A stretch of 64,000 nucleotides of DNA from Oscillospiraceae bacterium (lineage in GTDB: Bacteria > Bacillota > Clostridia > Oscillospirales > Ruminococcaceae), in the NCBI GenBank assembly GCA_017466885.1, contig JAFTTH010000002.1, positions 62,001-126,000 on the forward strand, read 5' to 3'. Both the position numbers and the translations under genes were made by a program. Numbering within the stretch: position 1 is the first letter of the stretch; each line of letters begins with the position of its first letter. Below the pieces are notes generated by a model. That model did no database searches. It was given only the letters and a program-made list of their open reading frames with translations, and had not been told where the DNA came from. Shown here one piece after another: positions 1 through 64,000 of this stretch.

Positions 1-1395
1 GCACTCAATCTTGCTCCGGAAAAGAAGATCCTGATGCTTTGCAAACGGGAGCTTCTTCTCTCCAACTCTGCCTTGGCGCAGGGCGGAATTGCCGCCGTTA
101 TGAGCCCGAAGGATACCACGGATTCCCATTTTAAGGATTCTATGGTCGCCGGCGGGTACACCAATGACCCCAACTCCCTCCGCGTTTTGGTGGAACAAGG
201 CCCCGAGGACGTGCGAAAGCTCCTGGAGCTCGGCGTTGACTTTGACCGGAACAGCGAGGGGAATATCCATATGACCCTGGAGGGCGGGCATAGCTACGCC
301 CGGATTCTCCACCATCGCGACTCCACCGGTCTTGCCATTGTCAGCCGGCTGGCCGAGTTAGTCTGTCAGCTTCCCAACGTGGAGATTGCCGAGCACGCAA
401 TGCTGGTCTCGGTCACCCCTCTGAACCCGGGCTTTTCCATCCTTTGTATGGATCAGTCTGATCAGTTAGTCTCGGTCTGTTGCCAGCAATGTATTCTTGC
501 CACCGGCGGTATTGGCCGGGTATACGAGTATACCACCAACTCTGCCATCGCTACCGGGGACGGAATTGCCGCCGCCTGGGAGGCCGGTGCCTCTGTCACC
601 GATATGCATTTGATCCAGTTCCACCCCACCGCCTTTGCCGGCGCACCCGGGCGGGAACGGTTTCTGATCTCCGAGGCTGTCCGGGGGGAGGGCGCGATCC
701 TTCTCAACCCCGAAGGGGAACGGTTTATGCCCCATTATGACAGCCGGGGGGAGCTTGCCCCTCGGGACGTGGTCTCCAACTGCATCATTAAAGAGGCCCG
801 CTTCCTCAAAAAAGAAAATTTCTATCTGGATATTACCCACAAGGATAGCGATTATCTCCGCCGCCGTTTCCCCATGATCTATGAAAAGCTTCTGGAGGAG
901 GGCTTTGACCTGACCAAGGATCATATTCCCGTTTTCCCCTGCCAGCATTACCTGATGGGCGGAATTGACGTGGATCTGGACGGTCAGACCACCCTGCCCG
1001 GACTCTTTGCCTGCGGCGAATGCTCTCACACCGGCGTTCACGGCAATAACCGTCTCGCTTCCAACTCCCTGCTGGAGGCCATTGTATTTGCCCGGCGGGC
1101 CGCCGCTGTAATCAACGCTTCGGAGCCCCTGGATCATCCCCTCCAGCCTCTTCCCATCCCCGTCCAGGGAACAGCCCCTCTGGCTCGCGGCATCCGCACC
1201 GAGATTCGTGCCATTATGCAGCGCTCCTTCTTCGTTACGGTGGATTATACTTCCGCCAAGCAAGGTCTCCAGCGGATCCGGGAAATTCTCCACAGTCTCC
1301 GCACCGAGGGCCATCCCATTACCCGGGATTACATTGAGGCAAAAAGCCTCTGCATTGTTGCAAAGCTTGTGTTAGAGGAGGTTCTGAAGGACTGA
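1..1395 (+). CDS. nadB: L-aspartate oxidase NadB (5' end outside window)
   Basis: FAD enzyme that oxidises L-aspartate to iminoaspartate, the first step of de novo NAD synthesis in the cytoplasm. The frame is open from base 1, so the start codon and the N-terminal dinucleotide-binding glycine motif lie upstream. Visible signatures are SNSALAQGGIAAV, HSYARILHHRDSTG, the Arg in ELAPRDVV (catalytic in the family) and GVHGNNRLASNSLLEA. The C-terminal helical region is short compared with the roughly 530-residue family norm. The stop is one base before the nadC start, so the two are an operon; nadA is not in the window and may be upstream. Confidence 0.95.
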   Translation, partial: ALNLAPEKKILMLCKRELLLSNSALAQGGIAAVMSPKDTTDSHFKDSMVAGGYTNDPNSLRVLVEQGPEDVRKLLELGVDFDRNSEGNIHMTLEGGHSYARILHHRDSTGLAIVSRLAELVCQLPNVEIAEHAMLVSVTPLNPGFSILCMDQSDQLVSVCCQQCILATGGIGRVYEYTTNSAIATGDGIAAAWEAGASVTDMHLIQFHPTAFAGAPGRERFLISEAVRGEGAILLNPEGERFMPHYDSRGELAPRDVVSNCIIKEARFLKKENFYLDITHKDSDYLRRRFPMIYEKLLEEGFDLTKDHIPVFPCQHYLMGGIDVDLDGQTTLPGLFACGECSHTGVHGNNRLASNSLLEAIVFARRAAAVINASEPLDHPLQPLPIPVQGTAPLARGIRTEIRAIMQRSFFVTVDYTSAKQGLQRIREILHSLRTEGHPITRDYIEAKSLCIVAKLVLEEVLKD

Positions 1396-1396
1396 T

Positions 1397-2236
1397 ATGG
1401 AACTGTTGCAATCCTACATTGACCGAATCATCAATACCGCCCTGGAGGAGGATATCCACTATGTGGATGTGACCTCCGATCTGCTGATTGACCCCCAGGC
1501 AACCTCTACCGCCCGGTGGATCGCCAAGGCGGAGGGCGTTGTTTGCGGTTTGAAGATCGCCGCCCGCGTTTTCACCACCCTTGATCCCGAAGCAAAGGTT
1601 GAGCTCCTTGCAGAGGAGGGCGCGGCAGTCAAAAAGGGAGATATTCTCCTGACGGTTCAGGGCAAAACCGCCGCGATGCTGAAAGCAGAGCGGACGGCGC
1701 TGAATATCGCCTGCCATATGTCGGGGATCTCTACCCAGACGGCAGAATGTGTCCGACGGGTTGCCGGCACCAAAGCCTCCGTTTGCGATACCAGAAAAAC
1801 CCTCCCCGGTCTTCGCCCCCTGCAGAAGTACGCCGTCGTGATGGGTGGCGGCCGGAATCACCGGTATAACCTTTCGGATGCCGCAATGCTCAAGGATAAT
1901 CATATTGACGCTTATGGCTCCATCACCGCCGCTGTAGCCGCCTTCCGAAGCCGCTGCTCCCATATGACCAAGATCGAGGTGGAAGCCCGGAATCTGAAGG
2001 AGCTGGCCGAGGGAATTGCCGCCGGAGCGGATGTTGTGATGCTGGATAATATGACACCTGCCCAAATGGCCGAAGCCGTCGCCTTTGCGGACGGACGGGT
2101 AATTCTGGAAGCCTCCGGCAATATCACCCTGGATAATATTGCTGAGGTCGCAGCCTCGGGAGTGGATCTGATCTCTTTGGGTGCATTGACCCACTCGGTC
2201 CGTTGCTTTGACATTTCTATGAAAATCGTAAAATAG
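1397..2236 (+). CDS. nadC: Quinolinate phosphoribosyltransferase (decarboxylating) NadC
   Basis: Converts quinolinate and PRPP to nicotinate mononucleotide, the step that makes the pyridine ring usable for NAD. The 279-residue length is standard. Family motifs include CHMSGISTQT, the DTRKTLPGLR substrate-binding loop, GGGRNHRYNLSDAAMLKDNH with its catalytic basic residues, and the barrel-end sequences EVEA, MLDNM and LEASGNI. It starts one base after the nadB stop and is co-transcribed with it. About 185 bases without a gene follow before the next start. Confidence 0.97.
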   Translation: MELLQSYIDRIINTALEEDIHYVDVTSDLLIDPQATSTARWIAKAEGVVCGLKIAARVFTTLDPEAKVELLAEEGAAVKKGDILLTVQGKTAAMLKAERTALNIACHMSGISTQTAECVRRVAGTKASVCDTRKTLPGLRPLQKYAVVMGGGRNHRYNLSDAAMLKDNHIDAYGSITAAVAAFRSRCSHMTKIEVEARNLKELAEGIAAGADVVMLDNMTPAQMAEAVAFADGRVILEASGNITLDNIAEVAASGVDLISLGALTHSVRCFDISMKIVK

Positions 2237-2337
2237 TCCTTTGCTTTTTCAAAAGAAAAATTTACATGACAAAAATTACCTCCGGAAATGACAGAACCGT
2301 CCTTCTCGGGGGTATTTTTGAAAGAAAATTTTTCTCC

Positions 2338-2366
2338 GCATTTCTCTCCGTCTTCGTATCATAATA
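2338..2366 (+). promoter_or_regulatory. Candidate sporulation (sigma-G type) promoter
   Basis: GCATT at 2338-2342, 17 bases, then CATAATA at 2360-2366. The right half fits the sigma-G -10 pattern CATWMTA exactly and the left half is near GHATR. It lies 56 bases upstream of a PdaA-like gene, and B. subtilis pdaA belongs to the sigma-G regulon. No good sigma-A promoter is visible in the same gap. This is inference from motif and family. Confidence 0.4.
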
Positions 2367-2421
2367 ACTCTGCCGGTTTCGGAACGATCCGGCAAAATCT
2401 TTTGGAAAGGATGATTTTCCC

Positions 2422-3390
2422 ATGAAAAAGCTCATGGTAATTTTGCTTGCGGCGGCAATGGTTTTTGCCCTTAGCGGTTGCTTTGGCAGCGGCGAAGAAA
2501 CCAGCTCGGGCACCGGCAGCAACCAGACCTCCTCTGCCGGTAGCTCCACTCCCTCCGTTTCTTCCATGCCGGATAGTTCCTCTATGCCCAACACCTCCTC
2601 TACCATTTCCGATGGGACAAGCTCCGCTATGTCGGATGAGATGACCAACGTCATCTCATCCGATGCAACACCGACCGTCACTCCCTCCTTTACCGATCTT
2701 GCAGAGCTGCCCAACGAATCCATTGTCTGGGGGCCCGGAAAAACCACCGATGAAAAGCGTCCCTCCGCGCCGGTGCAGTTGCAGGCCGCTCACGGAGACC
2801 GGGGTGCCGTCTTCCTCGGCCCGGACGAAAAGAAGATCTACCTGACCTTTGACGAAGGGTACGAAAACGGCTTTACTCCCGCCATTTTGGACACTCTGAA
2901 GGAAAAGAACGTAACGGCGATGTTCTTCGTTACTGGCAGCTTTGCCAAACAGAACCCCGAGCTGATCCGTCGGATCATTGAGGAGGGTCACGTTTTGGGC
3001 AACCATAGCTGGAACCATCCCCAGATGGAAACCGTTTCGGTGGAAAAGGGGGCGGAGGAGATCACCAAGCTCCATGATCTTATTTATAATGAATATCAAT
3101 ACACAATGAAATATTTCCGTCCTCCCACCGGAACCTTCAGCCAACGGACGCTTGCTCTGACCCAAAGTCTGGGATATAAATCGGTATTCTGGAGCTTTGC
3201 TTATAAGGACTGGGATCCCGCCAACCAGCCGGATGAGGATTATGCCCTGGAAAAGTGTCTTTCCTCCACTCACCCCGGTGCGGTTTTTCTGCTCCACGCC
3301 GTTTCCTCCACGAATACTCATATCCTGGGCGATTTTATTGACGGCGCCCGCCAAAAGGGGTACGAATTTGCCGACCCCAACCTTCTTTGA
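2422..3390 (+). CDS. Lipoprotein polysaccharide deacetylase, PdaA-like
   Basis: A 322-residue exported lipoprotein: a hydrophobic signal peptide ends in the lipobox LSGC (Cys about residue 20), followed by a Ser/Thr/Gly-rich linker to about 90 and a NodB-type deacetylase domain from about 135 to the end. Catalytic motifs are TFDEGYENG (motif 1), NHSWNHP (motif 2, metal His pair), RPPTGTFS (motif 3) and LLHAVS (motif 5). Motif 1 resembles the TFDNGYE of B. subtilis PdaA, which deacetylates muramic acid for spore-cortex muramic lactam; generic chitin deacetylases have TFDDG. A cortex or cell-wall role is inferred. It has its own SD (GGAAAGGATG) and possibly a sigma-G promoter. Confidence 0.85.
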   Translation: MKKLMVILLAAAMVFALSGCFGSGEETSSGTGSNQTSSAGSSTPSVSSMPDSSSMPNTSSTISDGTSSAMSDEMTNVISSDATPTVTPSFTDLAELPNESIVWGPGKTTDEKRPSAPVQLQAAHGDRGAVFLGPDEKKIYLTFDEGYENGFTPAILDTLKEKNVTAMFFVTGSFAKQNPELIRRIIEEGHVLGNHSWNHPQMETVSVEKGAEEITKLHDLIYNEYQYTMKYFRPPTGTFSQRTLALTQSLGYKSVFWSFAYKDWDPANQPDEDYALEKCLSSTHPGAVFLLHAVSSTNTHILGDFIDGARQKGYEFADPNLL

Positions 3391-3427
3391 GCCCCGGGGG
3401 AATATTTCAGCCCACTCCGGTAAAAAA

Positions 3428-3469
3428 TAAAGCTACCCGCCCTCTTTGCGGGACAAACAAGTAGCTTTA
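3428..3469 (+). repeat. Nested inverted repeat abutting the DUF378 ribosome site
   Basis: TAAAGCTAC (3428-3436) pairs perfectly with GTAGCTTTA (3461-3469). Inside it CCGC pairs with GCGG (3449-3452). No T-run follows, so it is not an ordinary terminator. The last base overlaps the AAGGAG ribosome site at 3469-3474. It may stabilise or gate translation of the next gene. Confidence 0.5.
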
Positions 3470-3482
3470 AGGAGTGGAAACC

Positions 3483-3692
3483 ATGCTGGACAAAATATCT
3501 CTGATCCTAACGATCATCGGTGCCCTCAACTGGGGCAGCATCGGACTGTTTAAGTTCGATATCGTCGCCTGGATCTTCGGAGGTCAGGGGGCTGTAATCA
3601 GCCGGATCATCTATACCCTCGTTGCCCTGGCGGGCATCTGGTGCATCTCCCTGCTCTTCCGTGATAAGCGAGAAGTGGAAGCCGCCGATTAA
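3483..3692 (+). CDS. DUF378 family small membrane protein
   Basis: A 69-residue protein with two hydrophobic helices (about residues 5-25 and 37-60) joined by the conserved NWGSIGLFKFDIVAWIFG stretch typical of DUF378 (YuzA-like) proteins. Function is unknown; such proteins are inner-membrane. The ATG at 3483 is chosen over a GTG at 3474 because AAGGAG lies 8 bases before it. It sits alone between a hairpin and a terminator, so it is probably its own transcript or the tail of the deacetylase transcript. Confidence 0.85.
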   Translation: MLDKISLILTIIGALNWGSIGLFKFDIVAWIFGGQGAVISRIIYTLVALAGIWCISLLFRDKREVEAAD

Positions 3693-3699
3693 CGGCGTC

Positions 3700-3745
3700 C
3701 CTCCCCGGTGAGCCCTCCAAGGAGGCAAATCGGGGAGGATTTTCA
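3700..3745 (+). terminator. Intrinsic terminator after DUF378 gene
   Basis: CCTCCCCG (3700-3707) pairs with CGGGGAGG (3731-3738), followed by ATTTTCATTT. It ends the DUF378 transcript before the parA promoter. Confidence 0.7.
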
Positions 3746-3803
3746 TTTCTGGCGGGAATGGATAAAAAAGCCCCTCTTCCGACCCGTTGCGTCAAAAACT
3801 GCT

Positions 3804-3831
3804 TTGACATTTGTCTGCATTATGGTATAAT
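3804..3831 (+). promoter_or_regulatory. Sigma-A promoter of parA-parB
   Basis: TTGACA (3804-3809) and TATAAT (3826-3831), both perfect consensus, 16 bases apart. It lies 41 bases upstream of the parA start. Confidence 0.85.
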
Positions 3832-3872
3832 AGAGTGGAATCAGTATGTTTTTGAAAGGATGTTTTTTGTCC

Positions 3873-4643
3873 ATGGGAAAGATCGTTGCCTTCGCCAACC
3901 AAAAAGGCGGTGTGGGAAAAACCACCTCTGCCGTCAATCTGGCTGCGGCTGTGGGAGATCTGGGGCATTCCGTTCTCCTCATTGACCTTGACCCTCAGGG
4001 GAATACCACCAGCGGTATGGGGGTCAACAAGCGGGACGTTACCCTCTCTACATACGATCTGCTCATCAGTGACGTAAAAGCCGAGCAGGTGCTGATCCGC
4101 ACCCAATATAAAAATCTCTCCCTCCTCCCCTGCAATATTTCTCTGGCCGGTGCCGAGCTGGAGCTGGTGGACCTCGCCGGGCGGGAAAGCCGGCTGAAAA
4201 ATGCCATCGCCGCTCTGCGGGAAGAATTTGACTTCATTTTCATTGACTGTCCCCCCTCTTTGGGGTTGCTGACCCTCAATGCCCTTTGCGCCTGCGATAC
4301 GCTGCTGGTGCCCATCCAGTGCGAATACTTTGCCCTGGAGGGTCTTTCCCAGCTGATCTCTACCGTCCGTTCCGTCAAGCGGCTTTATAATCCCTCTCTG
4401 GATATTGAAGGCGTCCTTCTGACGATGTATGACGGACGGCTGAACCTGACCATATCGGTGGTGGAGGAGGTCAAGCGGTTCTTCCCGCAGAAGCTCTACC
4501 GCACCACCATTCCTCGGAACGTCCGGATCTCCGAAGCCCCCAGCTACGGGCAACCCATTATGTATTACGACCGGTCCTCCAAGGGTGCCAAAAGCTATGC
4601 TGAGTTGGCCGAAGAATTTCTCTCAAAAAACCGCAGGAAATAA
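3873..4643 (+). CDS. parA: Chromosome partitioning ATPase ParA/Soj
   Basis: Deviant Walker-type ATPase that works with ParB on origin segregation and sporulation timing. The N-terminal FANQKGGVGKTT P-loop with its signature lysine, the LIDLDPQGN switch and the FIDCPPSLG Walker B are all present; the 256-residue length is typical of Soj. ATG 3873 is chosen because the P-loop then begins at about residue 7 and GAAAGGA lies upstream at 12 bases; an in-frame ATG at 3846 lacks a ribosome site. parB follows 30 bases downstream. Confidence 0.95.
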   Translation: MGKIVAFANQKGGVGKTTSAVNLAAAVGDLGHSVLLIDLDPQGNTTSGMGVNKRDVTLSTYDLLISDVKAEQVLIRTQYKNLSLLPCNISLAGAELELVDLAGRESRLKNAIAALREEFDFIFIDCPPSLGLLTLNALCACDTLLVPIQCEYFALEGLSQLISTVRSVKRLYNPSLDIEGVLLTMYDGRLNLTISVVEEVKRFFPQKLYRTTIPRNVRISEAPSYGQPIMYYDRSSKGAKSYAELAEEFLSKNRRK

Positions 4644-4673
4644 TTCCCATCAGAACGGAAAGGACGATGATTT

Positions 4674-5546
4674 ATGGCAGTCAAGCGTTCCGGCCTTGGC
4701 CGGGGTCTGGATTCCCTTTTTGCCGATAACGCCGCCGATAGCGGCAATACTGTTACCCTGAAGCTGACTGAAATTGAGCCCAATAAGGAGCAGCCCCGCA
4801 AATTTTTTGACGAGGCGGCCCTGGCTGAACTTTCCGATTCCATCCGGAAGCACGGTGTTGTTCAGCCGCTGCTGGTCCGCCCCATGCCCAACGGAATCTA
4901 TCAGATCGTTGCCGGTGAACGCCGGTGGCGTGCCTGCCGGATGGCGGGACTGACCGAGGTCCCGGTGGTCATTCGGGAGCTCAGCGACCATCAGACCATG
5001 GAGATTGCCCTGATCGAAAACCTCCAGCGGCGGGACCTCAACCCCATTGAAGAGGCCGAGGGCTACCGCGCTCTGATGGACCGGTTTGATATGACTCAGG
5101 AAGCGATTGCCGAAAGTGTAGGGAAATCCCGCCCTGCCATTACCAACGCCCTCCGGCTGCTGAAGCTCCCCGAGCCGGTACTGGAAATGGTTTCGGAAGG
5201 GCTCCTTTCCTCCGGCCACGCCCGCGCTCTTCTTTCCCTTCCCACCCCCGAGCTGATGAGCTCCACCGCCGATGAGATCCGCCGCTCCGGGCTGTCCGTC
5301 CGGGAAACAGAGGCGCTTTGCTCCCGTATCCTGTCCGGTAACTCTTCCCAAAAGAAAAAGACCCCTCCCAAAAAGGAGCGGACCTTCGGCGCGGATTCCT
5401 TCTACCGGGAAGCGGAGATGGCCCTTGCCACCGAGCTTGGCAAAAAGGTCACCGTTACCGCCTCCAAGGACCAGGGTTCTTTGACCATTGAGTTTTACAG
5501 TCGGGAGGAGTTTGCCGACCTAATTCGCCGGCTTTCCTCCAAATAA
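4674..5546 (+). CDS. parB: Chromosome partitioning protein ParB/Spo0J
   Basis: CTP-dependent clamp that binds parS sites near the origin and stimulates ParA. Begins with the ParA-activating basic peptide (KRSGLGRGLDSLF). The ParB N-terminal domain covers about 22-115 with GERRWRA and ENLQRRDLNPIEEA, an HTH about 120-165 (IAESVGKSRPAITNALRLL), and a C-terminal dimerisation region to 290. SD GGAAAGGA lies 9 bases before the ATG. No parS 16-mer (TGTTTCACGTGAAACA type) was noticed in the window. Second gene of the parAB operon. Confidence 0.95.
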   Translation: MAVKRSGLGRGLDSLFADNAADSGNTVTLKLTEIEPNKEQPRKFFDEAALAELSDSIRKHGVVQPLLVRPMPNGIYQIVAGERRWRACRMAGLTEVPVVIRELSDHQTMEIALIENLQRRDLNPIEEAEGYRALMDRFDMTQEAIAESVGKSRPAITNALRLLKLPEPVLEMVSEGLLSSGHARALLSLPTPELMSSTADEIRRSGLSVRETEALCSRILSGNSSQKKKTPPKKERTFGADSFYREAEMALATELGKKVTVTASKDQGSLTIEFYSREEFADLIRRLSSK

Positions 5547-5566
5547 TTCCTTTTTCAGGTGATACC

Positions 5567-6301
5567 ATGCAGGATTCTCCTCTTTTTGAACTGCAGCAGC
5601 AGGTCCGATTCAGCGACTGCGATGCACGCCAGGAGCTGACCCCTGCCTCCCTCTTTCGGATGCTGATCGAGGCCGCCGGTGCTCATTACGCCGCTCACGG
5701 CTTTGATCACCGCTTCCTTGAGGAGCACGGCTTTGCCTTTTTAGTGACCCGTGTGGGAATCGATATTGACCGGCTGCCCCGGGCGGAGGAGACCGTCACC
5801 CTCCAGACCTGGGAGCGTCCCTGCAAGGGAGTCCGCTTCTACCGGGATTTTATTTTAACCGGAGAGAATGGCGACTCTCTTTTGCGGGCATCCTCTGAGT
5901 GGGTCGTTTCCGATCCTGTAACCCATAAGATCATCCACCCCAAGGAGTTCCCCTACCGGATCGAGCTCTCCCTTGATCGGTCGGTAGGCCCCGAGGAGCG
6001 CCGGATCTCCTCTCCCGCCCAACCGGAGCAGGGCGGTAACGTCACGGTCAATTTCTATGACCTGGACGGCAACGGCCACGTTAATAACTCCGTTTACATT
6101 GACCTGGCCTGCCGGGAGCTTGCTCCGATCCTCCGCAACCATTCCCTTTCGGGAATCCGGGCCATTTATCACCGGGAGCTGATGGAGGGTGACCGGATCA
6201 CCTTCTCCACCGCTACCGGGGAGGATGAAATTTACATTGCCGCAAGCCCGGAGGAAAAGCCTTGCTTTGAGGCTCTCTTCCGGCTGAATACAACCAAGTA
6301 A
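5567..6301 (+). CDS. Acyl-ACP thioesterase (double hot-dog)
   Basis: 244-residue bacterial member of the plant FatA/FatB-type acyl-ACP thioesterases, which release fatty acids from acyl carrier protein in the cytoplasm. Two hot-dog repeats are seen: the N-terminal one begins QQVRFSDCDARQELTPASL, the C-terminal one carries FYDLDGNGHVNNSVYID, whose Asn and His correspond to the catalytic residues of the family. It follows parB by 20 bases and probably shares its transcript. Chain-length preference cannot be read from sequence. Confidence 0.85.
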   Translation: MQDSPLFELQQQVRFSDCDARQELTPASLFRMLIEAAGAHYAAHGFDHRFLEEHGFAFLVTRVGIDIDRLPRAEETVTLQTWERPCKGVRFYRDFILTGENGDSLLRASSEWVVSDPVTHKIIHPKEFPYRIELSLDRSVGPEERRISSPAQPEQGGNVTVNFYDLDGNGHVNNSVYIDLACRELAPILRNHSLSGIRAIYHRELMEGDRITFSTATGEDEIYIAASPEEKPCFEALFRLNTTK

Positions 6302-6315
6302 GGAGCGTTGACATT

Positions 6316-7203
6316 ATGAAAAAGAAAAAAGAAGTCCCGCAGGCAGCCCAACCGCAGGTAGCCCAACCGCAGGCAGAAGAAAAAGCCCGTCCCTCCAAGG
6401 CGCTGAAGATTATTCCCTTCGTTGGCTTTGCCCTTTCCCTGATTTTGCTGATCCTCTCGCTGGTATTTCTCACCGGTGTTCAGAGTGATCTGATCGAGGC
6501 CGCCGGTCAAGGCGCGATGAAGACTGCGGGAAATGTTTATATTACCATGAATACCGATGCCGCTCTGGCGGATCTTACCCAGATCAAGGCCGACCTCACG
6601 GTTAACGATACCTATAAAAAATACGCTGAGATCCTCCGGAAATACCGGGAGATCAATACTGCCAACCGGATCTATATGATCTACAAGGATGGCGACTCCT
6701 ACCGTTTCCTCTTAGATTCGGCTTACAGTGACGCCGATCCCACCCGCTACTATCAGATCGGTAATGGCTATGATCCCAACAATTTCGGCGGAAATATCGT
6801 CAGCAATCATCTGAAGGATATTTATTACGATGCCAATAGCGGCTCTGCCATTCAGCGCATCCTGACCAATAACGGAAAATCAGTCGTCACCGGCTTCCTT
6901 CCCGTGAAAAATGCCAATTCGGACATTGTTGCGTTGATCGTGGTAGAGGCAGATGCGGAAGCAGAGGTTCTTTCTTCTCCTCTGCTGAAATTCGCCGAGA
7001 TCCTAACCATTCTTGTGGCTTGTATTTTCGTTATTTTCCTGGTATGGGCGCTGATTCTCGGCTTCCTGATGTACCGGAAGAGCGCCGCTAAGAAAAAGGA
7101 GGCTGAGCTGGCCAAGCTGGCGGAGACCGCCTCTAAGGAAGCAGCCGTTGAGGCGGAAACAACTGTCGAGGCGGATAATTCCGACTTTCCTGACGTATTC
7201 TGA
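6316..7203 (+). CDS. Membrane protein with Cache/PAS-like outer domain, no output domain
   Basis: 295 residues of unknown function. A Lys/Gln/Pro-rich cytoplasmic start with short QPQ-type repeats (about 8-22), a first TM helix about 33-53, an outside domain about 55-225, a second TM helix about 228-255 and an Ala/Glu-rich coiled tail. The outer region contains NRIYMIYKDGDSYRFLLDS and VTGFLPVKNANSDIVALIVV, which look like the Cache/PAS-type sensor domains of chemoreceptors and histidine kinases, but no HAMP, kinase or GGDEF domain follows. Starts 14 bases after the thioesterase. Cache assignment is inference; fold prediction would settle it. Confidence 0.6.
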   Translation: MKKKKEVPQAAQPQVAQPQAEEKARPSKALKIIPFVGFALSLILLILSLVFLTGVQSDLIEAAGQGAMKTAGNVYITMNTDAALADLTQIKADLTVNDTYKKYAEILRKYREINTANRIYMIYKDGDSYRFLLDSAYSDADPTRYYQIGNGYDPNNFGGNIVSNHLKDIYYDANSGSAIQRILTNNGKSVVTGFLPVKNANSDIVALIVVEADAEAEVLSSPLLKFAEILTILVACIFVIFLVWALILGFLMYRKSAAKKKEAELAKLAETASKEAAVEAETTVEADNSDFPDVF

Positions 7204-7219
7204 TTCCCCTCAATCCTAA

Positions 7220-7252
7220 AACCCGGTAGAAGGATCTACCGGGTCTTTTTTG
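7220..7252 (+). terminator. Bidirectional intrinsic terminator
   Basis: ACCCGGTAG (7221-7229) pairs with CTACCGGGT (7236-7244), then CTTTTTT. It stands between convergent genes; the opposite strand also shows a short T-run (TTTTA), so it may serve deoC as well. Confidence 0.9.
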
Positions 7253-7268
7253 ATTCATTTTTTGCGGA

Positions 7269-7922
7269 TTATTTTTTCCCACCCTGAACAATCGCAACCC
7301 CTGCAGAGGTGCCGAGACGGTCAGCCCCTGCTTCGATCAAAGCCATTCCATCCTCGTAGGTGCGGATGCCGGCGGAGGCCTTCAGCCTCACATCCCCGGT
7401 GACATTCTCCTTCATCAGCCGAATGTCTGCCACCGTGGCGCCGCCGGTGGAAAACCCAGTGGAGGTTTTGACAAAATGCGCACCCGCCTGGCAGGCAAGC
7501 CGGGTGGCACGGGCCTTCTCCTCATCGGTCAGCAGGCAGGTTTCGATAATGACCTTTACCGTCTTCCCTGAAACAGCCTGAACGATCGCCCCGATCTCCT
7601 CCCGGATAAAATCGTCCTCTCCATCCTTCAGCCGCCCAACATTGATGACCATATCAAATTCATCGCACCCGTTGCGGAGGGCATCCCTGGCCTCTGCAAC
7701 CTTCATTTCGGTGGTATTCTGCCCCAAGGGGAAACCGATCACGGTGCAGATTTCCACCTTCGTATCCCGCAGGAGCTCCTTTGCCAGCGCCACGTTGCAG
7801 GGATTGACGCAAACCGAGGCAAACTCCCATTCCCGCGCCTCGGCGCAGAGCTTTTCGATCTCCTGCCGGGTGGCGGCAGGCTTCAGATTTGTGTGGTCAA
7901 TATATTGATTCAGGGGCTTCAT
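7269..7922 (-). CDS. deoC: Deoxyribose-phosphate aldolase DeoC
   Basis: Cleaves 2-deoxyribose 5-phosphate to glyceraldehyde 3-phosphate and acetaldehyde in deoxynucleoside catabolism. The 217-residue TIM barrel shows IDHTNLKP at the N-terminus, DMVINVG, the Schiff-base lysine in FVKTSTGF and the second conserved lysine in [10 protein letters not shown]. The start lies 3 bases after the alpha/beta hydrolase stop, so the two form an operon. No other deo genes are nearby. Confidence 0.96.
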
Positions 7923-7925
7923 TCT

Positions 7926-8903
7926 TTATTCCTCCTCTTTTGTTTGGAACACCTTTGCTGACGCCTCGGGGCCGAAAAACTCCCGTAACGCCTGCAAATA
8001 TCCGTCCTGGTCAACAGGGAAACTCAAACCGTGTCCCGCACCGGGGACGGTTACCAGCATCTTTTTGGAGGTGCAGGCCTCATAGGCATCTCTGCTCATC
8101 TGACAGGGAACGTAATCATCCTGCTCTCCGTGGAAAAAGATGATCGGCACGCGGCTCTTTGCTACCGACGCCAAGGCGCTCCCCTCCTCCAGGTCAAAAT
8201 GCCCGTAAATCCGAGCACCCAGCTTCACAAAGGGGTAGCTGATTCCCACAGGGAGGCCCATCTGCCGGATCACCTTCCGGATAATCTCCCTGGCCGAGGT
8301 AAAGCCGCAATCCGCCAAAATTCCGATGACATTCTCCGGCAGATCCTTATCCGCTGCCATCATCACTGTAGAGGCGCCCATAGAAATTCCGGTCAGGATG
8401 ATCCGGACCTCCGGCCCAAACCGCCGGAGCATCAGCTCGATCCAGGCAAGGCAGTCCCGGTGCTCGTTGACCCCGAAGGAAATCACCTTTCCCTCGCTCT
8501 TTCCGCTACACCGCTGATCCACGATCAAGGCGCTCCGTCCCAGCCGGAAGCACCGCTGAACACCCCCCGAAAGATCCCGTTCTGCGCTCCCGCGGTAGCC
8601 GTGAAACATCAGCTCAATGGGCGCACCAGGGGCGTATTCGTAATATTTCCCCCGGAGGGTCAATCCGTCAAAGGAGGTAATTGTCATATCCTCGTGAGGC
8701 ATTGCCCGGGTCTCCCGGGTCCAGTTCTCCATCGCCTCCCGAAAGGGCTCGTAGATCTCCCCCTCAGGGATCTCAATAACATCCTCCGGCACCGGCTTGC
8801 GGGGCGGGGCGTAAAAGGCCATCCGGTAGCATAAATAGCTGATTACCAGCACCAAAACGCCGATCACCGCTACCGCAACGGCAGGAATCCATAACCATTC
8901 CAT
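7926..8903 (-). CDS. Membrane-tethered alpha/beta hydrolase
   Basis: 325 residues: an N-terminal TM helix (about 4-28) followed by an alpha/beta hydrolase fold from about 75. Oxyanion region LMFHGYRGS, nucleophile elbow GISMGA, an acid residue in FFHGEQDDYV and the base in GAGHGLS make a complete Ser-Asp-His triad. Family relatives include serine aminopeptidase S33-type and YqkD-like hydrolases; the substrate is unknown. First gene of the pair with deoC, which may be only a read-through neighbour. Confidence 0.85.
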   Translation of the reverse strand: MEWLWIPAVAVAVIGVLVLVISYLCYRMAFYAPPRKPVPEDVIEIPEGEIYEPFREAMENWTRETRAMPHEDMTITSFDGLTLRGKYYEYAPGAPIELMFHGYRGSAERDLSGGVQRCFRLGRSALIVDQRCSGKSEGKVISFGVNEHRDCLAWIELMLRRFGPEVRIILTGISMGASTVMMAADKDLPENVIGILADCGFTSAREIIRKVIRQMGLPVGISYPFVKLGARIYGHFDLEEGSALASVAKSRVPIIFFHGEQDDYVPCQMSRDAYEACTSKKMLVTVPGAGHGLSFPVDQDGYLQALREFFGPEASAKVFQTKEEE

Positions 8904-8933
8904 TTCACCATCTCCGCATTATTACTGACAATA

Positions 8934-8963
8934 ATTGTATCACCAATGAAGCGGTATTGGCAA
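8934..8963 (-). promoter_or_regulatory. Sigma-A promoter of hydrolase-deoC
   Basis: On the minus strand TTGCCA (8963-8958), 18 bases, TACAAT (8939-8934), 31 bases upstream of the start. Divergent from the acyltransferase promoter at 8992. Confidence 0.65.
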
Positions 8964-8991
8964 GAGATGAAAGGCAGAAAAAGGATATTTC

Positions 8992-9020
8992 TTGCTATTT
9001 TCCTCCGAATCGTTTACAAT
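8992..9020 (+). promoter_or_regulatory. Sigma-A promoter of acyltransferase gene
   Basis: TTGCTA (8992-8997), 17 bases, TACAAT (9015-9020), directly followed by the GGAGAGGAG ribosome site, giving a very short leader. Confidence 0.65.
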
Positions 9021-9042
9021 ATTGGAGAGGAGTGAGAGACAA

Positions 9043-10320
9043 ATGGATATCGAAGTAAATTACAGAAATAAAAACCGGTATAAAACCGCCCGATACCCCT
9101 TGCGCCAGCGTCTTTTCTGGACCTGGCTGATCCGTCTTCTTTCAAAAATCGCACTCCACGGCAAGGATTATCGGGTAGAAACAGTTGGGATGGAGAACCT
9201 AAAGCCCCCCTATCTGCTTTTGAGCAACCATATGCATTTTATAGATTTTGAACTGGCCGCTCAGGCCACCTGGCCCTATTCGGTCAGCAACGTCGTCAGC
9301 ATTGACGGTTACGTGATCAAATTCTTTCTTTTGGAGTGGATCGGCGCCATTGCCACCCGGAAGTTTACCATGGACCTGCATCTGATCAAATCCATCCGGA
9401 AGGTCCTCCAGCGGGGAGATATCCTCGCTATGTACCCTGAGGCGCGATATTCCCCCTGCGGAACCCTTGCATTCCTGCCCGAATCTTTGGGGAAGCTTAT
9501 TAAGCTCAATAAGGTCCCGGTGGTGGCGGTAGTCCACCACGGCAACCATCTTTACGCTCCCTTCTGGAACTTCCGAAAGAAGCGGAAGGCCCCCCTCCAT
9601 ACCGTCTGCAAGCTGATCCTGACCCCCGAACAGGCAAATGAAATGTCGGTAGATCAGATCAACGCACTCCTGAAAAAGGAGCTGGCCTATGACGATTATC
9701 GCTACCAAAAGGAGCAACAGATCCGCATCACCGAGCCCTACCGTGCCGAAGGACTGCATAAGGTGCTTTACCAATGCCCCCATTGTATGACCGAATTCAA
9801 AATGGACTCGGCAGGAGCCGAGCTTTTCTGCACCGCCTGCGGCAAACGGTGGGTCTGGGAGGAGGGCGGAAGTCTCCGCGCCCTGGAGGGAGAAACCGAA
9901 TTTGACCATATCCCCGACTGGTTTGCCTGGGAGCGGGAGCAGGTAAAACAGCAGATTCGGGAGGACAACTACTCCTTCAGCGATGAGGTGGAGGTCTGGT
10001 CCCTGCCCCGGGTCTACCGCTATATCCCCTTGGGGAAGGCCCGGATGACCCATCAACCCGATCAGGGCTTTGTTTTGGAGGGAGAATACCGGGGAGAGCG
10101 GTATTTCATCCAGAGGCTCCCCCTCCAGACCAACAGTCTCCACGTAGAATACGATTTCGGCCCTCTGAAAAAGATCGACTGTGTGGATATTTCCACCGAG
10201 AACGACTCCTTCTATTGCAAGCTCTCCCAGCCAAACAGGATCACAAAGCTCGCCTTTGCCACCGAGGAGCTTTATCTCCGCTCTATGGAAAAACTCCGTG
10301 CCGACAAAGAAGCAAAATAA
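9043..10320 (+). CDS. Lysophospholipid acyltransferase-like protein with zinc ribbon
   Basis: 425 residues. The N-terminal half is a PlsC-type glycerophospholipid acyltransferase: the catalytic HX4D motif reads NHMHFIDFE (about residue 61-69) and the acceptor motif reads YPEARYSP instead of the common PEGTRS. About residue 243-275 carries a CPHC...CTAC zinc ribbon, followed by a C-terminal beta-rich domain of unknown function (to 425). ATG 9043 is chosen from the strong GGAGAGGAG at 11 bases. Substrate unknown; phospholipid or glycolipid synthesis at the membrane is the family role. The zinc-ribbon plus C-terminal extension is unusual. Confidence 0.75.
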   Translation: MDIEVNYRNKNRYKTARYPLRQRLFWTWLIRLLSKIALHGKDYRVETVGMENLKPPYLLLSNHMHFIDFELAAQATWPYSVSNVVSIDGYVIKFFLLEWIGAIATRKFTMDLHLIKSIRKVLQRGDILAMYPEARYSPCGTLAFLPESLGKLIKLNKVPVVAVVHHGNHLYAPFWNFRKKRKAPLHTVCKLILTPEQANEMSVDQINALLKKELAYDDYRYQKEQQIRITEPYRAEGLHKVLYQCPHCMTEFKMDSAGAELFCTACGKRWVWEEGGSLRALEGETEFDHIPDWFAWEREQVKQQIREDNYSFSDEVEVWSLPRVYRYIPLGKARMTHQPDQGFVLEGEYRGERYFIQRLPLQTNSLHVEYDFGPLKKIDCVDISTENDSFYCKLSQPNRITKLAFATEELYLRSMEKLRADKEAK

Positions 10321-10378
10321 AACCCTTCTTTTTTTGATTTGAAAAACCTGCACTTTTTTGACATTTTCTGACCTCCTA

Positions 10379-10406
10379 TTGCTTTTCAGGATTCCTATTA
10401 TATAAT
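10379..10406 (+). promoter_or_regulatory. Promoter of the beta-helix/peptidase pair
   Basis: TTGCTT (10379-10384), 16 bases, TATAAT (10401-10406); followed by a short imperfect hairpin and AGGAGG before the start at 10457. Confidence 0.55.
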
Positions 10407-10456
10407 GAGAATAACCTGTTCCCTTTTTCAGGGACAATACCCAGGAGGATACGACC

Positions 10457-11743
10457 ATGGTCAATGCAAATGATTTTCACCGCCAAACAGATAGCGATAC
10501 CCTGCAATCCGCCATTCAGAACAGAGGGGCGGACGGAATCGTTTTGATTCCGCCCCGGGCCGGACAGGAGGATCCGGAGCGCAGCTACTGGCTGCTGGAC
10601 CGGGCCATTCTCCTCCCCGAAAACACCACCGTGATCCTGCAAAACTGCACCATTAAGCTCTCCGACCGCTGCCGGGATAACTTCTTCCGCACCGCCAACT
10701 GCGGTATGGGGATCAACGAGCCGGAGCCGATCCGGAATATCCATCTGCAGGGGGAGGGGCTTTGCGTTCTGCAAGGGGCAGATCATCCCCGCGCCACCGG
10801 GGACGGTGGAAAGATCCTCGCTTGCCCCTGCCCTTACGAGCCGGAGGATCTGTGCCGACTGGCAGACTGGGTGCCGGCTGACCGAAAGGCAGCCTGTGCC
10901 CCCGATTTCGGCGATCTCCACAGCCACTCTTACGGCACCGACGCTGGCAAGGAAGACCAATCTCCCCTGGGTGACTGGCGCGGGATCGGGATCCTCTTTG
11001 CCAATACCGAGAATTTCTCCATCCGGAATCTGAAGATCGTCGAGTCTCACGGCTGGGGTATCTCCCTGGAGGCCTGTTCCTTTGGCTCGGTAGAAAAGGT
11101 CGAGTTTGACGCCTGTATGTCCAAGGTCATTGACGGGATGCGCCAGAATATGGAAAATCAGGACGGTGTGGATATCCGCAACGGCTGTCACCATATTACC
11201 ATCGCCAATATTTCCGGCCAAACGGGGGATGATATGGTCGCTCTGACAGCAGTGGCCCTGGATGAGTTTGTTCCCGGCGGAGCCCTTTGCTCCACCCACG
11301 TGATGAACAGCGACTGGTCCAAGCGGGATCGGGATATTCACGATATTATCATCCGGAACGTGATCGGCTATTCCCACCTTTGTTACAATGTCCGGTTGCT
11401 CGCCTGCAATACCCATATTTATAATATCGTTATTGACGGTGTGGTGGATACCTCCCCCCCAGAGATCCGGCATTTCGGCGGGATTCTTTTGGGAGAAGGG
11501 GACTCAGCTTACGGCAAAAACCTCCCCGACGGTCTCTCTGCCATTACCGTTTCCAACGTTATCTGCAATAGTATAGATGCCATTGTGGTGGGCGGGTACC
11601 TGAAGGATTCCGCCATCACCAATGTCATCAACCGCAACCCCGATTGCCCTGTCATCCGGGTCGACCGGCAAAACGGTCTGAATAACGTGCTGATGGCAAA
11701 CCTCGTTTCTGTCGGCGCGCAGATGATTTCCCAGCCCGAATAA
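10457..11743 (+). CDS. GH28-like right-handed beta-helix protein
   Basis: 428 residues with repeated short beta-strand coils typical of right-handed beta-helices. QDGVDI and TGDDMVAL match the spacing of the catalytic Asp motifs (NTDG, GDD) of polygalacturonase family GH28, and NCTIKL/NIHLQGEG fit the N-terminal coils, so a pectin- or uronide-acting hydrolase is likely. The HG and RIK motifs of classical GH28 enzymes are not obvious. No signal peptide is present, so it is predicted cytoplasmic and would act on imported oligosaccharides. Start from AGGAGGA at 8 bases. An M20 peptidase gene follows 23 bases later. Confidence 0.7.
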   Translation: MVNANDFHRQTDSDTLQSAIQNRGADGIVLIPPRAGQEDPERSYWLLDRAILLPENTTVILQNCTIKLSDRCRDNFFRTANCGMGINEPEPIRNIHLQGEGLCVLQGADHPRATGDGGKILACPCPYEPEDLCRLADWVPADRKAACAPDFGDLHSHSYGTDAGKEDQSPLGDWRGIGILFANTENFSIRNLKIVESHGWGISLEACSFGSVEKVEFDACMSKVIDGMRQNMENQDGVDIRNGCHHITIANISGQTGDDMVALTAVALDEFVPGGALCSTHVMNSDWSKRDRDIHDIIIRNVIGYSHLCYNVRLLACNTHIYNIVIDGVVDTSPPEIRHFGGILLGEGDSAYGKNLPDGLSAITVSNVICNSIDAIVVGGYLKDSAITNVINRNPDCPVIRVDRQNGLNNVLMANLVSVGAQMISQPE

Positions 11744-11766
11744 CCGGGATTACGAAAGGAGAAGTT

Positions 11767-12894
11767 ATGGATTTTTCCCTCTTTGCTGAAGAATATTTTG
11801 ATGAGGTTCTGCGGCTTCTCCGCCATCTTTGCACCATTCCCGCCCCATCGGGAGAGGAGGACGAGCGGGTCCGCTTCTGTCAGGAATACCTGGCAGAGCT
11901 TGGGATCGAAGCAACCCTTGATCCGGCAAAAAATCTCCTCTGGACTCTGGGGGCACCCTCCCAAAGGGTCACCCTTTTCATGGCCCATACTGACACCGTT
12001 TTCCCCCGCGCCACCCCTTTGAAGCTGGCGGATGACGGCACCTTTCTTCGCTGCCCCGGCGTGGGGGATGATACGGCAAACCTCGCCGTGATGCTGGCCT
12101 GCGTCCGTTGCATTGTAGAAAAAAAGCTCCCCTTGCACCGCACTCTCCTTTTTGCCGCCGACTCCTGTGAGGAGGGGCTGGGAAATCTCAAGGGTTGCCG
12201 GCAGATCTTTGCCGATTGGGGAGACCGGATTGACCGCTCCATCTCTCTGGATTGCTCCTACCGGGGCGTTTACTGCCGAAGTGTGGGCTCTCACCGGTAT
12301 CAGATCACTGCAGAAACGGAGGGAGGACATTCCTATTTTGCCTTCGGCAACAAAAGTGCCATCCTCCCCCTGGCGGAAATCACCTGCCAAATCTATGAAA
12401 TTGAGCCTCCGGTGGTGGGTAATAGCAAAACAACCTATAATGTCGGCATCCTTTCGGGAGGCACCTCTGTCAACACTATCCCCCAATCTGCCACTATGTT
12501 GGCCGAATACCGCTCGGATCACCGGGAATGCCTGGCCGAAATGGAGACCCGATTCGCGCAGATATTTTCCCGGGCCAAAGAAGCCTGCCCCCGGCTGACG
12601 GTGGAGCGGGTGGGGGACCGTCCCTGTATGGGGGAGGTGGATCCCCGCGCTTTGGACGAGCTTTCCCACCGGGCGGCCGGGCTGATTCAAAAATATACCG
12701 GCATCTGTCCTGAATTTCGCTCCGGATCCACCGACTGCAATATTCCCCACTCCCTGGGAATCCCCGCCATCGCCTTCGGACTTTATGACGGCGGCGGCTT
12801 CCACACCACCGAGGAATGGCTCCGGAAGGACTCCCTCAAGCCCGGCTTCTGCATCGGCTTGGAAATGATCCTCCGGGAAGGGGAAGCCGAATAA
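11767..12894 (+). CDS. M20 family zinc metallopeptidase
   Basis: 375 residues, di-zinc M20 peptidase fold. Metal and catalytic motifs: MAHTDTVFP (His plus catalytic Asp), PGVGDDTANLAVML (bridging Asp), DSCEEGLGN (catalytic Glu-Glu), and a C-terminal metal His in GGFHTTEEW. The lid or dimerisation domain covers about 175-285. Relatives are tripeptide aminopeptidases/PepT-like and amidohydrolases; substrate not assignable. Co-transcribed with the GH28-like gene; the two products have no evident shared pathway. Confidence 0.85.
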   Translation: MDFSLFAEEYFDEVLRLLRHLCTIPAPSGEEDERVRFCQEYLAELGIEATLDPAKNLLWTLGAPSQRVTLFMAHTDTVFPRATPLKLADDGTFLRCPGVGDDTANLAVMLACVRCIVEKKLPLHRTLLFAADSCEEGLGNLKGCRQIFADWGDRIDRSISLDCSYRGVYCRSVGSHRYQITAETEGGHSYFAFGNKSAILPLAEITCQIYEIEPPVVGNSKTTYNVGILSGGTSVNTIPQSATMLAEYRSDHRECLAEMETRFAQIFSRAKEACPRLTVERVGDRPCMGEVDPRALDELSHRAAGLIQKYTGICPEFRSGSTDCNIPHSLGIPAIAFGLYDGGGFHTTEEWLRKDSLKPGFCIGLEMILREGEAE

Positions 12895-12898
12895 AAGA

Positions 12899-12936
12899 GA
12901 AAGCCGATCGAAGGGATTTCCTCCGGTCGGCTTTTT
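12899..12936 (+). terminator. Bidirectional intrinsic terminator
   Basis: AAGCCGA (12901-12907) pairs with TCGGCTT (12927-12933), followed by TTT; the reverse strand also has a short T-rich tail. It separates the M20 peptidase from the convergent flavo-rubredoxin gene. Confidence 0.75.
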
Positions 12937-12949
12937 GCATTCAAACCCG

Positions 12950-13588
12950 TTATTTTTTTCGGAATACCTCTCGGGGCTGCCTGCAGATGGGGCATTTGAA
13001 ATCCTCCGGCAGCTCGCCCTGATGCTCGTATCCGCAAACACCGCAAACGTAAACCGGCTCCTCCGAGGGGGCAGTCTGCTCCTCTTGGCCTCGGTAGGTA
13101 GGCGCATTTTTGGGGGCAGAGCCCTTGACCACCTTGTGGTAGTATTCGTAAGTCATGGGAGGTGCGTCAGTCTCTCCGGCAAAGGCATCTACCACCTTGC
13201 CCACAAAGAGAAGGTGCGTCCCCACGTCTGTGATCGAGGTTACCCGGCAGAGCATCCCACCGCAAACGGCATCCTCCACCACCGGCAGACCCTCCACCAG
13301 CCGGAAGGGAACATCCATAAACTTATGGGTATCCCGCCCCGAGGCAAAGCCCAGCGCCCCAATGGTTTCCGGATTCGTCTTCTCCGAAAGGATGGATACG
13401 GTAAATACCCCCGTCTTCTGAAGAAGCTGGGTGGTATAGTTATTCTTATTCAAACAGACCGTCACCGCTGGGGAATCGGAGGTTACCTGCATCACCGTAT
13501 TAACGATGCACCCGCAGGCCCGCCCCTGATCGGAAACACCAATGGCGTAAAGCCCGTAAGAGAGCTTCCAGAGCACTCGCTTATCCAT
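12950..13588 (-). CDS. Flavin reductase domain/rubredoxin fusion (high-molecular-weight rubredoxin type)
   Basis: 212 residues. An N-terminal FMN-binding flavin-reductase-like domain (about 1-150, with VNTVMQVTSDSP and FTVSILSE) is fused to a rubredoxin-like iron site at about 175-212 (CGVCGYEHQGELPEDFKCPI then C). Such Hrb proteins pass electrons from NAD(P)H to flavodiiron proteins or rubrerythrin during oxygen or NO detoxification. It lies directly downstream of rubrerythrin, separated by a terminator hairpin, which fits lower expression of the same regulon. No flavodiiron protein is encoded in the window. Confidence 0.88.
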   Translation of the reverse strand: MDKRVLWKLSYGLYAIGVSDQGRACGCIVNTVMQVTSDSPAVTVCLNKNNYTTQLLQKTGVFTVSILSEKTNPETIGALGFASGRDTHKFMDVPFRLVEGLPVVEDAVCGGMLCRVTSITDVGTHLLFVGKVVDAFAGETDAPPMTYEYYHKVVKGSAPKNAPTYRGQEEQTAPSEEPVYVCGVCGYEHQGELPEDFKCPICRQPREVFRKK

Positions 13589-13604
13589 TCTTGCTCATCC
13601 TTTC

Positions 13605-13637
13605 AAAAAAGAGCCGGGAGGGAACCCCCTTCCCGGC
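13605..13637 (-). terminator. Terminator between rbr and flavo-rubredoxin
   Basis: Minus-strand GCCGGGA (13637-13631) pairs with TCCCGGC (13619-13613), then TCTTTTTTG. It lies wholly between the rbr stop and the next start, so it probably sets the ratio of the two proteins. Confidence 0.85.
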
Positions 13638-13646
13638 CTTTTGCAA

Positions 13647-14183
13647 TCAATAATTTTCTGCTTTGACCTCAAAATAGGCCTGAGGATGGGCGCAGACGGG
13701 ACATACCTGAGGTGCCGCTTCTCCAACGTGGATATGGCCGCAGTTGGCGCACTTCCAGATCACAACAGAGCCCTTCTTAAAGACCTCTCCATTCTCAACG
13801 TTGGCCAGCAGCTTGCGGTAACGCTCCTCATGCTCCTTCTCGATCTTTGCAACTGCCTCAAAGAGGTACGCAATATGGTCAAAGCCCTCCTCCTTGGCAT
13901 CCTTGGCAAAGCCGGCGTACATATCGATCCACTCGTATTTCTCTCCCTCCGCGGCGGCGGCAAGGTTCTCAGCGGTGGTTCCGATCCCCGAAAGGAGCTT
14001 AAACCACAATTTTGCGTGCTCCTTTTCGTTGTTTGCGGTCTCCTCAAAGAGGGCCGCGATCTGGTTGTAGCCTTCCTTTTTGGCCTTGGATGCAAAGTAG
14101 GTATACTTGTTCCGCGCCTGGGATTCGCCTGCAAATGCGGCAAGAAGATTTGCTTCTGTTTTGGTTCCTTTCAGATCTGCCAT
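13647..14183 (-). CDS. rbr: Rubrerythrin
   Basis: 178-residue peroxide-reducing protein of anaerobes. The diiron four-helix domain has the repeated ExxH/ExxxH ligands ([33 protein letters not shown]) and the C-terminal rubredoxin site CANCGH...CPVCAHPQ. The ATG at 14183 is chosen because AGGAGA lies 9 bases before it; an upstream in-frame ATG at 14225 has none. The leader contains a 6-bp hairpin with a GAGA-type tetraloop (14205-14220). perR lies immediately upstream, as in the peroxide-stress regulons of clostridia. Confidence 0.96.
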
Positions 14184-14259
14184 AATAACATTCTCCTTTT
14201 TTATTTTTGATATGCCTCTCGGCATAATAATAACAATATTTTCCCCGTTTTTCGGTGCT

Positions 14260-14646
14260 CTATTCAGCTTCCCGCGCCAGACACTCAGCGCAGACTCCGT
14301 GAAAATGGAAGGTATGGCCTTCCACCCGGCATCCGCCCAAATAAACGGGCCCCTCTGCTTTTGGCAGGGGGACTTCCTCCCAAATATCCTTGCATTCCCC
14401 GCACCGGGAGCAGGTCAGATGGTTATGATATTCCAAGCAATGGTCAAACCGGTCCGCCCCATCCGAAAGCGAAATCCGACGCAACTTCCCTTCCTCTGAA
14501 AGAACTTTCAGATTCCGGTACACCGTCGCCCGACCAATATCCGGGTAGGTTTTCTTCATCTCGGCATAAACCTCGTCCGCTGTTGGGTGGTGCATCCGGC
14601 AAACCGCCTGGTAAATCAGCGTTCGCTGAACGGTATTTCTACCCAT
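14260..14646 (-). CDS. perR: Fur-family peroxide regulator (PerR-like)
   Basis: 128-residue metalloregulator. A winged-helix DNA-binding domain (about 1-75, [27 protein letters not shown]) precedes a metal-binding dimerisation domain with CSRCGEC and [10 protein letters not shown] structural-zinc cysteines. Adjacency to rubrerythrin and its own promoter overlapping AT-rich dyads support PerR rather than Fur or Zur, but the family cannot be fixed from motifs alone. The N-terminus is slightly shorter than B. subtilis PerR. Confidence 0.88.
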
Positions 14647-14699
14647 AGTTTTCTTCCTTTTTCCGGTGGTGGAGAAAGTAACTTTCCCTCATTATCGAT

Positions 14700-14728
14700 A
14701 TTGTATATCATTTAGTATAATATGTCAA
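14700..14728 (-). promoter_or_regulatory. Promoter (and likely autoregulatory site) of perR-rbr
   Basis: Minus strand TTGACA (14728-14723), 17 bases, TACAAT (14705-14700). The spacer and -10 are A+T rich; GATATACAATATC forms a 5-3-5 dyad over the -10, compatible with a Fur/PerR operator, though not the textbook PerR box. Confidence 0.8.
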
Positions 14729-14756
14729 CATTAATTCCAAAAATATTTTTGGGCAA

Positions 14757-14785
14757 TTGACTTTCCCCCCGGACAATGCTATACT
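14757..14785 (+). promoter_or_regulatory. Promoter of the beta-helix gene pair
   Basis: TTGACT (14757-14762), 17 bases, TATACT (14780-14785) preceded by an extended -10 TGC. The start codon is at 14830. Confidence 0.8.
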
Positions 14786-14829
14786 GCAAACAGCGATTCC
14801 CCGTTCCACCAACAAAAGGAGTGAAACAG

Positions 14830-16350
14830 ATGCTTTTCATATGTAATCAGCAAGCGGGCCCACCCTCTGCCGACCAAGTCCTGCGGGAGCTTTTGGAACA
14901 GATCGGTCAGCGTCCGGAAACCATCCAGGTTCCTCACGGGAAATACCGGCTGGAGGAGAGCCACACCGTCCCCGCCAACGTCACCCTCGTAATGCAGAAG
15001 GGAGCCATCTTTGAGCTGGCCGCCGAGGCAGAGCTGCAGATCTTCGGCAAGGTCCAGGCCGGGATCGCTCCTGTTTTCACCGGTCCGGGCAAGGTGACCG
15101 GGCGGATTCCCTCGGAGGGGTACGTCCAGTGGTTCGGCGTGGATATGGATGATCCCAACGGTCAGACCCTCTCCTTCCAAAAGGCGGTGGATTGTTTAGA
15201 AACAGTGCTGGTGCCGGATATGGGCAAGCCTTATGCTCTCAGCACCCTCATTCTGCAACGGCCTGTGACCCTGCGGGGCGTGGGAAATAACCGGGTACGG
15301 ATCAACGTTCTGCGGGATAAGCAGTACCTGATTCAGATCCGCAGCAATCATATTCGGTTGGAAAATCTCCACTTTTTCTACAAAGCCGACTACCAGACCG
15401 AGGAGGCCGCCCTTTATTTTGATACCTCCGACCGTGACCTGGAGGATATCTCCCTTTGCAATGTCCACGTGGAAAGTCCCGCTTACGCGGTGCTGGACGC
15501 CCAAACGGGAATCCACTGCATCCGGAATGTGGAGTTTGACCAGGTGCATTTTAACTCCAACCGGAACGTCGGTGTATTTATGACCGATTTTACCGAGGGA
15601 ATTGTCCTGCGGGATGTTTGCGTGGGAAGCTTCGCCTACCCCATCCCCTCCATCGGGTATATTTTCCGGAATATCAAGGATATGTATCTTGAAAATGTGG
15701 ATGTTCTGGGCGGCTACGCCAAATGGACCGTCCGGGGCGGCCACGGAATGATCTTTGAGGACTGCGAAAATGTCCGTTCCTACCGGATTATGGTGGACTA
15801 TGTCAACGGCAAGCAGTGGGTGATGCGCCGCTGCAAAAAGATGCATTTTTCCAATTTTGTCGTTTCTTTGCTGAAGGAGGAGGGCCTCTATTTTGAGGAC
15901 GTGACCGACTCGGTCTTTGATGTGATCAAATCCAACGGCAACTTCTACGATATGGTCAACGACGATCCTTACGATTCGGTCTACCTCAACCGGTGCCGGA
16001 ACCTGACCTTCAATGCGCTGATTATCCAGTATAATCAGCGGGACGGGCTGATTCTTGAGGATTCCTTTGACAATACCTTCAATAACCTTGTGATTATGGA
16101 AAATGCCCGGCAATCCCTGCTGGAAAAGCCGGGATGCGACCGGAATATTTTCAATGGACTGGTCTGCAACTCCAACAAAAAGGGCGGGGTAGAAATTTCC
16201 GGTCCTTCCACCGTAATCCACGGGTACGTTTCCAACGATGGTCAACAGCTTCCGCAGGTGACGGGGCCCTACTCCGATCTTGCGCGGATGGAGCTGCAGG
16301 GCGAGGTCAAGGGCGTTATGGACGCAACCGACTTCCCCTGGCAGACTTGA
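14830..16350 (+). CDS. Right-handed beta-helix protein, pectate-lyase superfamily
   Basis: 506 residues, unknown activity. An N-terminal segment to about 95 (STVPANVTLVMQKGA-like coils ending at GYVQWFGVD) resembles the segment that precedes the second glycan-lyase module of the next gene. From about 110 there are many repeated coils (NVDVLG, MIFEDCENVRSYRI, NTFNNLVIMENA) typical of a parallel beta-helix. No signal peptide is visible, so it is predicted cytoplasmic. ATG 14830 follows AAAAGGAG by 8 bases. The next gene starts 19 bases downstream, giving a two-gene operon of related proteins. Function in uronide or exopolysaccharide processing is inference. Confidence 0.65.
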   Translation: MLFICNQQAGPPSADQVLRELLEQIGQRPETIQVPHGKYRLEESHTVPANVTLVMQKGAIFELAAEAELQIFGKVQAGIAPVFTGPGKVTGRIPSEGYVQWFGVDMDDPNGQTLSFQKAVDCLETVLVPDMGKPYALSTLILQRPVTLRGVGNNRVRINVLRDKQYLIQIRSNHIRLENLHFFYKADYQTEEAALYFDTSDRDLEDISLCNVHVESPAYAVLDAQTGIHCIRNVEFDQVHFNSNRNVGVFMTDFTEGIVLRDVCVGSFAYPIPSIGYIFRNIKDMYLENVDVLGGYAKWTVRGGHGMIFEDCENVRSYRIMVDYVNGKQWVMRRCKKMHFSNFVVSLLKEEGLYFEDVTDSVFDVIKSNGNFYDMVNDDPYDSVYLNRCRNLTFNALIIQYNQRDGLILEDSFDNTFNNLVIMENARQSLLEKPGCDRNIFNGLVCNSNKKGGVEISGPSTVIHGYVSNDGQQLPQVTGPYSDLARMELQGEVKGVMDATDFPWQT

Positions 16351-16368
16351 AGAAAGGGGGAAAAGGAT

Positions 16369-17751
16369 ATGTCAAACCGTTATCAGGAGGTTTTCCACTC
16401 TGTGGCCGCTCACGGCGCCTTGGGAGACGGCAAAACCGACGACTCCGCCGCCATTGCGGCAACCATCTCCGCTGCTTTGGCAGAAAACCCGGAGAACACC
16501 GTTTATTTCCCCGATGGAATCTACCGTCTCTCCGCTCCGGTGGACTTTCCCGCTTCGCTGGATATGGTCTTTGAGGATCAGGCGGCGTTGCTTGTGGACC
16601 AGGAGGTGACTGTCCGGTGGGAAAGCCATCTGGAAGCAAGCCTGCACCCTGTCTTTACCGGTGCCGGCCGGGTGGATGGGCATCTGAATAACCCCCAGGC
16701 CTACCCCCAGTGGTATGGCGCTTTGGGAGACGGCAAGACCGACGATACCGAGGCCTTTCGCCGGGCCCTTCGCAATAGCGGCGCTCTGGCCATTCCCTAT
16801 ACCGAGGCCGGATATCTGTTGGGGGATCTTCCCATCTGCGAAATGAAAACCGTCTTTGGCTGTGACGATCAACTCTCCCGGATCATCGGCGCTCCCCATT
16901 GCCGGCACCTGTTTGAGCTGAAGGCTCCCGCCATTAAGATTTCCCATCTTTTCCTTGATATGTCCGGAACGGGGGAGAGCGTCTGCTTCTATTTTGACGT
17001 GCAGAAAAACCAACCCATCTCTCATGAGCAGGTATCAGATATTGTTACCGAGGGAGCATACCACGTAGTGGCTGACTCCCGGCTGGATAAGCGGACCGAG
17101 CACGTGTATATTACCAACACCGTTATTGACGGACTGGTCTGCCGCAATAGCCGGCAATCCGCCATCCGTACACGGAACTTCTGGGGCTTCATCTTCTTCC
17201 GGAATATCCTTTTGGATAACTCCGCCCTCACCGCCACGGACGGCAACTACGCCGCTATGGAGATTGAGGACAACGAAGGCGGAATCCTGCAGAATATCCG
17301 GATCATCGGCACGGGGAAGGCAGAAAACGACCGGGAGGTCGGCTTCCTTTACACCTGCAACGTTGCCACCTGGATGGATCAGTGCAGCGCGGAGCAGTTG
17401 GGGTCGGACGGTCTCCGCATCCAGAATGAGGGCTTCCATCTTTATTTCTCTAACGTTTCCTTCCGGAATATCCTGGGCCACGGAATGAATCTGGAGGGCT
17501 GCTTGTATCCCCAGATCCACTCAGTAACGGTAGAGGCCCATCCCGATGTTTCGGCTGACCGGTATGGGATCCTGGGCGACCGGCTGATCGATGCCCAGCT
17601 CAATCACCTTTCGGTGGCAGGCTACCCCGAGGCCGGAGTATTCCTGCAGAATAGCCACCATAACATTGTGACCGGACTGAACGTTACCGGCGCGAAGAAT
17701 CCTTACGTCGAAGGAAAGAACTGCGGCTTGAATGTCAGTCTTCTTTCCTGA
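16369..17751 (+). CDS. Pectate_lyase_3 type beta-helix protein with duplicated N-terminal motif
   Basis: 460 residues. The motif HGALGDGKTDDSAAI (about 16-30) is repeated as YGALGDGKTDDTEAF (about 116-130); this is the first-coil signature of the pectate-lyase_3/pectin-lyase-like superfamily seen in phage tailspikes and exopolysaccharide lyases. The rest is a beta-helix (IDGLVCRNSRQSAI, NVSFRNILGHGMNLEG). No signal peptide. Shares the YPQW[YF]G segment with the upstream protein, pointing to common origin. Substrate unknown. Confidence 0.7.
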   Translation: MSNRYQEVFHSVAAHGALGDGKTDDSAAIAATISAALAENPENTVYFPDGIYRLSAPVDFPASLDMVFEDQAALLVDQEVTVRWESHLEASLHPVFTGAGRVDGHLNNPQAYPQWYGALGDGKTDDTEAFRRALRNSGALAIPYTEAGYLLGDLPICEMKTVFGCDDQLSRIIGAPHCRHLFELKAPAIKISHLFLDMSGTGESVCFYFDVQKNQPISHEQVSDIVTEGAYHVVADSRLDKRTEHVYITNTVIDGLVCRNSRQSAIRTRNFWGFIFFRNILLDNSALTATDGNYAAMEIEDNEGGILQNIRIIGTGKAENDREVGFLYTCNVATWMDQCSAEQLGSDGLRIQNEGFHLYFSNVSFRNILGHGMNLEGCLYPQIHSVTVEAHPDVSADRYGILGDRLIDAQLNHLSVAGYPEAGVFLQNSHHNIVTGLNVTGAKNPYVEGKNCGLNVSLLS

Positions 17752-17765
17752 GCGCACCGTAAAAC

Positions 17766-17799
17766 GAGGCGGCAGAGCAGATCTGTCGCCTCTCTTTTT
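17766..17799 (+). terminator. Bidirectional intrinsic terminator
   Basis: GAGGCGGCAGA (17766-17776) pairs with TCTGTCGCCTC (17782-17792, one G-U), followed by TCTTTTTA. It separates convergent genes. Confidence 0.85.
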
Positions 17800-18415
17800 A
17801 TTCCCTCTTCCGGGACGCTTCGGCAATCAGCGCCGTTGCCAGCGGCACAATGGCGCAAAGGACAAGAACAAGGGCCAACTCCCCTCCGGTCAAGGAAACC
17901 GTCCCAAAGATCCGCTGCAGAGCGGGCAGATAGACCCCTCCCACCGCTATTCCCAGAGCGCAGATTATCCCGCCCCAAAGTCCCGGGCCGGAAAGACCCC
18001 CTTTTGTGCGGATGGCCTTCCCTCGCCCCTCTTCAAGAGCGTAAAGCAGTTGAGAGAGTGTCAGAGTCAGGAGAGCCGCCGTCCGGGCAGAAAGAATATT
18101 TTGCGTGGCAGAATAGAACAATATAAAGGCCGCTGGAGGGGTAATGCCCATCAGGACTCCCCGCATCAGCACCCAATAGATCCCCCTCCCCCCAAAATGC
18201 CCCTCCCTGGCCGAAGAAAGTCCAAGAATAAGAGCCGGCAGACCGTTTCCAACCAATGTAATCAACAAAAGCTGCCGGGGCAGAAGGATGTCAGGAAACC
18301 CCATACGCAATCCTGCAAAGAGGGTAATTGCCTCCCCCAGCTTGCACCCAAGAAGATATCGGAGCATTCTCCGGCATCCTCCGGGAACCCTTTCATCCAG
18401 CTTCCCCCCTTTCAT
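17798..18415 (-). pseudogene. Orphan C-terminal membrane domain of a P-type cation ATPase
   Basis: 205 residues matching only the last six TM helices (Cation_ATPase_C) of calcium/magnesium-type P-ATPases: RRMLRYLLGCKLGEAI corresponds to TM5 and LLPRQLLLITLVGNGLPAL to TM6. The actuator, phosphorylation (DKTGT) and nucleotide domains are absent, and nothing resembling them is found upstream on the minus strand. In TM6 the usual VTDGLPA is VGNGLPA, so a calcium-coordinating Asp is lost, while the TM5 Glu remains. Probably a decayed remnant; a stand-alone membrane protein cannot be excluded because the frame is intact. Confidence 0.7.
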
Positions 18416-18519
18416 CGGCCTCCCCTTCCCTTCTCTCTTCCATTTATATGGCAGGGAAATAGGAGATATCCTGCATTCTGCCGCTTACCGTTCCCTTTCG
18501 ACCGAATAGGGCAAACTTG

Positions 18520-18548
18520 TTGCAGAAGAGGAGCTTTTGGTGTAAGAT
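18520..18548 (+). promoter_or_regulatory. Promoter of LytTR/DUF3021 pair
   Basis: TTGCAG (18520-18525), 17 bases, TAAGAT (18543-18548), then AAGGAGG and the start at 18571. Confidence 0.55.
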
Positions 18549-18570
18549 AAAACTGCAAGGAGGAATTCAT

Positions 18571-19002
18571 ATGAATTGCAAGGTTACGATCGATCCAAAC
18601 CGCCCTGAAGAGATTTTGATTTACGCGCACCGGCAAACTCCGCTGGTTACGGCCATCCAGCGGTTGGCCGAGGAGGATGAGTTCGCCCTGATGGGTACAA
18701 ACGACCGGGAAACGGTCCCCCTCCGCCCATCGGACATTTTCTGCTTCATCTCAGAGCAGGATAAGGTCTATGCCCTCACCGCCACCGAAAAATTTCAACT
18801 CCGGTACCGGCTTTACCAGCTGGAGGAACGGCTTTCGGAGCAGTTTATCAAGATCAATCAGTCCTGCATCGCCAATATTCATGCCATTGAGCGGTTTGAC
18901 ACCTCCATATCAGGTGCCCTCCTCGTCCGCTTTCGGAATGGATATCGCGATTTCGTTTCCCGTAGATGCTTAAAAAACGTAAAAGAAAGGCTGGGTCTTT
19001 GA
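18571..19002 (+). CDS. LytTR DNA-binding domain regulator (no receiver)
   Basis: 143 residues. The C-terminal LytTR domain (about 45-143) has the family landmarks PLRPSDIFCFISEQDKVY and FIKINQSCIANIHAIERFD. There is no response-regulator domain, as in the LytTR-DUF3021 pairs of Firmicutes, where the membrane partner is thought to control the regulator. Start from AAGGAGG at 7 bases; the downstream gene overlaps its stop (TGATG). Likely autoregulatory; other targets unknown. Confidence 0.85.
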   Translation: MNCKVTIDPNRPEEILIYAHRQTPLVTAIQRLAEEDEFALMGTNDRETVPLRPSDIFCFISEQDKVYALTATEKFQLRYRLYQLEERLSEQFIKINQSCIANIHAIERFDTSISGALLVRFRNGYRDFVSRRCLKNVKERLGL

Positions 19003-19421
19003 TGAATCCTTATGTAAAACAGTTTCTCCACCGTGGACTGACCTTCGGTGGCTTTGGTCCCGTGATCGTCGGGATTGTTTATGCAGTCCTCCAGGAAGCC
19101 CTCCCCGGGTTTGCCCTCTCGGGATGGGAGGTGCTGCTGGCCATCCTCTCCACCTATCTGCTTGCTTTCGTTCAGGCAGGTGTCTCGGTCTTTAACCAAA
19201 TCGAGCATTGGCCGTTGGCAAAATCCATCCTCTGTCACTTTGGCTGTCTCTACGTTGCCTATTCGGTATGCTATCTTGCCAATACCTGGATTCCCTTTGA
19301 GCCGATGGTGCTGTTGATTTTTACCGGGATCTTTGTGCTGGCATATCTTATCATCTGGCTGACGGTATTTTTCATCGTTCGTTCCACCCGAAATCGGTTA
19401 AACCGCCGGCTGGCGCAATAA
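19002..19421 (+). CDS. DUF3021 four-helix membrane protein
   Basis: 139 residues with four predicted TM helices and the DUF3021 hallmarks FLHRGLTFGGFGPVIVGIVY and FVQAGVSVFNQIEHWP. DUF3021 proteins are almost always encoded with a LytTR regulator and are presumed to hold it in check at the membrane. Translation is coupled: the ATG overlaps the upstream TGA. Followed at once by a strong terminator. Confidence 0.85.
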   Translation: MNPYVKQFLHRGLTFGGFGPVIVGIVYAVLQEALPGFALSGWEVLLAILSTYLLAFVQAGVSVFNQIEHWPLAKSILCHFGCLYVAYSVCYLANTWIPFEPMVLLIFTGIFVLAYLIIWLTVFFIVRSTRNRLNRRLAQ

Positions 19422-19426
19422 AAAAT

Positions 19427-19460
19427 GAAGCGGTAACGTACTGTTACCGCTTCTCTTTTT
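19427..19460 (+). terminator. Bidirectional intrinsic terminator
   Basis: GAAGCGGTAAC (19427-19437) pairs perfectly with GTTACCGCTTC (19443-19453), followed by TCTTTTTT; it reaches into the 3' end of the convergent peptidase gene. Confidence 0.9.
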
Positions 19461-20022
19461 TCTCTTCCGTTTCTGCCAGGATTCCCCGGGGATACACCGG
19501 GGCTTTTTTCAACAGCGCCCGCCGCTCAAGATGATCGGGCAGGATGGATGCCACCAGCGCGTGAAAGGCGGGGGAGTGATCGTGCCGCGCTATGTGGGCA
19601 AGCTCATGCACCACCACATAGTCAATAGCCTCGGCCGGATAACGCATCAGCAGACAGGAGAAGGAGATGGAATTTCTCCCGCTGCAGGAGCCGAACCGAG
19701 TCCTTGCAGAGGTGATTCGCACCGCCGTAGGGGCAAGGCCCATTTTCCCGGAGAAATACGCAACCCGACCGGGCAGGTATTCCTTTGCCTGCCGGCGAAG
19801 CTCCTCTACGGTTTCCTCATCCGGAGGGGGGAAGGCTTCCTCCCGCTCCCGGCGAAGCCGCAGCTTTTCCTCCGCCCAAGCCCGATATTTTTCCACAAAG
19901 GCCTCGATCTCCCTCTGGGAACAACAGTTTGGCACCCGGACAATCACTTCCCCTTCCCGGCTGATCTCAATGGAAAGGGTCCGCCGCGCCGACCGGACGA
20001 TCCGGCAATCGGAAAGCTCCAT
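19444..20022 (-). CDS. YgjP-type (DUF45, M48-like) metallopeptidase
   Basis: 192 residues. Zinc-peptidase signature VVVHELAHIARHDHSPAF (HExxH plus downstream His) near 130-150, preceded by RTRFGSCSGRNSISFS, a conserved block of the YgjP/DUF45 family. Physiological substrate unknown. The start lies 9 bases after the HD-domain gene stop, so the two are co-transcribed. Confidence 0.85.
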   Translation of the reverse strand: MELSDCRIVRSARRTLSIEISREGEVIVRVPNCCSQREIEAFVEKYRAWAEEKLRLRREREEAFPPPDEETVEELRRQAKEYLPGRVAYFSGKMGLAPTAVRITSARTRFGSCSGRNSISFSCLLMRYPAEAIDYVVVHELAHIARHDHSPAFHALVASILPDHLERRALLKKAPVYPRGILAETEEKKEKR

Positions 20023-20031
20023 TCTCTCACC

Positions 20032-20697
20032 TCAAAGGAGACGCTGATCGTTGATCCAAAGGGCAAAGGACCTCCCCAAAAACTCCGCCGCCCGGCGGCA
20101 AAGGAGCATCCGCTCCAGAAAGATCTCAAAATAGCTCATCACCGCGCAGATCTCAGTATCAATAGTAATTCGCAGCTCCACCCGATTTTTATCCTCCGAA
20201 ATGGTCAGGGAGGAGCTCTCCACCGAGTAGTTGACCCGGTCGTGAATATCAAAACTCATTTGATCGGTATTCCGGACACGGCTCCGCCGGACGTCCGCCT
20301 TATCTGCCAGAATCAGCGCCGCAGCAATGGGCGTTGCAGGAACGGCGGTGCCTTCATCATGGTTCCCGATGGCCGAAACAACATCCGCCAGCTCATCTGC
20401 CGGCATCCCCAGCCGATCCAAAATCCGGAAAGCCATTACCGCGCCGCTCTGAGCGTGGTCGATCCGGTTGATAACGTTCCCAATATCGTGCATAAATCCG
20501 GCAATCCGGGCAAGCTCCGCCGTCCGCTCGGGGTAACCCATCTTCAGCAGGATCTCTCCCGCCCGCTCGGCAGTAATGGCCATATGGGCAAAGGAATGCT
20601 CGGTATACCCCATTGCGGATAAAACGGCATCCGCCTTTTTGATATAGGTGCGGATCTCCTCATTTTTGCGGATCTCCTCATAGGTCAAAAGAGCCAT
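20032..20697 (-). CDS. HD-domain phosphohydrolase
   Basis: 221 residues. Metal ligands of the HD superfamily: HSFAHM, FMHDIGN, NHDEG and a later Asp in ILADKADVRR. Resembles stand-alone HD hydrolases of unknown nucleotide substrate found in clostridia. It is separated from the purine operon upstream by a terminator, so it likely has its own promoter near 20.7 kb, though no clear -35/-10 was identified. Confidence 0.8.
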   Translation of the reverse strand: MALLTYEEIRKNEEIRTYIKKADAVLSAMGYTEHSFAHMAITAERAGEILLKMGYPERTAELARIAGFMHDIGNVINRIDHAQSGAVMAFRILDRLGMPADELADVVSAIGNHDEGTAVPATPIAAALILADKADVRRSRVRNTDQMSFDIHDRVNYSVESSSLTISEDKNRVELRITIDTEICAVMSYFEIFLERMLLCRRAAEFLGRSFALWINDQRLL

Positions 20698-20721
20698 AAT
20701 GTTTCCTGCCTTTCCTTACAG

Positions 20722-20764
20722 AATAAAATCGGAGGAACCTCCGTTTTTGGGGAAGTCCCTCCGA
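20722..20764 (-). terminator. Terminator of the purine operon
   Basis: Minus strand TCGGAGG (20764-20758) pairs with CCTCCGA (20735-20729), then TTTTAT. A smaller internal CGGAGG/CCTCCG stem can compete. Confidence 0.6.
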
Positions 20765-20788
20765 AAAGATGGCGCTTCCGCCCGGTTC

Positions 20789-21967
20789 TTAGTGATGGAA
20801 GAGGCGGATTCCGGTGAAGGCCATGGTCATATGATACCGGTTGCAGGCTTCGATGACATTGTCATCCCGGACAGAACCGCCCGGCTGGGCGATATACTGC
20901 ACGCCGCTCTTCTTTGCCCGCTCAATATTATCCCCAAAGGGGAAGAATGCATCCGATCCCAGAGATACACCGCTCATGGTATCTAACCAGCGGCGCTTCT
21001 CTTCCCGGCTCAGCGGCTGGGGACGCTCGGTGAAGAAATTCTGCCAGGTTCCCTCCCGAAGAACGTCATCATAATCATCAGAGATGAAAACATCAATGGT
21101 ATTATCCCGATCGGGACGACGAATATCCGCCCGGAAGGGAAGGGCCAGCACCGCCGGATGCTGACGGAGATACCAGTTATCCGCCTTATTGCCCGCCAAA
21201 CGGGTGCAATGGACACGGGACTGCTGGCCGGCACCGATGCCGATGGCCTGGCCGTCCTTCACATAGCAGACGGAGTTGGACTGGGTATATTTGAGGGTAA
21301 TCAGGGAGATCAGCAGATCCCGGACGGCATTCTCGGGCAGGCTCTTTTCCTCGGTGACGATATTGGCCAGGAGAGAGGGCTCAAGCTTGAGCTCGTTTCT
21401 GCCCTGCTCAAAGGTGATCCCGTAGCAATCCTTCCGCTCCACCGGGGCGGGACGGTAGCTGGGGTCCATTTTGATGATGTTATAGGTGCCCTTACGCTTT
21501 CCCTTGAGGATCTCCAGTGCCTCGGGAGTATAACCGGGGGCGATTACACCGTCCGATACCTCTTTGGCGATAATGGCCGCAGTCTGGCGGTCGCACTCAT
21601 CCGAGAGGGCAATAAAGTCACCGTAGGAGGACATTCTGTCCGCCCCTCTGGCCCGGGCATAGGCGCAAGCCAAAGGAGAAAGCTCAAACTCCTCCACAAA
21701 ATAGATCTTCTTGAGGGTATCATCCAGGGGCAGACCCACAGCGGCGCCCGCCGGGCTGACATGCTTAAAGGAAGCAGCGGCAGGAAGGCCGGTAGCCTCC
21801 TTCAGCTCGCAAACAAGCTGCCAGCTATTGAAAGCATCCAGCAGGTTGATATAGCCGGGACGGCCGTTGAGCACCTCAATGGGGAGCTCACCCTCCGCGC
21901 AAAAGATTCTGGAGGGGGTCTGGTTGGGGTTGCATCCGTATTTAAGAAGAAGCTCGTTCATTTTCAT
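20789..21967 (-). CDS. purH: Stand-alone AICAR transformylase (PurH C-terminal type)
   Basis: 392 residues. Formylates AICAR to FAICAR with 10-formyl-THF, the ninth step of IMP synthesis. The catalytic Lys-His pair lies in AASFKHVSPAGAAVG; other blocks are SYGDFIALSDECD, QSNSVCYVKDGQAIGIGAGQ and DAFFPFGDNIERA. The N-terminal IMP cyclohydrolase domain of normal bifunctional PurH is missing; that activity is encoded separately by the preceding gene. Last gene of the purE-F-M-N operon, 17 bases after the cyclohydrolase. Confidence 0.92.
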   Translation of the reverse strand: MKMNELLLKYGCNPNQTPSRIFCAEGELPIEVLNGRPGYINLLDAFNSWQLVCELKEATGLPAAASFKHVSPAGAAVGLPLDDTLKKIYFVEEFELSPLACAYARARGADRMSSYGDFIALSDECDRQTAAIIAKEVSDGVIAPGYTPEALEILKGKRKGTYNIIKMDPSYRPAPVERKDCYGITFEQGRNELKLEPSLLANIVTEEKSLPENAVRDLLISLITLKYTQSNSVCYVKDGQAIGIGAGQQSRVHCTRLAGNKADNWYLRQHPAVLALPFRADIRRPDRDNTIDVFISDDYDDVLREGTWQNFFTERPQPLSREEKRRWLDTMSGVSLGSDAFFPFGDNIERAKKSGVQYIAQPGGSVRDDNVIEACNRYHMTMAFTGIRLFHH

Positions 21968-21984
21968 TCCGTTCCTTTCTGTTA

Positions 21985-22701
21985 TTACTGCTCGGCACCG
22001 TTGACGATTCGGGTCTGGGTCTGGCCGGTGGCAAGGTCGATATACCGGACGAAAAGGGAAACCTTATTTTCGCTATCCAGCGCATTCCAGAGGTTTGCGG
22101 TAAATTCATCAATCCCGCCCGAGATGGTCACATTCTTGGGCTCTCCGGTAAAGGAGGGGAGGGGATTTCCGTCTCCCTGGTAGGTGTGGATCAGGTGGCC
22201 CTCACCGGCGGGAGTGCCCGAATACTCATAGAAGAACCGCAGGGGACGGCTCTCCACGCCGCCCTCTGTTTTCAGGATGGAGAGCCGGTAGGAAAGGGCG
22301 CCGTCCTCCACGTGGCAAAGGCCCGAAATGCGGGGGGTAAAGTTGGGGGAATCGGGCTCAAAGGTGCGGGTGCGAAGGGCATCCTCAAAGGTTTTCCCCT
22401 CGGCCATAAAGTCACGGATGGTATCAGTCTGGTCACCGTTGGTAACGATGGTATCCTTCCCCAGCACCCGGACAGGATAATAGATAATCAGAGAGGGATC
22501 GGAAAGCTTCGCGGGATCGTAAGCCTTGGTCCGCATCTCCTCCCCTTCCATTACAAAAACGCGGTTCCGGCTATTGACGCTCCGCCCCATAATAAAATAT
22601 CCGCAAACGGCATATTTGCCACAATCCGATTTTCCCAGGAGGATTCCTCTTCCGGGATAGGCATTGGCGGAAAGATCTGCAAAAAGATTCATTGCTGCCA
22701 T
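21985..22701 (-). CDS. purO: IMP cyclohydrolase, archaeal PurO type
   Basis: 238 residues. Closes FAICAR to IMP. The sequence YPGRGILLGKSDCGKYAVCG and FIMGRSVNSRNRVFV match the PurO family first known from archaea and also found in some clostridia; there is no similarity to the MGS-like cyclohydrolase domain of bacterial PurH. Directly precedes the stand-alone AICAR transformylase, so the pair replaces bifunctional PurH. Assignment from remembered family motifs; a profile search would confirm. Confidence 0.85.
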   Translation of the reverse strand: MAAMNLFADLSANAYPGRGILLGKSDCGKYAVCGYFIMGRSVNSRNRVFVMEGEEMRTKAYDPAKLSDPSLIIYYPVRVLGKDTIVTNGDQTDTIRDFMAEGKTFEDALRTRTFEPDSPNFTPRISGLCHVEDGALSYRLSILKTEGGVESRPLRFFYEYSGTPAGEGHLIHTYQGDGNPLPSFTGEPKNVTISGGIDEFTANLWNALDSENKVSLFVRYIDLATGQTQTRIVNGAEQ

Positions 22702-22725
22702 AATGTTCGATCCTTTCTCTTTTGT

Positions 22726-23352
22726 TTATTCTTTGATGGTGACCTTTCTGCCCGATACCTCCAGCCGGTCGGCGCAGAAAAGCTCACAGGCCTGGGGAAG
22801 CAACTTCCATTCAGCCTCCTCCATCACCCGGCGCTGCAGGATCTCGGGGGTGTCCCCCTCCTTGATCTCTACCGCCTTTTGGAGGATAATGGCACCGCCA
22901 TCCGTCACCTCATTGACGAAATGGACGGTCGCCCCGGTCAGACGGACACCGTAATCCAGCGCCGCCTGGTGGACCCGAAGGCCATAATACCCATCCCCGC
23001 AGAAGGAGGGAATGAGGGCCGGATGGACGTTAATGATCCGGTTCTGGTAGGTGCGGGTAAACTCCTCCGAGAGGATGCTCATATATCCCGCCAAAACAAT
23101 CAGGTCGATCTGCTCTGACTCCAGAATGGAGATCATATGAGCGTCCTGCTCGCCCTGGGAGGCAAAATCCTTCTTCCGGACAACGTAGGTCCGGATTCCA
23201 TTCTCCTGGGCGCGGGTCAGAGCGTAAGCATCCTCCCGGCTGGAGATCACGCAGCGGATCGTACCGCTTTTGAGAAGACCGCTCTTTTCCGCCTCAATGA
23301 GGGCGGCGAGGTTGGTGCCTCCTCCCGAAACAAATACTGCAATATGTTTCAT
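22726..23352 (-). CDS. purN: Phosphoribosylglycinamide formyltransferase PurN
   Basis: 208 residues. Transfers formyl from 10-formyl-THF to GAR. N-terminal FVSGGGTNLAALIEA binds phosphate; catalytic Asn-His in RIINVHPALIPSF and Asp in EVTDGGAIILQ are intact. Lies 11 bases downstream of purM. Confidence 0.96.
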   Translation of the reverse strand: MKHIAVFVSGGGTNLAALIEAEKSGLLKSGTIRCVISSREDAYALTRAQENGIRTYVVRKKDFASQGEQDAHMISILESEQIDLIVLAGYMSILSEEFTRTYQNRIINVHPALIPSFCGDGYYGLRVHQAALDYGVRLTGATVHFVNEVTDGGAIILQKAVEIKEGDTPEILQRRVMEEAEWKLLPQACELFCADRLEVSGRKVTIKE

Positions 23353-23363
23353 TCCGTTGCTCC

Positions 23364-24392
23364 TCAGATGATCTTGACACCCTCACCGGCAACACAGCGT
23401 CCGATGATCCGGGCATCCTCACCGTTTGCCTTCAAACAGGCCACCGCACGGTCCGCATCCTCCGCCTTAACGGCAATGCAAAGGCCGGTGCCCATATTGA
23501 AGGTATTGAACATATCCCGCTCGGGGATATCGCCGGTCTTCTGGATCAGCTGGAAGATGGCGGGGATTTCCAAAGAATCCTTCTCGATCTCCGCGCCGAT
23601 TCCCGCAGGGAACATCCGGGGGATATTCTCGTAGAAGCCACCGCCGGTGATATGGGAAACACCCTGCACCTCCACCTCTTCCATCAACGCCAGGAGAGGA
23701 CGGACATAAATCCTGGTGGGAGCAAGGAGCGCCTCACCCAGGGTCTTGCCCAACTCAGGACGGTACTCCTTCATATCGCAGCCCTCAAAAACCTTCCGGA
23801 CGAGGGAGAAGCCATTGGAGTGGACACCCGAGGAAGCCACACCGATCAGCACGCTTCCCGGGGCGATCTTGGTTCCGTCAATGATCTTTTCCCGGTCAAC
23901 CATACCCACGCAGAAGCCTGCCAGGTCATACTCCTCCTCGGGGTAGAAGCCGGGCATTTCAGCGGTCTCACCACCGATAAGGGCACATCCCGCCTGGCGG
24001 CAACCGTCTGCCACACCCGAAACGATCCCCGCTACCCGCTCGGGATCATTTTTCCCCACAGCCAGGTAATCCAGGAAGAATAGCGGCTTTGCGCCACAGC
24101 AAACAACATCGTTGACACACATAGCAACGCAGTCGATTCCAATGGTATCGTGCTTGCCGAGGGTGAAGGCAATCTTCAGCTTGGTACCGACACCGTCCGT
24201 CCCCGAAACGAGGACCGGCTCCTTCATTCCAGCGATATTGGGCTGAAAAAGCCCTCCAAAGCCGCCGATCCCGGTCAGAACACCCTCGATATTGGTGGAT
24301 TCCACGAAGGGCCGCATCTTTTTGACTGCTTCATACCCGGCGGTAACATCTACGCCGGCCTTTTTGTAACTCTCGCTATGGCTATCCATCAT
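23364..24392 (-). CDS. purM: Phosphoribosylformylglycinamidine cyclo-ligase PurM
   Basis: 342 residues. ATP-dependent closure of FGAM to AIR. Hallmarks: SGTDGVGTKLKIAF, CALIGGETAEMPGFY, SSGVHSNGFSLVRK and HITGGGFYENIPRM. Its start overlaps the purF stop by four bases, so translation is coupled. Confidence 0.97.
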   Translation of the reverse strand: MMDSHSESYKKAGVDVTAGYEAVKKMRPFVESTNIEGVLTGIGGFGGLFQPNIAGMKEPVLVSGTDGVGTKLKIAFTLGKHDTIGIDCVAMCVNDVVCCGAKPLFFLDYLAVGKNDPERVAGIVSGVADGCRQAGCALIGGETAEMPGFYPEEEYDLAGFCVGMVDREKIIDGTKIAPGSVLIGVASSGVHSNGFSLVRKVFEGCDMKEYRPELGKTLGEALLAPTRIYVRPLLALMEEVEVQGVSHITGGGFYENIPRMFPAGIGAEIEKDSLEIPAIFQLIQKTGDIPERDMFNTFNMGTGLCIAVKAEDADRAVACLKANGEDARIIGRCVAGEGVKII

Positions 24393-25825
24393 TTCTTCTC
24401 CTTTACCATGCTGATTTTTTTTGTAAATTTATCCTTGGGGATCTCCCCCGGAACATCAATGGGGTACCGGCCGGTGAAGCAACCGTCACAGAAGCCGCAA
24501 CCGGTGGTGGGCTTTGCGATCTGGGCAACCGCATCCAGGCTCAAATAGCCCAGAGAATCTGCACCCAGCTGGCGGCGGATCTCCTCAGTGGTATACTTGC
24601 AGGCAATCAGCTTATCCCGGCTGTCAATATCCGTGCCGAAATAGCAGGGGTTGACGAAGGGCGGGGAGGATACCCGGAAATGAACCTCCTTGGCGCCCGC
24701 ATCCCGGAGCATCTTCACGATCCGGGCACTGGTGGTTCCCCGGACGATGGAGTCGTCAATCATAACCACCCGCTTATCCTTAACGGTGGAAAGAAGAACA
24801 TTGAGTTTGATCCGGACGGCCCGCTCCCGCTGGCTTTGGGTGGGAAGAATAAAGGTTCTGCCGATATACCGGTTTTTGATAAAGCCGATTCCGTAAGGGA
24901 TGCCCGATTCCTCTGCATAGCCCAGGGCGGCATCCAGTCCCGAATCGGGAACACCGATAACCACGTCTGCCTCCACCGGGTGCTCCTTTGCCAGGAATGC
25001 ACCTGCCCGCTTCCGGGCGAGGTGAACGCTCTCCCCTTCAATGATAGAGTCGGGTCGGGCGGTATAAATATACTCAAACACACAGATCTGCCCCGGATTG
25101 GTACAGTTTTCCCGAATGCTCCGCAGGCCCTGATCGTCCGCAACGACGATCTCACCGGGGGCAATATCCCGGATAAACTCGGCGCCGATGCTATCCAGCG
25201 CGCAGGACTCGGAGGAGAACACATAGCTCTCTCCCAGCTTGCCCACGCAGAGGGGGTGGAAGCCGGCGGAATCCCGGGCGGCGATCAACTTCCGGGGGGA
25301 CATTACCAAAAGACAGCAGGCACCCTCCAGCCGCTTCATTGCCCGAAGCACCGCTTCCTCAATGGATGGTGCGGTCAGCCGCTCCTGGGTGATGATATAG
25401 GAGATGACCTCCGTATCGTTGGTGGTGTGGAAAATGGCGCCGTTCATCTCCAGCGCCTCCCGGAGCTTTGCGGCATTGATTAGACTGCCGTTATAGGAAA
25501 GGGCCATATTTCCCTTGCTATGCCGAACCACCAAAGGCTGGGCATTGCTCCGGATGGCCTTGGCTGTGGTTGCATACCGCACGTGGCCAATGGCCATATG
25601 TCCGGTACCCAGAGAGTCCAGCCGCTCCCGGTTAAAAACGTCCGGAACCAGGCCAACATCCCGATAATGGGTGATGATCCCTCCGCTGTTCACAGCGATT
25701 CCGCAGCTTTCCTGACCCCGGTGCTGGAGGGCATACAGAGCCATATAGGTTTCGGTGACAACGTCCATCTCTCGAGGAGAATAGATGCCAAAGACACCGC
25801 ACTCCTCATGGATCATATCAAACAT
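24389..25825 (-). CDS. purF: Amidophosphoribosyltransferase PurF
   Basis: 478 residues. Commits PRPP to purine synthesis by making phosphoribosylamine. An eight-residue leader precedes the nucleophilic Cys (MIHEECGVFG), as in the propeptide-processed B. subtilis type. The Ntn glutaminase domain covers about 9-240, the PRPP site reads VVMIDDSIVRGTT, and C-terminal GCGFCDGC cysteines fit the structural Fe-S cluster of that class. It follows purE by 43 bases. Confidence 0.97.
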   Translation of the reverse strand: MFDMIHEECGVFGIYSPREMDVVTETYMALYALQHRGQESCGIAVNSGGIITHYRDVGLVPDVFNRERLDSLGTGHMAIGHVRYATTAKAIRSNAQPLVVRHSKGNMALSYNGSLINAAKLREALEMNGAIFHTTNDTEVISYIITQERLTAPSIEEAVLRAMKRLEGACCLLVMSPRKLIAARDSAGFHPLCVGKLGESYVFSSESCALDSIGAEFIRDIAPGEIVVADDQGLRSIRENCTNPGQICVFEYIYTARPDSIIEGESVHLARKRAGAFLAKEHPVEADVVIGVPDSGLDAALGYAEESGIPYGIGFIKNRYIGRTFILPTQSQRERAVRIKLNVLLSTVKDKRVVMIDDSIVRGTTSARIVKMLRDAGAKEVHFRVSSPPFVNPCYFGTDIDSRDKLIACKYTTEEIRRQLGADSLGYLSLDAVAQIAKPTTGCGFCDGCFTGRYPIDVPGEIPKDKFTKKISMVKEKK

Positions 25826-25868
25826 TGCTTTCGCGACCTTTCATCTAATAAAAATTCAAATCCGGCCC

Positions 25869-26360
25869 TCAGAGGGACTCTGCCAGCCGGCGATCCTTCT
25901 CAGCGACCTCCTCAGCCATCTTCTCCTTGAAGCGGAGAAGGGCATCGGCCAGGTCGGCATCTGAAAGGGCCAGCATCTGCACCGCAAGGATAGCGGCATT
26001 ATCCGCACCGTCAATAGCAACGGTGGCAACGGGGATTCCCTTGGGCATCTGAACGGTGGAAAGAAGGGCATCCAGTCCATCCAGGGTAGAGGACTTGACC
26101 GGAATCCCGATGACCGGGAGGGTGGTGTTTGCGGCAAGGGCGCCGGCCAGATGGGCGGCTTTCCCCGCAGCGGCAATGATGACTCCGAACCCGTTTTTCG
26201 CAGCGTTAGCAGAAAACTCTGCCGCGGCGGCAGGAGTCCGGTGGGCAGACATAATCCGCACCTCTGTTTCCACCCCAAAGCTCTTCAGCCGCTCAATGGC
26301 CGGCTTCAGCACCGGAAGGTCGCTATCGCTCCCCATAATAATTGCAACTTTCTTACTCAA
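25869..26360 (-). CDS. purE: N5-carboxyaminoimidazole ribonucleotide mutase PurE
   Basis: 163 residues. IMGSDSDLPVLKPA and the MSAHRTP active-site loop are diagnostic. First gene of the operon purE-F-M-N-O-H; purK, purC, purD, purB and purL are not in the window. The start lies downstream of a terminator in the leader, so expression may depend on read-through. Confidence 0.96.
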   Translation of the reverse strand: MSKKVAIIMGSDSDLPVLKPAIERLKSFGVETEVRIMSAHRTPAAAAEFSANAAKNGFGVIIAAAGKAAHLAGALAANTTLPVIGIPVKSSTLDGLDALLSTVQMPKGIPVATVAIDGADNAAILAVQMLALSDADLADALLRFKEKMAEEVAEKDRRLAESL

Positions 26361-26395
26361 TTTTTATCATCCTTTCCCTCTCGCGTCAGCCTGCG

Positions 26396-26430
26396 AAAAA
26401 AATAAAAGAGGCTGCGATTGCCCGCAGCCT
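26396..26430 (-). terminator. Leader terminator upstream of purE
   Basis: Minus strand AGGCTGCG (26430-26423) pairs with CGCAGCCT (26416-26409), followed by CTTTTATTTTTTT. It lies between the promoter at 26.6 kb and purE, so it either ends a small RNA or attenuates the operon. Confidence 0.9.
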
Positions 26431-26574
26431 GCACTTACCCCAACCGACAAAAGGTTGCACCGATGCCGCAATGATCCCCTCCGAAGGAGCGGAGGCAGCG
26501 AAACACACTGCTCTGCGGGACAGATTGGATTCCAAAACCTGTCATATCGGGCATCCTCCTTGCGATTTTTCTTC
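26396..26574 (-). ncRNA. Structured ~180-nt RNA upstream of purE (6S-like or purine leader)
   Basis: Between a promoter (26581-26609) and a strong terminator lies about 180 nt that can fold into one long rod: CCGA/TCGG and AGGTT/AACCT in the lower arm, a wide asymmetric bubble with a small TTGG-AAT-CCAA hairpin, CCGCA/TGCGG, then a CCTCCG/CGGAGG terminal hairpin. Length, bubble and terminator resemble 6S RNA, which I recall being found near purine genes in some Firmicutes (not verified). Alternative: a leader with a 36-codon reading frame (AAGGAGG, 9 bases, ATG at 26545) controlling attenuation. No guanine or PRPP riboswitch motif was seen. Confidence 0.5.
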
Positions 26575-26580
26575 CCCTTT

Positions 26581-26609
26581 ATTTTACCTTAAATCGCCCC
26601 TTTTTGCAA
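26581..26609 (-). promoter_or_regulatory. Promoter of the purE leader RNA/operon
   Basis: Minus strand TTGCAA (26609-26604), 17 bases, TAAAAT (26586-26581). Start of transcription would be near 26574, about 215 nt upstream of purE. Confidence 0.75.
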
Positions 26610-26659
26610 CCCCTTCCCCCGTCTTTTTTATATTTCGGACGCTTTCGCAGTTTCCCTTT

Positions 26660-26688
26660 TTGCCTTTGGGTAAATTTAGGCATATTAA
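26660..26688 (+). promoter_or_regulatory. Promoter of SpoVB-like flippase gene
   Basis: TTGCCT (26660-26665), 17 bases, TATTAA (26683-26688), divergent from the purE promoter. Confidence 0.5.
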
Positions 26689-26777
26689 CAATCTCACCGC
26701 ATAAACATTTCCCCTTGCGGAATATGAATAACTGGGCGGTATTTCGCCTGATTTTCCCTGCAAAGGAGCAACCGTCA

Positions 26778-28568
26778 TTGAAGCGATCATCCACCGGGCG
26801 TCAGCCGATGCTCACCGGCGCAGCAATACTGATGGGTGCAATGCTGGCCGTCAAGGCCTTTGGCGCCCTTTTCCGGATCCCCTTAAGCAGCGATGCCCTC
26901 CTGGGAGATGGAGGAATGTTTTATTTCAGCGCCGCCTACGATATTTTCAAGCCGGTTTACGCCCTGGCTGTTTCGGGGCTTCCGGTGGGAGTTTCCCGGC
27001 TGGTGGCACAAAATATGGCCCAGGGCCGATACAAGGATGTGGGGCGGACGCGGACCGTATCCTCTCTTCTTTTTCTGGGGGCGGGAGGAATCGGGAGCGT
27101 TGCCATGCTTCTGGCCGCTCAACCGTATGCCGCCCTTCTGGAAAGTCCCGCCCTCGCCCTTTCCATTGCGCTTTTGGCGCCTGCTCCTTTCTTTTGCTGT
27201 GTGGCGGCGGCTCTGCGCGGATACTACGAAGGGATGGGAAATATGATCCCCACCGCCCTGTGTCAGATCGTGGAGGCGGTGGCAAAGCTACTCTTTGGGC
27301 TGGGGCTGGCCGGGTTGGTCCGTTGGGTGGGACTATGGCAGTTTTCCCGGGAAGGGCAGGTCTTTGGAATGGCGGCCGGCTCCCGGGAGGAGGCTCTGCA
27401 GATTCTTCTCCCCTTTTGCGCAGCGGCGGCTGTTTTGGGGATCTCCCTCAGCTCTGCCGCCGGGGCAGTCTATCTGCTGATCCGCCATAAGCGGGCAAGG
27501 GGAGGACTGACCCCCTCCCAGCTTTCCCGCGCTCCCGCTCCCGAGGGGCGCCGCAGGACGGCCAAACGAATCCTTTCGGTAGCCATTCCCGTTTCCCTTG
27601 CCGCCGCCACCCTCAACCTTTCCTCCCTCATCGACGGGGTAACAGTTATGCGCTGTCTGAACCGGGTAGCGGAGGAAAGCTACCCCCGTTTGCTGGAGGG
27701 AATGCCCTTTTTGGAGGCCTTCCCTGCCGACCAGCTCCCCCGCCAGCTTTACGGGCTTTACACCGGCAAGATCTCCGCCGTATATAACCTCATTCCCGCC
27801 CTGACTACTGCCCTGGGAATCAGCGCCCTCCCCGCCGTGACGGAGGGATGGACCAAGGGAGACCTGGGAGCCGTCCGGGAGCGGGCAGGATCGATCCTCC
27901 GGGTCTGCCTGTGGCTGGCTCTGCCCTGCGGCGGAGGGCTGGTCGCAATCCCCGGCGGTCTCCTCCACCTCATTTACGGCAGTTCTGCGGCCGACTCGCC
28001 CCTTTTCCCCTTGTCAGCCCAGCTTTTGGCGTTCTCTGCCGCCGGTGGGGTCTTTTTGGCCATTTCCGCTCCCCTCAACAGCATCTTTCAGGCTTTGGGG
28101 CGTTCTGATCTCCCCGTCAAGCTGATGATAGGAGGCGCCTTGCTGAAGATTGCCGTTAACTGCCTGACCGTCTCCCATCCGGCTCTCCACATTCTCGGCG
28201 CGCCCATCGGGAATGCCGTTTGCTATGGATTTATCAGCATCACCGGGCTGTTTGTCCTTCGCAGACAGATCGGTTTATCTCTTCTCCCCATCCTTTGGAA
28301 GCCTCTGCTGGGCGGACTGGGGTGCGGCGGCGGGGCATTTCTTTCCTGTTATTTGGCAGAATATTTCTTGCGTCCGTCCCTGGCAGCTCTGGCGGGAATT
28401 GCAGGAGGCGGAGGGGTATTTTTGCTGATCCTCCTGCTGACCGGACAGCTCCGGGAGCTTTTCCCTCCCAAGGGAGACGCTCCTCATTCCGGGGGAAAAG
28501 CCCTTAAAATGCCGGTTTTTTCGGGTGTTTTTCGGGAAAAGAGGAAGGAAAATCGCAAAAAGACTTGA
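26778..28568 (+). CDS. SpoVB/MurJ-like oligosaccharidyl-lipid flippase
   Basis: 596 residues with about 14 TM helices; the N-terminus (GAAILMGAMLAVKAFGALFRIPLSS, first 20 shown in part) and GLPVGVSRLVAQN match the SpoVB/YabM group of the MOP exporter superfamily, which flip lipid-linked cell-wall or cortex precursors. TTG 26778 is chosen because AAAGGAG lies 9 bases upstream and the start falls just before the first helix. Order flippase-mazG-hup next to pth resembles the conserved pth-spoVT-yabM-mazG region of Firmicutes, though spoVT and mfd are absent. Confidence 0.8.
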   Translation: MKRSSTGRQPMLTGAAILMGAMLAVKAFGALFRIPLSSDALLGDGGMFYFSAAYDIFKPVYALAVSGLPVGVSRLVAQNMAQGRYKDVGRTRTVSSLLFLGAGGIGSVAMLLAAQPYAALLESPALALSIALLAPAPFFCCVAAALRGYYEGMGNMIPTALCQIVEAVAKLLFGLGLAGLVRWVGLWQFSREGQVFGMAAGSREEALQILLPFCAAAAVLGISLSSAAGAVYLLIRHKRARGGLTPSQLSRAPAPEGRRRTAKRILSVAIPVSLAAATLNLSSLIDGVTVMRCLNRVAEESYPRLLEGMPFLEAFPADQLPRQLYGLYTGKISAVYNLIPALTTALGISALPAVTEGWTKGDLGAVRERAGSILRVCLWLALPCGGGLVAIPGGLLHLIYGSSAADSPLFPLSAQLLAFSAAGGVFLAISAPLNSIFQALGRSDLPVKLMIGGALLKIAVNCLTVSHPALHILGAPIGNAVCYGFISITGLFVLRRQIGLSLLPILWKPLLGGLGCGGGAFLSCYLAEYFLRPSLAALAGIAGGGGVFLLILLLTGQLRELFPPKGDAPHSGGKALKMPVFSGVFREKRKENRKKT

Positions 28569-28593
28569 AATCCTCAGCCGAATGGAGTACAAT
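28565..28593 (+). promoter_or_regulatory. Promoter of mazG
   Basis: TTGAAA (28565-28570), 17 bases, TACAAT (28588-28593). The -35 overlaps the stop codon of the flippase gene, so the promoter lies upstream of the hairpin at 28619. Confidence 0.75.
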
Positions 28594-28618
28594 AGAGAAG
28601 GTTTTTGAGTTCAACCCC

Positions 28619-28645
28619 GCCGCATCGTTCTGCGGCACCTTTTTT
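28619..28645 (+). terminator. Intrinsic terminator in the mazG leader
   Basis: GCCGCA (28619-28624) pairs with TGCGGC (28631-28636), then ACCTTTTTT. It would end flippase transcripts but also lies in the leader of transcripts from the mazG promoter. Confidence 0.75.
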
Positions 28646-28660
28646 GAGAGGCTGACCCAA

Positions 28661-29452
28661 ATGAAAAACGGAATCCAGTTTACCTTCAAAGAGTCTTATA
28701 ATATTTCCGACCTTCTGCGGATCATGGAGCTTCTGCGCGGCCCGGGAGGTTGCCCTTGGGATGCGGAGCAGGATCATCTTTCCATCCGCCGCAACCTGAT
28801 TGAAGAAAGCTACGAGGTAGTAGAGGCAATTGACGCCGCCAGTCCCGAAATGCTTCGGGAGGAGCTGGGTGATCTCCTTCTCCAGATCGTTTTTCACAGC
28901 AGAATGGAGGAGGAAGCCGGTCGCTTCACCTTTGATGATGTAACGGATGAGGTCTGCAAAAAGCTGATCCAGCGTCATCCTCATGTTTTCGGGGATGTGA
29001 ATGCCGAAACCTCGGATGAGGTTCTCAAAAACTGGGAACAGATCAAAAACCAGACCAAAAAGAAAAAGACCGCTTCCCAAAAGCTGCAGGCTGTTCCGGA
29101 GGTTTTTCCCGCCCTTTTGCGGGCGCAGAAGCTCCTTGACCGCACTGCCGCCGCCGGCTTGAAGGCCGATCCGGAAAGCGCTTTCGAGCTTCTTTCCGCC
29201 TTCTCTTCCGCGCTGATTTCCGGCTCCTCCGAGGAGGATGCAACCCCCGCCGACCTGGAGGCTTCTGCCGGAAAGCTGTTGCTTTACGCTGTGATGCTTT
29301 GCCGCAGTTGCGGCGTGGATGCGGAGCACGCTCTGCTGACCGAGTGCGATGCGCTGGTGGAGCGGGTGACCTTGGCGGAGGAATCGCTCCCCCGCTCCCA
29401 AACGGATTTTTCCGGGCTTGATCCGGAAAGCGCCGAGCTGATCTTATTTTAA
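28661..29452 (+). CDS. mazG: Nucleoside triphosphate pyrophosphohydrolase MazG
   Basis: 263 residues, house-cleaning hydrolysis of (d)NTPs to monophosphates. MazG domain 1 (about 20-130) carries [14 protein letters not shown], the metal-binding [10 protein letters not shown] and [14 protein letters not shown]; the C-terminal half (about 150-263) is a diverged second copy without the metal motif. ATG 28661 is chosen because it lies just after the terminator hairpin with GAGAGG at 9 bases; no start upstream of the hairpin has a ribosome site. Confidence 0.92.
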
Positions 29453-29529
29453 CTCTGTCATTCACAGAAGCGGGGAACCCCCATTCGACTTCTGAGGATA
29501 AATATTATTTAAAAATGGAGGAAATTCAA

Positions 29530-29805
29530 ATGACTAAGACCGACCTGATTGCTGCTGTTGCTGAGAAGACTGCTCTTTCCAAGAAGGATTCCGAGAAGGC
29601 TGTTGCCGCTGCTCTGGCTACCATTACCGAGGCTCTTGCCGCCGGTGAGAAGGTTCAGCTTGTTGGCTTTGGTACTTTCGAGACCCGCGCTCGTGAGGCT
29701 CGGACCGGCCTGAACCCCCGCACCAAGGAAGCCATTCAGATCCCCGCTTCCACCCTGCCTGTTTTCAAGGCTGGTAAGGCTCTGAAGGATGCCGTTGCGA
29801 AATAA
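29530..29805 (+). CDS. hup: HU family nucleoid DNA-binding protein
   Basis: 91-residue histone-like protein: [28 protein letters not shown] and [17 protein letters not shown] (the DNA-intercalating arm with Pro) are standard. Codons lean strongly to GCT, GTT and AAG, as expected for a highly expressed gene and unlike its neighbours. ATG 29530 follows TGGAGG by 8 bases. Downstream of mazG, as in other clostridia. Confidence 0.97.
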
Positions 29806-29827
29806 GAGTTTTCTCTTGATAAAAAAT

Positions 29828-29862
29828 CACCTGCTGACCGTCCGGTTGGCAGGTGTTTTTTT
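29828..29862 (+). terminator. Terminator of hup
   Basis: CACCTGC (29828-29834) pairs with GCAGGTG (29849-29855), followed by seven T. Confidence 0.92.
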
Positions 29863-29871
29863 GTATAAAGA

Positions 29872-29906
29872 AAGGCATAACCCGTGAGGGCTATGCCTTC
29901 TTTTTT
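29872..29906 (+). terminator. Second tandem terminator between hup and pth
   Basis: AAGGCATA (29872-29879) pairs with TATGCCTT (29892-29899), then CTTTTTT. On the minus strand it is followed by CTTTAT, so it may also end pth. Confidence 0.8.
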
Positions 29907-29953
29907 GAAACAGCAGTCCGTTCCAACGAAACCGGAAAAGAGCGGATTTCCTG

Positions 29954-30559
29954 TTAGTGATTATACCGTTCCATTGCCTGGTCGATCTGATCCTCCACCA
30001 AAAGGCAGGCCGCATCCGCCGCCTTTTTGGCCGCCTCTGTGATCGCGCTCAAGGCTTCCTTATCCGGCTTGGAAAGGACCCACTTCGCCAGATCGTATTC
30101 CGGGTGGGGCTTTGCGCCTACCCCGATCTTAACCCGGGGAAAATCGTTGCTCCCCGAAAGCTGGAAAATATCCTTCAGGCCGTTATGTCCGCCGTCCGAG
30201 CCCTTCCGGCGGATCCGCAATCTGCCGGGATCGAGGGAGATATCGTCAAAAAGAAGGATGCATTTCTGGGGCGGGATTTTATAAAACCGCATCGCCTCGG
30301 TCACAGCCGTTCCGCTGTTATTCATAAAGGTCTGGGGTTTGAGGAGGAGGAGCTTATGACCCCGGTATTCCGCCTCACCGCAGAGGGCCGAAAACTTCGC
30401 CCGGCGGACGGTCGTCCCCAGCTGGTCCGCCAACGCATCCAGTGCCATAAATCCGGCGTTATGCCGGGTATTTTCATACTGCAGGCCGGGATTTCCCAGC
30501 CCCACGATCAAATATTCCACACTGGACTGACGGGCAAACAGTCCCTTCAAGCCTGCCAT
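29954..30559 (-). CDS. pth: Peptidyl-tRNA hydrolase
   Basis: 201 residues. Releases tRNA from stalled peptidyl-tRNA. Conserved GLGNPGLQYENTRHNAGFM (catalytic His in TRHN), KPQTFMNNSG and GSDGGHNGLKDI; the active-site Asp lies in LLFDDISL. The roughly 190-residue family length matches, with about 12 extra N-terminal residues (MAGLKGLFARQS) that may not be translated. Confidence 0.96.
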   Translation of the reverse strand: MAGLKGLFARQSSVEYLIVGLGNPGLQYENTRHNAGFMALDALADQLGTTVRRAKFSALCGEAEYRGHKLLLLKPQTFMNNSGTAVTEAMRFYKIPPQKCILLFDDISLDPGRLRIRRKGSDGGHNGLKDIFQLSGSNDFPRVKIGVGAKPHPEYDLAKWVLSKPDKEALSAITEAAKKAADAACLLVEDQIDQAMERYNH

Positions 30560-30593
30560 TTTTCTTCCTCCGAGTCAATCAAAATTCCCCGCT

Positions 30594-30622
30594 ATTTTAC
30601 CATATTCCCGCTGAACTTGCAA
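30594..30622 (-). promoter_or_regulatory. Promoter of pth
   Basis: Minus strand TTGCAA (30622-30617), 17 bases, TAAAAT (30599-30594). It overlaps the last codons of the upstream glycosidase gene. Confidence 0.65.
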
Positions 30623-32744
30623 CCCCTTCCTCCGATACCGCATCCAGGATCAGGACGGCGGCATAAGAGGCAAAGCCATGGTTACAGCTGGCGTGATCGG
30701 TAATGTTTTCCCAAAGGGTACCGGTCTTATCCGCCATATACTCAAAATATCCGGCCATCTCCGCCAAAAGCTGCTCCTTCAGTCCCTCCCGGCGGAGACA
30801 TTCCAACCGCAGATAATTCCCGATAAAGGCATTTGCCAGCCAGATCTCGGGCCATTTCCCCGTGTCCTTTCGGTCAGGGCCGAAATCTGCAAGCAGCGTC
30901 TGCCAAAGCTCCGGATCTGTTTTGGGGGTGGCTGTTTTGGTAAAGAAGGCGTAATACTGGCAGGTCTCGGTCCGTTCACCCGAAAGAGTCAGCTTCCCCT
31001 CCCGGCGGAGGGCGTTATCTCCGTAGAAAATGCCGATTTTGCTCTGCCGGCGGATCTGCCCGCGGATCTCCTCCGCCTCTTTGATCAGGGCCGGATCATC
31101 ATAAAGCTCCCCTGCCGATTCCAGACAAAGGGCATACATCATATTGGAGGGGTAACTGACATCCTGGGTCAGCTCGTTGGCTTTGGACCACTCCAAAAAG
31201 ACCCAACGCTCCAGGTTTTCCAGCAATCCATCCTCATTGAGGAAACCCTTGAAGTAATCCAGCAACCGGTAGACCCGGGGCTTTGCCTGCCGGATCAGCT
31301 CCGCCGAGCCGCCTCTTCTCTGGTAATCCCGCAGCTCTACCACAAACCACATAGCCCAGTTGGGGATAAAATTCCCATCGGGATGGTCCGCGGGATAGCA
31401 CATGGGAAGCATCCCCTCGGGGAGATGCTCAAACCGCTCCGGGAGAATGAAGTTTTCCAGAAAACGCTCCTCCACCAGGTTTTTCCCGGTCAGCACCCGC
31501 TCGGTACGGGCGGTAAAGAAGCTGTCACAAAGCCAGCCGGCCCGCTCTCTGGTGGGGCAGTCCATAAAGAAATCGGAGGCATTCTGCAAAAAGGTCTGCT
31601 CCGCCGCAGAATAGACCTTATCCAGCACCGGAGTCAGGGCCGGACGGGCCACCAGCGGCACCGGACAAATATATTCCACCACCCGCAGATCGCGGACGGT
31701 GACCCCTCCCCTTGCGCAGAAAAGCTTCATATGCTTAAAGCCATAGATCTCGTCCGAAAGGAAGTAAATCCGTCCCGGGGCAAGCTCCAGCCGGATCACA
31801 TTGAGGCACTCCATGCTCAATGGGTCAACGTCTCCCCCGGTCAGAGTTTCATCCAGCATAAGATACAGGACGGTATCCTCCCCGCAGGAGAGGGTCATTC
31901 CAATCAATCCCGTCCGCTCCGTGGGGAAGGCGAGGGTTTCGGTCACTCCGGCAGAAAGAACTGATTCCCCCGGATAGGGCACCGGGTCTGCCGGCTCATT
32001 TTCCCACTCAAAGCACTGGATCTCATCGCTGAGAACAAGCTCCAGCTCTTCCATTGGCCACCCATCCAGACACGCTGCCTCGTTATGCAACAATAACGAT
32101 CGGTCTCTTTTCGGGTTCGCGGGCAGAGGACGGGGCGTTCCCTTTCCGCCAAAGAGCCGCAACTGAGGCGCAACACAGGGATAGGTATGGAAAGGCAATC
32201 CCCGCTCCAGCAGCTCCGGACCGGTGACCACCGTCACTTCCCCCTCTGTTCGTCCGGAAAAATCTCCCTTATGCCAGGCATTTGTCCGGGGAGAAAGACG
32301 CCAGCTTTCTCCGCAGGGCCGCTGAAAGCTATACCGTTGCATCTTCCGGATCCGGTCGGTCAGACGGAAGGCGGCAAAGCCCGTTCCGCCGGTGGCGGCA
32401 AGAATTTTTTCTCCCTGCTCCACCTCTGCCTGAATAAATCCCGGCTGCTTGATGACTCCGTAAGAAACCATCTGGTAGCTCTGCACCTCAAGGGCAATAT
32501 GGTTGACTCCATCTGCCAAATAGGAATCCAGAACAATTTCATCCACCCGGGCAAAGCCGTGGGCGGTGCGCACCGGCCCGTATCCCACAAAAACACCATT
32601 GACAAACAGCCGGTAATGGTCGGCACAGGTGATACGAAGCACCCCACTCCTCCCCTGAACGCTGCAATAAAGGCCCATCTGAATATTCCACTCATCCTCC
32701 AGGCCCTTCAGCCAAACCGGCTGCGCTACACGAAAAAACTTCAT
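30597..32744 (-). CDS. GH78-like (alpha-L-rhamnosidase family) glycoside hydrolase
   Basis: 715 residues. N-terminal beta-sandwich domains (about 1-370; CADHYRLFVNGVFVGYGP is a typical carbohydrate-binding/N-domain strand pair) precede an (alpha/alpha)6 barrel from about 385. The barrel carries FMDCPTRERAGWLCDS, the GH78 signature containing the acid region (usually DCPQRDERLGW). No signal peptide, so it is predicted intracellular. Substrate may be rhamnosides or another deoxysugar; the motif deviates from true rhamnosidases (the ERLGW form is ERAGW). ATG 32744 follows GAGGAG by 8 bases. Confidence 0.8.
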   Translation of the reverse strand: MKFFRVAQPVWLKGLEDEWNIQMGLYCSVQGRSGVLRITCADHYRLFVNGVFVGYGPVRTAHGFARVDEIVLDSYLADGVNHIALEVQSYQMVSYGVIKQPGFIQAEVEQGEKILAATGGTGFAAFRLTDRIRKMQRYSFQRPCGESWRLSPRTNAWHKGDFSGRTEGEVTVVTGPELLERGLPFHTYPCVAPQLRLFGGKGTPRPLPANPKRDRSLLLHNEAACLDGWPMEELELVLSDEIQCFEWENEPADPVPYPGESVLSAGVTETLAFPTERTGLIGMTLSCGEDTVLYLMLDETLTGGDVDPLSMECLNVIRLELAPGRIYFLSDEIYGFKHMKLFCARGGVTVRDLRVVEYICPVPLVARPALTPVLDKVYSAAEQTFLQNASDFFMDCPTRERAGWLCDSFFTARTERVLTGKNLVEERFLENFILPERFEHLPEGMLPMCYPADHPDGNFIPNWAMWFVVELRDYQRRGGSAELIRQAKPRVYRLLDYFKGFLNEDGLLENLERWVFLEWSKANELTQDVSYPSNMMYALCLESAGELYDDPALIKEAEEIRGQIRRQSKIGIFYGDNALRREGKLTLSGERTETCQYYAFFTKTATPKTDPELWQTLLADFGPDRKDTGKWPEIWLANAFIGNYLRLECLRREGLKEQLLAEMAGYFEYMADKTGTLWENITDHASCNHGFASYAAVLILDAVSEEGVASSAGIW

Positions 32745-32781
32745 CTTCCCCACTCCTCAATCAACGGCGAGATTTTCTTCG

Positions 32782-32810
32782 ATTGTACCATAACTCCCCT
32801 GCGCCGTCAA
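32782..32810 (-). promoter_or_regulatory. Promoter of the GH78-like gene
   Basis: Minus strand TTGACG (32810-32805), 17 bases, TACAAT (32787-32782). Confidence 0.7.
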
Positions 32811-32835
32811 TCGCATTCCCCGGGAAAAATGTTTC

Positions 32836-32869
32836 GAAAAAACGCCGCAGAGATTTCTCTCTGCGGCGT
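32836..32869 (-). terminator. Terminator of thrS
   Basis: Minus strand ACGCCGCAGAGA (32869-32858) pairs with TCTCTGCGGCGT (32853-32842), loop GAAA, then TTTTTT. Very strong. Confidence 0.95.
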
Positions 32870-32881
32870 TGCGCGATATAG

Positions 32882-34666
32882 TTAAACCTTGGCTTTTGTT
32901 TTGACCTCATTATCGATCCGGGCAACAAAATCCTCAAAGGACATCGCCCCAAGATCCTCACCGGAGCGATAACGGGGAGAAACGGTTCCGTTCTCCATAT
33001 CCCGGTCGCCCACAACGACCATATAGGGGATCTTTTCCATGGTCGCCTCGCGGATCTTCTTTCCGATCTTCTCATTGCGGTAGTCCACCTCGACCCGGAA
33101 GCCCATCGCCTCCATTGCCTTGGCCTTCTCCGCACAGTAATCGGCGGCACGGTCGGTGACCGGCAGGAACCGGACCTGCTCGGGGGCCATCCAGACCGGC
33201 AGAGCACCGGCGTACTCCTCGATCAGATAGGCAAGGGTCCGCTCATAGCAGCCCAGAGAGGTGCGGTGGATAATATAGGGCAATGCCTTTTCGCCATTCT
33301 CATCAATATAATACATTCCGAATTTCTCGGCCAGGAGCATATCGATCTGAATGGTGACGATGGTATCCTCCTTGCCGAATACGTTCTTATACTGAATATC
33401 CAGCTTGGGACCGTAGAAGGCGGCCTCGTCAATGCCGATCTCATACTGAACGTCCAGATCGTCCAGAATCTGGCCCATAACCCGCTGAGCCTCATTCCAC
33501 TGCTCTGCAGTGCCCTCGTATTTAGAGGTATTGTTGGGATCCCACTGGGAGAAACGGAAGGTGCACTTATCCAGCATTCCCACCGTTCCCAGGCAGTATT
33601 TGGCCAGATCCAGGCAGCCCTTGAACTCCTCCTCCAGCTGGTCGGGACGGAGCACCAGATGGCCCTCCGAAATGGTGAACTGACGGACGCGGATCAGCCC
33701 GTGCATCTCGCCCGAATCCTCATTCCGGAAGAGGGTGGAGGTCTCGCCCAAACGCATGGGCAGGTCGCGGTAGGACCGCTGACGGTTCAAAAAGACCTGA
33801 TACTGGAAGGGGCAGGTCATGGGGCGGAGGGCAAAGCACTCCTTCTCCTCATCATAAGGATCGCCCAGGATAAACATTCCGTCCAGATAATGATCCCAAT
33901 GCCCCGATATCCGGTAGAGATCCCGTTTGGCCATCAGAGGGGTTTTGGTCAAAAGATAACCCCGCTTCTGCTCTTCGTCCTCTACCCAGCGCTGCAACGT
34001 CTGGATGGTGCGGGCACCCTTGGGCAGAAGGATGGGCAGACCCTGGCCGATGCACTCCACGGTGGTAAAGTACTCCAGCTCCCGGCCCAGCTTATTATGA
34101 TCCCGCTTCAGGGCCTCTTCCCGCTGGGCAATATAAGCATCCAGCTCCTCTTTTTTCGCAAAGGCCACACCGTAGATCCGCTGGAGCATCTTCCGGCTGG
34201 AATCGCCCCGCCAGTAGGCACCGGTGGCAGAGGTCAGCTTAACGGCATTCCCTTTGATCCGACCGGTGGAATCCAGATGGGGGCCGGCGCAAAGATCGGT
34301 AAAATCCCCCTGCTTATAAAAGGAGATGACCGCATCCTCGGGCAGATCGTTGATCAGCTCGACCTTATAGGGCTCATCCTTCATCAGCTCCAGAGCCTCG
34401 GCCCGGGGCAGCTCAAACCGCTCCAGCTTCAGCTTCTCCTTGCAGATCTTCCGCATCTCAGCCTCCAGGGCCTCCAGATCGTCGGGAGAGAAGGGGGTGG
34501 GGGTATCAAAATCATAGTAGAAGCCGGTATCAATGGACGGGCCAATGGCCAGCTTCACCTCGGGGTGGAGACGCTTCATAGCCTGGGCCAGCACGTGGGA
34601 GCAGGTATGCCAATAGGTCTTGCGGTACTCGGGGTTTTCAAAGGTATACAGCATTTCTTCGGACAT
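32882..34666 (-). CDS. thrS: Threonyl-tRNA synthetase lacking the TGS domain
   Basis: 594 residues. The editing domain starts almost at once (HTCSHVLAQAM at about 20-30, DLCAGPHL later), followed by the class II core: motif 2 FRNEDSGEMHGLIRVRQFT, zinc ligands in RPMTCPFQYQVF, motif 3 GCYERTLAYLIEEYAG, and the anticodon-binding domain from about 495. Ordinary ThrRS has some 60 more N-terminal residues forming a TGS domain; here the only in-frame start with a ribosome site (AGGAGG, 9 bases) excludes it, and no TGS-like sequence lies upstream. Controlled by a T-box leader. Confidence 0.95.
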   Translation of the reverse strand: MSEEMLYTFENPEYRKTYWHTCSHVLAQAMKRLHPEVKLAIGPSIDTGFYYDFDTPTPFSPDDLEALEAEMRKICKEKLKLERFELPRAEALELMKDEPYKVELINDLPEDAVISFYKQGDFTDLCAGPHLDSTGRIKGNAVKLTSATGAYWRGDSSRKMLQRIYGVAFAKKEELDAYIAQREEALKRDHNKLGRELEYFTTVECIGQGLPILLPKGARTIQTLQRWVEDEEQKRGYLLTKTPLMAKRDLYRISGHWDHYLDGMFILGDPYDEEKECFALRPMTCPFQYQVFLNRQRSYRDLPMRLGETSTLFRNEDSGEMHGLIRVRQFTISEGHLVLRPDQLEEEFKGCLDLAKYCLGTVGMLDKCTFRFSQWDPNNTSKYEGTAEQWNEAQRVMGQILDDLDVQYEIGIDEAAFYGPKLDIQYKNVFGKEDTIVTIQIDMLLAEKFGMYYIDENGEKALPYIIHRTSLGCYERTLAYLIEEYAGALPVWMAPEQVRFLPVTDRAADYCAEKAKAMEAMGFRVEVDYRNEKIGKKIREATMEKIPYMVVVGDRDMENGTVSPRYRSGEDLGAMSFEDFVARIDNEVKTKAKV

Positions 34667-34694
34667 TCTTTTTTCCTCCTTTTACTTTGGGGAA

Positions 34695-34966
34695 GGCAAT
34701 AAAAAACCCACCCCTGAAAAATCAGGGGTGGGATACAGGCTTTGTATTCCACGGTTCCACCCTGTTTGCGGCCAAAGACCGCCACTCAAGGCTCCCTTAA
34801 CGCGGGAGAGGACGTCCGCCTTATCGCATTCGCGCTTCGACGGCATTCAGGGGTGGTCTTCTGCGATCCTCTCTTTGGCTCTGCTTTCAGCCGGTGACAA
34901 AGCCTCTCTGATAAGAAGTGGGCCGCGTACTCTCCCCGTCAACACTTTCATAATATCCGTATCAAT
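34695..34966 (-). promoter_or_regulatory. T-box riboswitch (Thr) upstream of thrS
   Basis: The minus-strand leader contains the T-box sequence AGGGTGGAACCGTGG (34763-34749) that pairs with the tRNA acceptor end, and an intrinsic terminator CCCACCCCTGA/TCAGGGGTGGG followed by TTTTTT (34732-34701). Upstream stem I has an AGTA-containing internal region near the promoter and a candidate Thr specifier ACC at about 34852-34857; the exact specifier is not fixed. Senses uncharged tRNA-Thr and lets thrS be transcribed. Confidence 0.92.
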
Positions 34967-34995
34967 ATTATAGCCCTTGCCGGAGAAAATGTCAA
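34967..34995 (-). promoter_or_regulatory. Promoter of T-box-thrS
   Basis: Minus strand TTGACA (34995-34990), 17 bases, TATAAT (34972-34967): perfect consensus. Confidence 0.92.
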
Positions 34996-35018
34996 CACCC
35001 ACTCCCGGCCGTTTGCGG

Positions 35019-35354
35019 CTATTTTTTCATTGCACGAAGTCCTTCCTTGGCCGCTTTCAGGATGGTTGCAAGAGCAACCATCTCCTGGGGCGAACAATCC
35101 TCCAGCAGTTCATCGATCAGCCGGGAGGATACGTGACTGCTCCGGACAAGGTTGCTGTAAACCAATTCATCCAATGTCACATCCAACGCATTCGCAATAG
35201 CAATAAGGGTCGGCAAGCTCACCTTGGTTGCCGCTCTCTCAATATGGGAAAGGTTCGAGGGCTCAATCCCTGCTTTTTCCGCCAGATACGCCTGTGTCCA
35301 TTTCCGTCGCAATCGATTTTGTCGGATTTGAGCACCAATGATTTCGTAATCCAT
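35019..35354 (-). CDS. XRE-family transcriptional regulator
   Basis: 111 residues: a Cro/C1-type HTH (about 8-65, WTQAYLAEKAGIEPSNLSHI) and a short helical C-terminus. Divergent from a SLOG-domain gene; the 117-base gap between them holds two palindromes that overlap the divergent promoters, so it probably represses itself and its neighbour. The pair resembles a small mobile or stress module. Confidence 0.85.
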   Translation of the reverse strand: MDYEIIGAQIRQNRLRRKWTQAYLAEKAGIEPSNLSHIERAATKVSLPTLIAIANALDVTLDELVYSNLVRSSHVSSRLIDELLEDCSPQEMVALATILKAAKEGLRAMKK

Positions 35355-35377
35355 CCCGTTTCACCACCTTTTTGTTA

Positions 35378-35406
35378 TTGTATATCCGATTCGGATATGA
35401 TAAAAT
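35378..35406 (+). promoter_or_regulatory. Promoter of SLOG gene with operator in the spacer
   Basis: TTGTAT (35378-35383), 17 bases, TAAAAT (35401-35406). The spacer is filled by ATATCCG-ATT-CGGATAT (35382-35398), a perfect 7-bp dyad. A weak minus-strand -10 (TACAAT, 35382-35377) overlaps the same site. Confidence 0.6.
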
Positions 35407-35445
35407 AACGCATATAGCCTATTAGGATATTTACGTTATTTTATC
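35399..35445. repeat. Nested palindrome in XRE/SLOG intergenic region
   Basis: GATAAAATAACG (35399-35410) is perfectly inverted as CGTTATTTTATC (35434-35445). Its 23-base centre holds a second, imperfect dyad ATATAGCC-TAT-TAGGATAT related to the operator at 35382. Likely second regulator site, or a hairpin in the SLOG transcript leader. Confidence 0.65.
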
Positions 35446-35471
35446 TTTTTATTTGCAAGGTGGTTTATGCA

Positions 35472-35933
35472 ATGAATATTACATTTTTTGGTCATCGGGA
35501 CGCACCCCAAAATATTTTTCCCATTTTGATGCAAACACTAACTTCCTTAATCACCGATCAAAATGCAAAGTGTTTTTACATCGGAACGCACGGAGCATTT
35601 GACCGAATGGCAATCCGAGCGCTTTCAGAGTTGAAAAAATCATTCCCCCATATTTGTGTTACTGTTGTTTATGCATATCTTCCCAAAAATAATGATTTTC
35701 CATCCGGGTTGGTTGAAACCATTTATCCTGAAGGATTAGAGCTCACTCCTCCCAAATATGCTATCTCCAAACGCAATTTGTGGATGCTTGAACACTCGGA
35801 CACCGTGGTAACCTATGTCATACACTCTGTTGGAGGCGCTGCGCATTTCAAAGAGCTTGCCGTGAAGAAGGGAAAGCAGGTCATAGAGCTTTCTCTCACA
35901 TCCCCAGGATACTCCCCACCCTCGCCACAATAA
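35472..35933 (+). CDS. SLOG-domain (YspA/DUF1273-like) nucleotide-binding protein
   Basis: 153 residues. Rossmann-like SLOG signatures: FFGHRDAP at the N-terminus, YIGTHGAFDRMAIRA (phosphate-binding GxxGxxD), and a final VGGAAHFKELAVKKGKQVIEL. SLOG proteins bind nucleotides or NAD-related ligands and occur in stress and anti-phage contexts; this one's role is unknown. ATG 35472 follows AAGGTGG by 9 bases. Its last 38 bases overlap the 3' end of feoB on the other strand. Confidence 0.75.
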   Translation: MNITFFGHRDAPQNIFPILMQTLTSLITDQNAKCFYIGTHGAFDRMAIRALSELKKSFPHICVTVVYAYLPKNNDFPSGLVETIYPEGLELTPPKYAISKRNLWMLEHSDTVVTYVIHSVGGAAHFKELAVKKGKQVIELSLTSPGYSPPSPQ

Positions 35934-38037
35934 AACAGACCAGCACCCCCACGAGGGTCGGAATCAGAAAGGCCGCCACAGTCCATTTGATGCTTTGCGT
36001 CTCCTTGCGGATGGTCATCAGGGTAGTGGCGCAGGGCCAGTGCAGGAGAGAAAAGAGAATGGTGCAAAGGGCGGTGGTAACCGTCCAGCCATTTTGGGTC
36101 AGGATGGCAAAAAGGGTCTCTGTCCCGGAGGGCTCTGTGAGCATTCCACCCGAGGTATAGATCATCAGAATAATGGGTAGGACGATCTCGTTGGCCGGGA
36201 TCCCCAGAATAAAAGCTACGAGAATTGCGCCGTCCAGTCCAATCAGCCTTGCCGCGGGGTCCAGCACTCCGCAACACCAGGTAAGGACAGAGACCTCTCC
36301 CACCTGCAGATTGGCCATCAACCAAAGAAGAAGCCCCGCCGGTGCCGCCGCCGTGACTGCCCGCCCCAGCACAAACAGCGTCCGGTCCAGAACGGAGCGG
36401 ACCAGCACCTGTCCCACCCGGGGCATCCGGTAAGGCGGAAGCTCCAAAGTAAAGGAGGAGGGCACTCCTTTTAGAAGGGTCGCGGAAAGAAGCCGGGAGA
36501 CCCCGAAGGTCGCCCCCACCCCCACCAGCAGAAGAACCACCAACAGCGCCGCCGACAGTAGGGAGGAAAAGGGCGTTGCCGCACCTCCCAAAAAGAACAG
36601 GGCGATCAGTGTCAGAATGGTGGGAAACCGCCCGTTGCAGGGGACGAAGTTGTTGGTCAGGATGGCCAAAAGCCGTTCCCGGGGCGAGTCGATGATCCGG
36701 CACCCCACCACCCCTGCGGCATTGCACCCCAGACCCATACACATCGTCAGCGCCTGTTTGCCGCAAGCGGAACATTTTTGAAAGGCCCGATCCAGATTAA
36801 AGGCAACCCGGGGAAGGTAGCCCAGATCCTCCAGCAGGGTAAAGAGGGGGAAGAAGATGGCCATTGGGGGAAGCATCACCGAAACGACCCACCCCACCGT
36901 GCGATACACTCCATGGAACAATAGCTCCACAAACCATTCCGGACAGCCCGTCTCCCGAAAGAGTGCCGCCCCCTGCTCCTCCACCCAAAAGATTCCCTGA
37001 CTGAGCAGCTGGGAGGGGTAATTCGCCCCCACGACAGTCAACCAGAATACCCCCATCAAAAGAAGGAGCATCAGCGGAAAGCCCACCCATTTTCCGGTGA
37101 TCCACCGGTCGATCCTCCGATCCCGCAGGGTCGGGTCTCCTTTGTTTCGCCCTACCGCCCGAGCGGCCAGCTCTTTTGCCCGGCGCACCAGTCCCGCGGC
37201 CATTTCGTCCCGGAAATCCTGAAGAGTTTTCCCCTGTGCCTCTATCCGCTCCCTGCCGGCGGCAAAGCCTGCTTTTCCCTCGTCACTTTCCCGCAGATCA
37301 AATCCGAGAAAGCCCTCCATCGCCGGCCAAAGGCTTTCCTCCCCATCCAGCAGGCGGGCGGCGACCCACCGGCCGGGGAGCCCTCGGAGCGAAAGCGGCC
37401 GGAGCTTTTCCTCCACCGCTTTCAGCACCTCCTCCGCCCAGAGCGCATACCGGACAGGCGGCTCCGGCACTCCGGCGCAGGGCAACCGATCCAGTTCCGC
37501 CAAAAGGGTGTCGAGACCCTTTCCGTTCCGCGCGGCGGCCGGGACCACCGGAATTCCCAGCTCCCGGGAAAGGAGTGCCGTATCCACCTCCAGCCCCTTC
37601 TTTTTTGCTTCATCCATCAGATTGACGCAAACCACAACGCTTCGGGTAACCTCCAGGGTTTGAAGCAGGAGATTGCAGTTCCGCTCCAGGCAAGTTCCGT
37701 CGCAAACCACCACAACCCCCTCTGCTCCGCCAAAGCAGATAAAATCCCGGGCGACCTCCTCCTCACAGGAGTGCGCCATCAAGGAATAGCACCCCGGAAC
37801 ATCCACCAAAAGAAATCCCTTTCCCCGGTATTCGCAACGGCCGACAGCGTTGGTTACCGTTTTCCCCGGCCAGTTTCCGGTATGCTGATGTAAGCCCGTC
37901 AGCCGGTTAAAGACGGTGCTTTTCCCCACGTTGGGATTCCCCGCCAGGGCAATCACCCGATCCTCCGGATGCTCCTTCCGAACAGTTAACCCATCCTCTA
38001 TGACATTCCAGCCGGTCGATCGCCCCGTCAAGCCCAT
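35896..38037 (-). CDS. feoB: Ferrous iron transporter FeoB
   Basis: 713-residue inner-membrane Fe2+ transporter with a cytoplasmic G domain at about 25-190: GNPNVGKSTVFN (G1), DVPGCYSL (G3), NLMDEAKKKG (G4). The membrane part contains the twice-used gate motifs (LPRVAFNLDRAFQKCSACGK and MPRVGQVLVRS) and CNAAGVVGCRIIDSPRERL. ATG 38037 is chosen because it overlaps the feoA end, as expected of coupled genes; the frame extends upstream without family similarity. Expected Fur-type regulation, no clear box seen. Confidence 0.95.
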   Translation of the reverse strand: MGLTGRSTGWNVIEDGLTVRKEHPEDRVIALAGNPNVGKSTVFNRLTGLHQHTGNWPGKTVTNAVGRCEYRGKGFLLVDVPGCYSLMAHSCEEEVARDFICFGGAEGVVVVCDGTCLERNCNLLLQTLEVTRSVVVCVNLMDEAKKKGLEVDTALLSRELGIPVVPAAARNGKGLDTLLAELDRLPCAGVPEPPVRYALWAEEVLKAVEEKLRPLSLRGLPGRWVAARLLDGEESLWPAMEGFLGFDLRESDEGKAGFAAGRERIEAQGKTLQDFRDEMAAGLVRRAKELAARAVGRNKGDPTLRDRRIDRWITGKWVGFPLMLLLLMGVFWLTVVGANYPSQLLSQGIFWVEEQGAALFRETGCPEWFVELLFHGVYRTVGWVVSVMLPPMAIFFPLFTLLEDLGYLPRVAFNLDRAFQKCSACGKQALTMCMGLGCNAAGVVGCRIIDSPRERLLAILTNNFVPCNGRFPTILTLIALFFLGGAATPFSSLLSAALLVVLLLVGVGATFGVSRLLSATLLKGVPSSFTLELPPYRMPRVGQVLVRSVLDRTLFVLGRAVTAAAPAGLLLWLMANLQVGEVSVLTWCCGVLDPAARLIGLDGAILVAFILGIPANEIVLPIILMIYTSGGMLTEPSGTETLFAILTQNGWTVTTALCTILFSLLHWPCATTLMTIRKETQSIKWTVAAFLIPTLVGVLVCFIVARVGSILGM

Positions 38038-38315
38038 GGTCTGCCTCCTTCGGCGGCCCGGCCGCCCTGGGTTTTCCCGGCTTCCCTCCGAAGAGTCACC
38101 TGCCGGGCATCCTCTCTGCGCAGAGCGATCACCGCCCCGCAGATGGCGTAGGCCACCGGGTCTCCCAAGGGGCTGACCCGAACACAGACCACCTCCGCAC
38201 CTTCGATCAGTCCAATATCCTGCAAGCGCCGGCGGATCCTCCCCTCGGCGCTGATCCGATCCACGATTCCACTTTGCCCTTCCCCAAGCTGGGAAAGGCA
38301 CCGTTCAGCCTCCAT
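38028..38315 (-). CDS. feoA: Ferrous iron transport accessory protein FeoA
   Basis: 95-residue SH3-like protein that supports FeoB. Core: GIVDRISAEGRIRRRLQDIG and a final GAVIALRREDARQV; the C-terminal 18 residues (Gly/Arg-rich) read into the feoB start region and are probably not structured. GAGGAGGAG lies 5 bases before the ATG. A TATACT -10 lies at 38359-38354 on the minus strand without a clear -35. Confidence 0.92.
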   Translation of the reverse strand: MEAERCLSQLGEGQSGIVDRISAEGRIRRRLQDIGLIEGAEVVCVRVSPLGDPVAYAICGAVIALRREDARQVTLRREAGKTQGGRAAEGGRPWA

Positions 38316-38384
38316 TTTATCTCCTCCTCTCTGCAGGGCTACACCCCTATGGCAGTATATCCCTTTGGGAGAAAAAATGTTCCG

Positions 38385-38427
38385 GGAAACAATAACGAAC
38401 CCCCAGCGGTTTTTTGCCGCCGGGGGT
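38385..38427 (-). terminator. Terminator of the ribulokinase gene
   Basis: Minus strand ACCCCCGGCGG pairs with CCGCTGGGGGT (38427-38399; one mismatch), then a loose T-rich tail TCGTTATTGTTT. Confidence 0.6.
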
Positions 38428-38435
38428 GTTCTCTG

Positions 38436-40124
38436 TTATTTTTTCGGATTGTTTTTTTGCTGCAGGATCGTTCCCTTCAGCCCCTTCAGCCGCTTCATCA
38501 CATCATTTTCGCCCCGGCCGAACAGATCATACAGCCTGCGGTACTCCTCATACAGCAGATCATAAACCCCTGCGGCCTCCGGGTCAGGTTGGTAGATCAT
38601 ATCCTGCACCTTTCCCATTTTTTTGGCCGCCTCGTGGACAGAGCCATAGCCGCCCCGCTCCGTGCCGGCCGCGGCCGCACCGTAAATGGCGGCGCCCATT
38701 GCGGCACCCTGGGTCGTTCCGGCCAACTGCACCGGAATCCGCAGAACGTCGGCATAAATCTGCATAGCCATTGGGTTTTTCCCCGGGATTCCTCCCGATG
38801 CCAAAAACCGGTGGATCTCAATTCCGTTTTCACGGAAGGCATCCAGAATCATCCGTGTATTAAAGGCGGTAGATTCGATCAGCGCACGGTAGATCTCCTC
38901 GGGACGGGTCTGAAGGTCCAGTCCCAAAATCATCCCGGTCAGGTCAGAATCCATCAATACCGAGCGGTTACCGTTCCACCAGTTCAGCGCCAGAAGCCCG
39001 CTTTCCCCGGGAGTGAGTTTTTTTGCTTTCTCGGTTAAAAGCTGGTGCTTTGACATTCCGGACCGTTCCGCTTCAGCGGCATATTCCGCCGGCAAACAGT
39101 GATCCACAAACCAGGCGAAAAAGTCACCCACGCAGCATAGTCCCGCTTCATAACAAAAATAATCCGGGATAGTGACGCCGTCCGCAACTCCGCAAATTCC
39201 GGGAAAGCAGCGCTCCTCCTCCCGCAGCACCAGATGAACGCTGGAGGTGCCGATGATATTGAGCATCTTTCCCGGGCCATCCAAACCGCAGGCCGGTGCA
39301 CAGGCGTGGGCATCCATCACCCCCGCACTGACCGGGATTCCTGCCGGGAGGCCGGTCAACTCTGCGCCCCGCTCCGAAAGGAATCCCGCCCGTTCTCCGG
39401 GATTGAGGGATATTCCGGAAAATTTCTCCTCAACCACCCGCTCCATCCGGGGATCCAGCGCCGCAAAAAACTCCCGGGAAGGGTATCCGTCCTCTTTGCT
39501 CCAAAGGCCCTTAAATCCGGCGGCACAGCGATTCCTGCTATTGACGCCGGTCAACTGCCAAACAATCCAGTCTGAGGCTTCCACCAAAACCTCGGTGGCT
39601 TCATAAATATGGGGCGCTTCCTCCAAAATCTGCAGAAGCTTGGGAAACTCCCATTCCGAGGAGATGCGTTCCCCGTACCGGAGAAACCACTTTTCTCCCC
39701 GTTCCTTGGCCAGACGGCTGATCTTATCCGCCTGCTCCTGGGCCGCATGGTGCTTCCACAGCATACACCATGCGTGGGGCTGGGAGCGGTATTGCGGCAG
39801 AAAGGAAAGAGGAGTCCCGTCCGCCAAAGCGGGGATGGTGGTAGAGGCGGTAAAGTCGGTTCCGATTCCCACAATCTCCTCGGGGGAGACCCTTGCCTTC
39901 CGAAGCAGCTCCGGCACCGTTTGACGAAGCACCTCCAGGTAGTCCGCCGGATCCTGCAAGGCCCAGTCTCTCCCCAAAGGGGTGCCATCCGGCAAGGTCT
40001 TATCCATCACGCCGTGGGGATATGCGTAGGTTGCACAGGCAACCTCATCCCCCGTTGCCACATCTGCTAAAACCGCCCGCCCTGAAAGGGTTCCGAAATC
40101 AATTCCGATGCTGTATTTTCCCAT
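38436..40124 (-). CDS. araB: FGGY carbohydrate kinase, ribulokinase (AraB)-like
   Basis: 562 residues, two actin-like domains. IGIDFGTLSGRAVL (phosphate-1), DWALQDPADYLEVL, GTDFTASTTIPALADGTPL, GVMDAHACAP (catalytic Asp) and LASGGIPGKNPMAMQIYADV fit ribulokinase better than xylulo- or glycerokinase. Phosphorylates L-ribulose for the pentose-phosphate pathway if the assignment holds; araA, araD and a transporter are absent nearby. ATG 40124 is chosen from AGGAAA just upstream; the frame continues without similarity. Confidence 0.88.
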   Translation of the reverse strand: MGKYSIGIDFGTLSGRAVLADVATGDEVACATYAYPHGVMDKTLPDGTPLGRDWALQDPADYLEVLRQTVPELLRKARVSPEEIVGIGTDFTASTTIPALADGTPLSFLPQYRSQPHAWCMLWKHHAAQEQADKISRLAKERGEKWFLRYGERISSEWEFPKLLQILEEAPHIYEATEVLVEASDWIVWQLTGVNSRNRCAAGFKGLWSKEDGYPSREFFAALDPRMERVVEEKFSGISLNPGERAGFLSERGAELTGLPAGIPVSAGVMDAHACAPACGLDGPGKMLNIIGTSSVHLVLREEERCFPGICGVADGVTIPDYFCYEAGLCCVGDFFAWFVDHCLPAEYAAEAERSGMSKHQLLTEKAKKLTPGESGLLALNWWNGNRSVLMDSDLTGMILGLDLQTRPEEIYRALIESTAFNTRMILDAFRENGIEIHRFLASGGIPGKNPMAMQIYADVLRIPVQLAGTTQGAAMGAAIYGAAAAGTERGGYGSVHEAAKKMGKVQDMIYQPDPEAAGVYDLLYEEYRRLYDLFGRGENDVMKRLKGLKGTILQQKNNPKK

Positions 40125-40169
40125 CCTGCTTTTCCTTCCGTCCGTCAGGTATTGTGTTCCTCTGTGGGT

Positions 40170-40198
40170 ATCATAGCATCTTTGGCGATTTCTGTCAA
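40170..40198 (-). promoter_or_regulatory. Promoter of ribulokinase gene
   Basis: Minus strand TTGACA (40198-40193), 17 bases, TATGAT (40175-40170), 46 bases upstream of the start. Confidence 0.8.
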
Positions 40199-40247
40199 GC
40201 AATGGCATAACATCCCCCTCCACCGCTGGTCTTTTTCCGCGTTCCCC

Positions 40248-40277
40248 TTGACAACCTCCCCTGTAAAACAGTATAAT
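40248..40277 (+). promoter_or_regulatory. Promoter of HIT/PRT/holA cluster
   Basis: TTGACA (40248-40253), 18 bases, TATAAT (40272-40277). Confidence 0.85.
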
Positions 40278-40367
40278 AAAGGTTGGTGCAGGTCGGCATT
40301 TTTCCCCTTTCCGAAATGCCGCAGCTTCCCCATCCGGGGGAGAAAAGATATAAAGGAGGTCTTTTGG

Positions 40368-40703
40368 TTGGATTGCATTTTCTGCAGGATCATCGCTGGG
40401 GAAATTCCCTCCGCCAAGCTCTATGAGGATGATTCGATCCTTGCTTTCAAGGATGTTTCTCCCCAGGCTCCGGTGCATTTTTTGGTCATTCCCAAGGAGC
40501 ATATCCCCTCTGCCAACGCCCTGACCGCGGAAAACGTTGGGGTTGTGGCTCACATTTTTGAAACGATCCCCAAAATTGCCGCTCAGTTAGGTGTCACCGA
40601 TTACCGGATCGTCAATAACTGCGGCGAAGCCGCCGGACAAACGGTCCATCATCTCCATTTTCACATTCTGGCAGGCCGGAATCTCGGCTGGCCTCCCGGC
40701 TGA
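40368..40703 (+). CDS. HIT-family nucleotide hydrolase/transferase
   Basis: 111 residues. The HIT triad reads VHHLHFHIL near the C-terminus; CIFCRIIAGEIPSA is the usual N-terminus of the Hint-like branch (purine nucleoside phosphoramidase). TTG 40368 is used: AAAGGAGG lies 8 bases upstream and it gives MDCIFC exactly where the family starts; no ATG fits. First gene of a plus-strand cluster. Confidence 0.93.
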   Translation: MDCIFCRIIAGEIPSAKLYEDDSILAFKDVSPQAPVHFLVIPKEHIPSANALTAENVGVVAHIFETIPKIAAQLGVTDYRIVNNCGEAAGQTVHHLHFHILAGRNLGWPPG

Positions 40704-40751
40704 ACCGCCGACGAAAATACGATACAATAATTGCGAAAGGACGTTATTTCC

Positions 40752-41291
40752 ATGCAGGAATATTATGAGATTGAAATTGCCGGTCTGAAGCGCCAGCTCC
40801 CCATCTGCCCCTTGAATGATAAGCTTTCCATTGCGGGCTTTGTGATGTTTTCGGATGTTGAGATCACCATTGCAACTGCCAAGGCGCTGATCGAAAAACT
40901 CCCCGAGCATGACGTGATCGTCACCGCCGAGGCCAAGGGCATCCCCCTGGCGTATGAAATGTCCCGCCAGGAGGGAAAGAAATATATCGTTATGCGGAAG
41001 CGGAAGAAGGCTTATATGAAAAATCCTCTCAGCTTCCAGGTGCAGTCCATCACCACCCAGGGAATCCAGACCCTCTATCTTGACGAGGATGAGGCCAATT
41101 TCCTCAAGGGCAAGCGTGTTGTCATCGTAGATGACGTGATCAGCACCGGCGAATCTCTCAATACTCTTGAGGTGTTGGTCGGGCAGGCAGGGGGAAATAT
41201 TGTTGCCAAGGCCGCTGTGCTGGCCGAGGGCGATGCCTGCAAACGGGAGGATATTATTTATCTCCAGGAGCTCCCCCTCTTTTTTCATTGA
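40752..41291 (+). CDS. Adenine phosphoribosyltransferase-like protein
   Basis: 179 residues. PRPP-binding motif VVIVDDVISTGES and the TAEAKGIPLAYEMSRQ block mark a type I phosphoribosyltransferase of the APRT/XPRT branch. It would salvage a purine base to its nucleotide; base specificity not readable. ATG 40752 follows GAAAGGA by 10 bases; 48 bases after the HIT gene. Confidence 0.82.
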   Translation: MQEYYEIEIAGLKRQLPICPLNDKLSIAGFVMFSDVEITIATAKALIEKLPEHDVIVTAEAKGIPLAYEMSRQEGKKYIVMRKRKKAYMKNPLSFQVQSITTQGIQTLYLDEDEANFLKGKRVVIVDDVISTGESLNTLEVLVGQAGGNIVAKAAVLAEGDACKREDIIYLQELPLFFH

Positions 41292-41315
41292 GTGAGCTGA
41301 AAGGCGGTGGGGGGT

Positions 41316-42359
41316 ATGCCCCAAATCGATCTTTCCGAATATAAAAAGCAACTCAAAAGCGGTGCTCTTTCCGGCGTTATTTTCCTGCACGGCAGGGATG
41401 AATACCGGAAGGAGGCCGCTCTTTCTGCTGCAAAAAAGCAGATCTCCGGGCCCAACGCTCTGTTTAACCTGGTGGAGCTGGATGGCTCTGCCCCTGATCT
41501 TTCCGCCCTGGAGGCGGCGGTGGATACCCCACCCGTTTTTGCGGAGAAAAAGTGCATTACCCTGCCCGGTCTCAACCCCGAAAAACTGAAAAGTGACGAG
41601 TTGAATACCCTTTTGACTATTTTGGAGGATTTCCCCTCCGAGTCCCACCTTTTGCTGATTTCCTGCCCGGATGAGCACTTCCAGCCCAAGAAAAGCGCCA
41701 AGTGCCGAAAGCTTTTGGCCGCCTGCGAAAAATCCGGCCTTTCGGTGGAGATTTCTCTCCCCTCCGCCCGGGAAATCTCCCTTTTGCTGGCCGGCACCGC
41801 CAAGGCCTACGGCTCCTCCATTGACCCCGAGCTTTGCCGGATGCTGGCAGAGCTATGCGGTTCGGATATGCAGGCTGTGATGCGGGAGGGCGAAAAGCTT
41901 CTTGCTCTTGCGGCCGGCCGGGCTGTGACCCGGGAGGATATTGCCGGCCTTGTTACTCCGGCAGTGGAGGCGGATGCCTTTTCTCTTTCTGCTGCCATCC
42001 TCCGGAAGGATCTGAAGGAGGCAAACCGGCTGCTGGATGCGCTTTTCTACCGCCGGGAGGAGCCGGTGATGATTTTGGGAGCCCTTTCCAGCGCCTTCGT
42101 GGATATTTACCGGGTCAAGATTGCCCAGGGGAGCAAGCATCCGCCCCGGGAGCTTGCCGCTCTCTATTCCTGCTATAAGGGCAGAGAGTTCCGACTGGAT
42201 AAGGCTGCCCGGCTTTCCTCCGGCACCGACCTGCGCAGTCTGCGGCTTTCTCTGGATCTGCTGGCCCAGGCAGACCTGGCGCTGAAATCCTCCCGTCAGG
42301 ATCCCCAAACGCTGTTGACTGTGCTTTTCTGCGAGCTGGCCGAGCTTCGTTCCCGGTAA
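41316..42359 (+). CDS. holA: DNA polymerase III delta subunit HolA
   Basis: 347 residues. Clamp-loader subunit that opens the sliding clamp. FLHGRDEYRKEAAL replaces a functional P-loop, followed by LVELDGSAPDLSALEAAVDTPPVFAEKKC and the C-terminal helical domain with REEPVMILGALSSAFVDIYR, as in Firmicutes YqeN. ATG 41316 is preferred; a GTG at 41307 is possible. 24 bases after the phosphoribosyltransferase. Confidence 0.9.
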   Translation: MPQIDLSEYKKQLKSGALSGVIFLHGRDEYRKEAALSAAKKQISGPNALFNLVELDGSAPDLSALEAAVDTPPVFAEKKCITLPGLNPEKLKSDELNTLLTILEDFPSESHLLLISCPDEHFQPKKSAKCRKLLAACEKSGLSVEISLPSAREISLLLAGTAKAYGSSIDPELCRMLAELCGSDMQAVMREGEKLLALAAGRAVTREDIAGLVTPAVEADAFSLSAAILRKDLKEANRLLDALFYRREEPVMILGALSSAFVDIYRVKIAQGSKHPPRELAALYSCYKGREFRLDKAARLSSGTDLRSLRLSLDLLAQADLALKSSRQDPQTLLTVLFCELAELRSR

Positions 42360-42437
42360 AAGAGGTCTGTCCCGCTTCAATGGGCCGCATAAAAGCTGTA
42401 ATCTATGGAAAATTAACATTCCCCGCCTTCTTTTTCG

Positions 42438-42466
42438 TTGACATACGAGGGACGGCGGGGTATAAT
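42438..42466 (+). promoter_or_regulatory. Promoter of rsmD-coaD-ftsY cluster
   Basis: TTGACA (42438-42443), 17 bases, TATAAT (42461-42466): perfect consensus sigma-A promoter. Confidence 0.93.
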
Positions 42467-42486
42467 TTATATATGTATAGCCATCC

Positions 42487-42504
42487 TTTCGGCAATTGCC
42501 GAAA
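42487..42504. repeat. Perfect 18-bp palindrome in rsmD leader
   Basis: TTTCGGCAATTGCCGAAA lies about 14-31 bases after the expected transcription start. It could be an operator or a 7-bp hairpin with loop AATT; no T-run follows. Confidence 0.6.
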
Positions 42505-42531
42505 AGATCCCTCCGAAAGGACGATTTGTTT

Positions 42532-43074
42532 ATGAGAATCATCACCGGTTCCGCCCGGGGCAGACGGCTGGAGGCCCCCGAAGGGCTGGATACCCGTCCC
42601 ACCGCTGAGCACGTCAAGGAAGCGGTTTTCAGCATCATCCAGTTTCAGGTGCCAGAATGTGTTTTTGCGGATATTTTCGCCGGAAGCGGCCAGATGGGAA
42701 TGGAAGCGCTCAGCCGCGGCGCCGAAAAAGCCATTTTCATTGAGAATGATAAAAAAGCCGGGGATGTGATCCGCCGCAATCTTGCCGCCGCCCGTTTTGA
42801 GGACCGTGGCCGGCTGATTCCCTCCGATTTCCGGATGGCCATCCCCCTTCTGCCCGAGATTGATATTGCATTTCTGGACCCCCCTTATAAGCAGGAGCTT
42901 CTCCTGCCCGCACTGGAGCTGCTCGTCCCCAAAATGAGCCGCCGGGGAATCATCCTCTGCGAAGCCTCCAAGTGGGAGTCCCTCCCCGAAACACTGCCCG
43001 GTTTCCCCCTCCGGAAGGTCTATACCTACAGTAAGACCACCATCACAGCCTACCGCCGGGCGGACGAAGAATAA
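42532..43074 (+). CDS. rsmD: 16S rRNA m2G966 methyltransferase RsmD
   Basis: 180 residues. RIITGSARGRRLEAPEG N-terminus, SAM-binding FADIFAGSGQMGMEALSRGA and catalytic DPPY are intact. Modifies 16S rRNA G966 during 30S assembly. ATG 42532 follows GAAAGGA. Order rsmD-coaD is conserved in Firmicutes. Confidence 0.95.
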   Translation: MRIITGSARGRRLEAPEGLDTRPTAEHVKEAVFSIIQFQVPECVFADIFAGSGQMGMEALSRGAEKAIFIENDKKAGDVIRRNLAAARFEDRGRLIPSDFRMAIPLLPEIDIAFLDPPYKQELLLPALELLVPKMSRRGIILCEASKWESLPETLPGFPLRKVYTYSKTTITAYRRADEE

Positions 43075-43094
43075 CCCCGAAAGGATTGACACCA

Positions 43095-43580
43095 ATGAAG
43101 ATCGCCATCTGTCCCGGCAGCTTCGATCCCATTACCTTTGGGCATCTGGATATTATCCGGCGAACTGCCAAGCTTTTTGATCAGGTCATCGTTCTTGTCA
43201 GCACCAATCAAAAGAAATCCCCCTGCTTTACCCGGGAAGAACGGGTGGAGTTCATCCGCCGGGTCACCGGGGATATCCCCAACCTCACGGTGGATACCGA
43301 TGACGGCCTGCTGGCTGATTACGCCCGCTCCAAAGGAGCAACCGCCATCGTCAAGGGCCTGCGGGCAATGAGTGACTTCGAATACGAATTTCAGATGGCC
43401 CTGACCAACAAAAAGCTTTGTCCCGAGGTGGAGACCATTTTCGTTAACACCACAGCGGAGTATATGTACTTAAGCTCCAGCGTGGTCAAGCAGGTCTGCT
43501 CCCTCGGCGGAGATATTTCGGAATTTGTCCCCGCGGAGATCCTCCCCGATATTATCAACCGACTCAAACAAACCAACTGA
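43095..43580 (+). CDS. coaD: Phosphopantetheine adenylyltransferase CoaD
   Basis: 161 residues. CPGSFDPITFGHLDII (HxGH-type TFGH nucleotidyltransferase motif), KGLRAMSDFEYEFQMA and YLSSSVVKQV are diagnostic. Penultimate step of coenzyme A synthesis. 21 bases after rsmD; AAAGGA lies 10 bases before ATG 43095. Confidence 0.97.
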   Translation: MKIAICPGSFDPITFGHLDIIRRTAKLFDQVIVLVSTNQKKSPCFTREERVEFIRRVTGDIPNLTVDTDDGLLADYARSKGATAIVKGLRAMSDFEYEFQMALTNKKLCPEVETIFVNTTAEYMYLSSSVVKQVCSLGGDISEFVPAEILPDIINRLKQTN

Positions 43581-43597
43581 AAGGACGGAAATAACCT

Positions 43598-44068
43598 ATG
43601 GCAATGAATATGGACGATATGCTGGATATTATGGACGATATGCTGGAAGAGGCGTGGCATTTCCCCCTCACCGGCAAAAGCGCCGTGGACGTCAAAAAGC
43701 TCAAGAGCCTGGTGGACGATATTCGCCTGAATATGCCCACCGAGATCCGTCAGGCAAAGGCCATTGTCGCCGACCGGAATGAGATCATTCAAGGCGCCCG
43801 AAAGGAAGCCGAACTGATCATTCAGAAGGCGGAGGACCGCGCCAAGGCGCTGGTGGCCAATGACGAGATCGTTCGGGCGGCAAAGGAGCGGGCAGATGAG
43901 ATCATTGCCAATGCTCAGGCCCGCCACCGGGAGCTGAAGCAGGGCTCTTTGGAGTTTGCAGACAACACCCTCAAGGAAACGGAAGCGGCCCTTTCCACCT
44001 CCCTGCAGGAGGTCCGGAAAAAGCGCCAGCTCCTCAAATCCCCCCAGAAGCCTTCCTCTGAAAACTGA
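43598..44068 (+). CDS. Coiled-coil protein of unknown function between coaD and ftsY
   Basis: 156 residues. A short acidic start (MDDMLDIMDDMLEEAWHFP) leads into a long charged helix (about 30-120) rich in Ala, Glu, Arg and Lys that resembles ATP-synthase b-subunit or DivIVA-like coiled coils (QGARKEAELIIQKAEDRAKA). No TM segment. Comparable coiled-coil genes sit next to coaD in other clostridia and are often labelled ATPase without evidence. Role unknown. Confidence 0.7.
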   Translation: MAMNMDDMLDIMDDMLEEAWHFPLTGKSAVDVKKLKSLVDDIRLNMPTEIRQAKAIVADRNEIIQGARKEAELIIQKAEDRAKALVANDEIVRAAKERADEIIANAQARHRELKQGSLEFADNTLKETEAALSTSLQEVRKKRQLLKSPQKPSSEN

Positions 44069-44102
44069 CCGGCAATTTACTTTTTGAGAGGAGCGGCTCT
44101 GG

Positions 44103-45011
44103 ATGAGCTTTTTTGAAAAAATCAGCAACGGGCTGAAAAAAACGCGTTCCGGCTTCCGGAATCATCTGGATGGACTGCTCGGTTCCTTCACCAAAATTGA
44201 TGACGAGCTTTTTGAGGAGCTTTGCGATATTCTGATCCTTTCGGACGTGGGCGGCCGAACTGCCGAGGCCCTCTGCGACCAGCTCCGGGATCGGGTCAAG
44301 CGGGAACGGATCACTGATCCGGTTCAGATCCGCGCAATGCTCTGCGAAGAGATCACCCGGATTATGGAGGGAGACTGTCAGCTTCATCTGACCACCAAGC
44401 CCTCGGTGGTGCTGGTCATCGGCGTCAACGGTGTGGGAAAGACCACCACCATCGGCAAGCTGGCCGCTTTGGAGCGGGCCAAGGGCAAAAAGGTCGTGAT
44501 CGCCGCGGCAGATACCTTCCGTGCCGCTGCGGCGGAGCAGCTGGGCGTTTGGGCCGAGCGGTCGGGAGCGGAGCTTGTCCGCCATCAGGAGGGGGCAGAC
44601 CCTGCCGCCGTCGTTTTTGACGGGATCACCGCCGCCAAAGCTCGGGGGGCGGATATTGTTTTCGTAGATACTGCCGGCCGGCTGCATAATAAGAAAAACC
44701 TTATGGATGAGCTTTCCAAGATTCGCCGCACCATCCTCCGGGCCGGAGGGGAGTGCGATGTGGAGACCCTTCTCGTTCTGGATGCAACCACCGGGCAGAA
44801 CGCCGTGATGCAGGCCGAGGCCTTTAAGGAGACCGCCGGCCTGACCGGAATCGTTCTGACCAAGCTGGATGGCACCGCCAAAGGCGGCGTTGTGATCGGC
44901 ATCCGGAATACCCTGGGGATCCCGGTAAAATATATCGGCGTCGGCGAGGGAGTGGATGATCTCCAGCCCTTTGACCCGGCGGCCTTTGCGGAGGCATTGT
45001 TTGCAGAATGA
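44103..45011 (+). CDS. ftsY: Signal recognition particle receptor FtsY
   Basis: 302 residues. SRP GTPase NG domain: VIGVNGVGKTTTIGKLA (G1), AADTFRAAAAEQL (insertion box), VDTAGRLHNKKNLM (G3), TKLDGTAKGG (G4) and GVGEGVDDLQPF at the end. The acidic A domain is nearly absent, as in many Firmicutes. The stop overlaps the following ATG (ATGA), so the LicD-like gene is coupled. Confidence 0.97.
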   Translation: MSFFEKISNGLKKTRSGFRNHLDGLLGSFTKIDDELFEELCDILILSDVGGRTAEALCDQLRDRVKRERITDPVQIRAMLCEEITRIMEGDCQLHLTTKPSVVLVIGVNGVGKTTTIGKLAALERAKGKKVVIAAADTFRAAAAEQLGVWAERSGAELVRHQEGADPAAVVFDGITAAKARGADIVFVDTAGRLHNKKNLMDELSKIRRTILRAGGECDVETLLVLDATTGQNAVMQAEAFKETAGLTGIVLTKLDGTAKGGVVIGIRNTLGIPVKYIGVGEGVDDLQPFDPAAFAEALFAE

Positions 45012-45895
45012 AGCAGAATTTTGATGCTTATCAATTTTCAGATGGCCAGCTCGTTCAGGTCCAGCAGAAAAGCCTTGAAATGGCACTTTATTTCAGGGAT
45101 TTCTGCCAGGCCCACGGGCTCGCCTTTTTTTTGTGCGGCGGCTGTTTGATCGGCGGCCTGCGGGAGGGCGGCTTTATCCCCTGGGATGATGACGTGGACG
45201 TTTTTATGCCCCGCCCCGATTATGAGCGTCTGGGCGCCCTTTGGGAGGAATTTGCCGATACCTCCCGCTACTCCTTCCAGGCCCCCACCCAAGACCAATG
45301 CACCCATAATCTGTTCCAAACCGTCAACGATAATCATACGACATATATCAAACAGTTGCAGGCTGACCTGGATATCAATCACGGGATTGTTTTGGATATT
45401 CTCCCTTTGGATGGCTGTCCTTCAGGGAAGCTTCCCAGAATGGCGCAAAAACTCTGGGCGTATCTTTACTCCATCTATTGCGCTCAGGTCGTCCCCCAGA
45501 ATCACGGGCAGGCCGTTACCCTGGCGGGAAAGCTTGCCCTGGGGCTGGTGCCTTCCCAAAAAATGCGGTACCGGATCTGGAAATTCGCCGAGAAACGGAT
45601 GAGCCGCTGGTATTTTTACGATTGCGAAAAAATTACCGAGCTTTGCTCCGGGCCGGGATATATGCAGAATGAATATCCTGCCGTTTGCTTTCATACCGCC
45701 GGAGAAGTCTCCTTTGAGGGACACATCTTCCCTGCCCCCGCCGATTCCGACCAGTATCTTACCATGGCCTTCGGCGATTACATGACACCCCCGCCCCCCG
45801 AAAAACAGGTCTGTCATCACGGGCTTGTTTGGTGTGATACCAATCGGCCTTACACCGATTATCGGGGAATTTATTATTATAAAACAGAGGAATAA
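45008..45895 (+). CDS. LicD-family nucleotidyl/phosphotransferase
   Basis: 295 residues. LicD hallmark CGGCLIGGLREGGFIPWDDD with DDVDVFMPRPDYERL (metal-binding Asp cluster). LicD proteins attach phosphocholine or other phospho-groups to cell-surface glycans. Acceptor unknown; no choline genes nearby. Translationally coupled to ftsY, an unusual partner. Confidence 0.9.
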   Translation: MKQNFDAYQFSDGQLVQVQQKSLEMALYFRDFCQAHGLAFFLCGGCLIGGLREGGFIPWDDDVDVFMPRPDYERLGALWEEFADTSRYSFQAPTQDQCTHNLFQTVNDNHTTYIKQLQADLDINHGIVLDILPLDGCPSGKLPRMAQKLWAYLYSIYCAQVVPQNHGQAVTLAGKLALGLVPSQKMRYRIWKFAEKRMSRWYFYDCEKITELCSGPGYMQNEYPAVCFHTAGEVSFEGHIFPAPADSDQYLTMAFGDYMTPPPPEKQVCHHGLVWCDTNRPYTDYRGIYYYKTEE

Positions 45896-45916
45896 TTTCC
45901 CAAAAGGAGGGACAGT

Positions 45917-47029
45917 ATGCCCGGCATTTATCTGCACATTCCGTTTTGCGCCGCAAAATGTCCCTACTGTGACTTTTACTCTGTCCCCTGGCGGCGGGAG
46001 CTGGCGGAGGAATACACCGCCGCCCTCCTCCGGGAGCTTTCCCGATGGGCCGACCTGGATCCCTTCCGGGCGGATACCCTCTACTTTGGCGGCGGCACAC
46101 CCTCCCTCCTTCCCCCCCGGCAGATCGCATCCCTGATTCAGCTTTGCCGGGAACGGTTCGGTCTCCCTGAGGACGGTGAGATCACTCTGGAGGTCAACCC
46201 CCGCACCGTTGACGAGAAAACGCTCCGTGAGTACCGTGCCGCGGGAGTTAACCGGCTCTCGGTGGGACTGCAATCCCCCCACCTGGAGGAGCTTTCCCTC
46301 CTTGGAAGAAAGCATTCCCCCGATCAGGCCGCCCAAACCATTCTGCAGGCGGCAGAGGCAGGTTTTACCGATATCTCCGCTGATCTAATCCTGGCACTCC
46401 CGGGGCAGACGGTGCAGACCCTGGAAAAAACCGCCGCCTTTCTTTCTGCCCTCCCCCTGACCCACTTATCCGCCTACCTGCTGAAAATAGAAGAGGGGAC
46501 CCCCTTTGGCGCAGCACCCCCCGACCGCCTGCCCGACCCCGATCAGGCGGCCGAGCTATATCTGGCGGCAGTCCGGCTGTTTGACAGCATCGGCTTTTCC
46601 CAGTATGAGATCTCCTCCTTTGCCCGCCCCGGCTTTGAGGGGAAGCATAACGCCAACTACTGGGACTGCGGAGAGTATCTGGGCGTGGGCGCAGCGGCCC
46701 ATTCCTTCCGGAAGGGGCGCCGGTTTTTCTATCCCCGCTCGGTGGAGGATTTCCTCCGCACAGCGGGAACAGTCTCTCTCCCTGTGGATGACGGTCCCGG
46801 CGGAACCCCCGAGGAATATCTGATCCTCCGGTTGCGGCTGATCCGAGGGCTTTCCCTGTCGGCTTATGCTTCTCGCTTCGGTGAGGATGCCGCTCTGGCA
46901 CTCCGCCAAAAAAGCGATTCCCTGTCCCGCAAAATCCCCCATCTGTTCCGTTTTGACGGAGAGACCCTCTCATTGACTCCCGAGGGCTTTCTCCTTTCCA
47001 ACTCCATCTTCCCCTATCTGACCGATTAA
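45917..47029 (+). CDS. hemW: Radical SAM heme chaperone HemW-like
   Basis: 370 residues. Radical SAM cluster motif CAAKCPYCDFYS (CxxxCxxC), GGGTPSLL, VNPRTVDE and LSVGLQSPHLEEL match HemW (formerly HemN-like). It is thought to bind and pass heme to respiratory enzymes and lacks coproporphyrinogen oxidase activity. No other heme genes lie nearby. AAAGGAGG is 9 bases before the ATG. Confidence 0.9.
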   Translation: MPGIYLHIPFCAAKCPYCDFYSVPWRRELAEEYTAALLRELSRWADLDPFRADTLYFGGGTPSLLPPRQIASLIQLCRERFGLPEDGEITLEVNPRTVDEKTLREYRAAGVNRLSVGLQSPHLEELSLLGRKHSPDQAAQTILQAAEAGFTDISADLILALPGQTVQTLEKTAAFLSALPLTHLSAYLLKIEEGTPFGAAPPDRLPDPDQAAELYLAAVRLFDSIGFSQYEISSFARPGFEGKHNANYWDCGEYLGVGAAAHSFRKGRRFFYPRSVEDFLRTAGTVSLPVDDGPGGTPEEYLILRLRLIRGLSLSAYASRFGEDAALALRQKSDSLSRKIPHLFRFDGETLSLTPEGFLLSNSIFPYLTD

Positions 47030-47047
47030 CGCCAAAGGAGCGTTTTT

Positions 47048-48613
47048 ATGTATACTGTTACCCTTCAGGACCAGACCTTATCCGCCCGGGAGGGGGAGCT
47101 CATTTCGGAGCTTCTTCAGCGGGCCGGAATTTTTCACGATCACCCCTGCGGAGGCCGGGGCACCTGCGGCAAATGCCGCGTGGTCGCCTTCGGCGGTCTT
47201 TCCGCCCCCACTCAGGAGGAAAAGCGTCACCTTTCCGAAAGTGAGCTGGCCGCCGGAGTCCGGCTGAGCTGTATGGCCCGGATCACCGGGAATGCCGCTC
47301 TCCGCCTTCCCCGGGCAGAGGAGCAGTTCCGCACCGGAAAGAAGCTTTCCGTTCTCTCCCTCTCTCCTGACCCCACCGCTTTTCCGGGGCAGGTGGGATT
47401 GGCCGCAGATATCGGCACCACCACCGTCGCCATTCATTTCTTCCAGCTGGACACCGGAGCGCTTCTGTATTCCCATACCGGGCTGAACCTTCAGCGCGCC
47501 TTTGGCGCGGACGTGATCTCCCGACTGGATGCTTCCTCCACCCCGGAGGGACTTGCCGCCCTGGCAGGAACGGTCCGTTCCCAGCTTTCCGAGGGGGTCT
47601 CCGCCTTTACGGCCCATTGCGGAATCCCCGCGGAGCAGATCATCCGGGGCTCCATTGCCGCCAACACGGCGATGCTCCATTTTCTTGCGGAAATTCCCTG
47701 CATTGAAATGGCAACTGCCCCCTTCCCCTGCCCCTCCAAGTTCGGAAACACACTTTCGGGCCGAGAACTGAACCTTCCCTGCGGGGATGCTGAAATCTAT
47801 CTTTCCCCCTGCGTATCCGCTTACGTTGGAGGGGATATTACCGCCGGAATGTTGGCCGGTCAGGTAGACAGTCAGCCGGGGGTAACCCTTTATCTGGATA
47901 TTGGCACCAATGGTGAAATGATCCTGAAAACGCCCGACCGTCTTCTTGCCTGCGCCACCGCCGCCGGCCCGGCCTTTGAAGGGGCCGGAATCCGCTGCGG
48001 AACAGGCGGAATCCCCGGGGCCATTACCTCCCTTTCCTTTGGGGAGGACGGCTCCCTCTCCCTGACCACCATTGAGAATGCGCCCCCCTGCGGCATCTGC
48101 GGTTCGGGGCTTGTTTCCGCCGTTGCCGCTCTGCTGGATGCCGGCTTGCTGGACGAAACGGGGCTCCTTTGTCCTGAGGATGTGCCCGCTCTCGCCCACC
48201 ATTTTATTGACACAGAGGAAGGCCCTGCCCTCCTTCTTTCCCCTGCGGAAGATATTATCCTCACCGGGAAGGATATCCGTGCCTATCAGCTTGCCAAAGC
48301 CGCCATTGCCGCCGGGATCGACACGCTCCTGGACCGGGCAGGCTTGACACCCGGCCAACTGGACCGGATCTTCCTGGCAGGAGGCTTTGGAAGCTTCCTG
48401 GATATTCCCTCCTGCGAGCGGACGGGACTGCTCCCCGCCGGTGCCACCCAAAAGACTCACTCTCTGGGAAATGCCGCAGGCCACGGCGCCGCCCTCCTTC
48501 TGACCCCCTCCTGCCGGGAGGAGGTTGCCGCCCTGACCCGGCGGATCGATTATCTTGAGCTTTCGGGAGACCCTGTTTTCTCCGATGCGTTTATTGATCG
48601 GATGTGCTTTTGA
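47048..48613 (+). CDS. Ferredoxin-ASKHA protein (RACo-like corrinoid reactivator, DUF4445)
   Basis: 521 residues. A [2Fe-2S] ferredoxin domain (about 1-90; HPCGGRGTCGKCRV plus a later Cys in RLSCMAR) precedes an actin-like ATPase region (ADIGTTTVAIHFF at about 120; LDIGTNGEMIL; GGFGSFLDIPS). This layout is that of reductive activators of corrinoid proteins (RACo/RamA-like), which reduce Co(II) in methyltransferases. No corrinoid protein or methyltransferase is encoded in the window, so its target lies elsewhere. Confidence 0.85.
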   Translation: MYTVTLQDQTLSAREGELISELLQRAGIFHDHPCGGRGTCGKCRVVAFGGLSAPTQEEKRHLSESELAAGVRLSCMARITGNAALRLPRAEEQFRTGKKLSVLSLSPDPTAFPGQVGLAADIGTTTVAIHFFQLDTGALLYSHTGLNLQRAFGADVISRLDASSTPEGLAALAGTVRSQLSEGVSAFTAHCGIPAEQIIRGSIAANTAMLHFLAEIPCIEMATAPFPCPSKFGNTLSGRELNLPCGDAEIYLSPCVSAYVGGDITAGMLAGQVDSQPGVTLYLDIGTNGEMILKTPDRLLACATAAGPAFEGAGIRCGTGGIPGAITSLSFGEDGSLSLTTIENAPPCGICGSGLVSAVAALLDAGLLDETGLLCPEDVPALAHHFIDTEEGPALLLSPAEDIILTGKDIRAYQLAKAAIAAGIDTLLDRAGLTPGQLDRIFLAGGFGSFLDIPSCERTGLLPAGATQKTHSLGNAAGHGAALLLTPSCREEVAALTRRIDYLELSGDPVFSDAFIDRMCF

Positions 48614-48635
48614 TCCGGGAAAGGATTCTGTTTTT

Positions 48636-49199
48636 ATGCTCAAAAAACTTCTTTCGCTTTTTTTGACCTTCGCCAAGCTTGGAGCCATTACCTTTGGCGG
48701 CGGACTGACCATGCTCCCCTTGCTGAAACGGGAGATCGTGGAGAAAAAGGGATGGGCCACCGAGGAGGAGCTGCTGGACTATTACGCCGTCGGGCAGTGC
48801 ACCCCCGGCATTATTGCCGTCAATACCGCCACCTTTATCGGGTATAACCGGGCGGGATGGCTGGGCGGCGTGTTTGCAACCCTGGGAATGATTACCCCCT
48901 CGGTCATTATCATCATTCTAATTGCGGCCCTTCTGACCCAGGTAATTACCTACCCCATCGTCGGATACGCTTTGGCCGGAATCCGTGCCGCCGTCTGCGC
49001 AATGATGGCCAATACCTGCATCTCCCTGGCCAAAAAAAGCATTAAGGACGGGGTGGGCGGTGCCATCTTTGCGGTGGTTTTTGCCCTCTCCTTTTTCCTG
49101 GACATTCCCTCGGTGCCGCTGATTATCGCCGCGGCGCTGGTGGGGCTCCTGGTCAGCTATCTGAAGAGGAAGAAAGCGAAAAAGGAGGCGGACCAATGA
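48636..49199 (+). CDS. Chromate transporter family protein, subunit 1
   Basis: 187 residues with about six TM helices. FAKLGAITFGGGLTMLPLL and VGQCTPGIIAVNTATFIGY are the CHR-family signatures. Short CHR proteins act as pairs; most genomic copies move unknown anions, so chromate itself is uncertain. ATG 48636 follows GAAAGGATT. The last four bases overlap the next start. Confidence 0.9.
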   Translation: MLKKLLSLFLTFAKLGAITFGGGLTMLPLLKREIVEKKGWATEEELLDYYAVGQCTPGIIAVNTATFIGYNRAGWLGGVFATLGMITPSVIIIILIAALLTQVITYPIVGYALAGIRAAVCAMMANTCISLAKKSIKDGVGGAIFAVVFALSFFLDIPSVPLIIAAALVGLLVSYLKRKKAKKEADQ

Positions 49200-49756
49200 T
49201 TACCCTCCTGACCTTATTCCTGGAATTTTTCAAGATCGGTCTTTTTGCGGTGGGGGGCGGTCCTGCAACCATCCCCTTTCTGGCCGAGCTCCCCGAAAAA
49301 TACGACTGGTATTCCGCTGCCGACCTTGCCGATTTTATTGCCATCAGTGAAAGCACTCCCGGCCCGGTGGGAATCAATATGGCCACCTTCGCCGGCTATC
49401 ACGCCGCCGGAATCCCCGGCTCCCTGGTGGCAACGGCAGGGCTCGTCCTCCCCAGCATTATCATCATCCTCATTATCGCCCGGTTTTTGCAGAGTTTTTC
49501 CAAGCACCCGGTAGTGCAGGGCGTTTTTTACGGTCTTCGTCCGGCAGTTTGCGGGCTTATCGTAATCGCTACCACCGAAATTTTCCGGATCGCCCTCTTT
49601 ACCGGCGCGGACGGCACCCTCGGCTTTAACTACCTTGCCATTGGCCTGGCGGCGGTCATTTTTGGACTGATGCAGATCAAAAAACTCAAGTCTCTCCATC
49701 CTGCCGCCTGGATGGGAATTGCCGCCCTGGTGGGAATTCTGCTGAAAATGAGCTGA
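49196..49756 (+). CDS. Chromate transporter family protein, subunit 2
   Basis: 186 residues, homologous to the preceding protein: FKIGLFAVGGGPATIPFLAE and AISESTPGPVGINMATFAGY. ATG overlaps the upstream stop, so the two halves are translated together and likely form a hetero-oligomer with opposite topologies. Confidence 0.9.
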   Translation: MITLLTLFLEFFKIGLFAVGGGPATIPFLAELPEKYDWYSAADLADFIAISESTPGPVGINMATFAGYHAAGIPGSLVATAGLVLPSIIIILIIARFLQSFSKHPVVQGVFYGLRPAVCGLIVIATTEIFRIALFTGADGTLGFNYLAIGLAAVIFGLMQIKKLKSLHPAAWMGIAALVGILLKMS

Positions 49757-49833
49757 TCCGGGTGAATATCCACAATTCCGCCCGCCCCGCTTTGTTCGGT
49801 TCGACGAACTATTTTTCTTTCTTCTTTTTTTCG

Positions 49834-49863
49834 TTGACTTTTCGCCCTTTTTCGCCTTATACT
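49834..49863 (+). promoter_or_regulatory. Promoter of TM2-domain gene
   Basis: TTGACT (49834-49839), 18 bases, TATACT (49858-49863). Confidence 0.65.
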
Positions 49864-49911
49864 GGTTGGCAAGAGCACCGCTCTGTAAAAGATAAAAGGA
49901 GAGTTTTTCTT

Positions 49912-50106
49912 ATGAGCAAGATCGCTGCTATCCTCATCACTTTCTTCCTGGGTGGCCTGGGCGTCCATCGTTTTATGGCCGGAAAAATCGGTACCGGTAT
50001 TCTTTGGCTGATCTCCGGTGGTCTCTTCGGAATCGGCTGGCTGGTTGACTTTATTATGGTCTGCCTCGGCAAATTCAAGAAAAAGGGCGGCGGCAAGTGG
50101 GCCTAA
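49912..50106 (+). CDS. TM2-domain small membrane protein
   Basis: 64 residues, two TM helices with the conserved turn FFLGGLGVHRFMAGK and GGLFGIGWLVDFIMV of the TM2 family, basic C-terminus. Function unknown. ATG 49912 follows GGAGAG by 8 bases. Own promoter and terminator: a single-gene unit. Confidence 0.88.
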   Translation: MSKIAAILITFFLGGLGVHRFMAGKIGTGILWLISGGLFGIGWLVDFIMVCLGKFKKKGGGKWA

Positions 50107-50122
50107 GCTTCCATAACAAAAG

Positions 50123-50161
50123 ACACACCACCGGGGAAACCCTGCGTGGTGTGTTCTTTTT
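50123..50161 (+). terminator. Terminator of TM2 gene
   Basis: ACACACCAC (50123-50131) pairs with GTGGTGTGT (50146-50154), then TCTTTTT. Confidence 0.9.
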
Positions 50162-50215
50162 CCGTTATTTCATTTTTCATGAGGATGATATCCCGGCAAG
50201 AGGGGGGTAAGATCT

Positions 50216-50416
50216 ATGATCGTATTTGATAAGCTATGGATTACGATGAAAGAAAAGGGCGTTTCAACCTATAAGCTGAGAGAAGCGTGCGGGATCGACA
50301 GCAAAACCATCCGCCGCCTAAAAGCCAACGAAAATATCGAAACCAAAACCATAGATAAGCTATGCACCGCTCTGGATTGCCGCATTGAGGATATTGCAGA
50401 ATATAGAAAGGAGTAG
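50216..50416 (+). CDS. Small XRE/HTH_26-type regulator
   Basis: 66 residues, almost entirely a Cro/C1-type HTH (STYKLREACGIDSKTIRRLK). The GC-rich chromosome style ends about here and island-like sequence begins. Its stop overlaps the first base of a hairpin nearly identical to the one after the second XRE gene at 53.1 kb. Target unknown. Confidence 0.85.
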   Translation: MIVFDKLWITMKEKGVSTYKLREACGIDSKTIRRLKANENIETKTIDKLCTALDCRIEDIAEYRKE

Positions 50417-50455
50417 ACACATCACTTTGGTTTTCCCCAAGGTAATGTGTCTTTT
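50416..50455 (+). terminator. Terminator hairpin, copy A of a repeated element
   Basis: GACACATCACTTTGG (50416-50430) pairs with CCAAGGTAATGTGTC (50437-50451) then TTTT. Both arms are identical to copy B at 53111. The following ~25 bases also weakly resemble the 3' end of the GGGtGRT gene. Confidence 0.8.
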
Positions 50456-50560
50456 CTATTCTTGGAAAGATTCCTTGCCAGAAATCTCAATCGCATCAAT
50501 TCTTTTTCTTTGGATATTCAGCATTTTTTGATCATTGAACCCATTTCAGTTAAAAAAGGG

Positions 50561-50589
50561 TAAACATTTCAACGCTGGTATGTTATAAT
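50561..50589 (+). promoter_or_regulatory. Promoter of the 114-residue protein gene
   Basis: TAAACA (50561-50566), 17 bases, TATAAT (50584-50589) with an extended -10 TG. Confidence 0.6.
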
Positions 50590-50623
50590 ATCATCAGTCT
50601 GAAAACATCGGGAGAGGTGCTTT

Positions 50624-50968
50624 ATGGATATATTAAAGATCAACGAATTGGCAGAAAGATGGGATTGCGCTACCGATCAAGTCATTCAATTTGAAAATCC
50701 GGGATTTCTGAAAGTTCGCACCCTCTTTCGGGATACTTTGGCAATTTTAGAAAAATACCGTACAGATAAACTGGTTCCCAAAGAAATAAGCGGTATGCTC
50801 CTTGAAATGAATTCCTTCGGTTGGTGGGTAAGTGATCTAAAGGAAACCCCTTTGCATGATCATTATCAAGAGATTGTTTCCTTAATCTTCGATTTGAATC
50901 AATATTTTTTGACCTGCAATGTAAATACGGAAGCCATAATGGCTACTATTGAAAAAATTGACGAATAA
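50624..50968 (+). CDS. Hypothetical protein (114 aa)
   Basis: Not recognised. Acidic, mostly helical, soluble; Trp-rich patch near the middle (NSFGWWVSDLK) and no TM segment or known motif. Clear SD GAGAGG 7 bases before the ATG and its own promoter. Size and acidity recall immunity or antitoxin-type proteins, but this is only an impression. Stands alone between two terminators. Confidence 0.7.
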   Translation: MDILKINELAERWDCATDQVIQFENPGFLKVRTLFRDTLAILEKYRTDKLVPKEISGMLLEMNSFGWWVSDLKETPLHDHYQEIVSLIFDLNQYFLTCNVNTEAIMATIEKIDE

Positions 50969-51087
50969 TCAATACGCAAATGCAAAGGTGCCGTGGTGCG
51001 TAAAATCGTTTCACGGAACGTGACCTGCTCCGATTATGCAGTTTGTGTTATAAAAAGGCAACTTATGTCTTTCGGTATCATGTTGAT

Positions 51088-51131
51088 AATAAAAAAATAG
51101 CTGTGGCAATTTGCCACAGCTATTTTTTATT
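51088..51131. terminator. Strong bidirectional terminator
   Basis: AAAAAATAGCTGTGGCAA and TTGCCACAGCTATTTTTT form a near-perfect 18-bp stem with A- and T-runs on both sides. Ends the 114-aa gene (plus) and the three-gene module (minus). The 120 bases before it hold no gene. Confidence 0.95.
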
Positions 51132-51342
51132 ATCTTAAAGCTCCCCATTTTTGGAATTTGGGACAACTTGTTCCATCCGAAGCTGTTGGGCCTTGTGTTA
51201 CGCCACAAAACACATTCGCATAACATTTACCCCTTTCACTTGGAGAGGGTGCTTCTGCAGAACCTAATTTTTCCACCCGGGGACCTGCCCAGTTGGCACA
51301 ATTAACACAACGCTTAGAATTACGATCAGGAGTCCAGGACAT
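51130..51342 (-). CDS. Small Cys-rich protein (70 aa), probable zinc binder
   Basis: Unknown function. Five cysteines include CVNCANWAGPR near the N-terminus, then GKCYANVFCG and TSCPKFQKW, a spacing that suggests a metal-binding knuckle. Third gene of a minus-strand module behind the 351-residue-frame protein and the 60-residue protein, 49 bases after the latter. Its stop lies at the edge of the bidirectional terminator. Confidence 0.65.
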   Translation of the reverse strand: MSWTPDRNSKRCVNCANWAGPRVEKLGSAEAPSPSERGKCYANVFCGVTQGPTASDGTSCPKFQKWGALR

Positions 51343-51391
51343 AAAAATTTCCTTCTTTCTTCATAAATATTCTAATAGAAAAATCTTTCTA

Positions 51392-51574
51392 TTATTTTAC
51401 GAGTTTCTCGCAAGACTCGACGGTTGTATACTGTCCGGAATATTGCTCTCTGAAGGTCTGCATGGCGTGATGTCTGTCTCCCGCTTCAACCAGAGCCACC
51501 CCTCTAACCCCGCCATTCAAGACTTTCGGAATATAAACAATTTTCCAAGTTTCCCATTTTCCGTAAAAGCTCAT
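51392..51574 (-). CDS. Hypothetical protein (60 aa)
   Basis: Not recognised. Basic N-terminus (MSFYGKWETWKIVYIPK), then VALVEAGDRHHAMQTFREQY and a C-terminal ESCEKLV; looks like a compact alpha/beta domain. Middle gene of the XRE-linked module, 18 bases after the large gene. Confidence 0.65.
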   Translation of the reverse strand: MSFYGKWETWKIVYIPKVLNGGVRGVALVEAGDRHHAMQTFREQYSGQYTTVESCEKLVK

Positions 51575-51592
51575 AATGGTCCTCCCGAAAAA

Positions 51593-52630
51593 TTATGCTT
51601 CGCCATTTTCAATGCTATTTTCGATGTAGTTATAAATCAGATCGGATGCGGCTTCAATCGTTTCGGCCCCTTCTCCCATTTCATCCGCGATTTTTTCCCA
51701 CGCATAGAAACAAGCGGCATCCATGAATTCCGGCTGCTGTATTGCCCAATATTTCCATGTGTAATTCCGACTGGAGAAGATAAGATTGCTTTCTAAAATA
51801 CATTTTGCGGCTTGCTGCAATTTATTTTCTTTTTCAAACTCCTCCTCAAAAGGATCTTCGCCGAACTCTTCTTGATAGAATGCGGAGTTCTTCACAGCAT
51901 CGCGACAATCTTCTATGGTAATGGAAGTATAGTTTTCTTCCCGGTCTTGAGAATCTTGATAGTGGAAAGCGCGCAGGGTTGCGGAATATAATTTAGGAAT
52001 ATACTCATAATTTCTTAAAGTGTCCTTACAGGCGCGCTCCAGCTGCAAAATCACCATGTCTGCGGCAATTTCCTGCATAAGCTCATCGCCGGAAAACAGC
52101 GCCTCAAGCAGTTCTTCACAAATAATCTTTGCAGCTATTCTTTGATGCGGATAATCAAAAGCGCTTGGAAGAGAATTCATGATTTTTCCAATTCCCTGCT
52201 CCAGGATGCGTTTTGAGGGATTATTCTCAACCACCTTGAATATTCCTTTGAATTTCTCACGTACCTCATCCCGAAAATCTGCATAGCAGATATCATAAAC
52301 TTCTTCCTCTTTGAACCAGGAAATACCCCCGTCTTTATAATCCGCACGTGAGCTCTGCATCGCGGTAATCTGATACCATATTTCATTTGTTTTGGGTTCC
52401 ATTGACCCTTCGAATTTCCCCAGCGCCTTATCCAGTGTTCCTTCATTGCAATTTCCGCCGTATTTTGCTTGGATAAACTTTTTCATCTGTTCCTTTTTCA
52501 AGCGAGGAACCGCAAGCAATAAGTTCAGTATAATGTCGTAGTACTTCTTTTCCTCTTCGTCCATTGGGCCAATTAAACCGGATTCAATTGCATTTCCCAC
52601 AGTATCCTTCAGTTTATCAAATAATCCCAT
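51593..52630 (-). CDS. Hypothetical protein (345 aa), first gene of XRE-linked module
   Basis: Not recognised. Soluble and mainly helical. It opens MGLFDKLKDTVGNAIESGL, a form common to small helical cytoplasmic proteins, then a KFIQAKYGGNCNEGTLDKAL segment that could be a winged-helix, and a long acidic C-terminus. No catalytic motif, TM or signal peptide seen. ATG 52630 is preferred (AAAGG at 10 bases) over an upstream in-frame start at 52648. Expressed from a promoter flanked by three copies of an operator that also faces the divergent XRE gene. Confidence 0.7.
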   Translation of the reverse strand: MGLFDKLKDTVGNAIESGLIGPMDEEEKKYYDIILNLLLAVPRLKKEQMKKFIQAKYGGNCNEGTLDKALGKFEGSMEPKTNEIWYQITAMQSSRADYKDGGISWFKEEEVYDICYADFRDEVREKFKGIFKVVENNPSKRILEQGIGKIMNSLPSAFDYPHQRIAAKIICEELLEALFSGDELMQEIAADMVILQLERACKDTLRNYEYIPKLYSATLRAFHYQDSQDREENYTSITIEDCRDAVKNSAFYQEEFGEDPFEEEFEKENKLQQAAKCILESNLIFSSRNYTWKYWAIQQPEFMDAACFYAWEKIADEMGEGAETIEAASDLIYNYIENSIENGEA

Positions 52631-52704
52631 CAAAAACCAACCTTTCAAAAAATAAGATTTCGACCAAGCCTATCCAGTATTTAGAAAATATGCTTCTTTT
52701 AAAT

Positions 52705-52733
52705 AGTATAACTCTTTAAGACTAATTAGTCAA
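52705..52733 (-). promoter_or_regulatory. Promoter of the three-gene module
   Basis: Minus strand TTGACT (52733-52728), 17 bases, TATACT (52710-52705). One operator copy fills the spacer and a second abuts the -35. Confidence 0.85.
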
Positions 52734-52789
52734 CCTTATAAGCCTAATTAAACAGAATTTTTATGATAAACTATTCTTATAAGACTAAT
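52714..52789. promoter_or_regulatory. Three phased operator repeats
   Basis: CTTTAAGACTAAT (52714-52726), CTTATAAGCCTAAT (52735-52748) and CTTATAAGACTAAT (52776-52789), same orientation, end-to-end spacings 22 and 41 bases, that is about two and four helical turns. Position over the minus promoter and before the divergent XRE gene points to XRE control of both. Confidence 0.75.
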
Positions 52790-52802
52790 AAGGGGTCATA
52801 AT

Positions 52803-53084
52803 ATGAATGTTGGCGAAAGACTGCTTGAAATGAGAAATCGATGCTGGCTCACGCAAAATGGCTTGGCAGAAAGAGCCGGCGTATCACAAACACATCTGCG
52901 CAGAGTTGAGCTGGGTCAGGCTGATATTACTGTGGGGCATTTGGAATTATTATGCGATGCAATGGGCATTACCCTTCAGGAATTTTTTAATGTGGAAGCG
53001 CGAAATGATGAGTTATCCATTGCGCTTTCCAAACTCACGCCCAAGCAAAAGAAGCTCCTGATCGCTTTTATTGAAAGCTTATAG
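52803..53084 (+). CDS. XRE-family regulator of the three-gene module
   Basis: 93 residues. Cro/C1 HTH at about 5-62 (LTQNGLAERAGVSQTHLRRV), then a helical tail ending KKLLIAFIESL. Divergent from the three-gene module, with three operator repeats between; likely represses both. Ends 26 bases before terminator copy B. Confidence 0.88.
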   Translation: MNVGERLLEMRNRCWLTQNGLAERAGVSQTHLRRVELGQADITVGHLELLCDAMGITLQEFFNVEARNDELSIALSKLTPKQKKLLIAFIESL

Positions 53085-53103
53085 GATTTATTTTTCCCAC
53101 AAA

Positions 53104-53150
53104 GAAAAAAGACACATCACTTTGGGATTTCCCAAGGTAATGTGTCTTTT
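53104..53150. terminator. Bidirectional terminator hairpin, copy B
   Basis: GACACATCACTTTGG (53111-53125) pairs with the inverted arm ending ATGTGTC at 53146, loop GATTTC; T-run on plus side and AAAAAA on the left. Identical arms to copy A. On the minus strand it stands just after the GGGtGRT gene fragment, as the intact gene's own terminator does. Confidence 0.85.
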
Positions 53151-53165
53151 ATGTTTTGGAAAAGA

Positions 53166-53262
53166 TTACTTGCTGGCAACCTCAACAGCAACCGCGCAGG
53201 CAACGGTGGCGCCGACCATGGGGTTATTACCCATACCGATCAAGCCCATCATCTCAACGCAC
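53166..53262 (-). pseudogene. 3' fragment of a second GGGtGRT gene
   Basis: About 97 bases that align with the 3' end of the intact gene at 61637. Encoded residues run VEMMGLIGMGNNPMVGATVA and on to VEVASK-stop: 28 of the last 30 residues match the intact protein while about 16 of 95 bases differ, mostly silently. Homology stops abruptly at 53262. Best explained as a displaced gene end left by integration or recombination. Confidence 0.85.
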
Positions 53263-53419
53263 TCTGAATCAGTACAAAAGATAACTTTTCAGAACATAGC
53301 CCGAAAGCCTTGTTATGACTTGATTTTTAACACTATTTGATTGTAAAATTTGTCTCGCTAAACACATCGTTTTGAGTTTTCCTGACTACATTATCGCGTG
53401 TTTATATATATTTGTAAGC
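53263..53419. other. Unassigned AT-rich stretch
   Basis: No gene, repeat or RNA structure recognised between the GGGtGRT fragment and the broken DUF6809 gene. A minus-strand frame reading NQVITRLSGYVLKSYLLY could be a remnant but has no start context. Confidence 0.4.
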
Positions 53420-53709
53420 ACCCGTTTCATTGAAGAATTTTATTATGGTAATCTTGATCCCCAGGCATGCAGTACAAAGGAAAAAAAGCCGTGCAGAAAC
53501 AAATGGAGGTGCTGATGCTAAATGATGATTACCTAACCGAGAACCTTTCGGGTGAATGTAAAAAGAAATTTCTTGATTTCGTCAATGCTTGGGGAGTAGT
53601 TAACGGTGAATCAAACCTGGATAGTTTTATAGTGAGGTTTCGCCTTGGAGCCAACTTTACATATGATACCTTTGTATCCAAAGAAGCGCCCTTTAGGAAG
53701 TTGATATAA
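53420..53709 (+). pseudogene. DUF6809-like gene, start lost and frameshifted at A7G
   Basis: The frame from 53420 encodes TRFIEEFYYGNLDPQACSTK, matching the conserved N-terminus of DUF6809-type proteins, but no start codon or SD precedes it. At 53481-53488 a run of seven A then G (A AAA AAG in the zero frame) shifts the reading: the rest of the domain (FLDFVNAW...FIVRFRLGANFTYD) continues in the -1 frame to 53709. Either a decayed gene, a homopolymer sequencing error, or -1 programmed slippage; the missing start favours decay. Confidence 0.6.
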
Positions 53710-53729
53710 AAGCGATGATAGCAAATAAA

Positions 53730-53766
53730 AGTCAGCAGTGTTCTCAAAATACTGCTGACTTTCTTC
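53730..53766 (+). terminator. Terminator after DUF6809-like gene
   Basis: AGTCAGCAGT (53730-53739) pairs perfectly with ACTGCTGACT (53751-53760), then TTCTTCT. Confidence 0.85.
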
Positions 53767-53785
53767 TCGAATTATTTAAAGTCAC

Positions 53786-53814
53786 TTGCGATTTATGTTA
53801 AATTGTAGTATAAT
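53786..53814 (+). promoter_or_regulatory. Promoter of dockerin/cohesin operon
   Basis: TTGCGA (53786-53791), 17 bases, TATAAT (53809-53814). Transcription would begin near 53821, 217 bases before the start codon. Confidence 0.7.
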
Positions 53815-53820
53815 GTATAT

Positions 53821-54037
53821 TGCCAAATTGTAATGATATATAAAAAACGAAAACACTTATTACATAGGGGGTAGTATACCCTTTTTTCTTGCGTCATGAA
53901 TTTGATAAAAATGCAAATTCCATTGACGTGAGTACTTAGTGTTTTCGTATCGATATAGTTTGGCGACTATCGGAGTTTGCGTTTTTTGTGCGGTTGCTTC
54001 GGTGGCCGCACTTTTTATTTTATGAGAGGTAACTAAG
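53821..54037 (+). promoter_or_regulatory. Structured 5' leader with terminator (riboswitch-like)
   Basis: A 10-bp stem CGAAAACACT (53848-53857) / AGTGTTTTCG (53938-53947) encloses two hairpins: GGGTA/TACCC (53869-53881) and a long arm CGTCA plus GAATTTG paired with CAAATTC plus TGACG (53892-53928). A further CGATA/TATCG hairpin (53951-53972) follows, then an intrinsic terminator just before the SD (GAGAGG). This three-way-junction plus terminator layout is that of a transcriptional riboswitch; no known class was recognised. Confidence 0.6.
53988..54020 (+). terminator. Leader terminator before dockerin-protein gene
   Basis: GTGCGG (53988-53993) pairs with CCGCAC (54006-54011), then TTTTTATTTT, 17 bases before the ATG. 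Would block the operon unless relieved. Confidence 0.8.
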
Positions 54038-57000
54038 ATGAAAAAGGTATTGTCACTGGTTTTAACGATAGCATTGACCTTGTCAATTATACCGACGGGA
54101 TTGTTTAGCATAACTGCGAATGCACAGATGACGGAAGAATTCGCAGGCGGCAGCGGTACAGCAGTGGATCCTTATTTGATTGAAACTAAGGAACAACTGA
54201 ACAATGTTCGCAATAATCTCGGTGCACATTATAAGCTTGTTGCAGATATCTTTTTTGAAAAAGAAGATTTTGCAAATGATGGCAACTTTTATAATAACGG
54301 TCATGGATTTGTCCCGATTGGCGATTCATCGGACAACGCCTTCACAGGCACGTTTGATGGCAATGGTTTCATTATTTACAACATTTATATTTCAAATATC
54401 GATACGGATTGTGCAGGCCTCTTCGGTCGAAGCGATGGAACAATTAAAAATCTTGGCATGGTATATAGCGATATAAGAGAAACGCACTCTTCCACCTGTT
54501 ACGCAGGCGGAATCGTCGCGTGCAACCATGGGGCTATTACAAATTGCTATAATACCGGAAAAGTTATGGCATACTGTTCAAATGGTTACCTGGCTATCTC
54601 TTATGTAGGCGGCATCGCAGGAATCAATTATGGAGCAATAGAAAATTGTTACAATACCGGTGACATAAGAGCAGATGCCGGGTCTTATTATAGGGCAACG
54701 GTGGAAGTTGGCGGTATTTGTGGGTACAATGTTTTAGACGTAGCGAATTGTTATAACACAGGCTACGTTACCGGCGCTGCCGCGATTCATCCCGCTGACC
54801 ATATTTCTTCCGCTGATACTCGCAAAACCACTTATGCAGGCGGCATTTGTGGGTACAACAGCAGACGTCTTGTTAATTGTTATTATCTTAACAACATTCA
54901 AACGGGTGTCGGAAGTGACACGGATAACACAACCAAATGTACGGAAGAGAAGCTTAAGCTTCAGTCAACATTTCTCGGTTTTGATTTTGAAAACGTATGG
55001 GAGTTTGATGAAACGCTGAAAGCCTATGCGTTTCCCGTTTTAAAAAATGCTCCTCATTTCGAAAAGGAAAACACGGTAGAGTTTGCGGGAGGGTACGGAA
55101 CAGAAAAATACCCGTTTTTAATTGCAACTGCCAATAATCTTACAAATGTGCGACATCATATGAATGCACACTACAAATTAGTGTGCGATATTGATCTTGA
55201 TGGATGGACTTGGACGCCTATCGGCGATAATACCAACATTTTTAAAGGTGTTTTTGACGGCGATTTACACGTTATAAACAACCTTAAAACAGGTGGCTAT
55301 AATGATTACAAGGGACTTTTCGGCTATAGCACCGGAACGATCCAGAACCTTGGGATACGTAATTGCCATGTGAGTGAGGACATGGTTTCCACCCTATACG
55401 TAGGAGGCATTGTCGGGTATAACAGTGGTACGGTTATGAATTGCTATACCACAGGCAGTGTGTTTGCAGATGCGGGAGCGAGGGAAGGCGACATTAATTT
55501 TGCTAATGCCGGAGGAATTGTCGGTTACAACAGAGGCTTGGTTAAAAAATGCTATAGCACCTGCAGTGTGACAGCCTATGCCTCTCCTTCTTCGAATAGC
55601 GGATCATATTCTGCCAACTCAATGGCTTTTGCAGGCGGAATCGTTGGAGACAACAACGGCACGGTTACAGATTGTTATAATTCCGGGAGCATATATGCGT
55701 CATACTTATGCAGTGGACTCAATGTTAGTTATGAAGCGTATGCGGGCGGAATTGCGGGACGCAATTTTTATAGCGGAAAGATCTTTACCGCCTATAACAT
55801 CGGCGATGTAGACAGTACCCGTGTTTTCGGTGGCATTGCAGGATATAACAACAATTCCATTTATAATTGCTACTATATCGACAGTGCTTATATGGTAGCA
55901 GGGGGTAATAGTAGTAGCACATCCAAAAAGTGTACGTTATGGGAAATGGAACAGCAATCCACTTATGCGGGCTTTGACTTCGAAACCGTGTGGGAAATAG
56001 ACGGCAACGGAAGATATGAAGCTCCTACATTGCAAGGGGTTCCCATGGTCGGGAAATCATACGTTACGGATATGGAGATAACGGCAAAGCCGAATAAACT
56101 AATCTATCTTGAGGGGGATGCCTTTGATCCCGCGGGAATGGTAGTTACGCTACATTACGATGATGACAGAGAAGTGTGTACTGCAGATTATACGGTAAGC
56201 GGATATGACTCAACGCCCGGCACCAAAACAATCACTGTCGAATATAACAATGTGTCGGCAAGTTTTGAGGTTGTTGTTGAAGAACTCACACATATTGAGA
56301 TAACAACAAAGCCGGATAAACTTATTTACCTTGAAGGAGATAAATTCGATCCCACGGGAATGGCAGTTACTGCATATTCAAGCAGCACAAATGGTCTCGT
56401 TTTAGATTACACGGTTAGTGGTTATGACTCAACACCCGGCACCAAAACGATTGTTGTTACATATATGAATAAAACGGCAACATTTACTGTGGAGGTTGAG
56501 AAAAAGTCCTTTGTTGATTTTGACATAACAACAAAGCCGAGCAAGCTTACGTATCTTGAGGGCGATTTGTTTGACCCGACGGGTATGATTGTAACAGCTT
56601 ACTATAATAACGAAACTAATACGGAGGTTACGGATTATACGATAAGCGGATACGATTCAACGCCCGGTATCAAAACAATCACTGTTGAATATAACAACGT
56701 GTCAAAAAGTTTTGAGGTTGTTGTTGAGGCAAAATCTTTAACATCTATTGAAATTACAAAAACGCCGACAAAAACGGAGTATTTAGAAGCCAAAGATGAA
56801 CTGTCGGTTGTTGGCGGACAAATCACATTATATTATAACAACGGAACAAGTCAGACCATAGATATGCTCCCATCTATGGTTTCGGGCTTTGACAATACCA
56901 TTGTTGGCGTTCAAACCTTAACGGTTACGCATAACGAAAAGACGGCAACATATGACATTGAAATAATTAAGAAAACGCTTGTTTCCATTGAACTGATAGA

Positions 57001-58786
57001 TAACGGACTTAAAAAAACCTATATTGAAGGGCAATCGCTTAATGTTACAGGCGGTCAGATAAGACGATATTACAACAACGATACATATAGCGATATTGCT
57101 TTGTCTCGATTTTATATTGGCGGGTTTGACAATACGACTATAGGCCCTCAACAATTAACGGTTACCTATAATGGTTATAGCGTTTATTATGATATCGAAG
57201 TGATTGAAAAAACATTGCAAAGCATCGCAGTTTCCACTTTCCCCCGAAAAACCACCTATGTTGACGGACAGGAATTCGATGCGACCGGAATGGTTGTCAA
57301 AGCAAATTACGACAACGGACTTTCAGAAATTATAAAAGACTATACTCTCAGCGGATATGATTCTGCGCCCGGAAACAAAACTATCGTGGTTTCTTATGAA
57401 GGAAAGACGGCTTCTTTTACGGTTACGGTTGAGGAAAAACGGTTAGCATATATTTCTATTACCACCAAACCAAACAAAACGGAATATCTGGAAGGCGAAC
57501 CGTTTGACCCGACAGGAATGGTGGTTACTGCACACTATTACAATTGCGAAGATGAAATCATAACCGAATATTCTATCAGCGGTTATGATTCCACTCCTGG
57601 TTTTTATCTTATAACCATTACTTATAAAGGGAAAACGACCAGTTTTTTTGTTGATGTAAAGTCCAAGTCTCTTACATCAATTTCCGTAACCACAAAGCCC
57701 AACAAAACCACTTACATTGAATCGACTGCATTAGATGATACCGGTATGGTGTTGACATTGTATTACAACAACAATACCTCTGAGACGATAACCACCGGTT
57801 GGGTTAGTGAATATGATTTTAGTAATGTGGGAACATCGGTCGTTGAGGTTACTTATGGTGGTAAAACCTGTACCTACGACGTAACGGTTATTGCAAAGAC
57901 ACTCACTTCTATTGTTGTTGAGTCTGAACCTAACAAGCTTGAATATCTCGAAGGTGACGCAAGTTTGGATACTGACGGTTTGGTAATTCGCGCGTATTAT
58001 AACAATGATACGAGTGAGATTATTAGCGGTAATTATACTGTTACCGGATATAATTCAACGCCCGGTGAAAAGACGATTACCGTAACATATCAGGGTAAAA
58101 CCGCTACCTTCACGATTAATGTAAAAGCTAAATCGGTTAATTCGATTTCTGTAACCCAAAAACCGAACAAGCTCACATATCTTGAAGGCGATTCGTTTGA
58201 TAAAACCGGTATGGTGATTACCGCTTATTACAATAACAACACAAGTAGTGCCGTTACGGATTATGCGATAAGCGGTTACACTTCAACGGTTGGCACAAAG
58301 ACGATTACAGTTTCCTATGGTGGCAAAACAGCAACGTTTACCGTTACCGTAAATTCAAGAGTGCCATCGGAAATCACATCTTCAAAGTACACGATTAGCG
58401 GTACTAACATCAGTAAGATCGGCACAGGAACAACCGTTACTAATCTATTGAAGAGTCTCAACGAAGGTTCCTATTGTAAGGTTTACAAAGGCAGTTCCGT
58501 TGTTAACGGCGATACTGCGGTCGGAACCGGAATGACGGTTAAGATAATGGACGGGAACACTGCCAAAGCGACTTACACGATTGTCGTAACAGGTGATACC
58601 AACGGAGACGGAAATATTACGGTTACAGATATGATTGCAATTAAGGCTCACCTTCTTAAAAAATCAACGTTGTCAGGTGTTTATGCTATCGCTGCCGATA
58701 CTAACGGCGATAACGGTATTTCCATTACCGACTTTATTCAGGTTAAGGCAAAAATTCTTGGCAAAGGTACCATAGCCGCAAGATAA
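54038..58786 (+). CDS. Giant secreted GLUG/Ig-repeat protein with C-terminal dockerin
   Basis: 1582 residues. Signal peptide about 1-29. Two tandem GLUG-repeat modules (about 33-345 and 346-670), each opening with EFAGG.GT...P[YF]LI and carrying YAGGI[VC]..N.G...NCYNTG repeats. Then ten bacterial Ig-like (Big_3-type) repeats of about 75 residues (about 677-1440) with the recurring YLEGD.FDPTGM. A linker domain precedes a type I dockerin (about 1518-1582): DTNGDGNITVTD and DTNGDNGISITD are its two calcium loops. No catalytic module. A long adhesive rod expected to dock on the cohesin encoded 11 bases downstream. Confidence 0.88.
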   Translation: MKKVLSLVLTIALTLSIIPTGLFSITANAQMTEEFAGGSGTAVDPYLIETKEQLNNVRNNLGAHYKLVADIFFEKEDFANDGNFYNNGHGFVPIGDSSDNAFTGTFDGNGFIIYNIYISNIDTDCAGLFGRSDGTIKNLGMVYSDIRETHSSTCYAGGIVACNHGAITNCYNTGKVMAYCSNGYLAISYVGGIAGINYGAIENCYNTGDIRADAGSYYRATVEVGGICGYNVLDVANCYNTGYVTGAAAIHPADHISSADTRKTTYAGGICGYNSRRLVNCYYLNNIQTGVGSDTDNTTKCTEEKLKLQSTFLGFDFENVWEFDETLKAYAFPVLKNAPHFEKENTVEFAGGYGTEKYPFLIATANNLTNVRHHMNAHYKLVCDIDLDGWTWTPIGDNTNIFKGVFDGDLHVINNLKTGGYNDYKGLFGYSTGTIQNLGIRNCHVSEDMVSTLYVGGIVGYNSGTVMNCYTTGSVFADAGAREGDINFANAGGIVGYNRGLVKKCYSTCSVTAYASPSSNSGSYSANSMAFAGGIVGDNNGTVTDCYNSGSIYASYLCSGLNVSYEAYAGGIAGRNFYSGKIFTAYNIGDVDSTRVFGGIAGYNNNSIYNCYYIDSAYMVAGGNSSSTSKKCTLWEMEQQSTYAGFDFETVWEIDGNGRYEAPTLQGVPMVGKSYVTDMEITAKPNKLIYLEGDAFDPAGMVVTLHYDDDREVCTADYTVSGYDSTPGTKTITVEYNNVSASFEVVVEELTHIEITTKPDKLIYLEGDKFDPTGMAVTAYSSSTNGLVLDYTVSGYDSTPGTKTIVVTYMNKTATFTVEVEKKSFVDFDITTKPSKLTYLEGDLFDPTGMIVTAYYNNETNTEVTDYTISGYDSTPGIKTITVEYNNVSKSFEVVVEAKSLTSIEITKTPTKTEYLEAKDELSVVGGQITLYYNNGTSQTIDMLPSMVSGFDNTIVGVQTLTVTHNEKTATYDIEIIKKTLVSIELIDNGLKKTYIEGQSLNVTGGQIRRYYNNDTYSDIALSRFYIGGFDNTTIGPQQLTVTYNGYSVYYDIEVIEKTLQSIAVSTFPRKTTYVDGQEFDATGMVVKANYDNGLSEIIKDYTLSGYDSAPGNKTIVVSYEGKTASFTVTVEEKRLAYISITTKPNKTEYLEGEPFDPTGMVVTAHYYNCEDEIITEYSISGYDSTPGFYLITITYKGKTTSFFVDVKSKSLTSISVTTKPNKTTYIESTALDDTGMVLTLYYNNNTSETITTGWVSEYDFSNVGTSVVEVTYGGKTCTYDVTVIAKTLTSIVVESEPNKLEYLEGDASLDTDGLVIRAYYNNDTSEIISGNYTVTGYNSTPGEKTITVTYQGKTATFTINVKAKSVNSISVTQKPNKLTYLEGDSFDKTGMVITAYYNNNTSSAVTDYAISGYTSTVGTKTITVSYGGKTATFTVTVNSRVPSEITSSKYTISGTNISKIGTGTTVTNLLKSLNEGSYCKVYKGSSVVNGDTAVGTGMTVKIMDGNTAKATYTIVVTGDTNGDGNITVTDMIAIKAHLLKKSTLSGVYAIAADTNGDNGISITDFIQVKAKILGKGTIAAR

Positions 58787-58797
58787 GGAGAAAGAGC

Positions 58798-60024
58798 ATG
58801 AAAAAGATAGTTTCAGTTTTAATAGTGTTTGTAATGTGTTTTGCGCTTATGTTACCTGTGACTGTTTCTGCCGCAAGTGCAAGTGCAAGTTTGACAGGTC
58901 CTGGTACCGTTCGTGCCGGCGATACCATTACACTTAGTTTTAATCTTAAAGGTAGTGGCATTTTCGGTGCTTCGGGAACGCTTTCCTATGATAGCAGTCA
59001 GGTTACGTTGTCGGGGACTTCTCAGAAAATTGGCTCACCTTGGGCAGTTGAGTTTAACGGAAACAACTTTGTTGCTTATGATAATAACTTGAGTAATCCT
59101 ATAAACAGCAGCAAAACCTTGTTTACTGTTACATTTAAGGTAAATTCGGTGGCGGCGGGAACGAATATTAAAATATCTTATACGGGCGTTACTGCTTCTG
59201 ACGGTAGTGCAGACGCTTCGGTAGGTACGGTTACATATTCTACAACAGTAGCAGCGCCGCTTGCTACCGATAACAATCTTGCCAGTTTAACGGTTAGCAA
59301 TGCGACTATTTCACCCGCCTTCTCAGCAGGCACAACAAGCTATACTGCAAGCGTGCCTTTTGAAATCTCTAAATTGAACGTTTCGGCAACTGCGGCAGAT
59401 GGTAAAGCAAAGGTTTCTATCAATAGTCCGACTCTTACACCTAACGGAACTACTAAGGTTACCGTGACTGTTACTGCTGAAAACGGAGCTAAGAAAACCT
59501 ATACGATTTCCGTTAAGAGAGCGCAGGATCCAAACTACAAGGCAAGTGGCAACAATAATCTGTCAGCAATAACGGTAGAAGGTTTCTTGCTTTCGCCCGG
59601 ATTTAATGCAGATACTACACAGTATGTTATTTGGTTGCCGTATGAAACTACGAGCGTTAAGATAAGCGGTTCTGCGGCTGATAGTAAAGCTTCTGTTGTA
59701 GTCGTTGGTGGTGATACTCTCGTGGCCGGTCAGGATAATCCTATTAAGGTAATTTGCACCGCCGAGAACGGCGGCAAAAAAGAGTATACCATTATCGCAA
59801 AGCGAGCAGCGGCACACGATGGTTCAGTAGAGGAATTACCTGAGGATACAACAACCCCCGATGCTACTCAACCCGATGATACTACCGCGAATACACAAAT
59901 GGATGATACCGCAAAGACAAATAATGGTGTTGCTTGGTGGTGGCTTATCGTTGTAGGCATTGGTGCTCTTGCGATTGGTGCAGTTGGTGGATTTTTTGGT
60001 AAAGAAATTATAAAGAAAAAATAA
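58798..60024 (+). CDS. Membrane-anchored cohesin-domain protein
   Basis: 408 residues. Signal peptide about 1-26; cohesin domain about 29-150 (ITLSFNLKGSGIFGASGTLSYD, NPINSSKTLFTVTFKVNS); two cadherin-like beta-sandwich repeats about 155-345 (LASLTVSNATISPAFSAGTT and LSAITVEGFLLSPGFNADTT); an acidic Thr/Asp linker; a TM helix about 380-402 and a lysine-rich cytoplasmic tail. It would hold dockerin proteins at the cell surface without LPxTG or SLH anchoring. Co-transcribed with, and the likely partner of, the dockerin protein. Confidence 0.88.
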   Translation: MKKIVSVLIVFVMCFALMLPVTVSAASASASLTGPGTVRAGDTITLSFNLKGSGIFGASGTLSYDSSQVTLSGTSQKIGSPWAVEFNGNNFVAYDNNLSNPINSSKTLFTVTFKVNSVAAGTNIKISYTGVTASDGSADASVGTVTYSTTVAAPLATDNNLASLTVSNATISPAFSAGTTSYTASVPFEISKLNVSATAADGKAKVSINSPTLTPNGTTKVTVTVTAENGAKKTYTISVKRAQDPNYKASGNNNLSAITVEGFLLSPGFNADTTQYVIWLPYETTSVKISGSAADSKASVVVVGGDTLVAGQDNPIKVICTAENGGKKEYTIIAKRAAAHDGSVEELPEDTTTPDATQPDDTTANTQMDDTAKTNNGVAWWWLIVVGIGALAIGAVGGFFGKEIIKKK

Positions 60025-60060
60025 ACTAAAAAGGCTCCCGAACCGAGATTCGGGAGCCTT
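60022..60060 (-). terminator. Terminator of the 348-aa membrane protein gene
   Basis: AAGGCTCCCGAA (60031-60042) pairs perfectly with TTCGGGAGCCTT (60049-60060); the T-run lies on the minus-strand side (TTTTTAGTTTATT). Confidence 0.9.
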
Positions 60061-60064
60061 AAAT

Positions 60065-60092
60065 ATCGGTCTGAAATGACCGATTTTCTTTT
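60065..60092 (+). terminator. Terminator of the cohesin gene
   Basis: ATCGGTC (60065-60071) pairs with GACCGAT (60078-60084), then TTTCTTTT. Confidence 0.8.
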
Positions 60093-60121
60093 GGGTTGCG
60101 TGAAATGATTAGGTCTTGAAA

Positions 60122-61168
60122 TCAGCCGTCCCCGACGTCAGGCCAATCATCGTCGTTGGTATGATGCTCCCAATATGATGTTATGATCTTGTTTAATTCC
60201 TCGTTGCTCAATTTACCCGAATAATATGCGTTTTCAGCGGCAACCTTTTCTTCGAAAGAAACGTAAGGTGTTGAGGTAGGACTGCTGTGATTAAAGCTTG
60301 TCTGAGCGGGATTTGTGCTCTGAACGGAGGTGTTAGGCTGCGGCGTGCTATTAAGAGATATACCCATTCGCTTGTTATATTTCCCTATATCAAATTCACT
60401 TGACACGCTACGGCTTCTCTCAATTATGTCGCACTCAACAACATACCCTGCGCAAGCCGCAACAAAGTCACTGTCTGACTTAATAGTAACGAGTGCCGTG
60501 CATATCCGATAAGATAACGCCATCAAGCCCCAAAATGCGAAAAAAGCAATTGTCAGGATAAGAATGCCCACTAAAATTTTCAAGATAAGAATCCAAATCG
60601 GGTTGGAGCCTGCGGCTGCTAAAGCGCTCCAATTCATGTAAAGGAAGCACCCGATTATTCCAATCACGTAAGCAATATCAAACGCAAGACAGAATTTAAA
60701 GGCGCCGACAGCAAACCGGGGGTATTCGAATGCTTTTGCTTTTTTTGAAAGCGTTCTGGGATTCGGTTTGTTGTTTGTATCGAGTGTCAGCTCGGAAACG
60801 TCGGGAGAATATTTTTTAGATACGACCAATTTGACGATCAAGCCTACGATTAAAGGTAAAAAGCAAACATGGATAACGACCAATGCCGCAAACCAATACC
60901 ATACAGCCAAATCGACAACGGGCAAGATCAAATTATAAAACCAATGCCATATACTTGAAAGAACAGGAATTTCGATTTCGGGGTGTCCTTTAAATATAAA
61001 GCTTTCGGTCGCACCATAGGTAAATATACAGAAAAGGGGAAAAAATATTGTTGCCCAGATCAAAACGGCAATTTTATAAGCCCTTTTAGATTGTTGGAAT
61101 TTGAATATTCTGGAATTAATATAAATTACCGCTTGAGGAAGATTATTGGAGTCGATTGAAGTTATCAT
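60122..61168 (-). CDS. Four-TM membrane protein with SHOCT-like tail (hypothetical)
   Basis: 348 residues, not recognised. TM helices at about 30-52, 78-118, 152-178 and 190-220, then a Ser/Thr/Pro/Asn-rich linker and a short helical end (EEKVAAENAYYSGKLSNEEL) that resembles SHOCT-type oligomerisation helices. A+T-rich like its neighbours. SD GGAGAG 7 bases before ATG 61168. May be membrane partner of the surface system or merely co-resident in the island. Confidence 0.75.
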   Translation of the reverse strand: MITSIDSNNLPQAVIYINSRIFKFQQSKRAYKIAVLIWATIFFPLFCIFTYGATESFIFKGHPEIEIPVLSSIWHWFYNLILPVVDLAVWYWFAALVVIHVCFLPLIVGLIVKLVVSKKYSPDVSELTLDTNNKPNPRTLSKKAKAFEYPRFAVGAFKFCLAFDIAYVIGIIGCFLYMNWSALAAAGSNPIWILILKILVGILILTIAFFAFWGLMALSYRICTALVTIKSDSDFVAACAGYVVECDIIERSRSVSSEFDIGKYNKRMGISLNSTPQPNTSVQSTNPAQTSFNHSSPTSTPYVSFEEKVAAENAYYSGKLSNEELNKIITSYWEHHTNDDDWPDVGDG

Positions 61169-61197
61169 TATGAACTCTCCTGTATATATTTGCGTTT

Positions 61198-61226
61198 ATT
61201 GTAACACATATTTACTGACAGGGCAA
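61198..61226 (-). promoter_or_regulatory. Promoter of the 348-aa membrane protein gene
   Basis: Minus strand TTGCCC (61226-61221), 17 bases, TACAAT (61203-61198). Confidence 0.6.
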
Positions 61227-61229
61227 TAG

Positions 61230-61307
61230 GCGAGCGTGTTAACCCAAGGCAAAACATTTTCGGGGTGGATCAATGCAGTGCTCGAAGCCCGACGTAAAGG
61301 TAAATAA
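61230..61307 (+). pseudogene. Possible C-terminal gene remnant
   Basis: A short open stretch ending TFSGWINAVLEARRKGK-stop, the kind of C-terminus seen in ribbon-helix-helix antitoxin-like proteins. No start or upstream homology remains, and it overlaps the truncated end of the integrase remnant on the other strand, so it may be chance. Confidence 0.2.
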
Positions 61308-61508
61308 CATAGTTGTTATACATCATACTGTTAAATTGCTCTAGTGGCATCTTAGGATTGAAATATTTACAGAATAGAGAATAACTCTGCTTGTAGAGTT
61401 TTTTGTGTCCTCCCTCAGATTTCTCTGCCTACAATTGTCAAGATACTTATTACAACCTTCCTCAAAAGTGATGGTTTCTGTTGCGGTCATTTTCAGCCTT
61501 TTCATCAT
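61298..61508 (-). pseudogene. Tyrosine integrase remnant (SAM-like N-terminal domain)
   Basis: From ATG 61508 the minus strand encodes MKRLKMTATETITFEEGCNK and YLDNCRQRNLREDT, the core-binding domain start of phage/ICE-type tyrosine recombinases. A one-base deletion (TCT-AC for TCT-TAC) then shifts frame, after which YKQSYSLFCKYFNPKMPLEQ and FNSMMYNNYVIYL continue the same domain. Similarity ends near 61298; the catalytic R-H-R-Y domain is gone. It starts only 10 bases from the terminator T-run of the GGGtGRT gene and reads away from it, as integrases next to an attachment site do. Confidence 0.8.
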
Positions 61509-61517
61509 AAAACCTCG

Positions 61518-61566
61518 CAAAAAAGATTGGACACATCATGAGGGTAAACCTCAAAATGATGTGTCC
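61518..61566 (-). terminator. Terminator of the GGGtGRT operon, copy C of the repeated hairpin
   Basis: GGACACATCAT (61529-61539) pairs with ATGATGTGTCC (61556-61566); minus-strand tail AATCTTTTTTG. The outer arms share GACACATCA with copies A and B, but the loop differs. Confidence 0.85.
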
Positions 61567-61636
61567 AATGAATTTTTTATGATATTTTGCGTTTCTTCAA
61601 ACTTTGAAAAGTCTGAAAACCCTTATAAACAAAGGG

Positions 61637-62635
61637 TTACTTGCTGGCAACCTCAACAGCAACAGCGCAAGCAACGGTCATACCAACCATAGGGTTGTTA
61701 CCAGCACCGATAAGTCCCATCATCTCAACGTGAGCGGGAACGGAGGAGGAACCGGCAAACTGGGCATCCCCGTGCATACGGCCCATAGAGTCGGTCAAGC
61801 CGTAAGAAGCAGGACCGGCGGCAACGTTATCGGGATGGAGGGTACGGCCGGTACCGCCGCCGGAGGCAACGGAGAAGTACTTCCGGTCGTTCTCGCCGCA
61901 CCATTTCTTATAGGTGCCGGCAACCAGGTGCTGGAAGCGGGTGGGGTTGGTGGAGTTACCGGTGATGGAAACGTCAACCTTCTCGTGCCGCATAATGGCA
62001 ACACCTTCCAGAACGTCGTTGGCGCCGTAAACCTTAACAGCGGCCTTCTCGCCCTTGGAGAATGCAACCTCACGGACAACCTTCAGCTCTCCGGTGGAGA
62101 AATCGAAATCGGTCTCAACGTAGGTAAAGCCGTTGATCCGGGAGATGATATAAGCCGCATCCTTGCCCAGGCCGTTGAGGATAACGCGGAGGGGCTTTTT
62201 GCGGGCTTTGTTTGCAGTACGGGCAATACCGATGGCGCCCTCTGCGGCGGCGAAGGACTCGTGTCCGGCCAGGAAGCAGAAGCAGTCAGTATCCTCCCGG
62301 AGGAGCATTGCGGCGAGGTTCCCGTGGCCACGGCCAACATTTCTCTGCTCCGCAACAGAACCGGGGATGCAGAATGCCTCAAGGCCGATGCCGATATCCT
62401 CGGCAGCGTCAGCCGCCTTAACGGTGCCCTTCTTCAGAGCAACGGCAGTGCCCAGGGTATAAGCCCAAACGGCATTCTCAAAAGCGATGGGCTGAACGCC
62501 CTTAACGATCTCTTCCACGTTGATCCCTTTGGAAAGACAAAGGTCACGGGCTTCTTCCAGAGATTTCATGCCATACTCGGCAAGACATGCCTCAATTTTC
62601 GGCATTCTTCTTTCTTTGCTCTCAAACTGTGCCAT
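61637..62635 (-). CDS. GGGtGRT family protein
   Basis: 332 residues. Contains the eponymous SVASGGGTGRTLHPDN near 255-270. Members of this conserved family are found beside a NifU-like scaffold in anaerobes; biochemical function is unknown. No TM or known catalytic motif; GNSTNPTRFQHLVAGTY and AIRTANK-type basic stretches are conserved-looking. ATG 62635 is chosen because GGAGG lies 8 bases upstream. 15 bases after the scaffold gene. A partial second copy of its 3' end lies at 53166. Confidence 0.88.
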   Translation of the reverse strand: MAQFESKERRMPKIEACLAEYGMKSLEEARDLCLSKGINVEEIVKGVQPIAFENAVWAYTLGTAVALKKGTVKAADAAEDIGIGLEAFCIPGSVAEQRNVGRGHGNLAAMLLREDTDCFCFLAGHESFAAAEGAIGIARTANKARKKPLRVILNGLGKDAAYIISRINGFTYVETDFDFSTGELKVVREVAFSKGEKAAVKVYGANDVLEGVAIMRHEKVDVSITGNSTNPTRFQHLVAGTYKKWCGENDRKYFSVASGGGTGRTLHPDNVAAGPASYGLTDSMGRMHGDAQFAGSSSVPAHVEMMGLIGAGNNPMVGMTVACAVAVEVASK

Positions 62636-62650
62636 TCTTTCCACCTCCAA

Positions 62651-63343
62651 TTATTCTTCTCTGGGATCGATATACTTGACGGCATCCTCATAGCGGCCGT
62701 AGGTGCCGATGTTCTTCTCGTAAGCAGCACCGGGCTCCACACCGTGACGGATATCCTCCAGCATCTTTCCGAGCCGGACAAACTTATAGCCGATCACTTC
62801 GTTATTTTCATCAACAGCAATGCTCAGCACGTAGCCCTCGGCCATCTCCAGATAGCGAACGCCCTTATCCTTGGTGCTGAACATGGTTCCCACCTGGGAA
62901 CGCAGACCCTTGCCCAGATCCTCCAGAGCGGCACCCACAGGGAGGCCATCCTCAGAGAAAGCGGTCTGGGTGCGGCCGTAAACCAGCTGGAGGAAGATCT
63001 CCCGCATCGCAACGTTGATCGCATCGCAAACGAGGTCGGTATTGAGCGCCTCAAGGATGGTCTTGCCGGGAAGGATCTCGGCGGCCATCGCGGCGGAGTG
63101 GGTCATACCGGAGCAGCCCAGAGTCTCAACCATTGCCTCTTCAATGATACCTTTTTTTACGTTCAGGGTCAGCTTGCAGGTGCCCTGCTGGGGAGCGCAC
63201 CAGCCCACACCGTGAGAAAGTCCCGAAACATCGGTGACCTCATAGGCTTTGACCCATCTTCCCTCTTCGGGGATCGGCGCAGGACCGTGCTTGGGGCCCT
63301 TTGCCAGCGGACACATTCTCTCTACTTCATGAGAATAATTCAT
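62651..63343 (-). CDS. NifU/IscU-like iron-sulfur scaffold protein
   Basis: 230 residues. An IscU-like core with three candidate cluster cysteines: GVGWCAPQQGTCKLTLNV and ETLGCSGMTHSAAMAAEIL; the C-terminal half (about 140-230) is family-specific. Expected to assemble or hold an Fe-S cluster, probably for or with the GGGtGRT protein encoded next. No cysteine desulfurase nearby. AAAGGAG lies 8 bases before the ATG. Confidence 0.85.
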   Translation of the reverse strand: MNYSHEVERMCPLAKGPKHGPAPIPEEGRWVKAYEVTDVSGLSHGVGWCAPQQGTCKLTLNVKKGIIEEAMVETLGCSGMTHSAAMAAEILPGKTILEALNTDLVCDAINVAMREIFLQLVYGRTQTAFSEDGLPVGAALEDLGKGLRSQVGTMFSTKDKGVRYLEMAEGYVLSIAVDENNEVIGYKFVRLGKMLEDIRHGVEPGAAYEKNIGTYGRYEDAVKYIDPREE

Positions 63344-63429
63344 AGTCGGTTCTCCTTTCGGAATGATAAGATGCGCCTCTCCGGACAGAATAACGCTCAG
63401 AGAGCTCGTCCACAGCGCTAATCTATTAT

Positions 63430-63458
63430 ATTATATCTCATTCTGGAAATATATTCAA
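63430..63458 (-). promoter_or_regulatory. Promoter of scaffold-GGGtGRT operon
   Basis: Minus strand TTGAAT (63458-63453), 17 bases, TATAAT (63435-63430). Confidence 0.85.
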
Positions 63459-63521
63459 GTCCTCGGGGTGGATTTTTGCAAATTTCCCGCCCGGAAATCT
63501 TCCCCTCCCGCAAAAAAAGGA

Positions 63522-63550
63522 TTGAGTTGCGGGGAGGAATATGTTATAAT
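63522..63550 (+). promoter_or_regulatory. Promoter of the CvpA-family gene
   Basis: TTGAGT (63522-63527), 17 bases, TATAAT (63545-63550) with TG in the extended -10. Confidence 0.8.
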
Positions 63551-63589
63551 GTAATGTGAGATATCATATCCGGGAAAGGATTGGTGTAG

Positions 63590-64000
63590 GTGGAGGCGTA
63601 TTTATGGCTGGTCATTGACCTGATTGCCCTGGCGGTCCTTGTCATCCTTGCCCTAAAGGGCCGGAGTGACGGTTTTGTCAAAACGGTGGTCCGCGCCTGC
63701 GGGCTTCTGATTGCCGTTGTGGGAGGCTGGCTTTTGAGTGCCGCCCTGACCCCTGTTCTTTACGATTCCCTCCTTCGCCAACCCCTGAGTGATCTGGTTG
63801 CATCCCTCATTGCAGAGCACGGCAATATCACCGAGACTGCCGCCCAGCTGGAGGCCTCTCTCCCTGCGGTCCTCCTAAACCTCATTACCGCCGCAAGCGG
63901 AATGTCCCTTTCCCAGCAGGCCGCTGCCCTAACCGGTGACCTTCACGGGGCCCTGCTGGAGCTGATCGCCCCGGCGGTTCTTTCCCTGGTGAAGGGGTGC
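63590..64000 (+). CDS. CvpA-family membrane protein (3' end outside window)
   Basis: 137 residues visible and the frame is open at the end of the window. GTG 63590 follows GAAAGGA by 9 bases. The N-terminus LVIDLIALAVLVILALKGRS followed by DGFVKTVVRACGLLIAVVGG is the conserved first-helix pair and Gly-rich loop of CvpA/colicin V production proteins, membrane proteins of unclear function in Firmicutes. A hydrophilic outside segment and another hydrophobic stretch follow. Confidence 0.8.
   Translation, partial: MEAYLWLVIDLIALAVLVILALKGRSDGFVKTVVRACGLLIAVVGGWLLSAALTPVLYDSLLRQPLSDLVASLIAEHGNITETAAQLEASLPAVLLNLITAASGMSLSQQAAALTGDLHGALLELIAPAVLSLVKGC

Follow-up and report, generated by a model that had tools for sequence, protein, structure and literature searches.

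A two-gene dockerin/cohesin locus in an Oscillospiraceae genome as a probable one-client surface-display cassette

Organization of the locus

The window, a 64,000-nucleotide stretch of DNA from an Oscillospiraceae bacterium, carries two adjoining forward-strand genes separated by 11 bases. The first (54038..58786) encodes a protein of 1582 aa, here called the client, and the second (58798..60024) a protein of 408 aa, here called the hook; both assignments rest on open reading frames and Pfam profiles, with structure models in addition for the hook and for the client's dockerin. The cohesin/dockerin pairing described in an earlier note on this DNA is thus upheld, and the same pairing is found in relatives. 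The client begins with a signal-peptide-like stretch (judged by eye), followed by a GLUG-rich head (54137..56077, residues 34-680, boundaries approximate; Pfam Glug, 71.2 bits in five stretches), ten Big_3 Ig-like repeats (56087..58327, residues 684-1430, outer boundary approximate; 298.8 bits in ten stretches), a linker domain, and a C-terminal type I dockerin (58592..58759, residues 1519-1574; Dockerin_1, 41.2 bits), with which the model fold agrees. The Glug, Big_3 and Dockerin_1 scores all exceed their cut-offs, which bears out the domain content that the note had read from the letters.

The dockerin has the two duplicated calcium loops with helices that define PF00404, and their ligand positions appear intact. 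Positions 10, 11, 17 and 18 are V, T, K and A in the first repeat and I, T, K and A in the second. A reading of the C-terminus as EF-hands was ruled out: EF-hand families scored below cut-off, the dockerin profile scored well above it, and the fold agrees with a dockerin.

The hook also has a signal-peptide-like start (by eye; a helix at residues 2-18 in the model). This is followed by a cohesin (58873..59259, residues 26-154), two cadherin-like beta-sandwich domains (59281..59811, residues 162-241 and approximately 247-338; PF12733, 66.3 bits in two stretches, and model), a linker of low model confidence that is likely disordered, a predicted transmembrane helix (59938..60018, residues 381-407; a model helix with mean block pLDDT of about 49-59 and hydropathy of 2.2), and a KKK tail. 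The cohesin assignment rests on a PF00963 score of 27.5 bits, over the curated cut-off of 24.1, and on a cohesin fold in the single-chain model. Compared by sequence with solved structures, the hook matched no cohesin and gave one chance match; the cohesin was seen by fold comparison. Fold comparisons of the single-chain hook and dockerin models brought up 2vo8, 2jh2 and 2ozn, and that of the hook also 2xdh. The second protein is therefore, as had been proposed, one cohesin with a predicted transmembrane tail, and all five expected families (Cohesin, Dockerin_1, GLUG, Big_3 and Cadherin-like) were recovered by profile search. No LPXTG-type sortase signal (pattern [LIVF]P.T[GASN]) was found in the last 60 residues of the hook, where the tail consists of the helix and KKK. 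Like anchoring scaffoldins of the ScaE type, the hook has a single cohesin and no dockerin, but it lacks their sortase signal.

At the junction, the client stop codon TAA is directly followed by GGAG (58784..58790), likely the ribosome-binding site of the hook. Upstream of the client, a sigma-70-like promoter (TTGCGA-17-TATAAT, 53786..53814) is a consensus match only, such matches numbering 25 in the region against 22.7 in shuffled sequence. Between it and the client start lies a structured 5' leader (53815..54037), which contains a terminator-like hairpin (53988-54011) and has a fold z-score of -5.99 over 53815-54024, all on the forward strand. Across 170 columns, part of this leader shares 72% identity with the client leader of a related locus (L142), and the leader also occurs in a second one (L143, E 1.3e-28). 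In Rfam, the client leader matched no family at the gathering score, and the L142 leader returned no row. A terminator-like palindrome (60031..60060, scored on the minus strand) separates the hook gene from a converging gene at 60122-61168.

Genomic context

The surroundings of the pair, from 50 to 62 kb, have 39-43% GC, compared with 53% for the window, which would fit horizontal gain. The genome is a 1.82 Mb draft in 56 contigs, 84% complete. Searches of it, which scored nine first-pass candidates for dockerin and three for cohesin, detected one of each, both in the pair, with the same outcome at E up to 10; at this level of completeness, a further partner may have escaped the assembly. The idea of a minimal, self-contained pair is thereby supported for the sequenced part of the genome. 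Within that 84%, neither a scaffoldin with several cohesins nor a set of dockerin-bearing CAZymes was detected, the sole dockerin seen being that of the GLUG/Big_3 protein, and so the full cellulosome scaffoldin set that would have changed the picture was not found. In neither protein of the pair does a catalytic Pfam family exceed its cut-off, all additional matches with E up to 1 falling below theirs, and the client matches no enzyme or carbohydrate-binding module family at E up to 1.

Conservation of the pair in relatives

Of 7998 candidates scored, 1523 gave a match to the hook at E<=1e-5, and the best 120 of these are considered here. A search with the hook alignment across named genomes yielded eight loci, seven with a full-length hook; the eighth (L149), a 57-base match at a contig end, was left out. 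The seven come from metagenome-assembled genomes titled Oscillospiraceae, Clostridia or Bacillota, and in four cases the title gives a gut site, the hosts being sheep, roe deer or water deer. At six of the seven loci (L142-L147), the gene upstream of the hook encodes a dockerin protein and ends 9-15 bases before it, with a GGAG/GAGG-type site at a junction resembling the TAA-GGAG of the window. The exception, L148, has a hook without an upstream dockerin gene, preceded by phage-like genes (by eye). Sixteen more hook/client pairs lie on contigs of exactly equal size, which points to linkage but does not display adjacency.

At E<=1e-25 the hook alignment matched 5 of 396 genomes of the family, own genome included; one match (G090) lacks the cohesin start, and that genome has no dockerin match. 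Two genomes (G195 and G400) have one cohesin and one dockerin each, adjacent as in the window. Another (G401) has a hook without an upstream dockerin and, elsewhere in the genome, a dockerin with the expected I-T/K-A motif. In G244, a single cohesin occurs with two dockerins of identical contact motif. G035 combines a hook of the window's kind with 32 dockerins, so that the hook there may serve many clients.

Variation and probable exchange of client heads

The client heads at the related loci differ by Pfam: GLUG and Big_3 (L142), LRR_5 and Flg_new (L143), subtilase (L145 and L146), and Big_2 with CBM_4_9 (L147). The L144 client has Big_3 and no other named domain, and its head partly matches the GLUG head of the window (BLAST, 222 columns, E 6e-35). 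The absence of enzymes emphasized in the earlier note therefore holds at the window and is not a rule of the system, since orthologous hooks stand beside subtilase clients.

In 23 pairs, the cohesins are 73-97% and the dockerins 66-97% identical to those of the window. For half of the other heads (11/22), the match to the GLUG head of the window reaches E 6e-35 or better, and the remaining 11 have either no match or one of 27-32 residues at the signal-peptide end. The clearest case is c12246, with a cohesin 97%, a cadherin-like part 99% and a dockerin 95% identical to the window's: its head is LRR and does not match the GLUG head, and its main alignment to the window client shows similarity from residue 979 on, inside the Big_3 repeats. 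From these alignments, the constant part of the cassette is likely the hook plus the dockerin, with a head that is exchangeable, in this clearest case by recombination within Big_3.

Relatives of the client's last 153 residues occur in 241 proteins. The other domains on the best 120 of these vary, comprising GLUG, LRR, transglutaminase, GH25, SGNH, sialidase and subtilase, or up to three cohesins. The three-cohesin proteins with a related dockerin tail are P0149, P0154, P0157 and P0169, and P0157 lies on a contig of the same size (6871) as that of a hook relative, P0064. These proteins, the 32 dockerins of G035, and the draft state of the genome would suit a pair that is a remnant or fragment of an ordinary cellulosome or multi-scaffoldin system whose remainder is missing from the assembly, with the hook anchoring larger assemblies. 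We regard this as decidedly unlikely: in the 84% of the genome covered, a single dockerin adjacent to a single cohesin was detected, G195 and G400 likewise have one of each, and the client matches no enzyme or carbohydrate-binding module family at E up to 1. The hook cohesin has no usable similarity to the cohesins of the three-cohesin relatives, the best E value to any cohesin compared being 0.07.

Dockerin-cohesin tandems in the family

The frequency of such arrangements was surveyed in 197 genomes of the family, own genome included; cohesins occur in 64 of them and dockerins in 83. Gene order was followed in a subset of 53, made up of the genomes having between one and five dockerins, plus all but one (G142) of the five cohesin-only genomes. 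A tandem was defined as a dockerin less than 1 kb upstream of a cohesin, on the same strand and in another open reading frame; one overlapping dockerin (G033:C124) was counted once. In this subset, 14 of 47 cohesins, from 12 genomes, are in tandems, corresponding to 13 of 71 dockerins, and the other 58 dockerins are without a tandem cohesin. Other arrangements in the subset are 12 cohesin-dockerin combinations within one open reading frame, cohesin before dockerin in G130 and G120, and divergent genes in G177, G196 and G062. The 15 genomes with one cohesin and one dockerin divide into six tandem, two in one open reading frame, five near and two apart (G155 and G171). Seven further genomes, picked for carrying the hook, have 13/19 cohesins and 13/25 dockerins in tandems.

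Relay-like operons, in which a dockerin-ended gene is followed by a cohesin-dockerin gene and then by a cohesin gene, occur in G182, G119, G082 and G397, the last pieced together from cut loci. The final gene of the relay encodes a hydrophobic tail in three of the four, G182 having none. For the comparisons of partners, a set of 29 pairs was assembled, from which tandems G183 and G401:C28 were left out and to which five links found with our own profiles or the hook alignment were added (G182b, G082b, G397:C17b, G153 and G035). Tails were surveyed in 25 of the 29: 16 of these tandem cohesin proteins have a hydrophobic C-terminal stretch (hydropathy at least 1.8), three end in a dockerin, and six have neither a dockerin nor a hydrophobic tail.

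Dockerin contact residues

In the accessible portion of PMC4081043, positions 10, 11, 17 and 18 are given as the predicted recognition residues of Ruminococcus albus dockerins; being named there, they were fixed before the count. In a non-redundant set of 22 dockerins, with seven relatives of the window dockerin collapsed into it, the two repeats of the same dockerin agree at 59 of 88 of these positions (67%), compared with 11% between different dockerins. At nine other positions, the agreement is 96 of 198 (48%) within and 22% between dockerins. The shuffle p value is 0.0002 for either set.

Several genomes have two to four pairs or relay links with differing dockerin contact residues. Among same-genome pairs and relay links, 8/120 contact positions and 59/270 others are identical, and the cohesins are 12-27% identical. 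In contrast, two genomes with many dockerins share their contact positions, at 93% in G105 (20 dockerins) and 63% in G054 (17 dockerins), these being the best-scoring of at least 31 per genome, and the G054 value having been lowered by misparsed second repeats in L232 and L233 and a truncated one in L236. The contact-residue pattern fits separate docking addresses, each with a plug that would be symmetrical in two orientations.

Correlated divergence of the partners was less informative. Among close relatives, cohesin and dockerin distances correlate with r 0.77, but so do those of the dockerin and the non-contact cadherin-like part (also 0.77), and the close-pair correlation is therefore taken to reflect only shared ancestry. 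With other positions held constant, cohesin distance correlates weakly with the contact residues (r 0.18, p 0.005, 22 pairs); the value is 0.58 over all 29 pairs, in which relatives are not collapsed. For the other dockerin positions it is 0.14 (p 0.04, 22 pairs), nearly equal to that of the contact set.

These data bear on whether the hook could be a hub for several clients, of which the neighbour is the best-placed one. Such a hub exists in Ruminococcus flavefaciens, where scaffoldins, CttA and a peptidase dock onto the single cohesin of ScaE through their group-4 dockerins (PMC5301203, accessible portion), and the two same-motif dockerins beside one cohesin in G244 would suit it. No second dockerin was found in the 84%-complete genome of the window, and parallel pairs in one genome have nearly disjoint contact residues (8/120), not the shared ones of the many-dockerin genomes. 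A hub is thus a possible but unlikely reading of the window hook.

Many species have closely similar contact motifs, which makes docking across species thinkable; the neighbours might then not bind each other at all, with the dockerin plugging instead into another species' cohesin, or the hook's cohesin receiving a foreign client, so that the pair links cells. We consider this highly improbable given that adjacency is kept in six of the seven named loci, that the pairing recurs in unrelated cohesin classes, and that even G401, whose hook has no upstream dockerin, has an I-T/K-A dockerin elsewhere in the genome.

Discussion

Overall, the domain profiles, models and gene order make it quite probable that the two genes form a one-client surface-display cassette, in which the client's dockerin plugs into the hook's cohesin and is thereby held at the membrane. 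Translational coupling across the junction may yield roughly equal amounts of the two proteins, both of which would be exported. The dockerin would then fold around two calcium ions and bind the hook cohesin, its near-identical halves potentially permitting two alternative orientations. Together with a flexible linker, the cadherin-like domains may carry the cohesin away from the membrane, and the pair would be retained on the cell by the predicted membrane helix. The weakest step of this scheme concerns the GLUG/Ig rod, which would point away from the cell and most likely act in adhesion or matrix binding; adhesin is the best guess for its role, one that the GLUG and Ig repeats only suggest.

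Single-cohesin anchors are already known, both as ScaE and as transmembrane scaffoldins. According to the accessible portion of PMC11557425, anchoring scaffoldins without SLH have at least one cohesin and a cell-envelope motif, for example a C-terminal transmembrane helix; with its predicted helix, the hook falls within this definition. The plain membrane anchor singled out in the earlier note is thus present as a predicted helix, but it is not an unusual trait. The ScaE protein of R. flavefaciens FD-1, as described in the accessible portions of PMC5301203 and PMC2930009, resembles the hook as a one-cohesin surface anchor, and its partners include a peptidase dockerin and non-enzymatic proteins. 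The dockerin proteins of that species include some with LRR heads, as do some relatives here. The same sources report that group-4 dockerins are symmetrical, with a demonstrated dual binding mode, and describe one five-gene cluster with a conserved C-terminal part and variable N-termini. ScaE differs in being sortase-anchored (LPXTG) and in serving many clients within a large cellulosome, whereas the hook has a predicted transmembrane helix and one adjoining client, and no cellulosome was seen. In Lachnoclostridium sp. MSJ-17, presumably a non-cellulolytic bacterium, a single cohesin is likewise combined with a C-terminal transmembrane helix, but the scaffoldins there could together bind up to 39 dockerin proteins (PMC11557425); the accessible portion of that paper contains no one-to-one gene pairing.

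A close precedent is the pairwise cohesin/dockerin system of Clostridium perfringens (2vo8, 2jh2 and 2ozn), in which the cohesins are on glycoside hydrolases and not on a membrane hook (PMC12997984, accessible portion). The mucinolysome of Limousia, from the same source, is, like the window pair, a gut-bacterial cohesin/dockerin system outside cellulose degradation, but it has multi-cohesin scaffoldins, many dockerin enzymes and a sortase-anchored cSca5. The non-cellulosomal cohesin of Archaeoglobus fulgidus (2xdh) differs in being archaeal. A literature search over titles and the starts of abstracts, mostly outside subscription literature, did not bring up any description of one-to-one dockerin/cohesin gene cassettes, and titles and abstract starts likewise no paper joining dockerin and GLUG. 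Judged by that search, the bicistronic one-client cassettes, their swappable heads and the address differences within a genome appear to be new.

Beyond the single cassette, we tentatively propose a broader picture that is plausible but somewhat less than an even bet. Gut Clostridia may carry address-coded, one-to-one cassettes that are blind to one another and operate in parallel in one cell, with heads swapped by recombination while the address is kept. The relay gene order of G182, G119, G082 and G397 would then correspond to a chain from the outside to the membrane, each dockerin fitting the next cohesin, and the window pair would be the simplest form. An address shared across species might also let neighbours exchange clients.

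Cohesin/dockerin docking has mostly been studied as the assembly of many enzymes on one scaffold; at this locus, its likely role is that of a one-to-one clip holding a large surface protein. If so, this would account for the numerous small cohesin and dockerin sets of gut genomes, the surface protein carried by each hook could be predicted from gene order alone, and the cassettes would supply natural, possibly orthogonal, docking pairs.

Leader RNA and genomic setting of the pair

Directly 5' of the client gene, a structured leader RNA occupies positions 53815–54037 of the window, with a fold z-score of -5.99 and a terminator-like hairpin ahead of the client start codon. Leaders sharing a common core with it are present at two loci that carry an orthologous hook with a dockerin gene upstream, L142 (6042–6238) and L143 (6434–6572), and the core kept in all three loci reads TTTGGCGAC(T/A)ATCGG(A/G)GTTTGCGTTTTT. 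At L143, a small ORF follows the leader, and the client lies further downstream. When the leader was searched against Rfam, no family reached its gathering score.

The pair and its adjoining genes lie within approximately 12 kb (window 50000–62000) at 39–43% GC, versus 53% for the window, and this stretch is possibly an acquired island. Separately, at L148, which has an orthologous hook, genes judged by eye to be phage-like structural genes (1–9400) lie upstream of the hook gene on the opposite strand, at the usual place of the dockerin gene.

Related dockerins and putative relay operons

Apparent relay operons, in which the dockerin of one gene immediately precedes the cohesin of the following gene, are found at L107, L112, L114, and the G397:C17 loci (L178, L185, and L203). 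By eye, the cohesins of the last relay genes of G182 (L107) and G119 (L112) are alike, as are the dockerins preceding them. In another genus, a dockerin client at L111 (4626–8312) combines Big_2 and GLUG with a MACPF match (25.2 bits; cut-off 21.5).

In P0154, P0157, and P0168, some 60–70 residues follow the dockerin and terminate in a VVPDKKSLVTL-like motif; the C-terminal tails of P0149 and P0182 are similar. P0149, P0154, P0157, and P0169 each have three N-terminal cohesins, Big_3 repeats, and a dockerin of the window client's kind. The contig of P0157 has the same length as that of the hook P0064. These four three-cohesin proteins resemble small adaptor scaffoldins.
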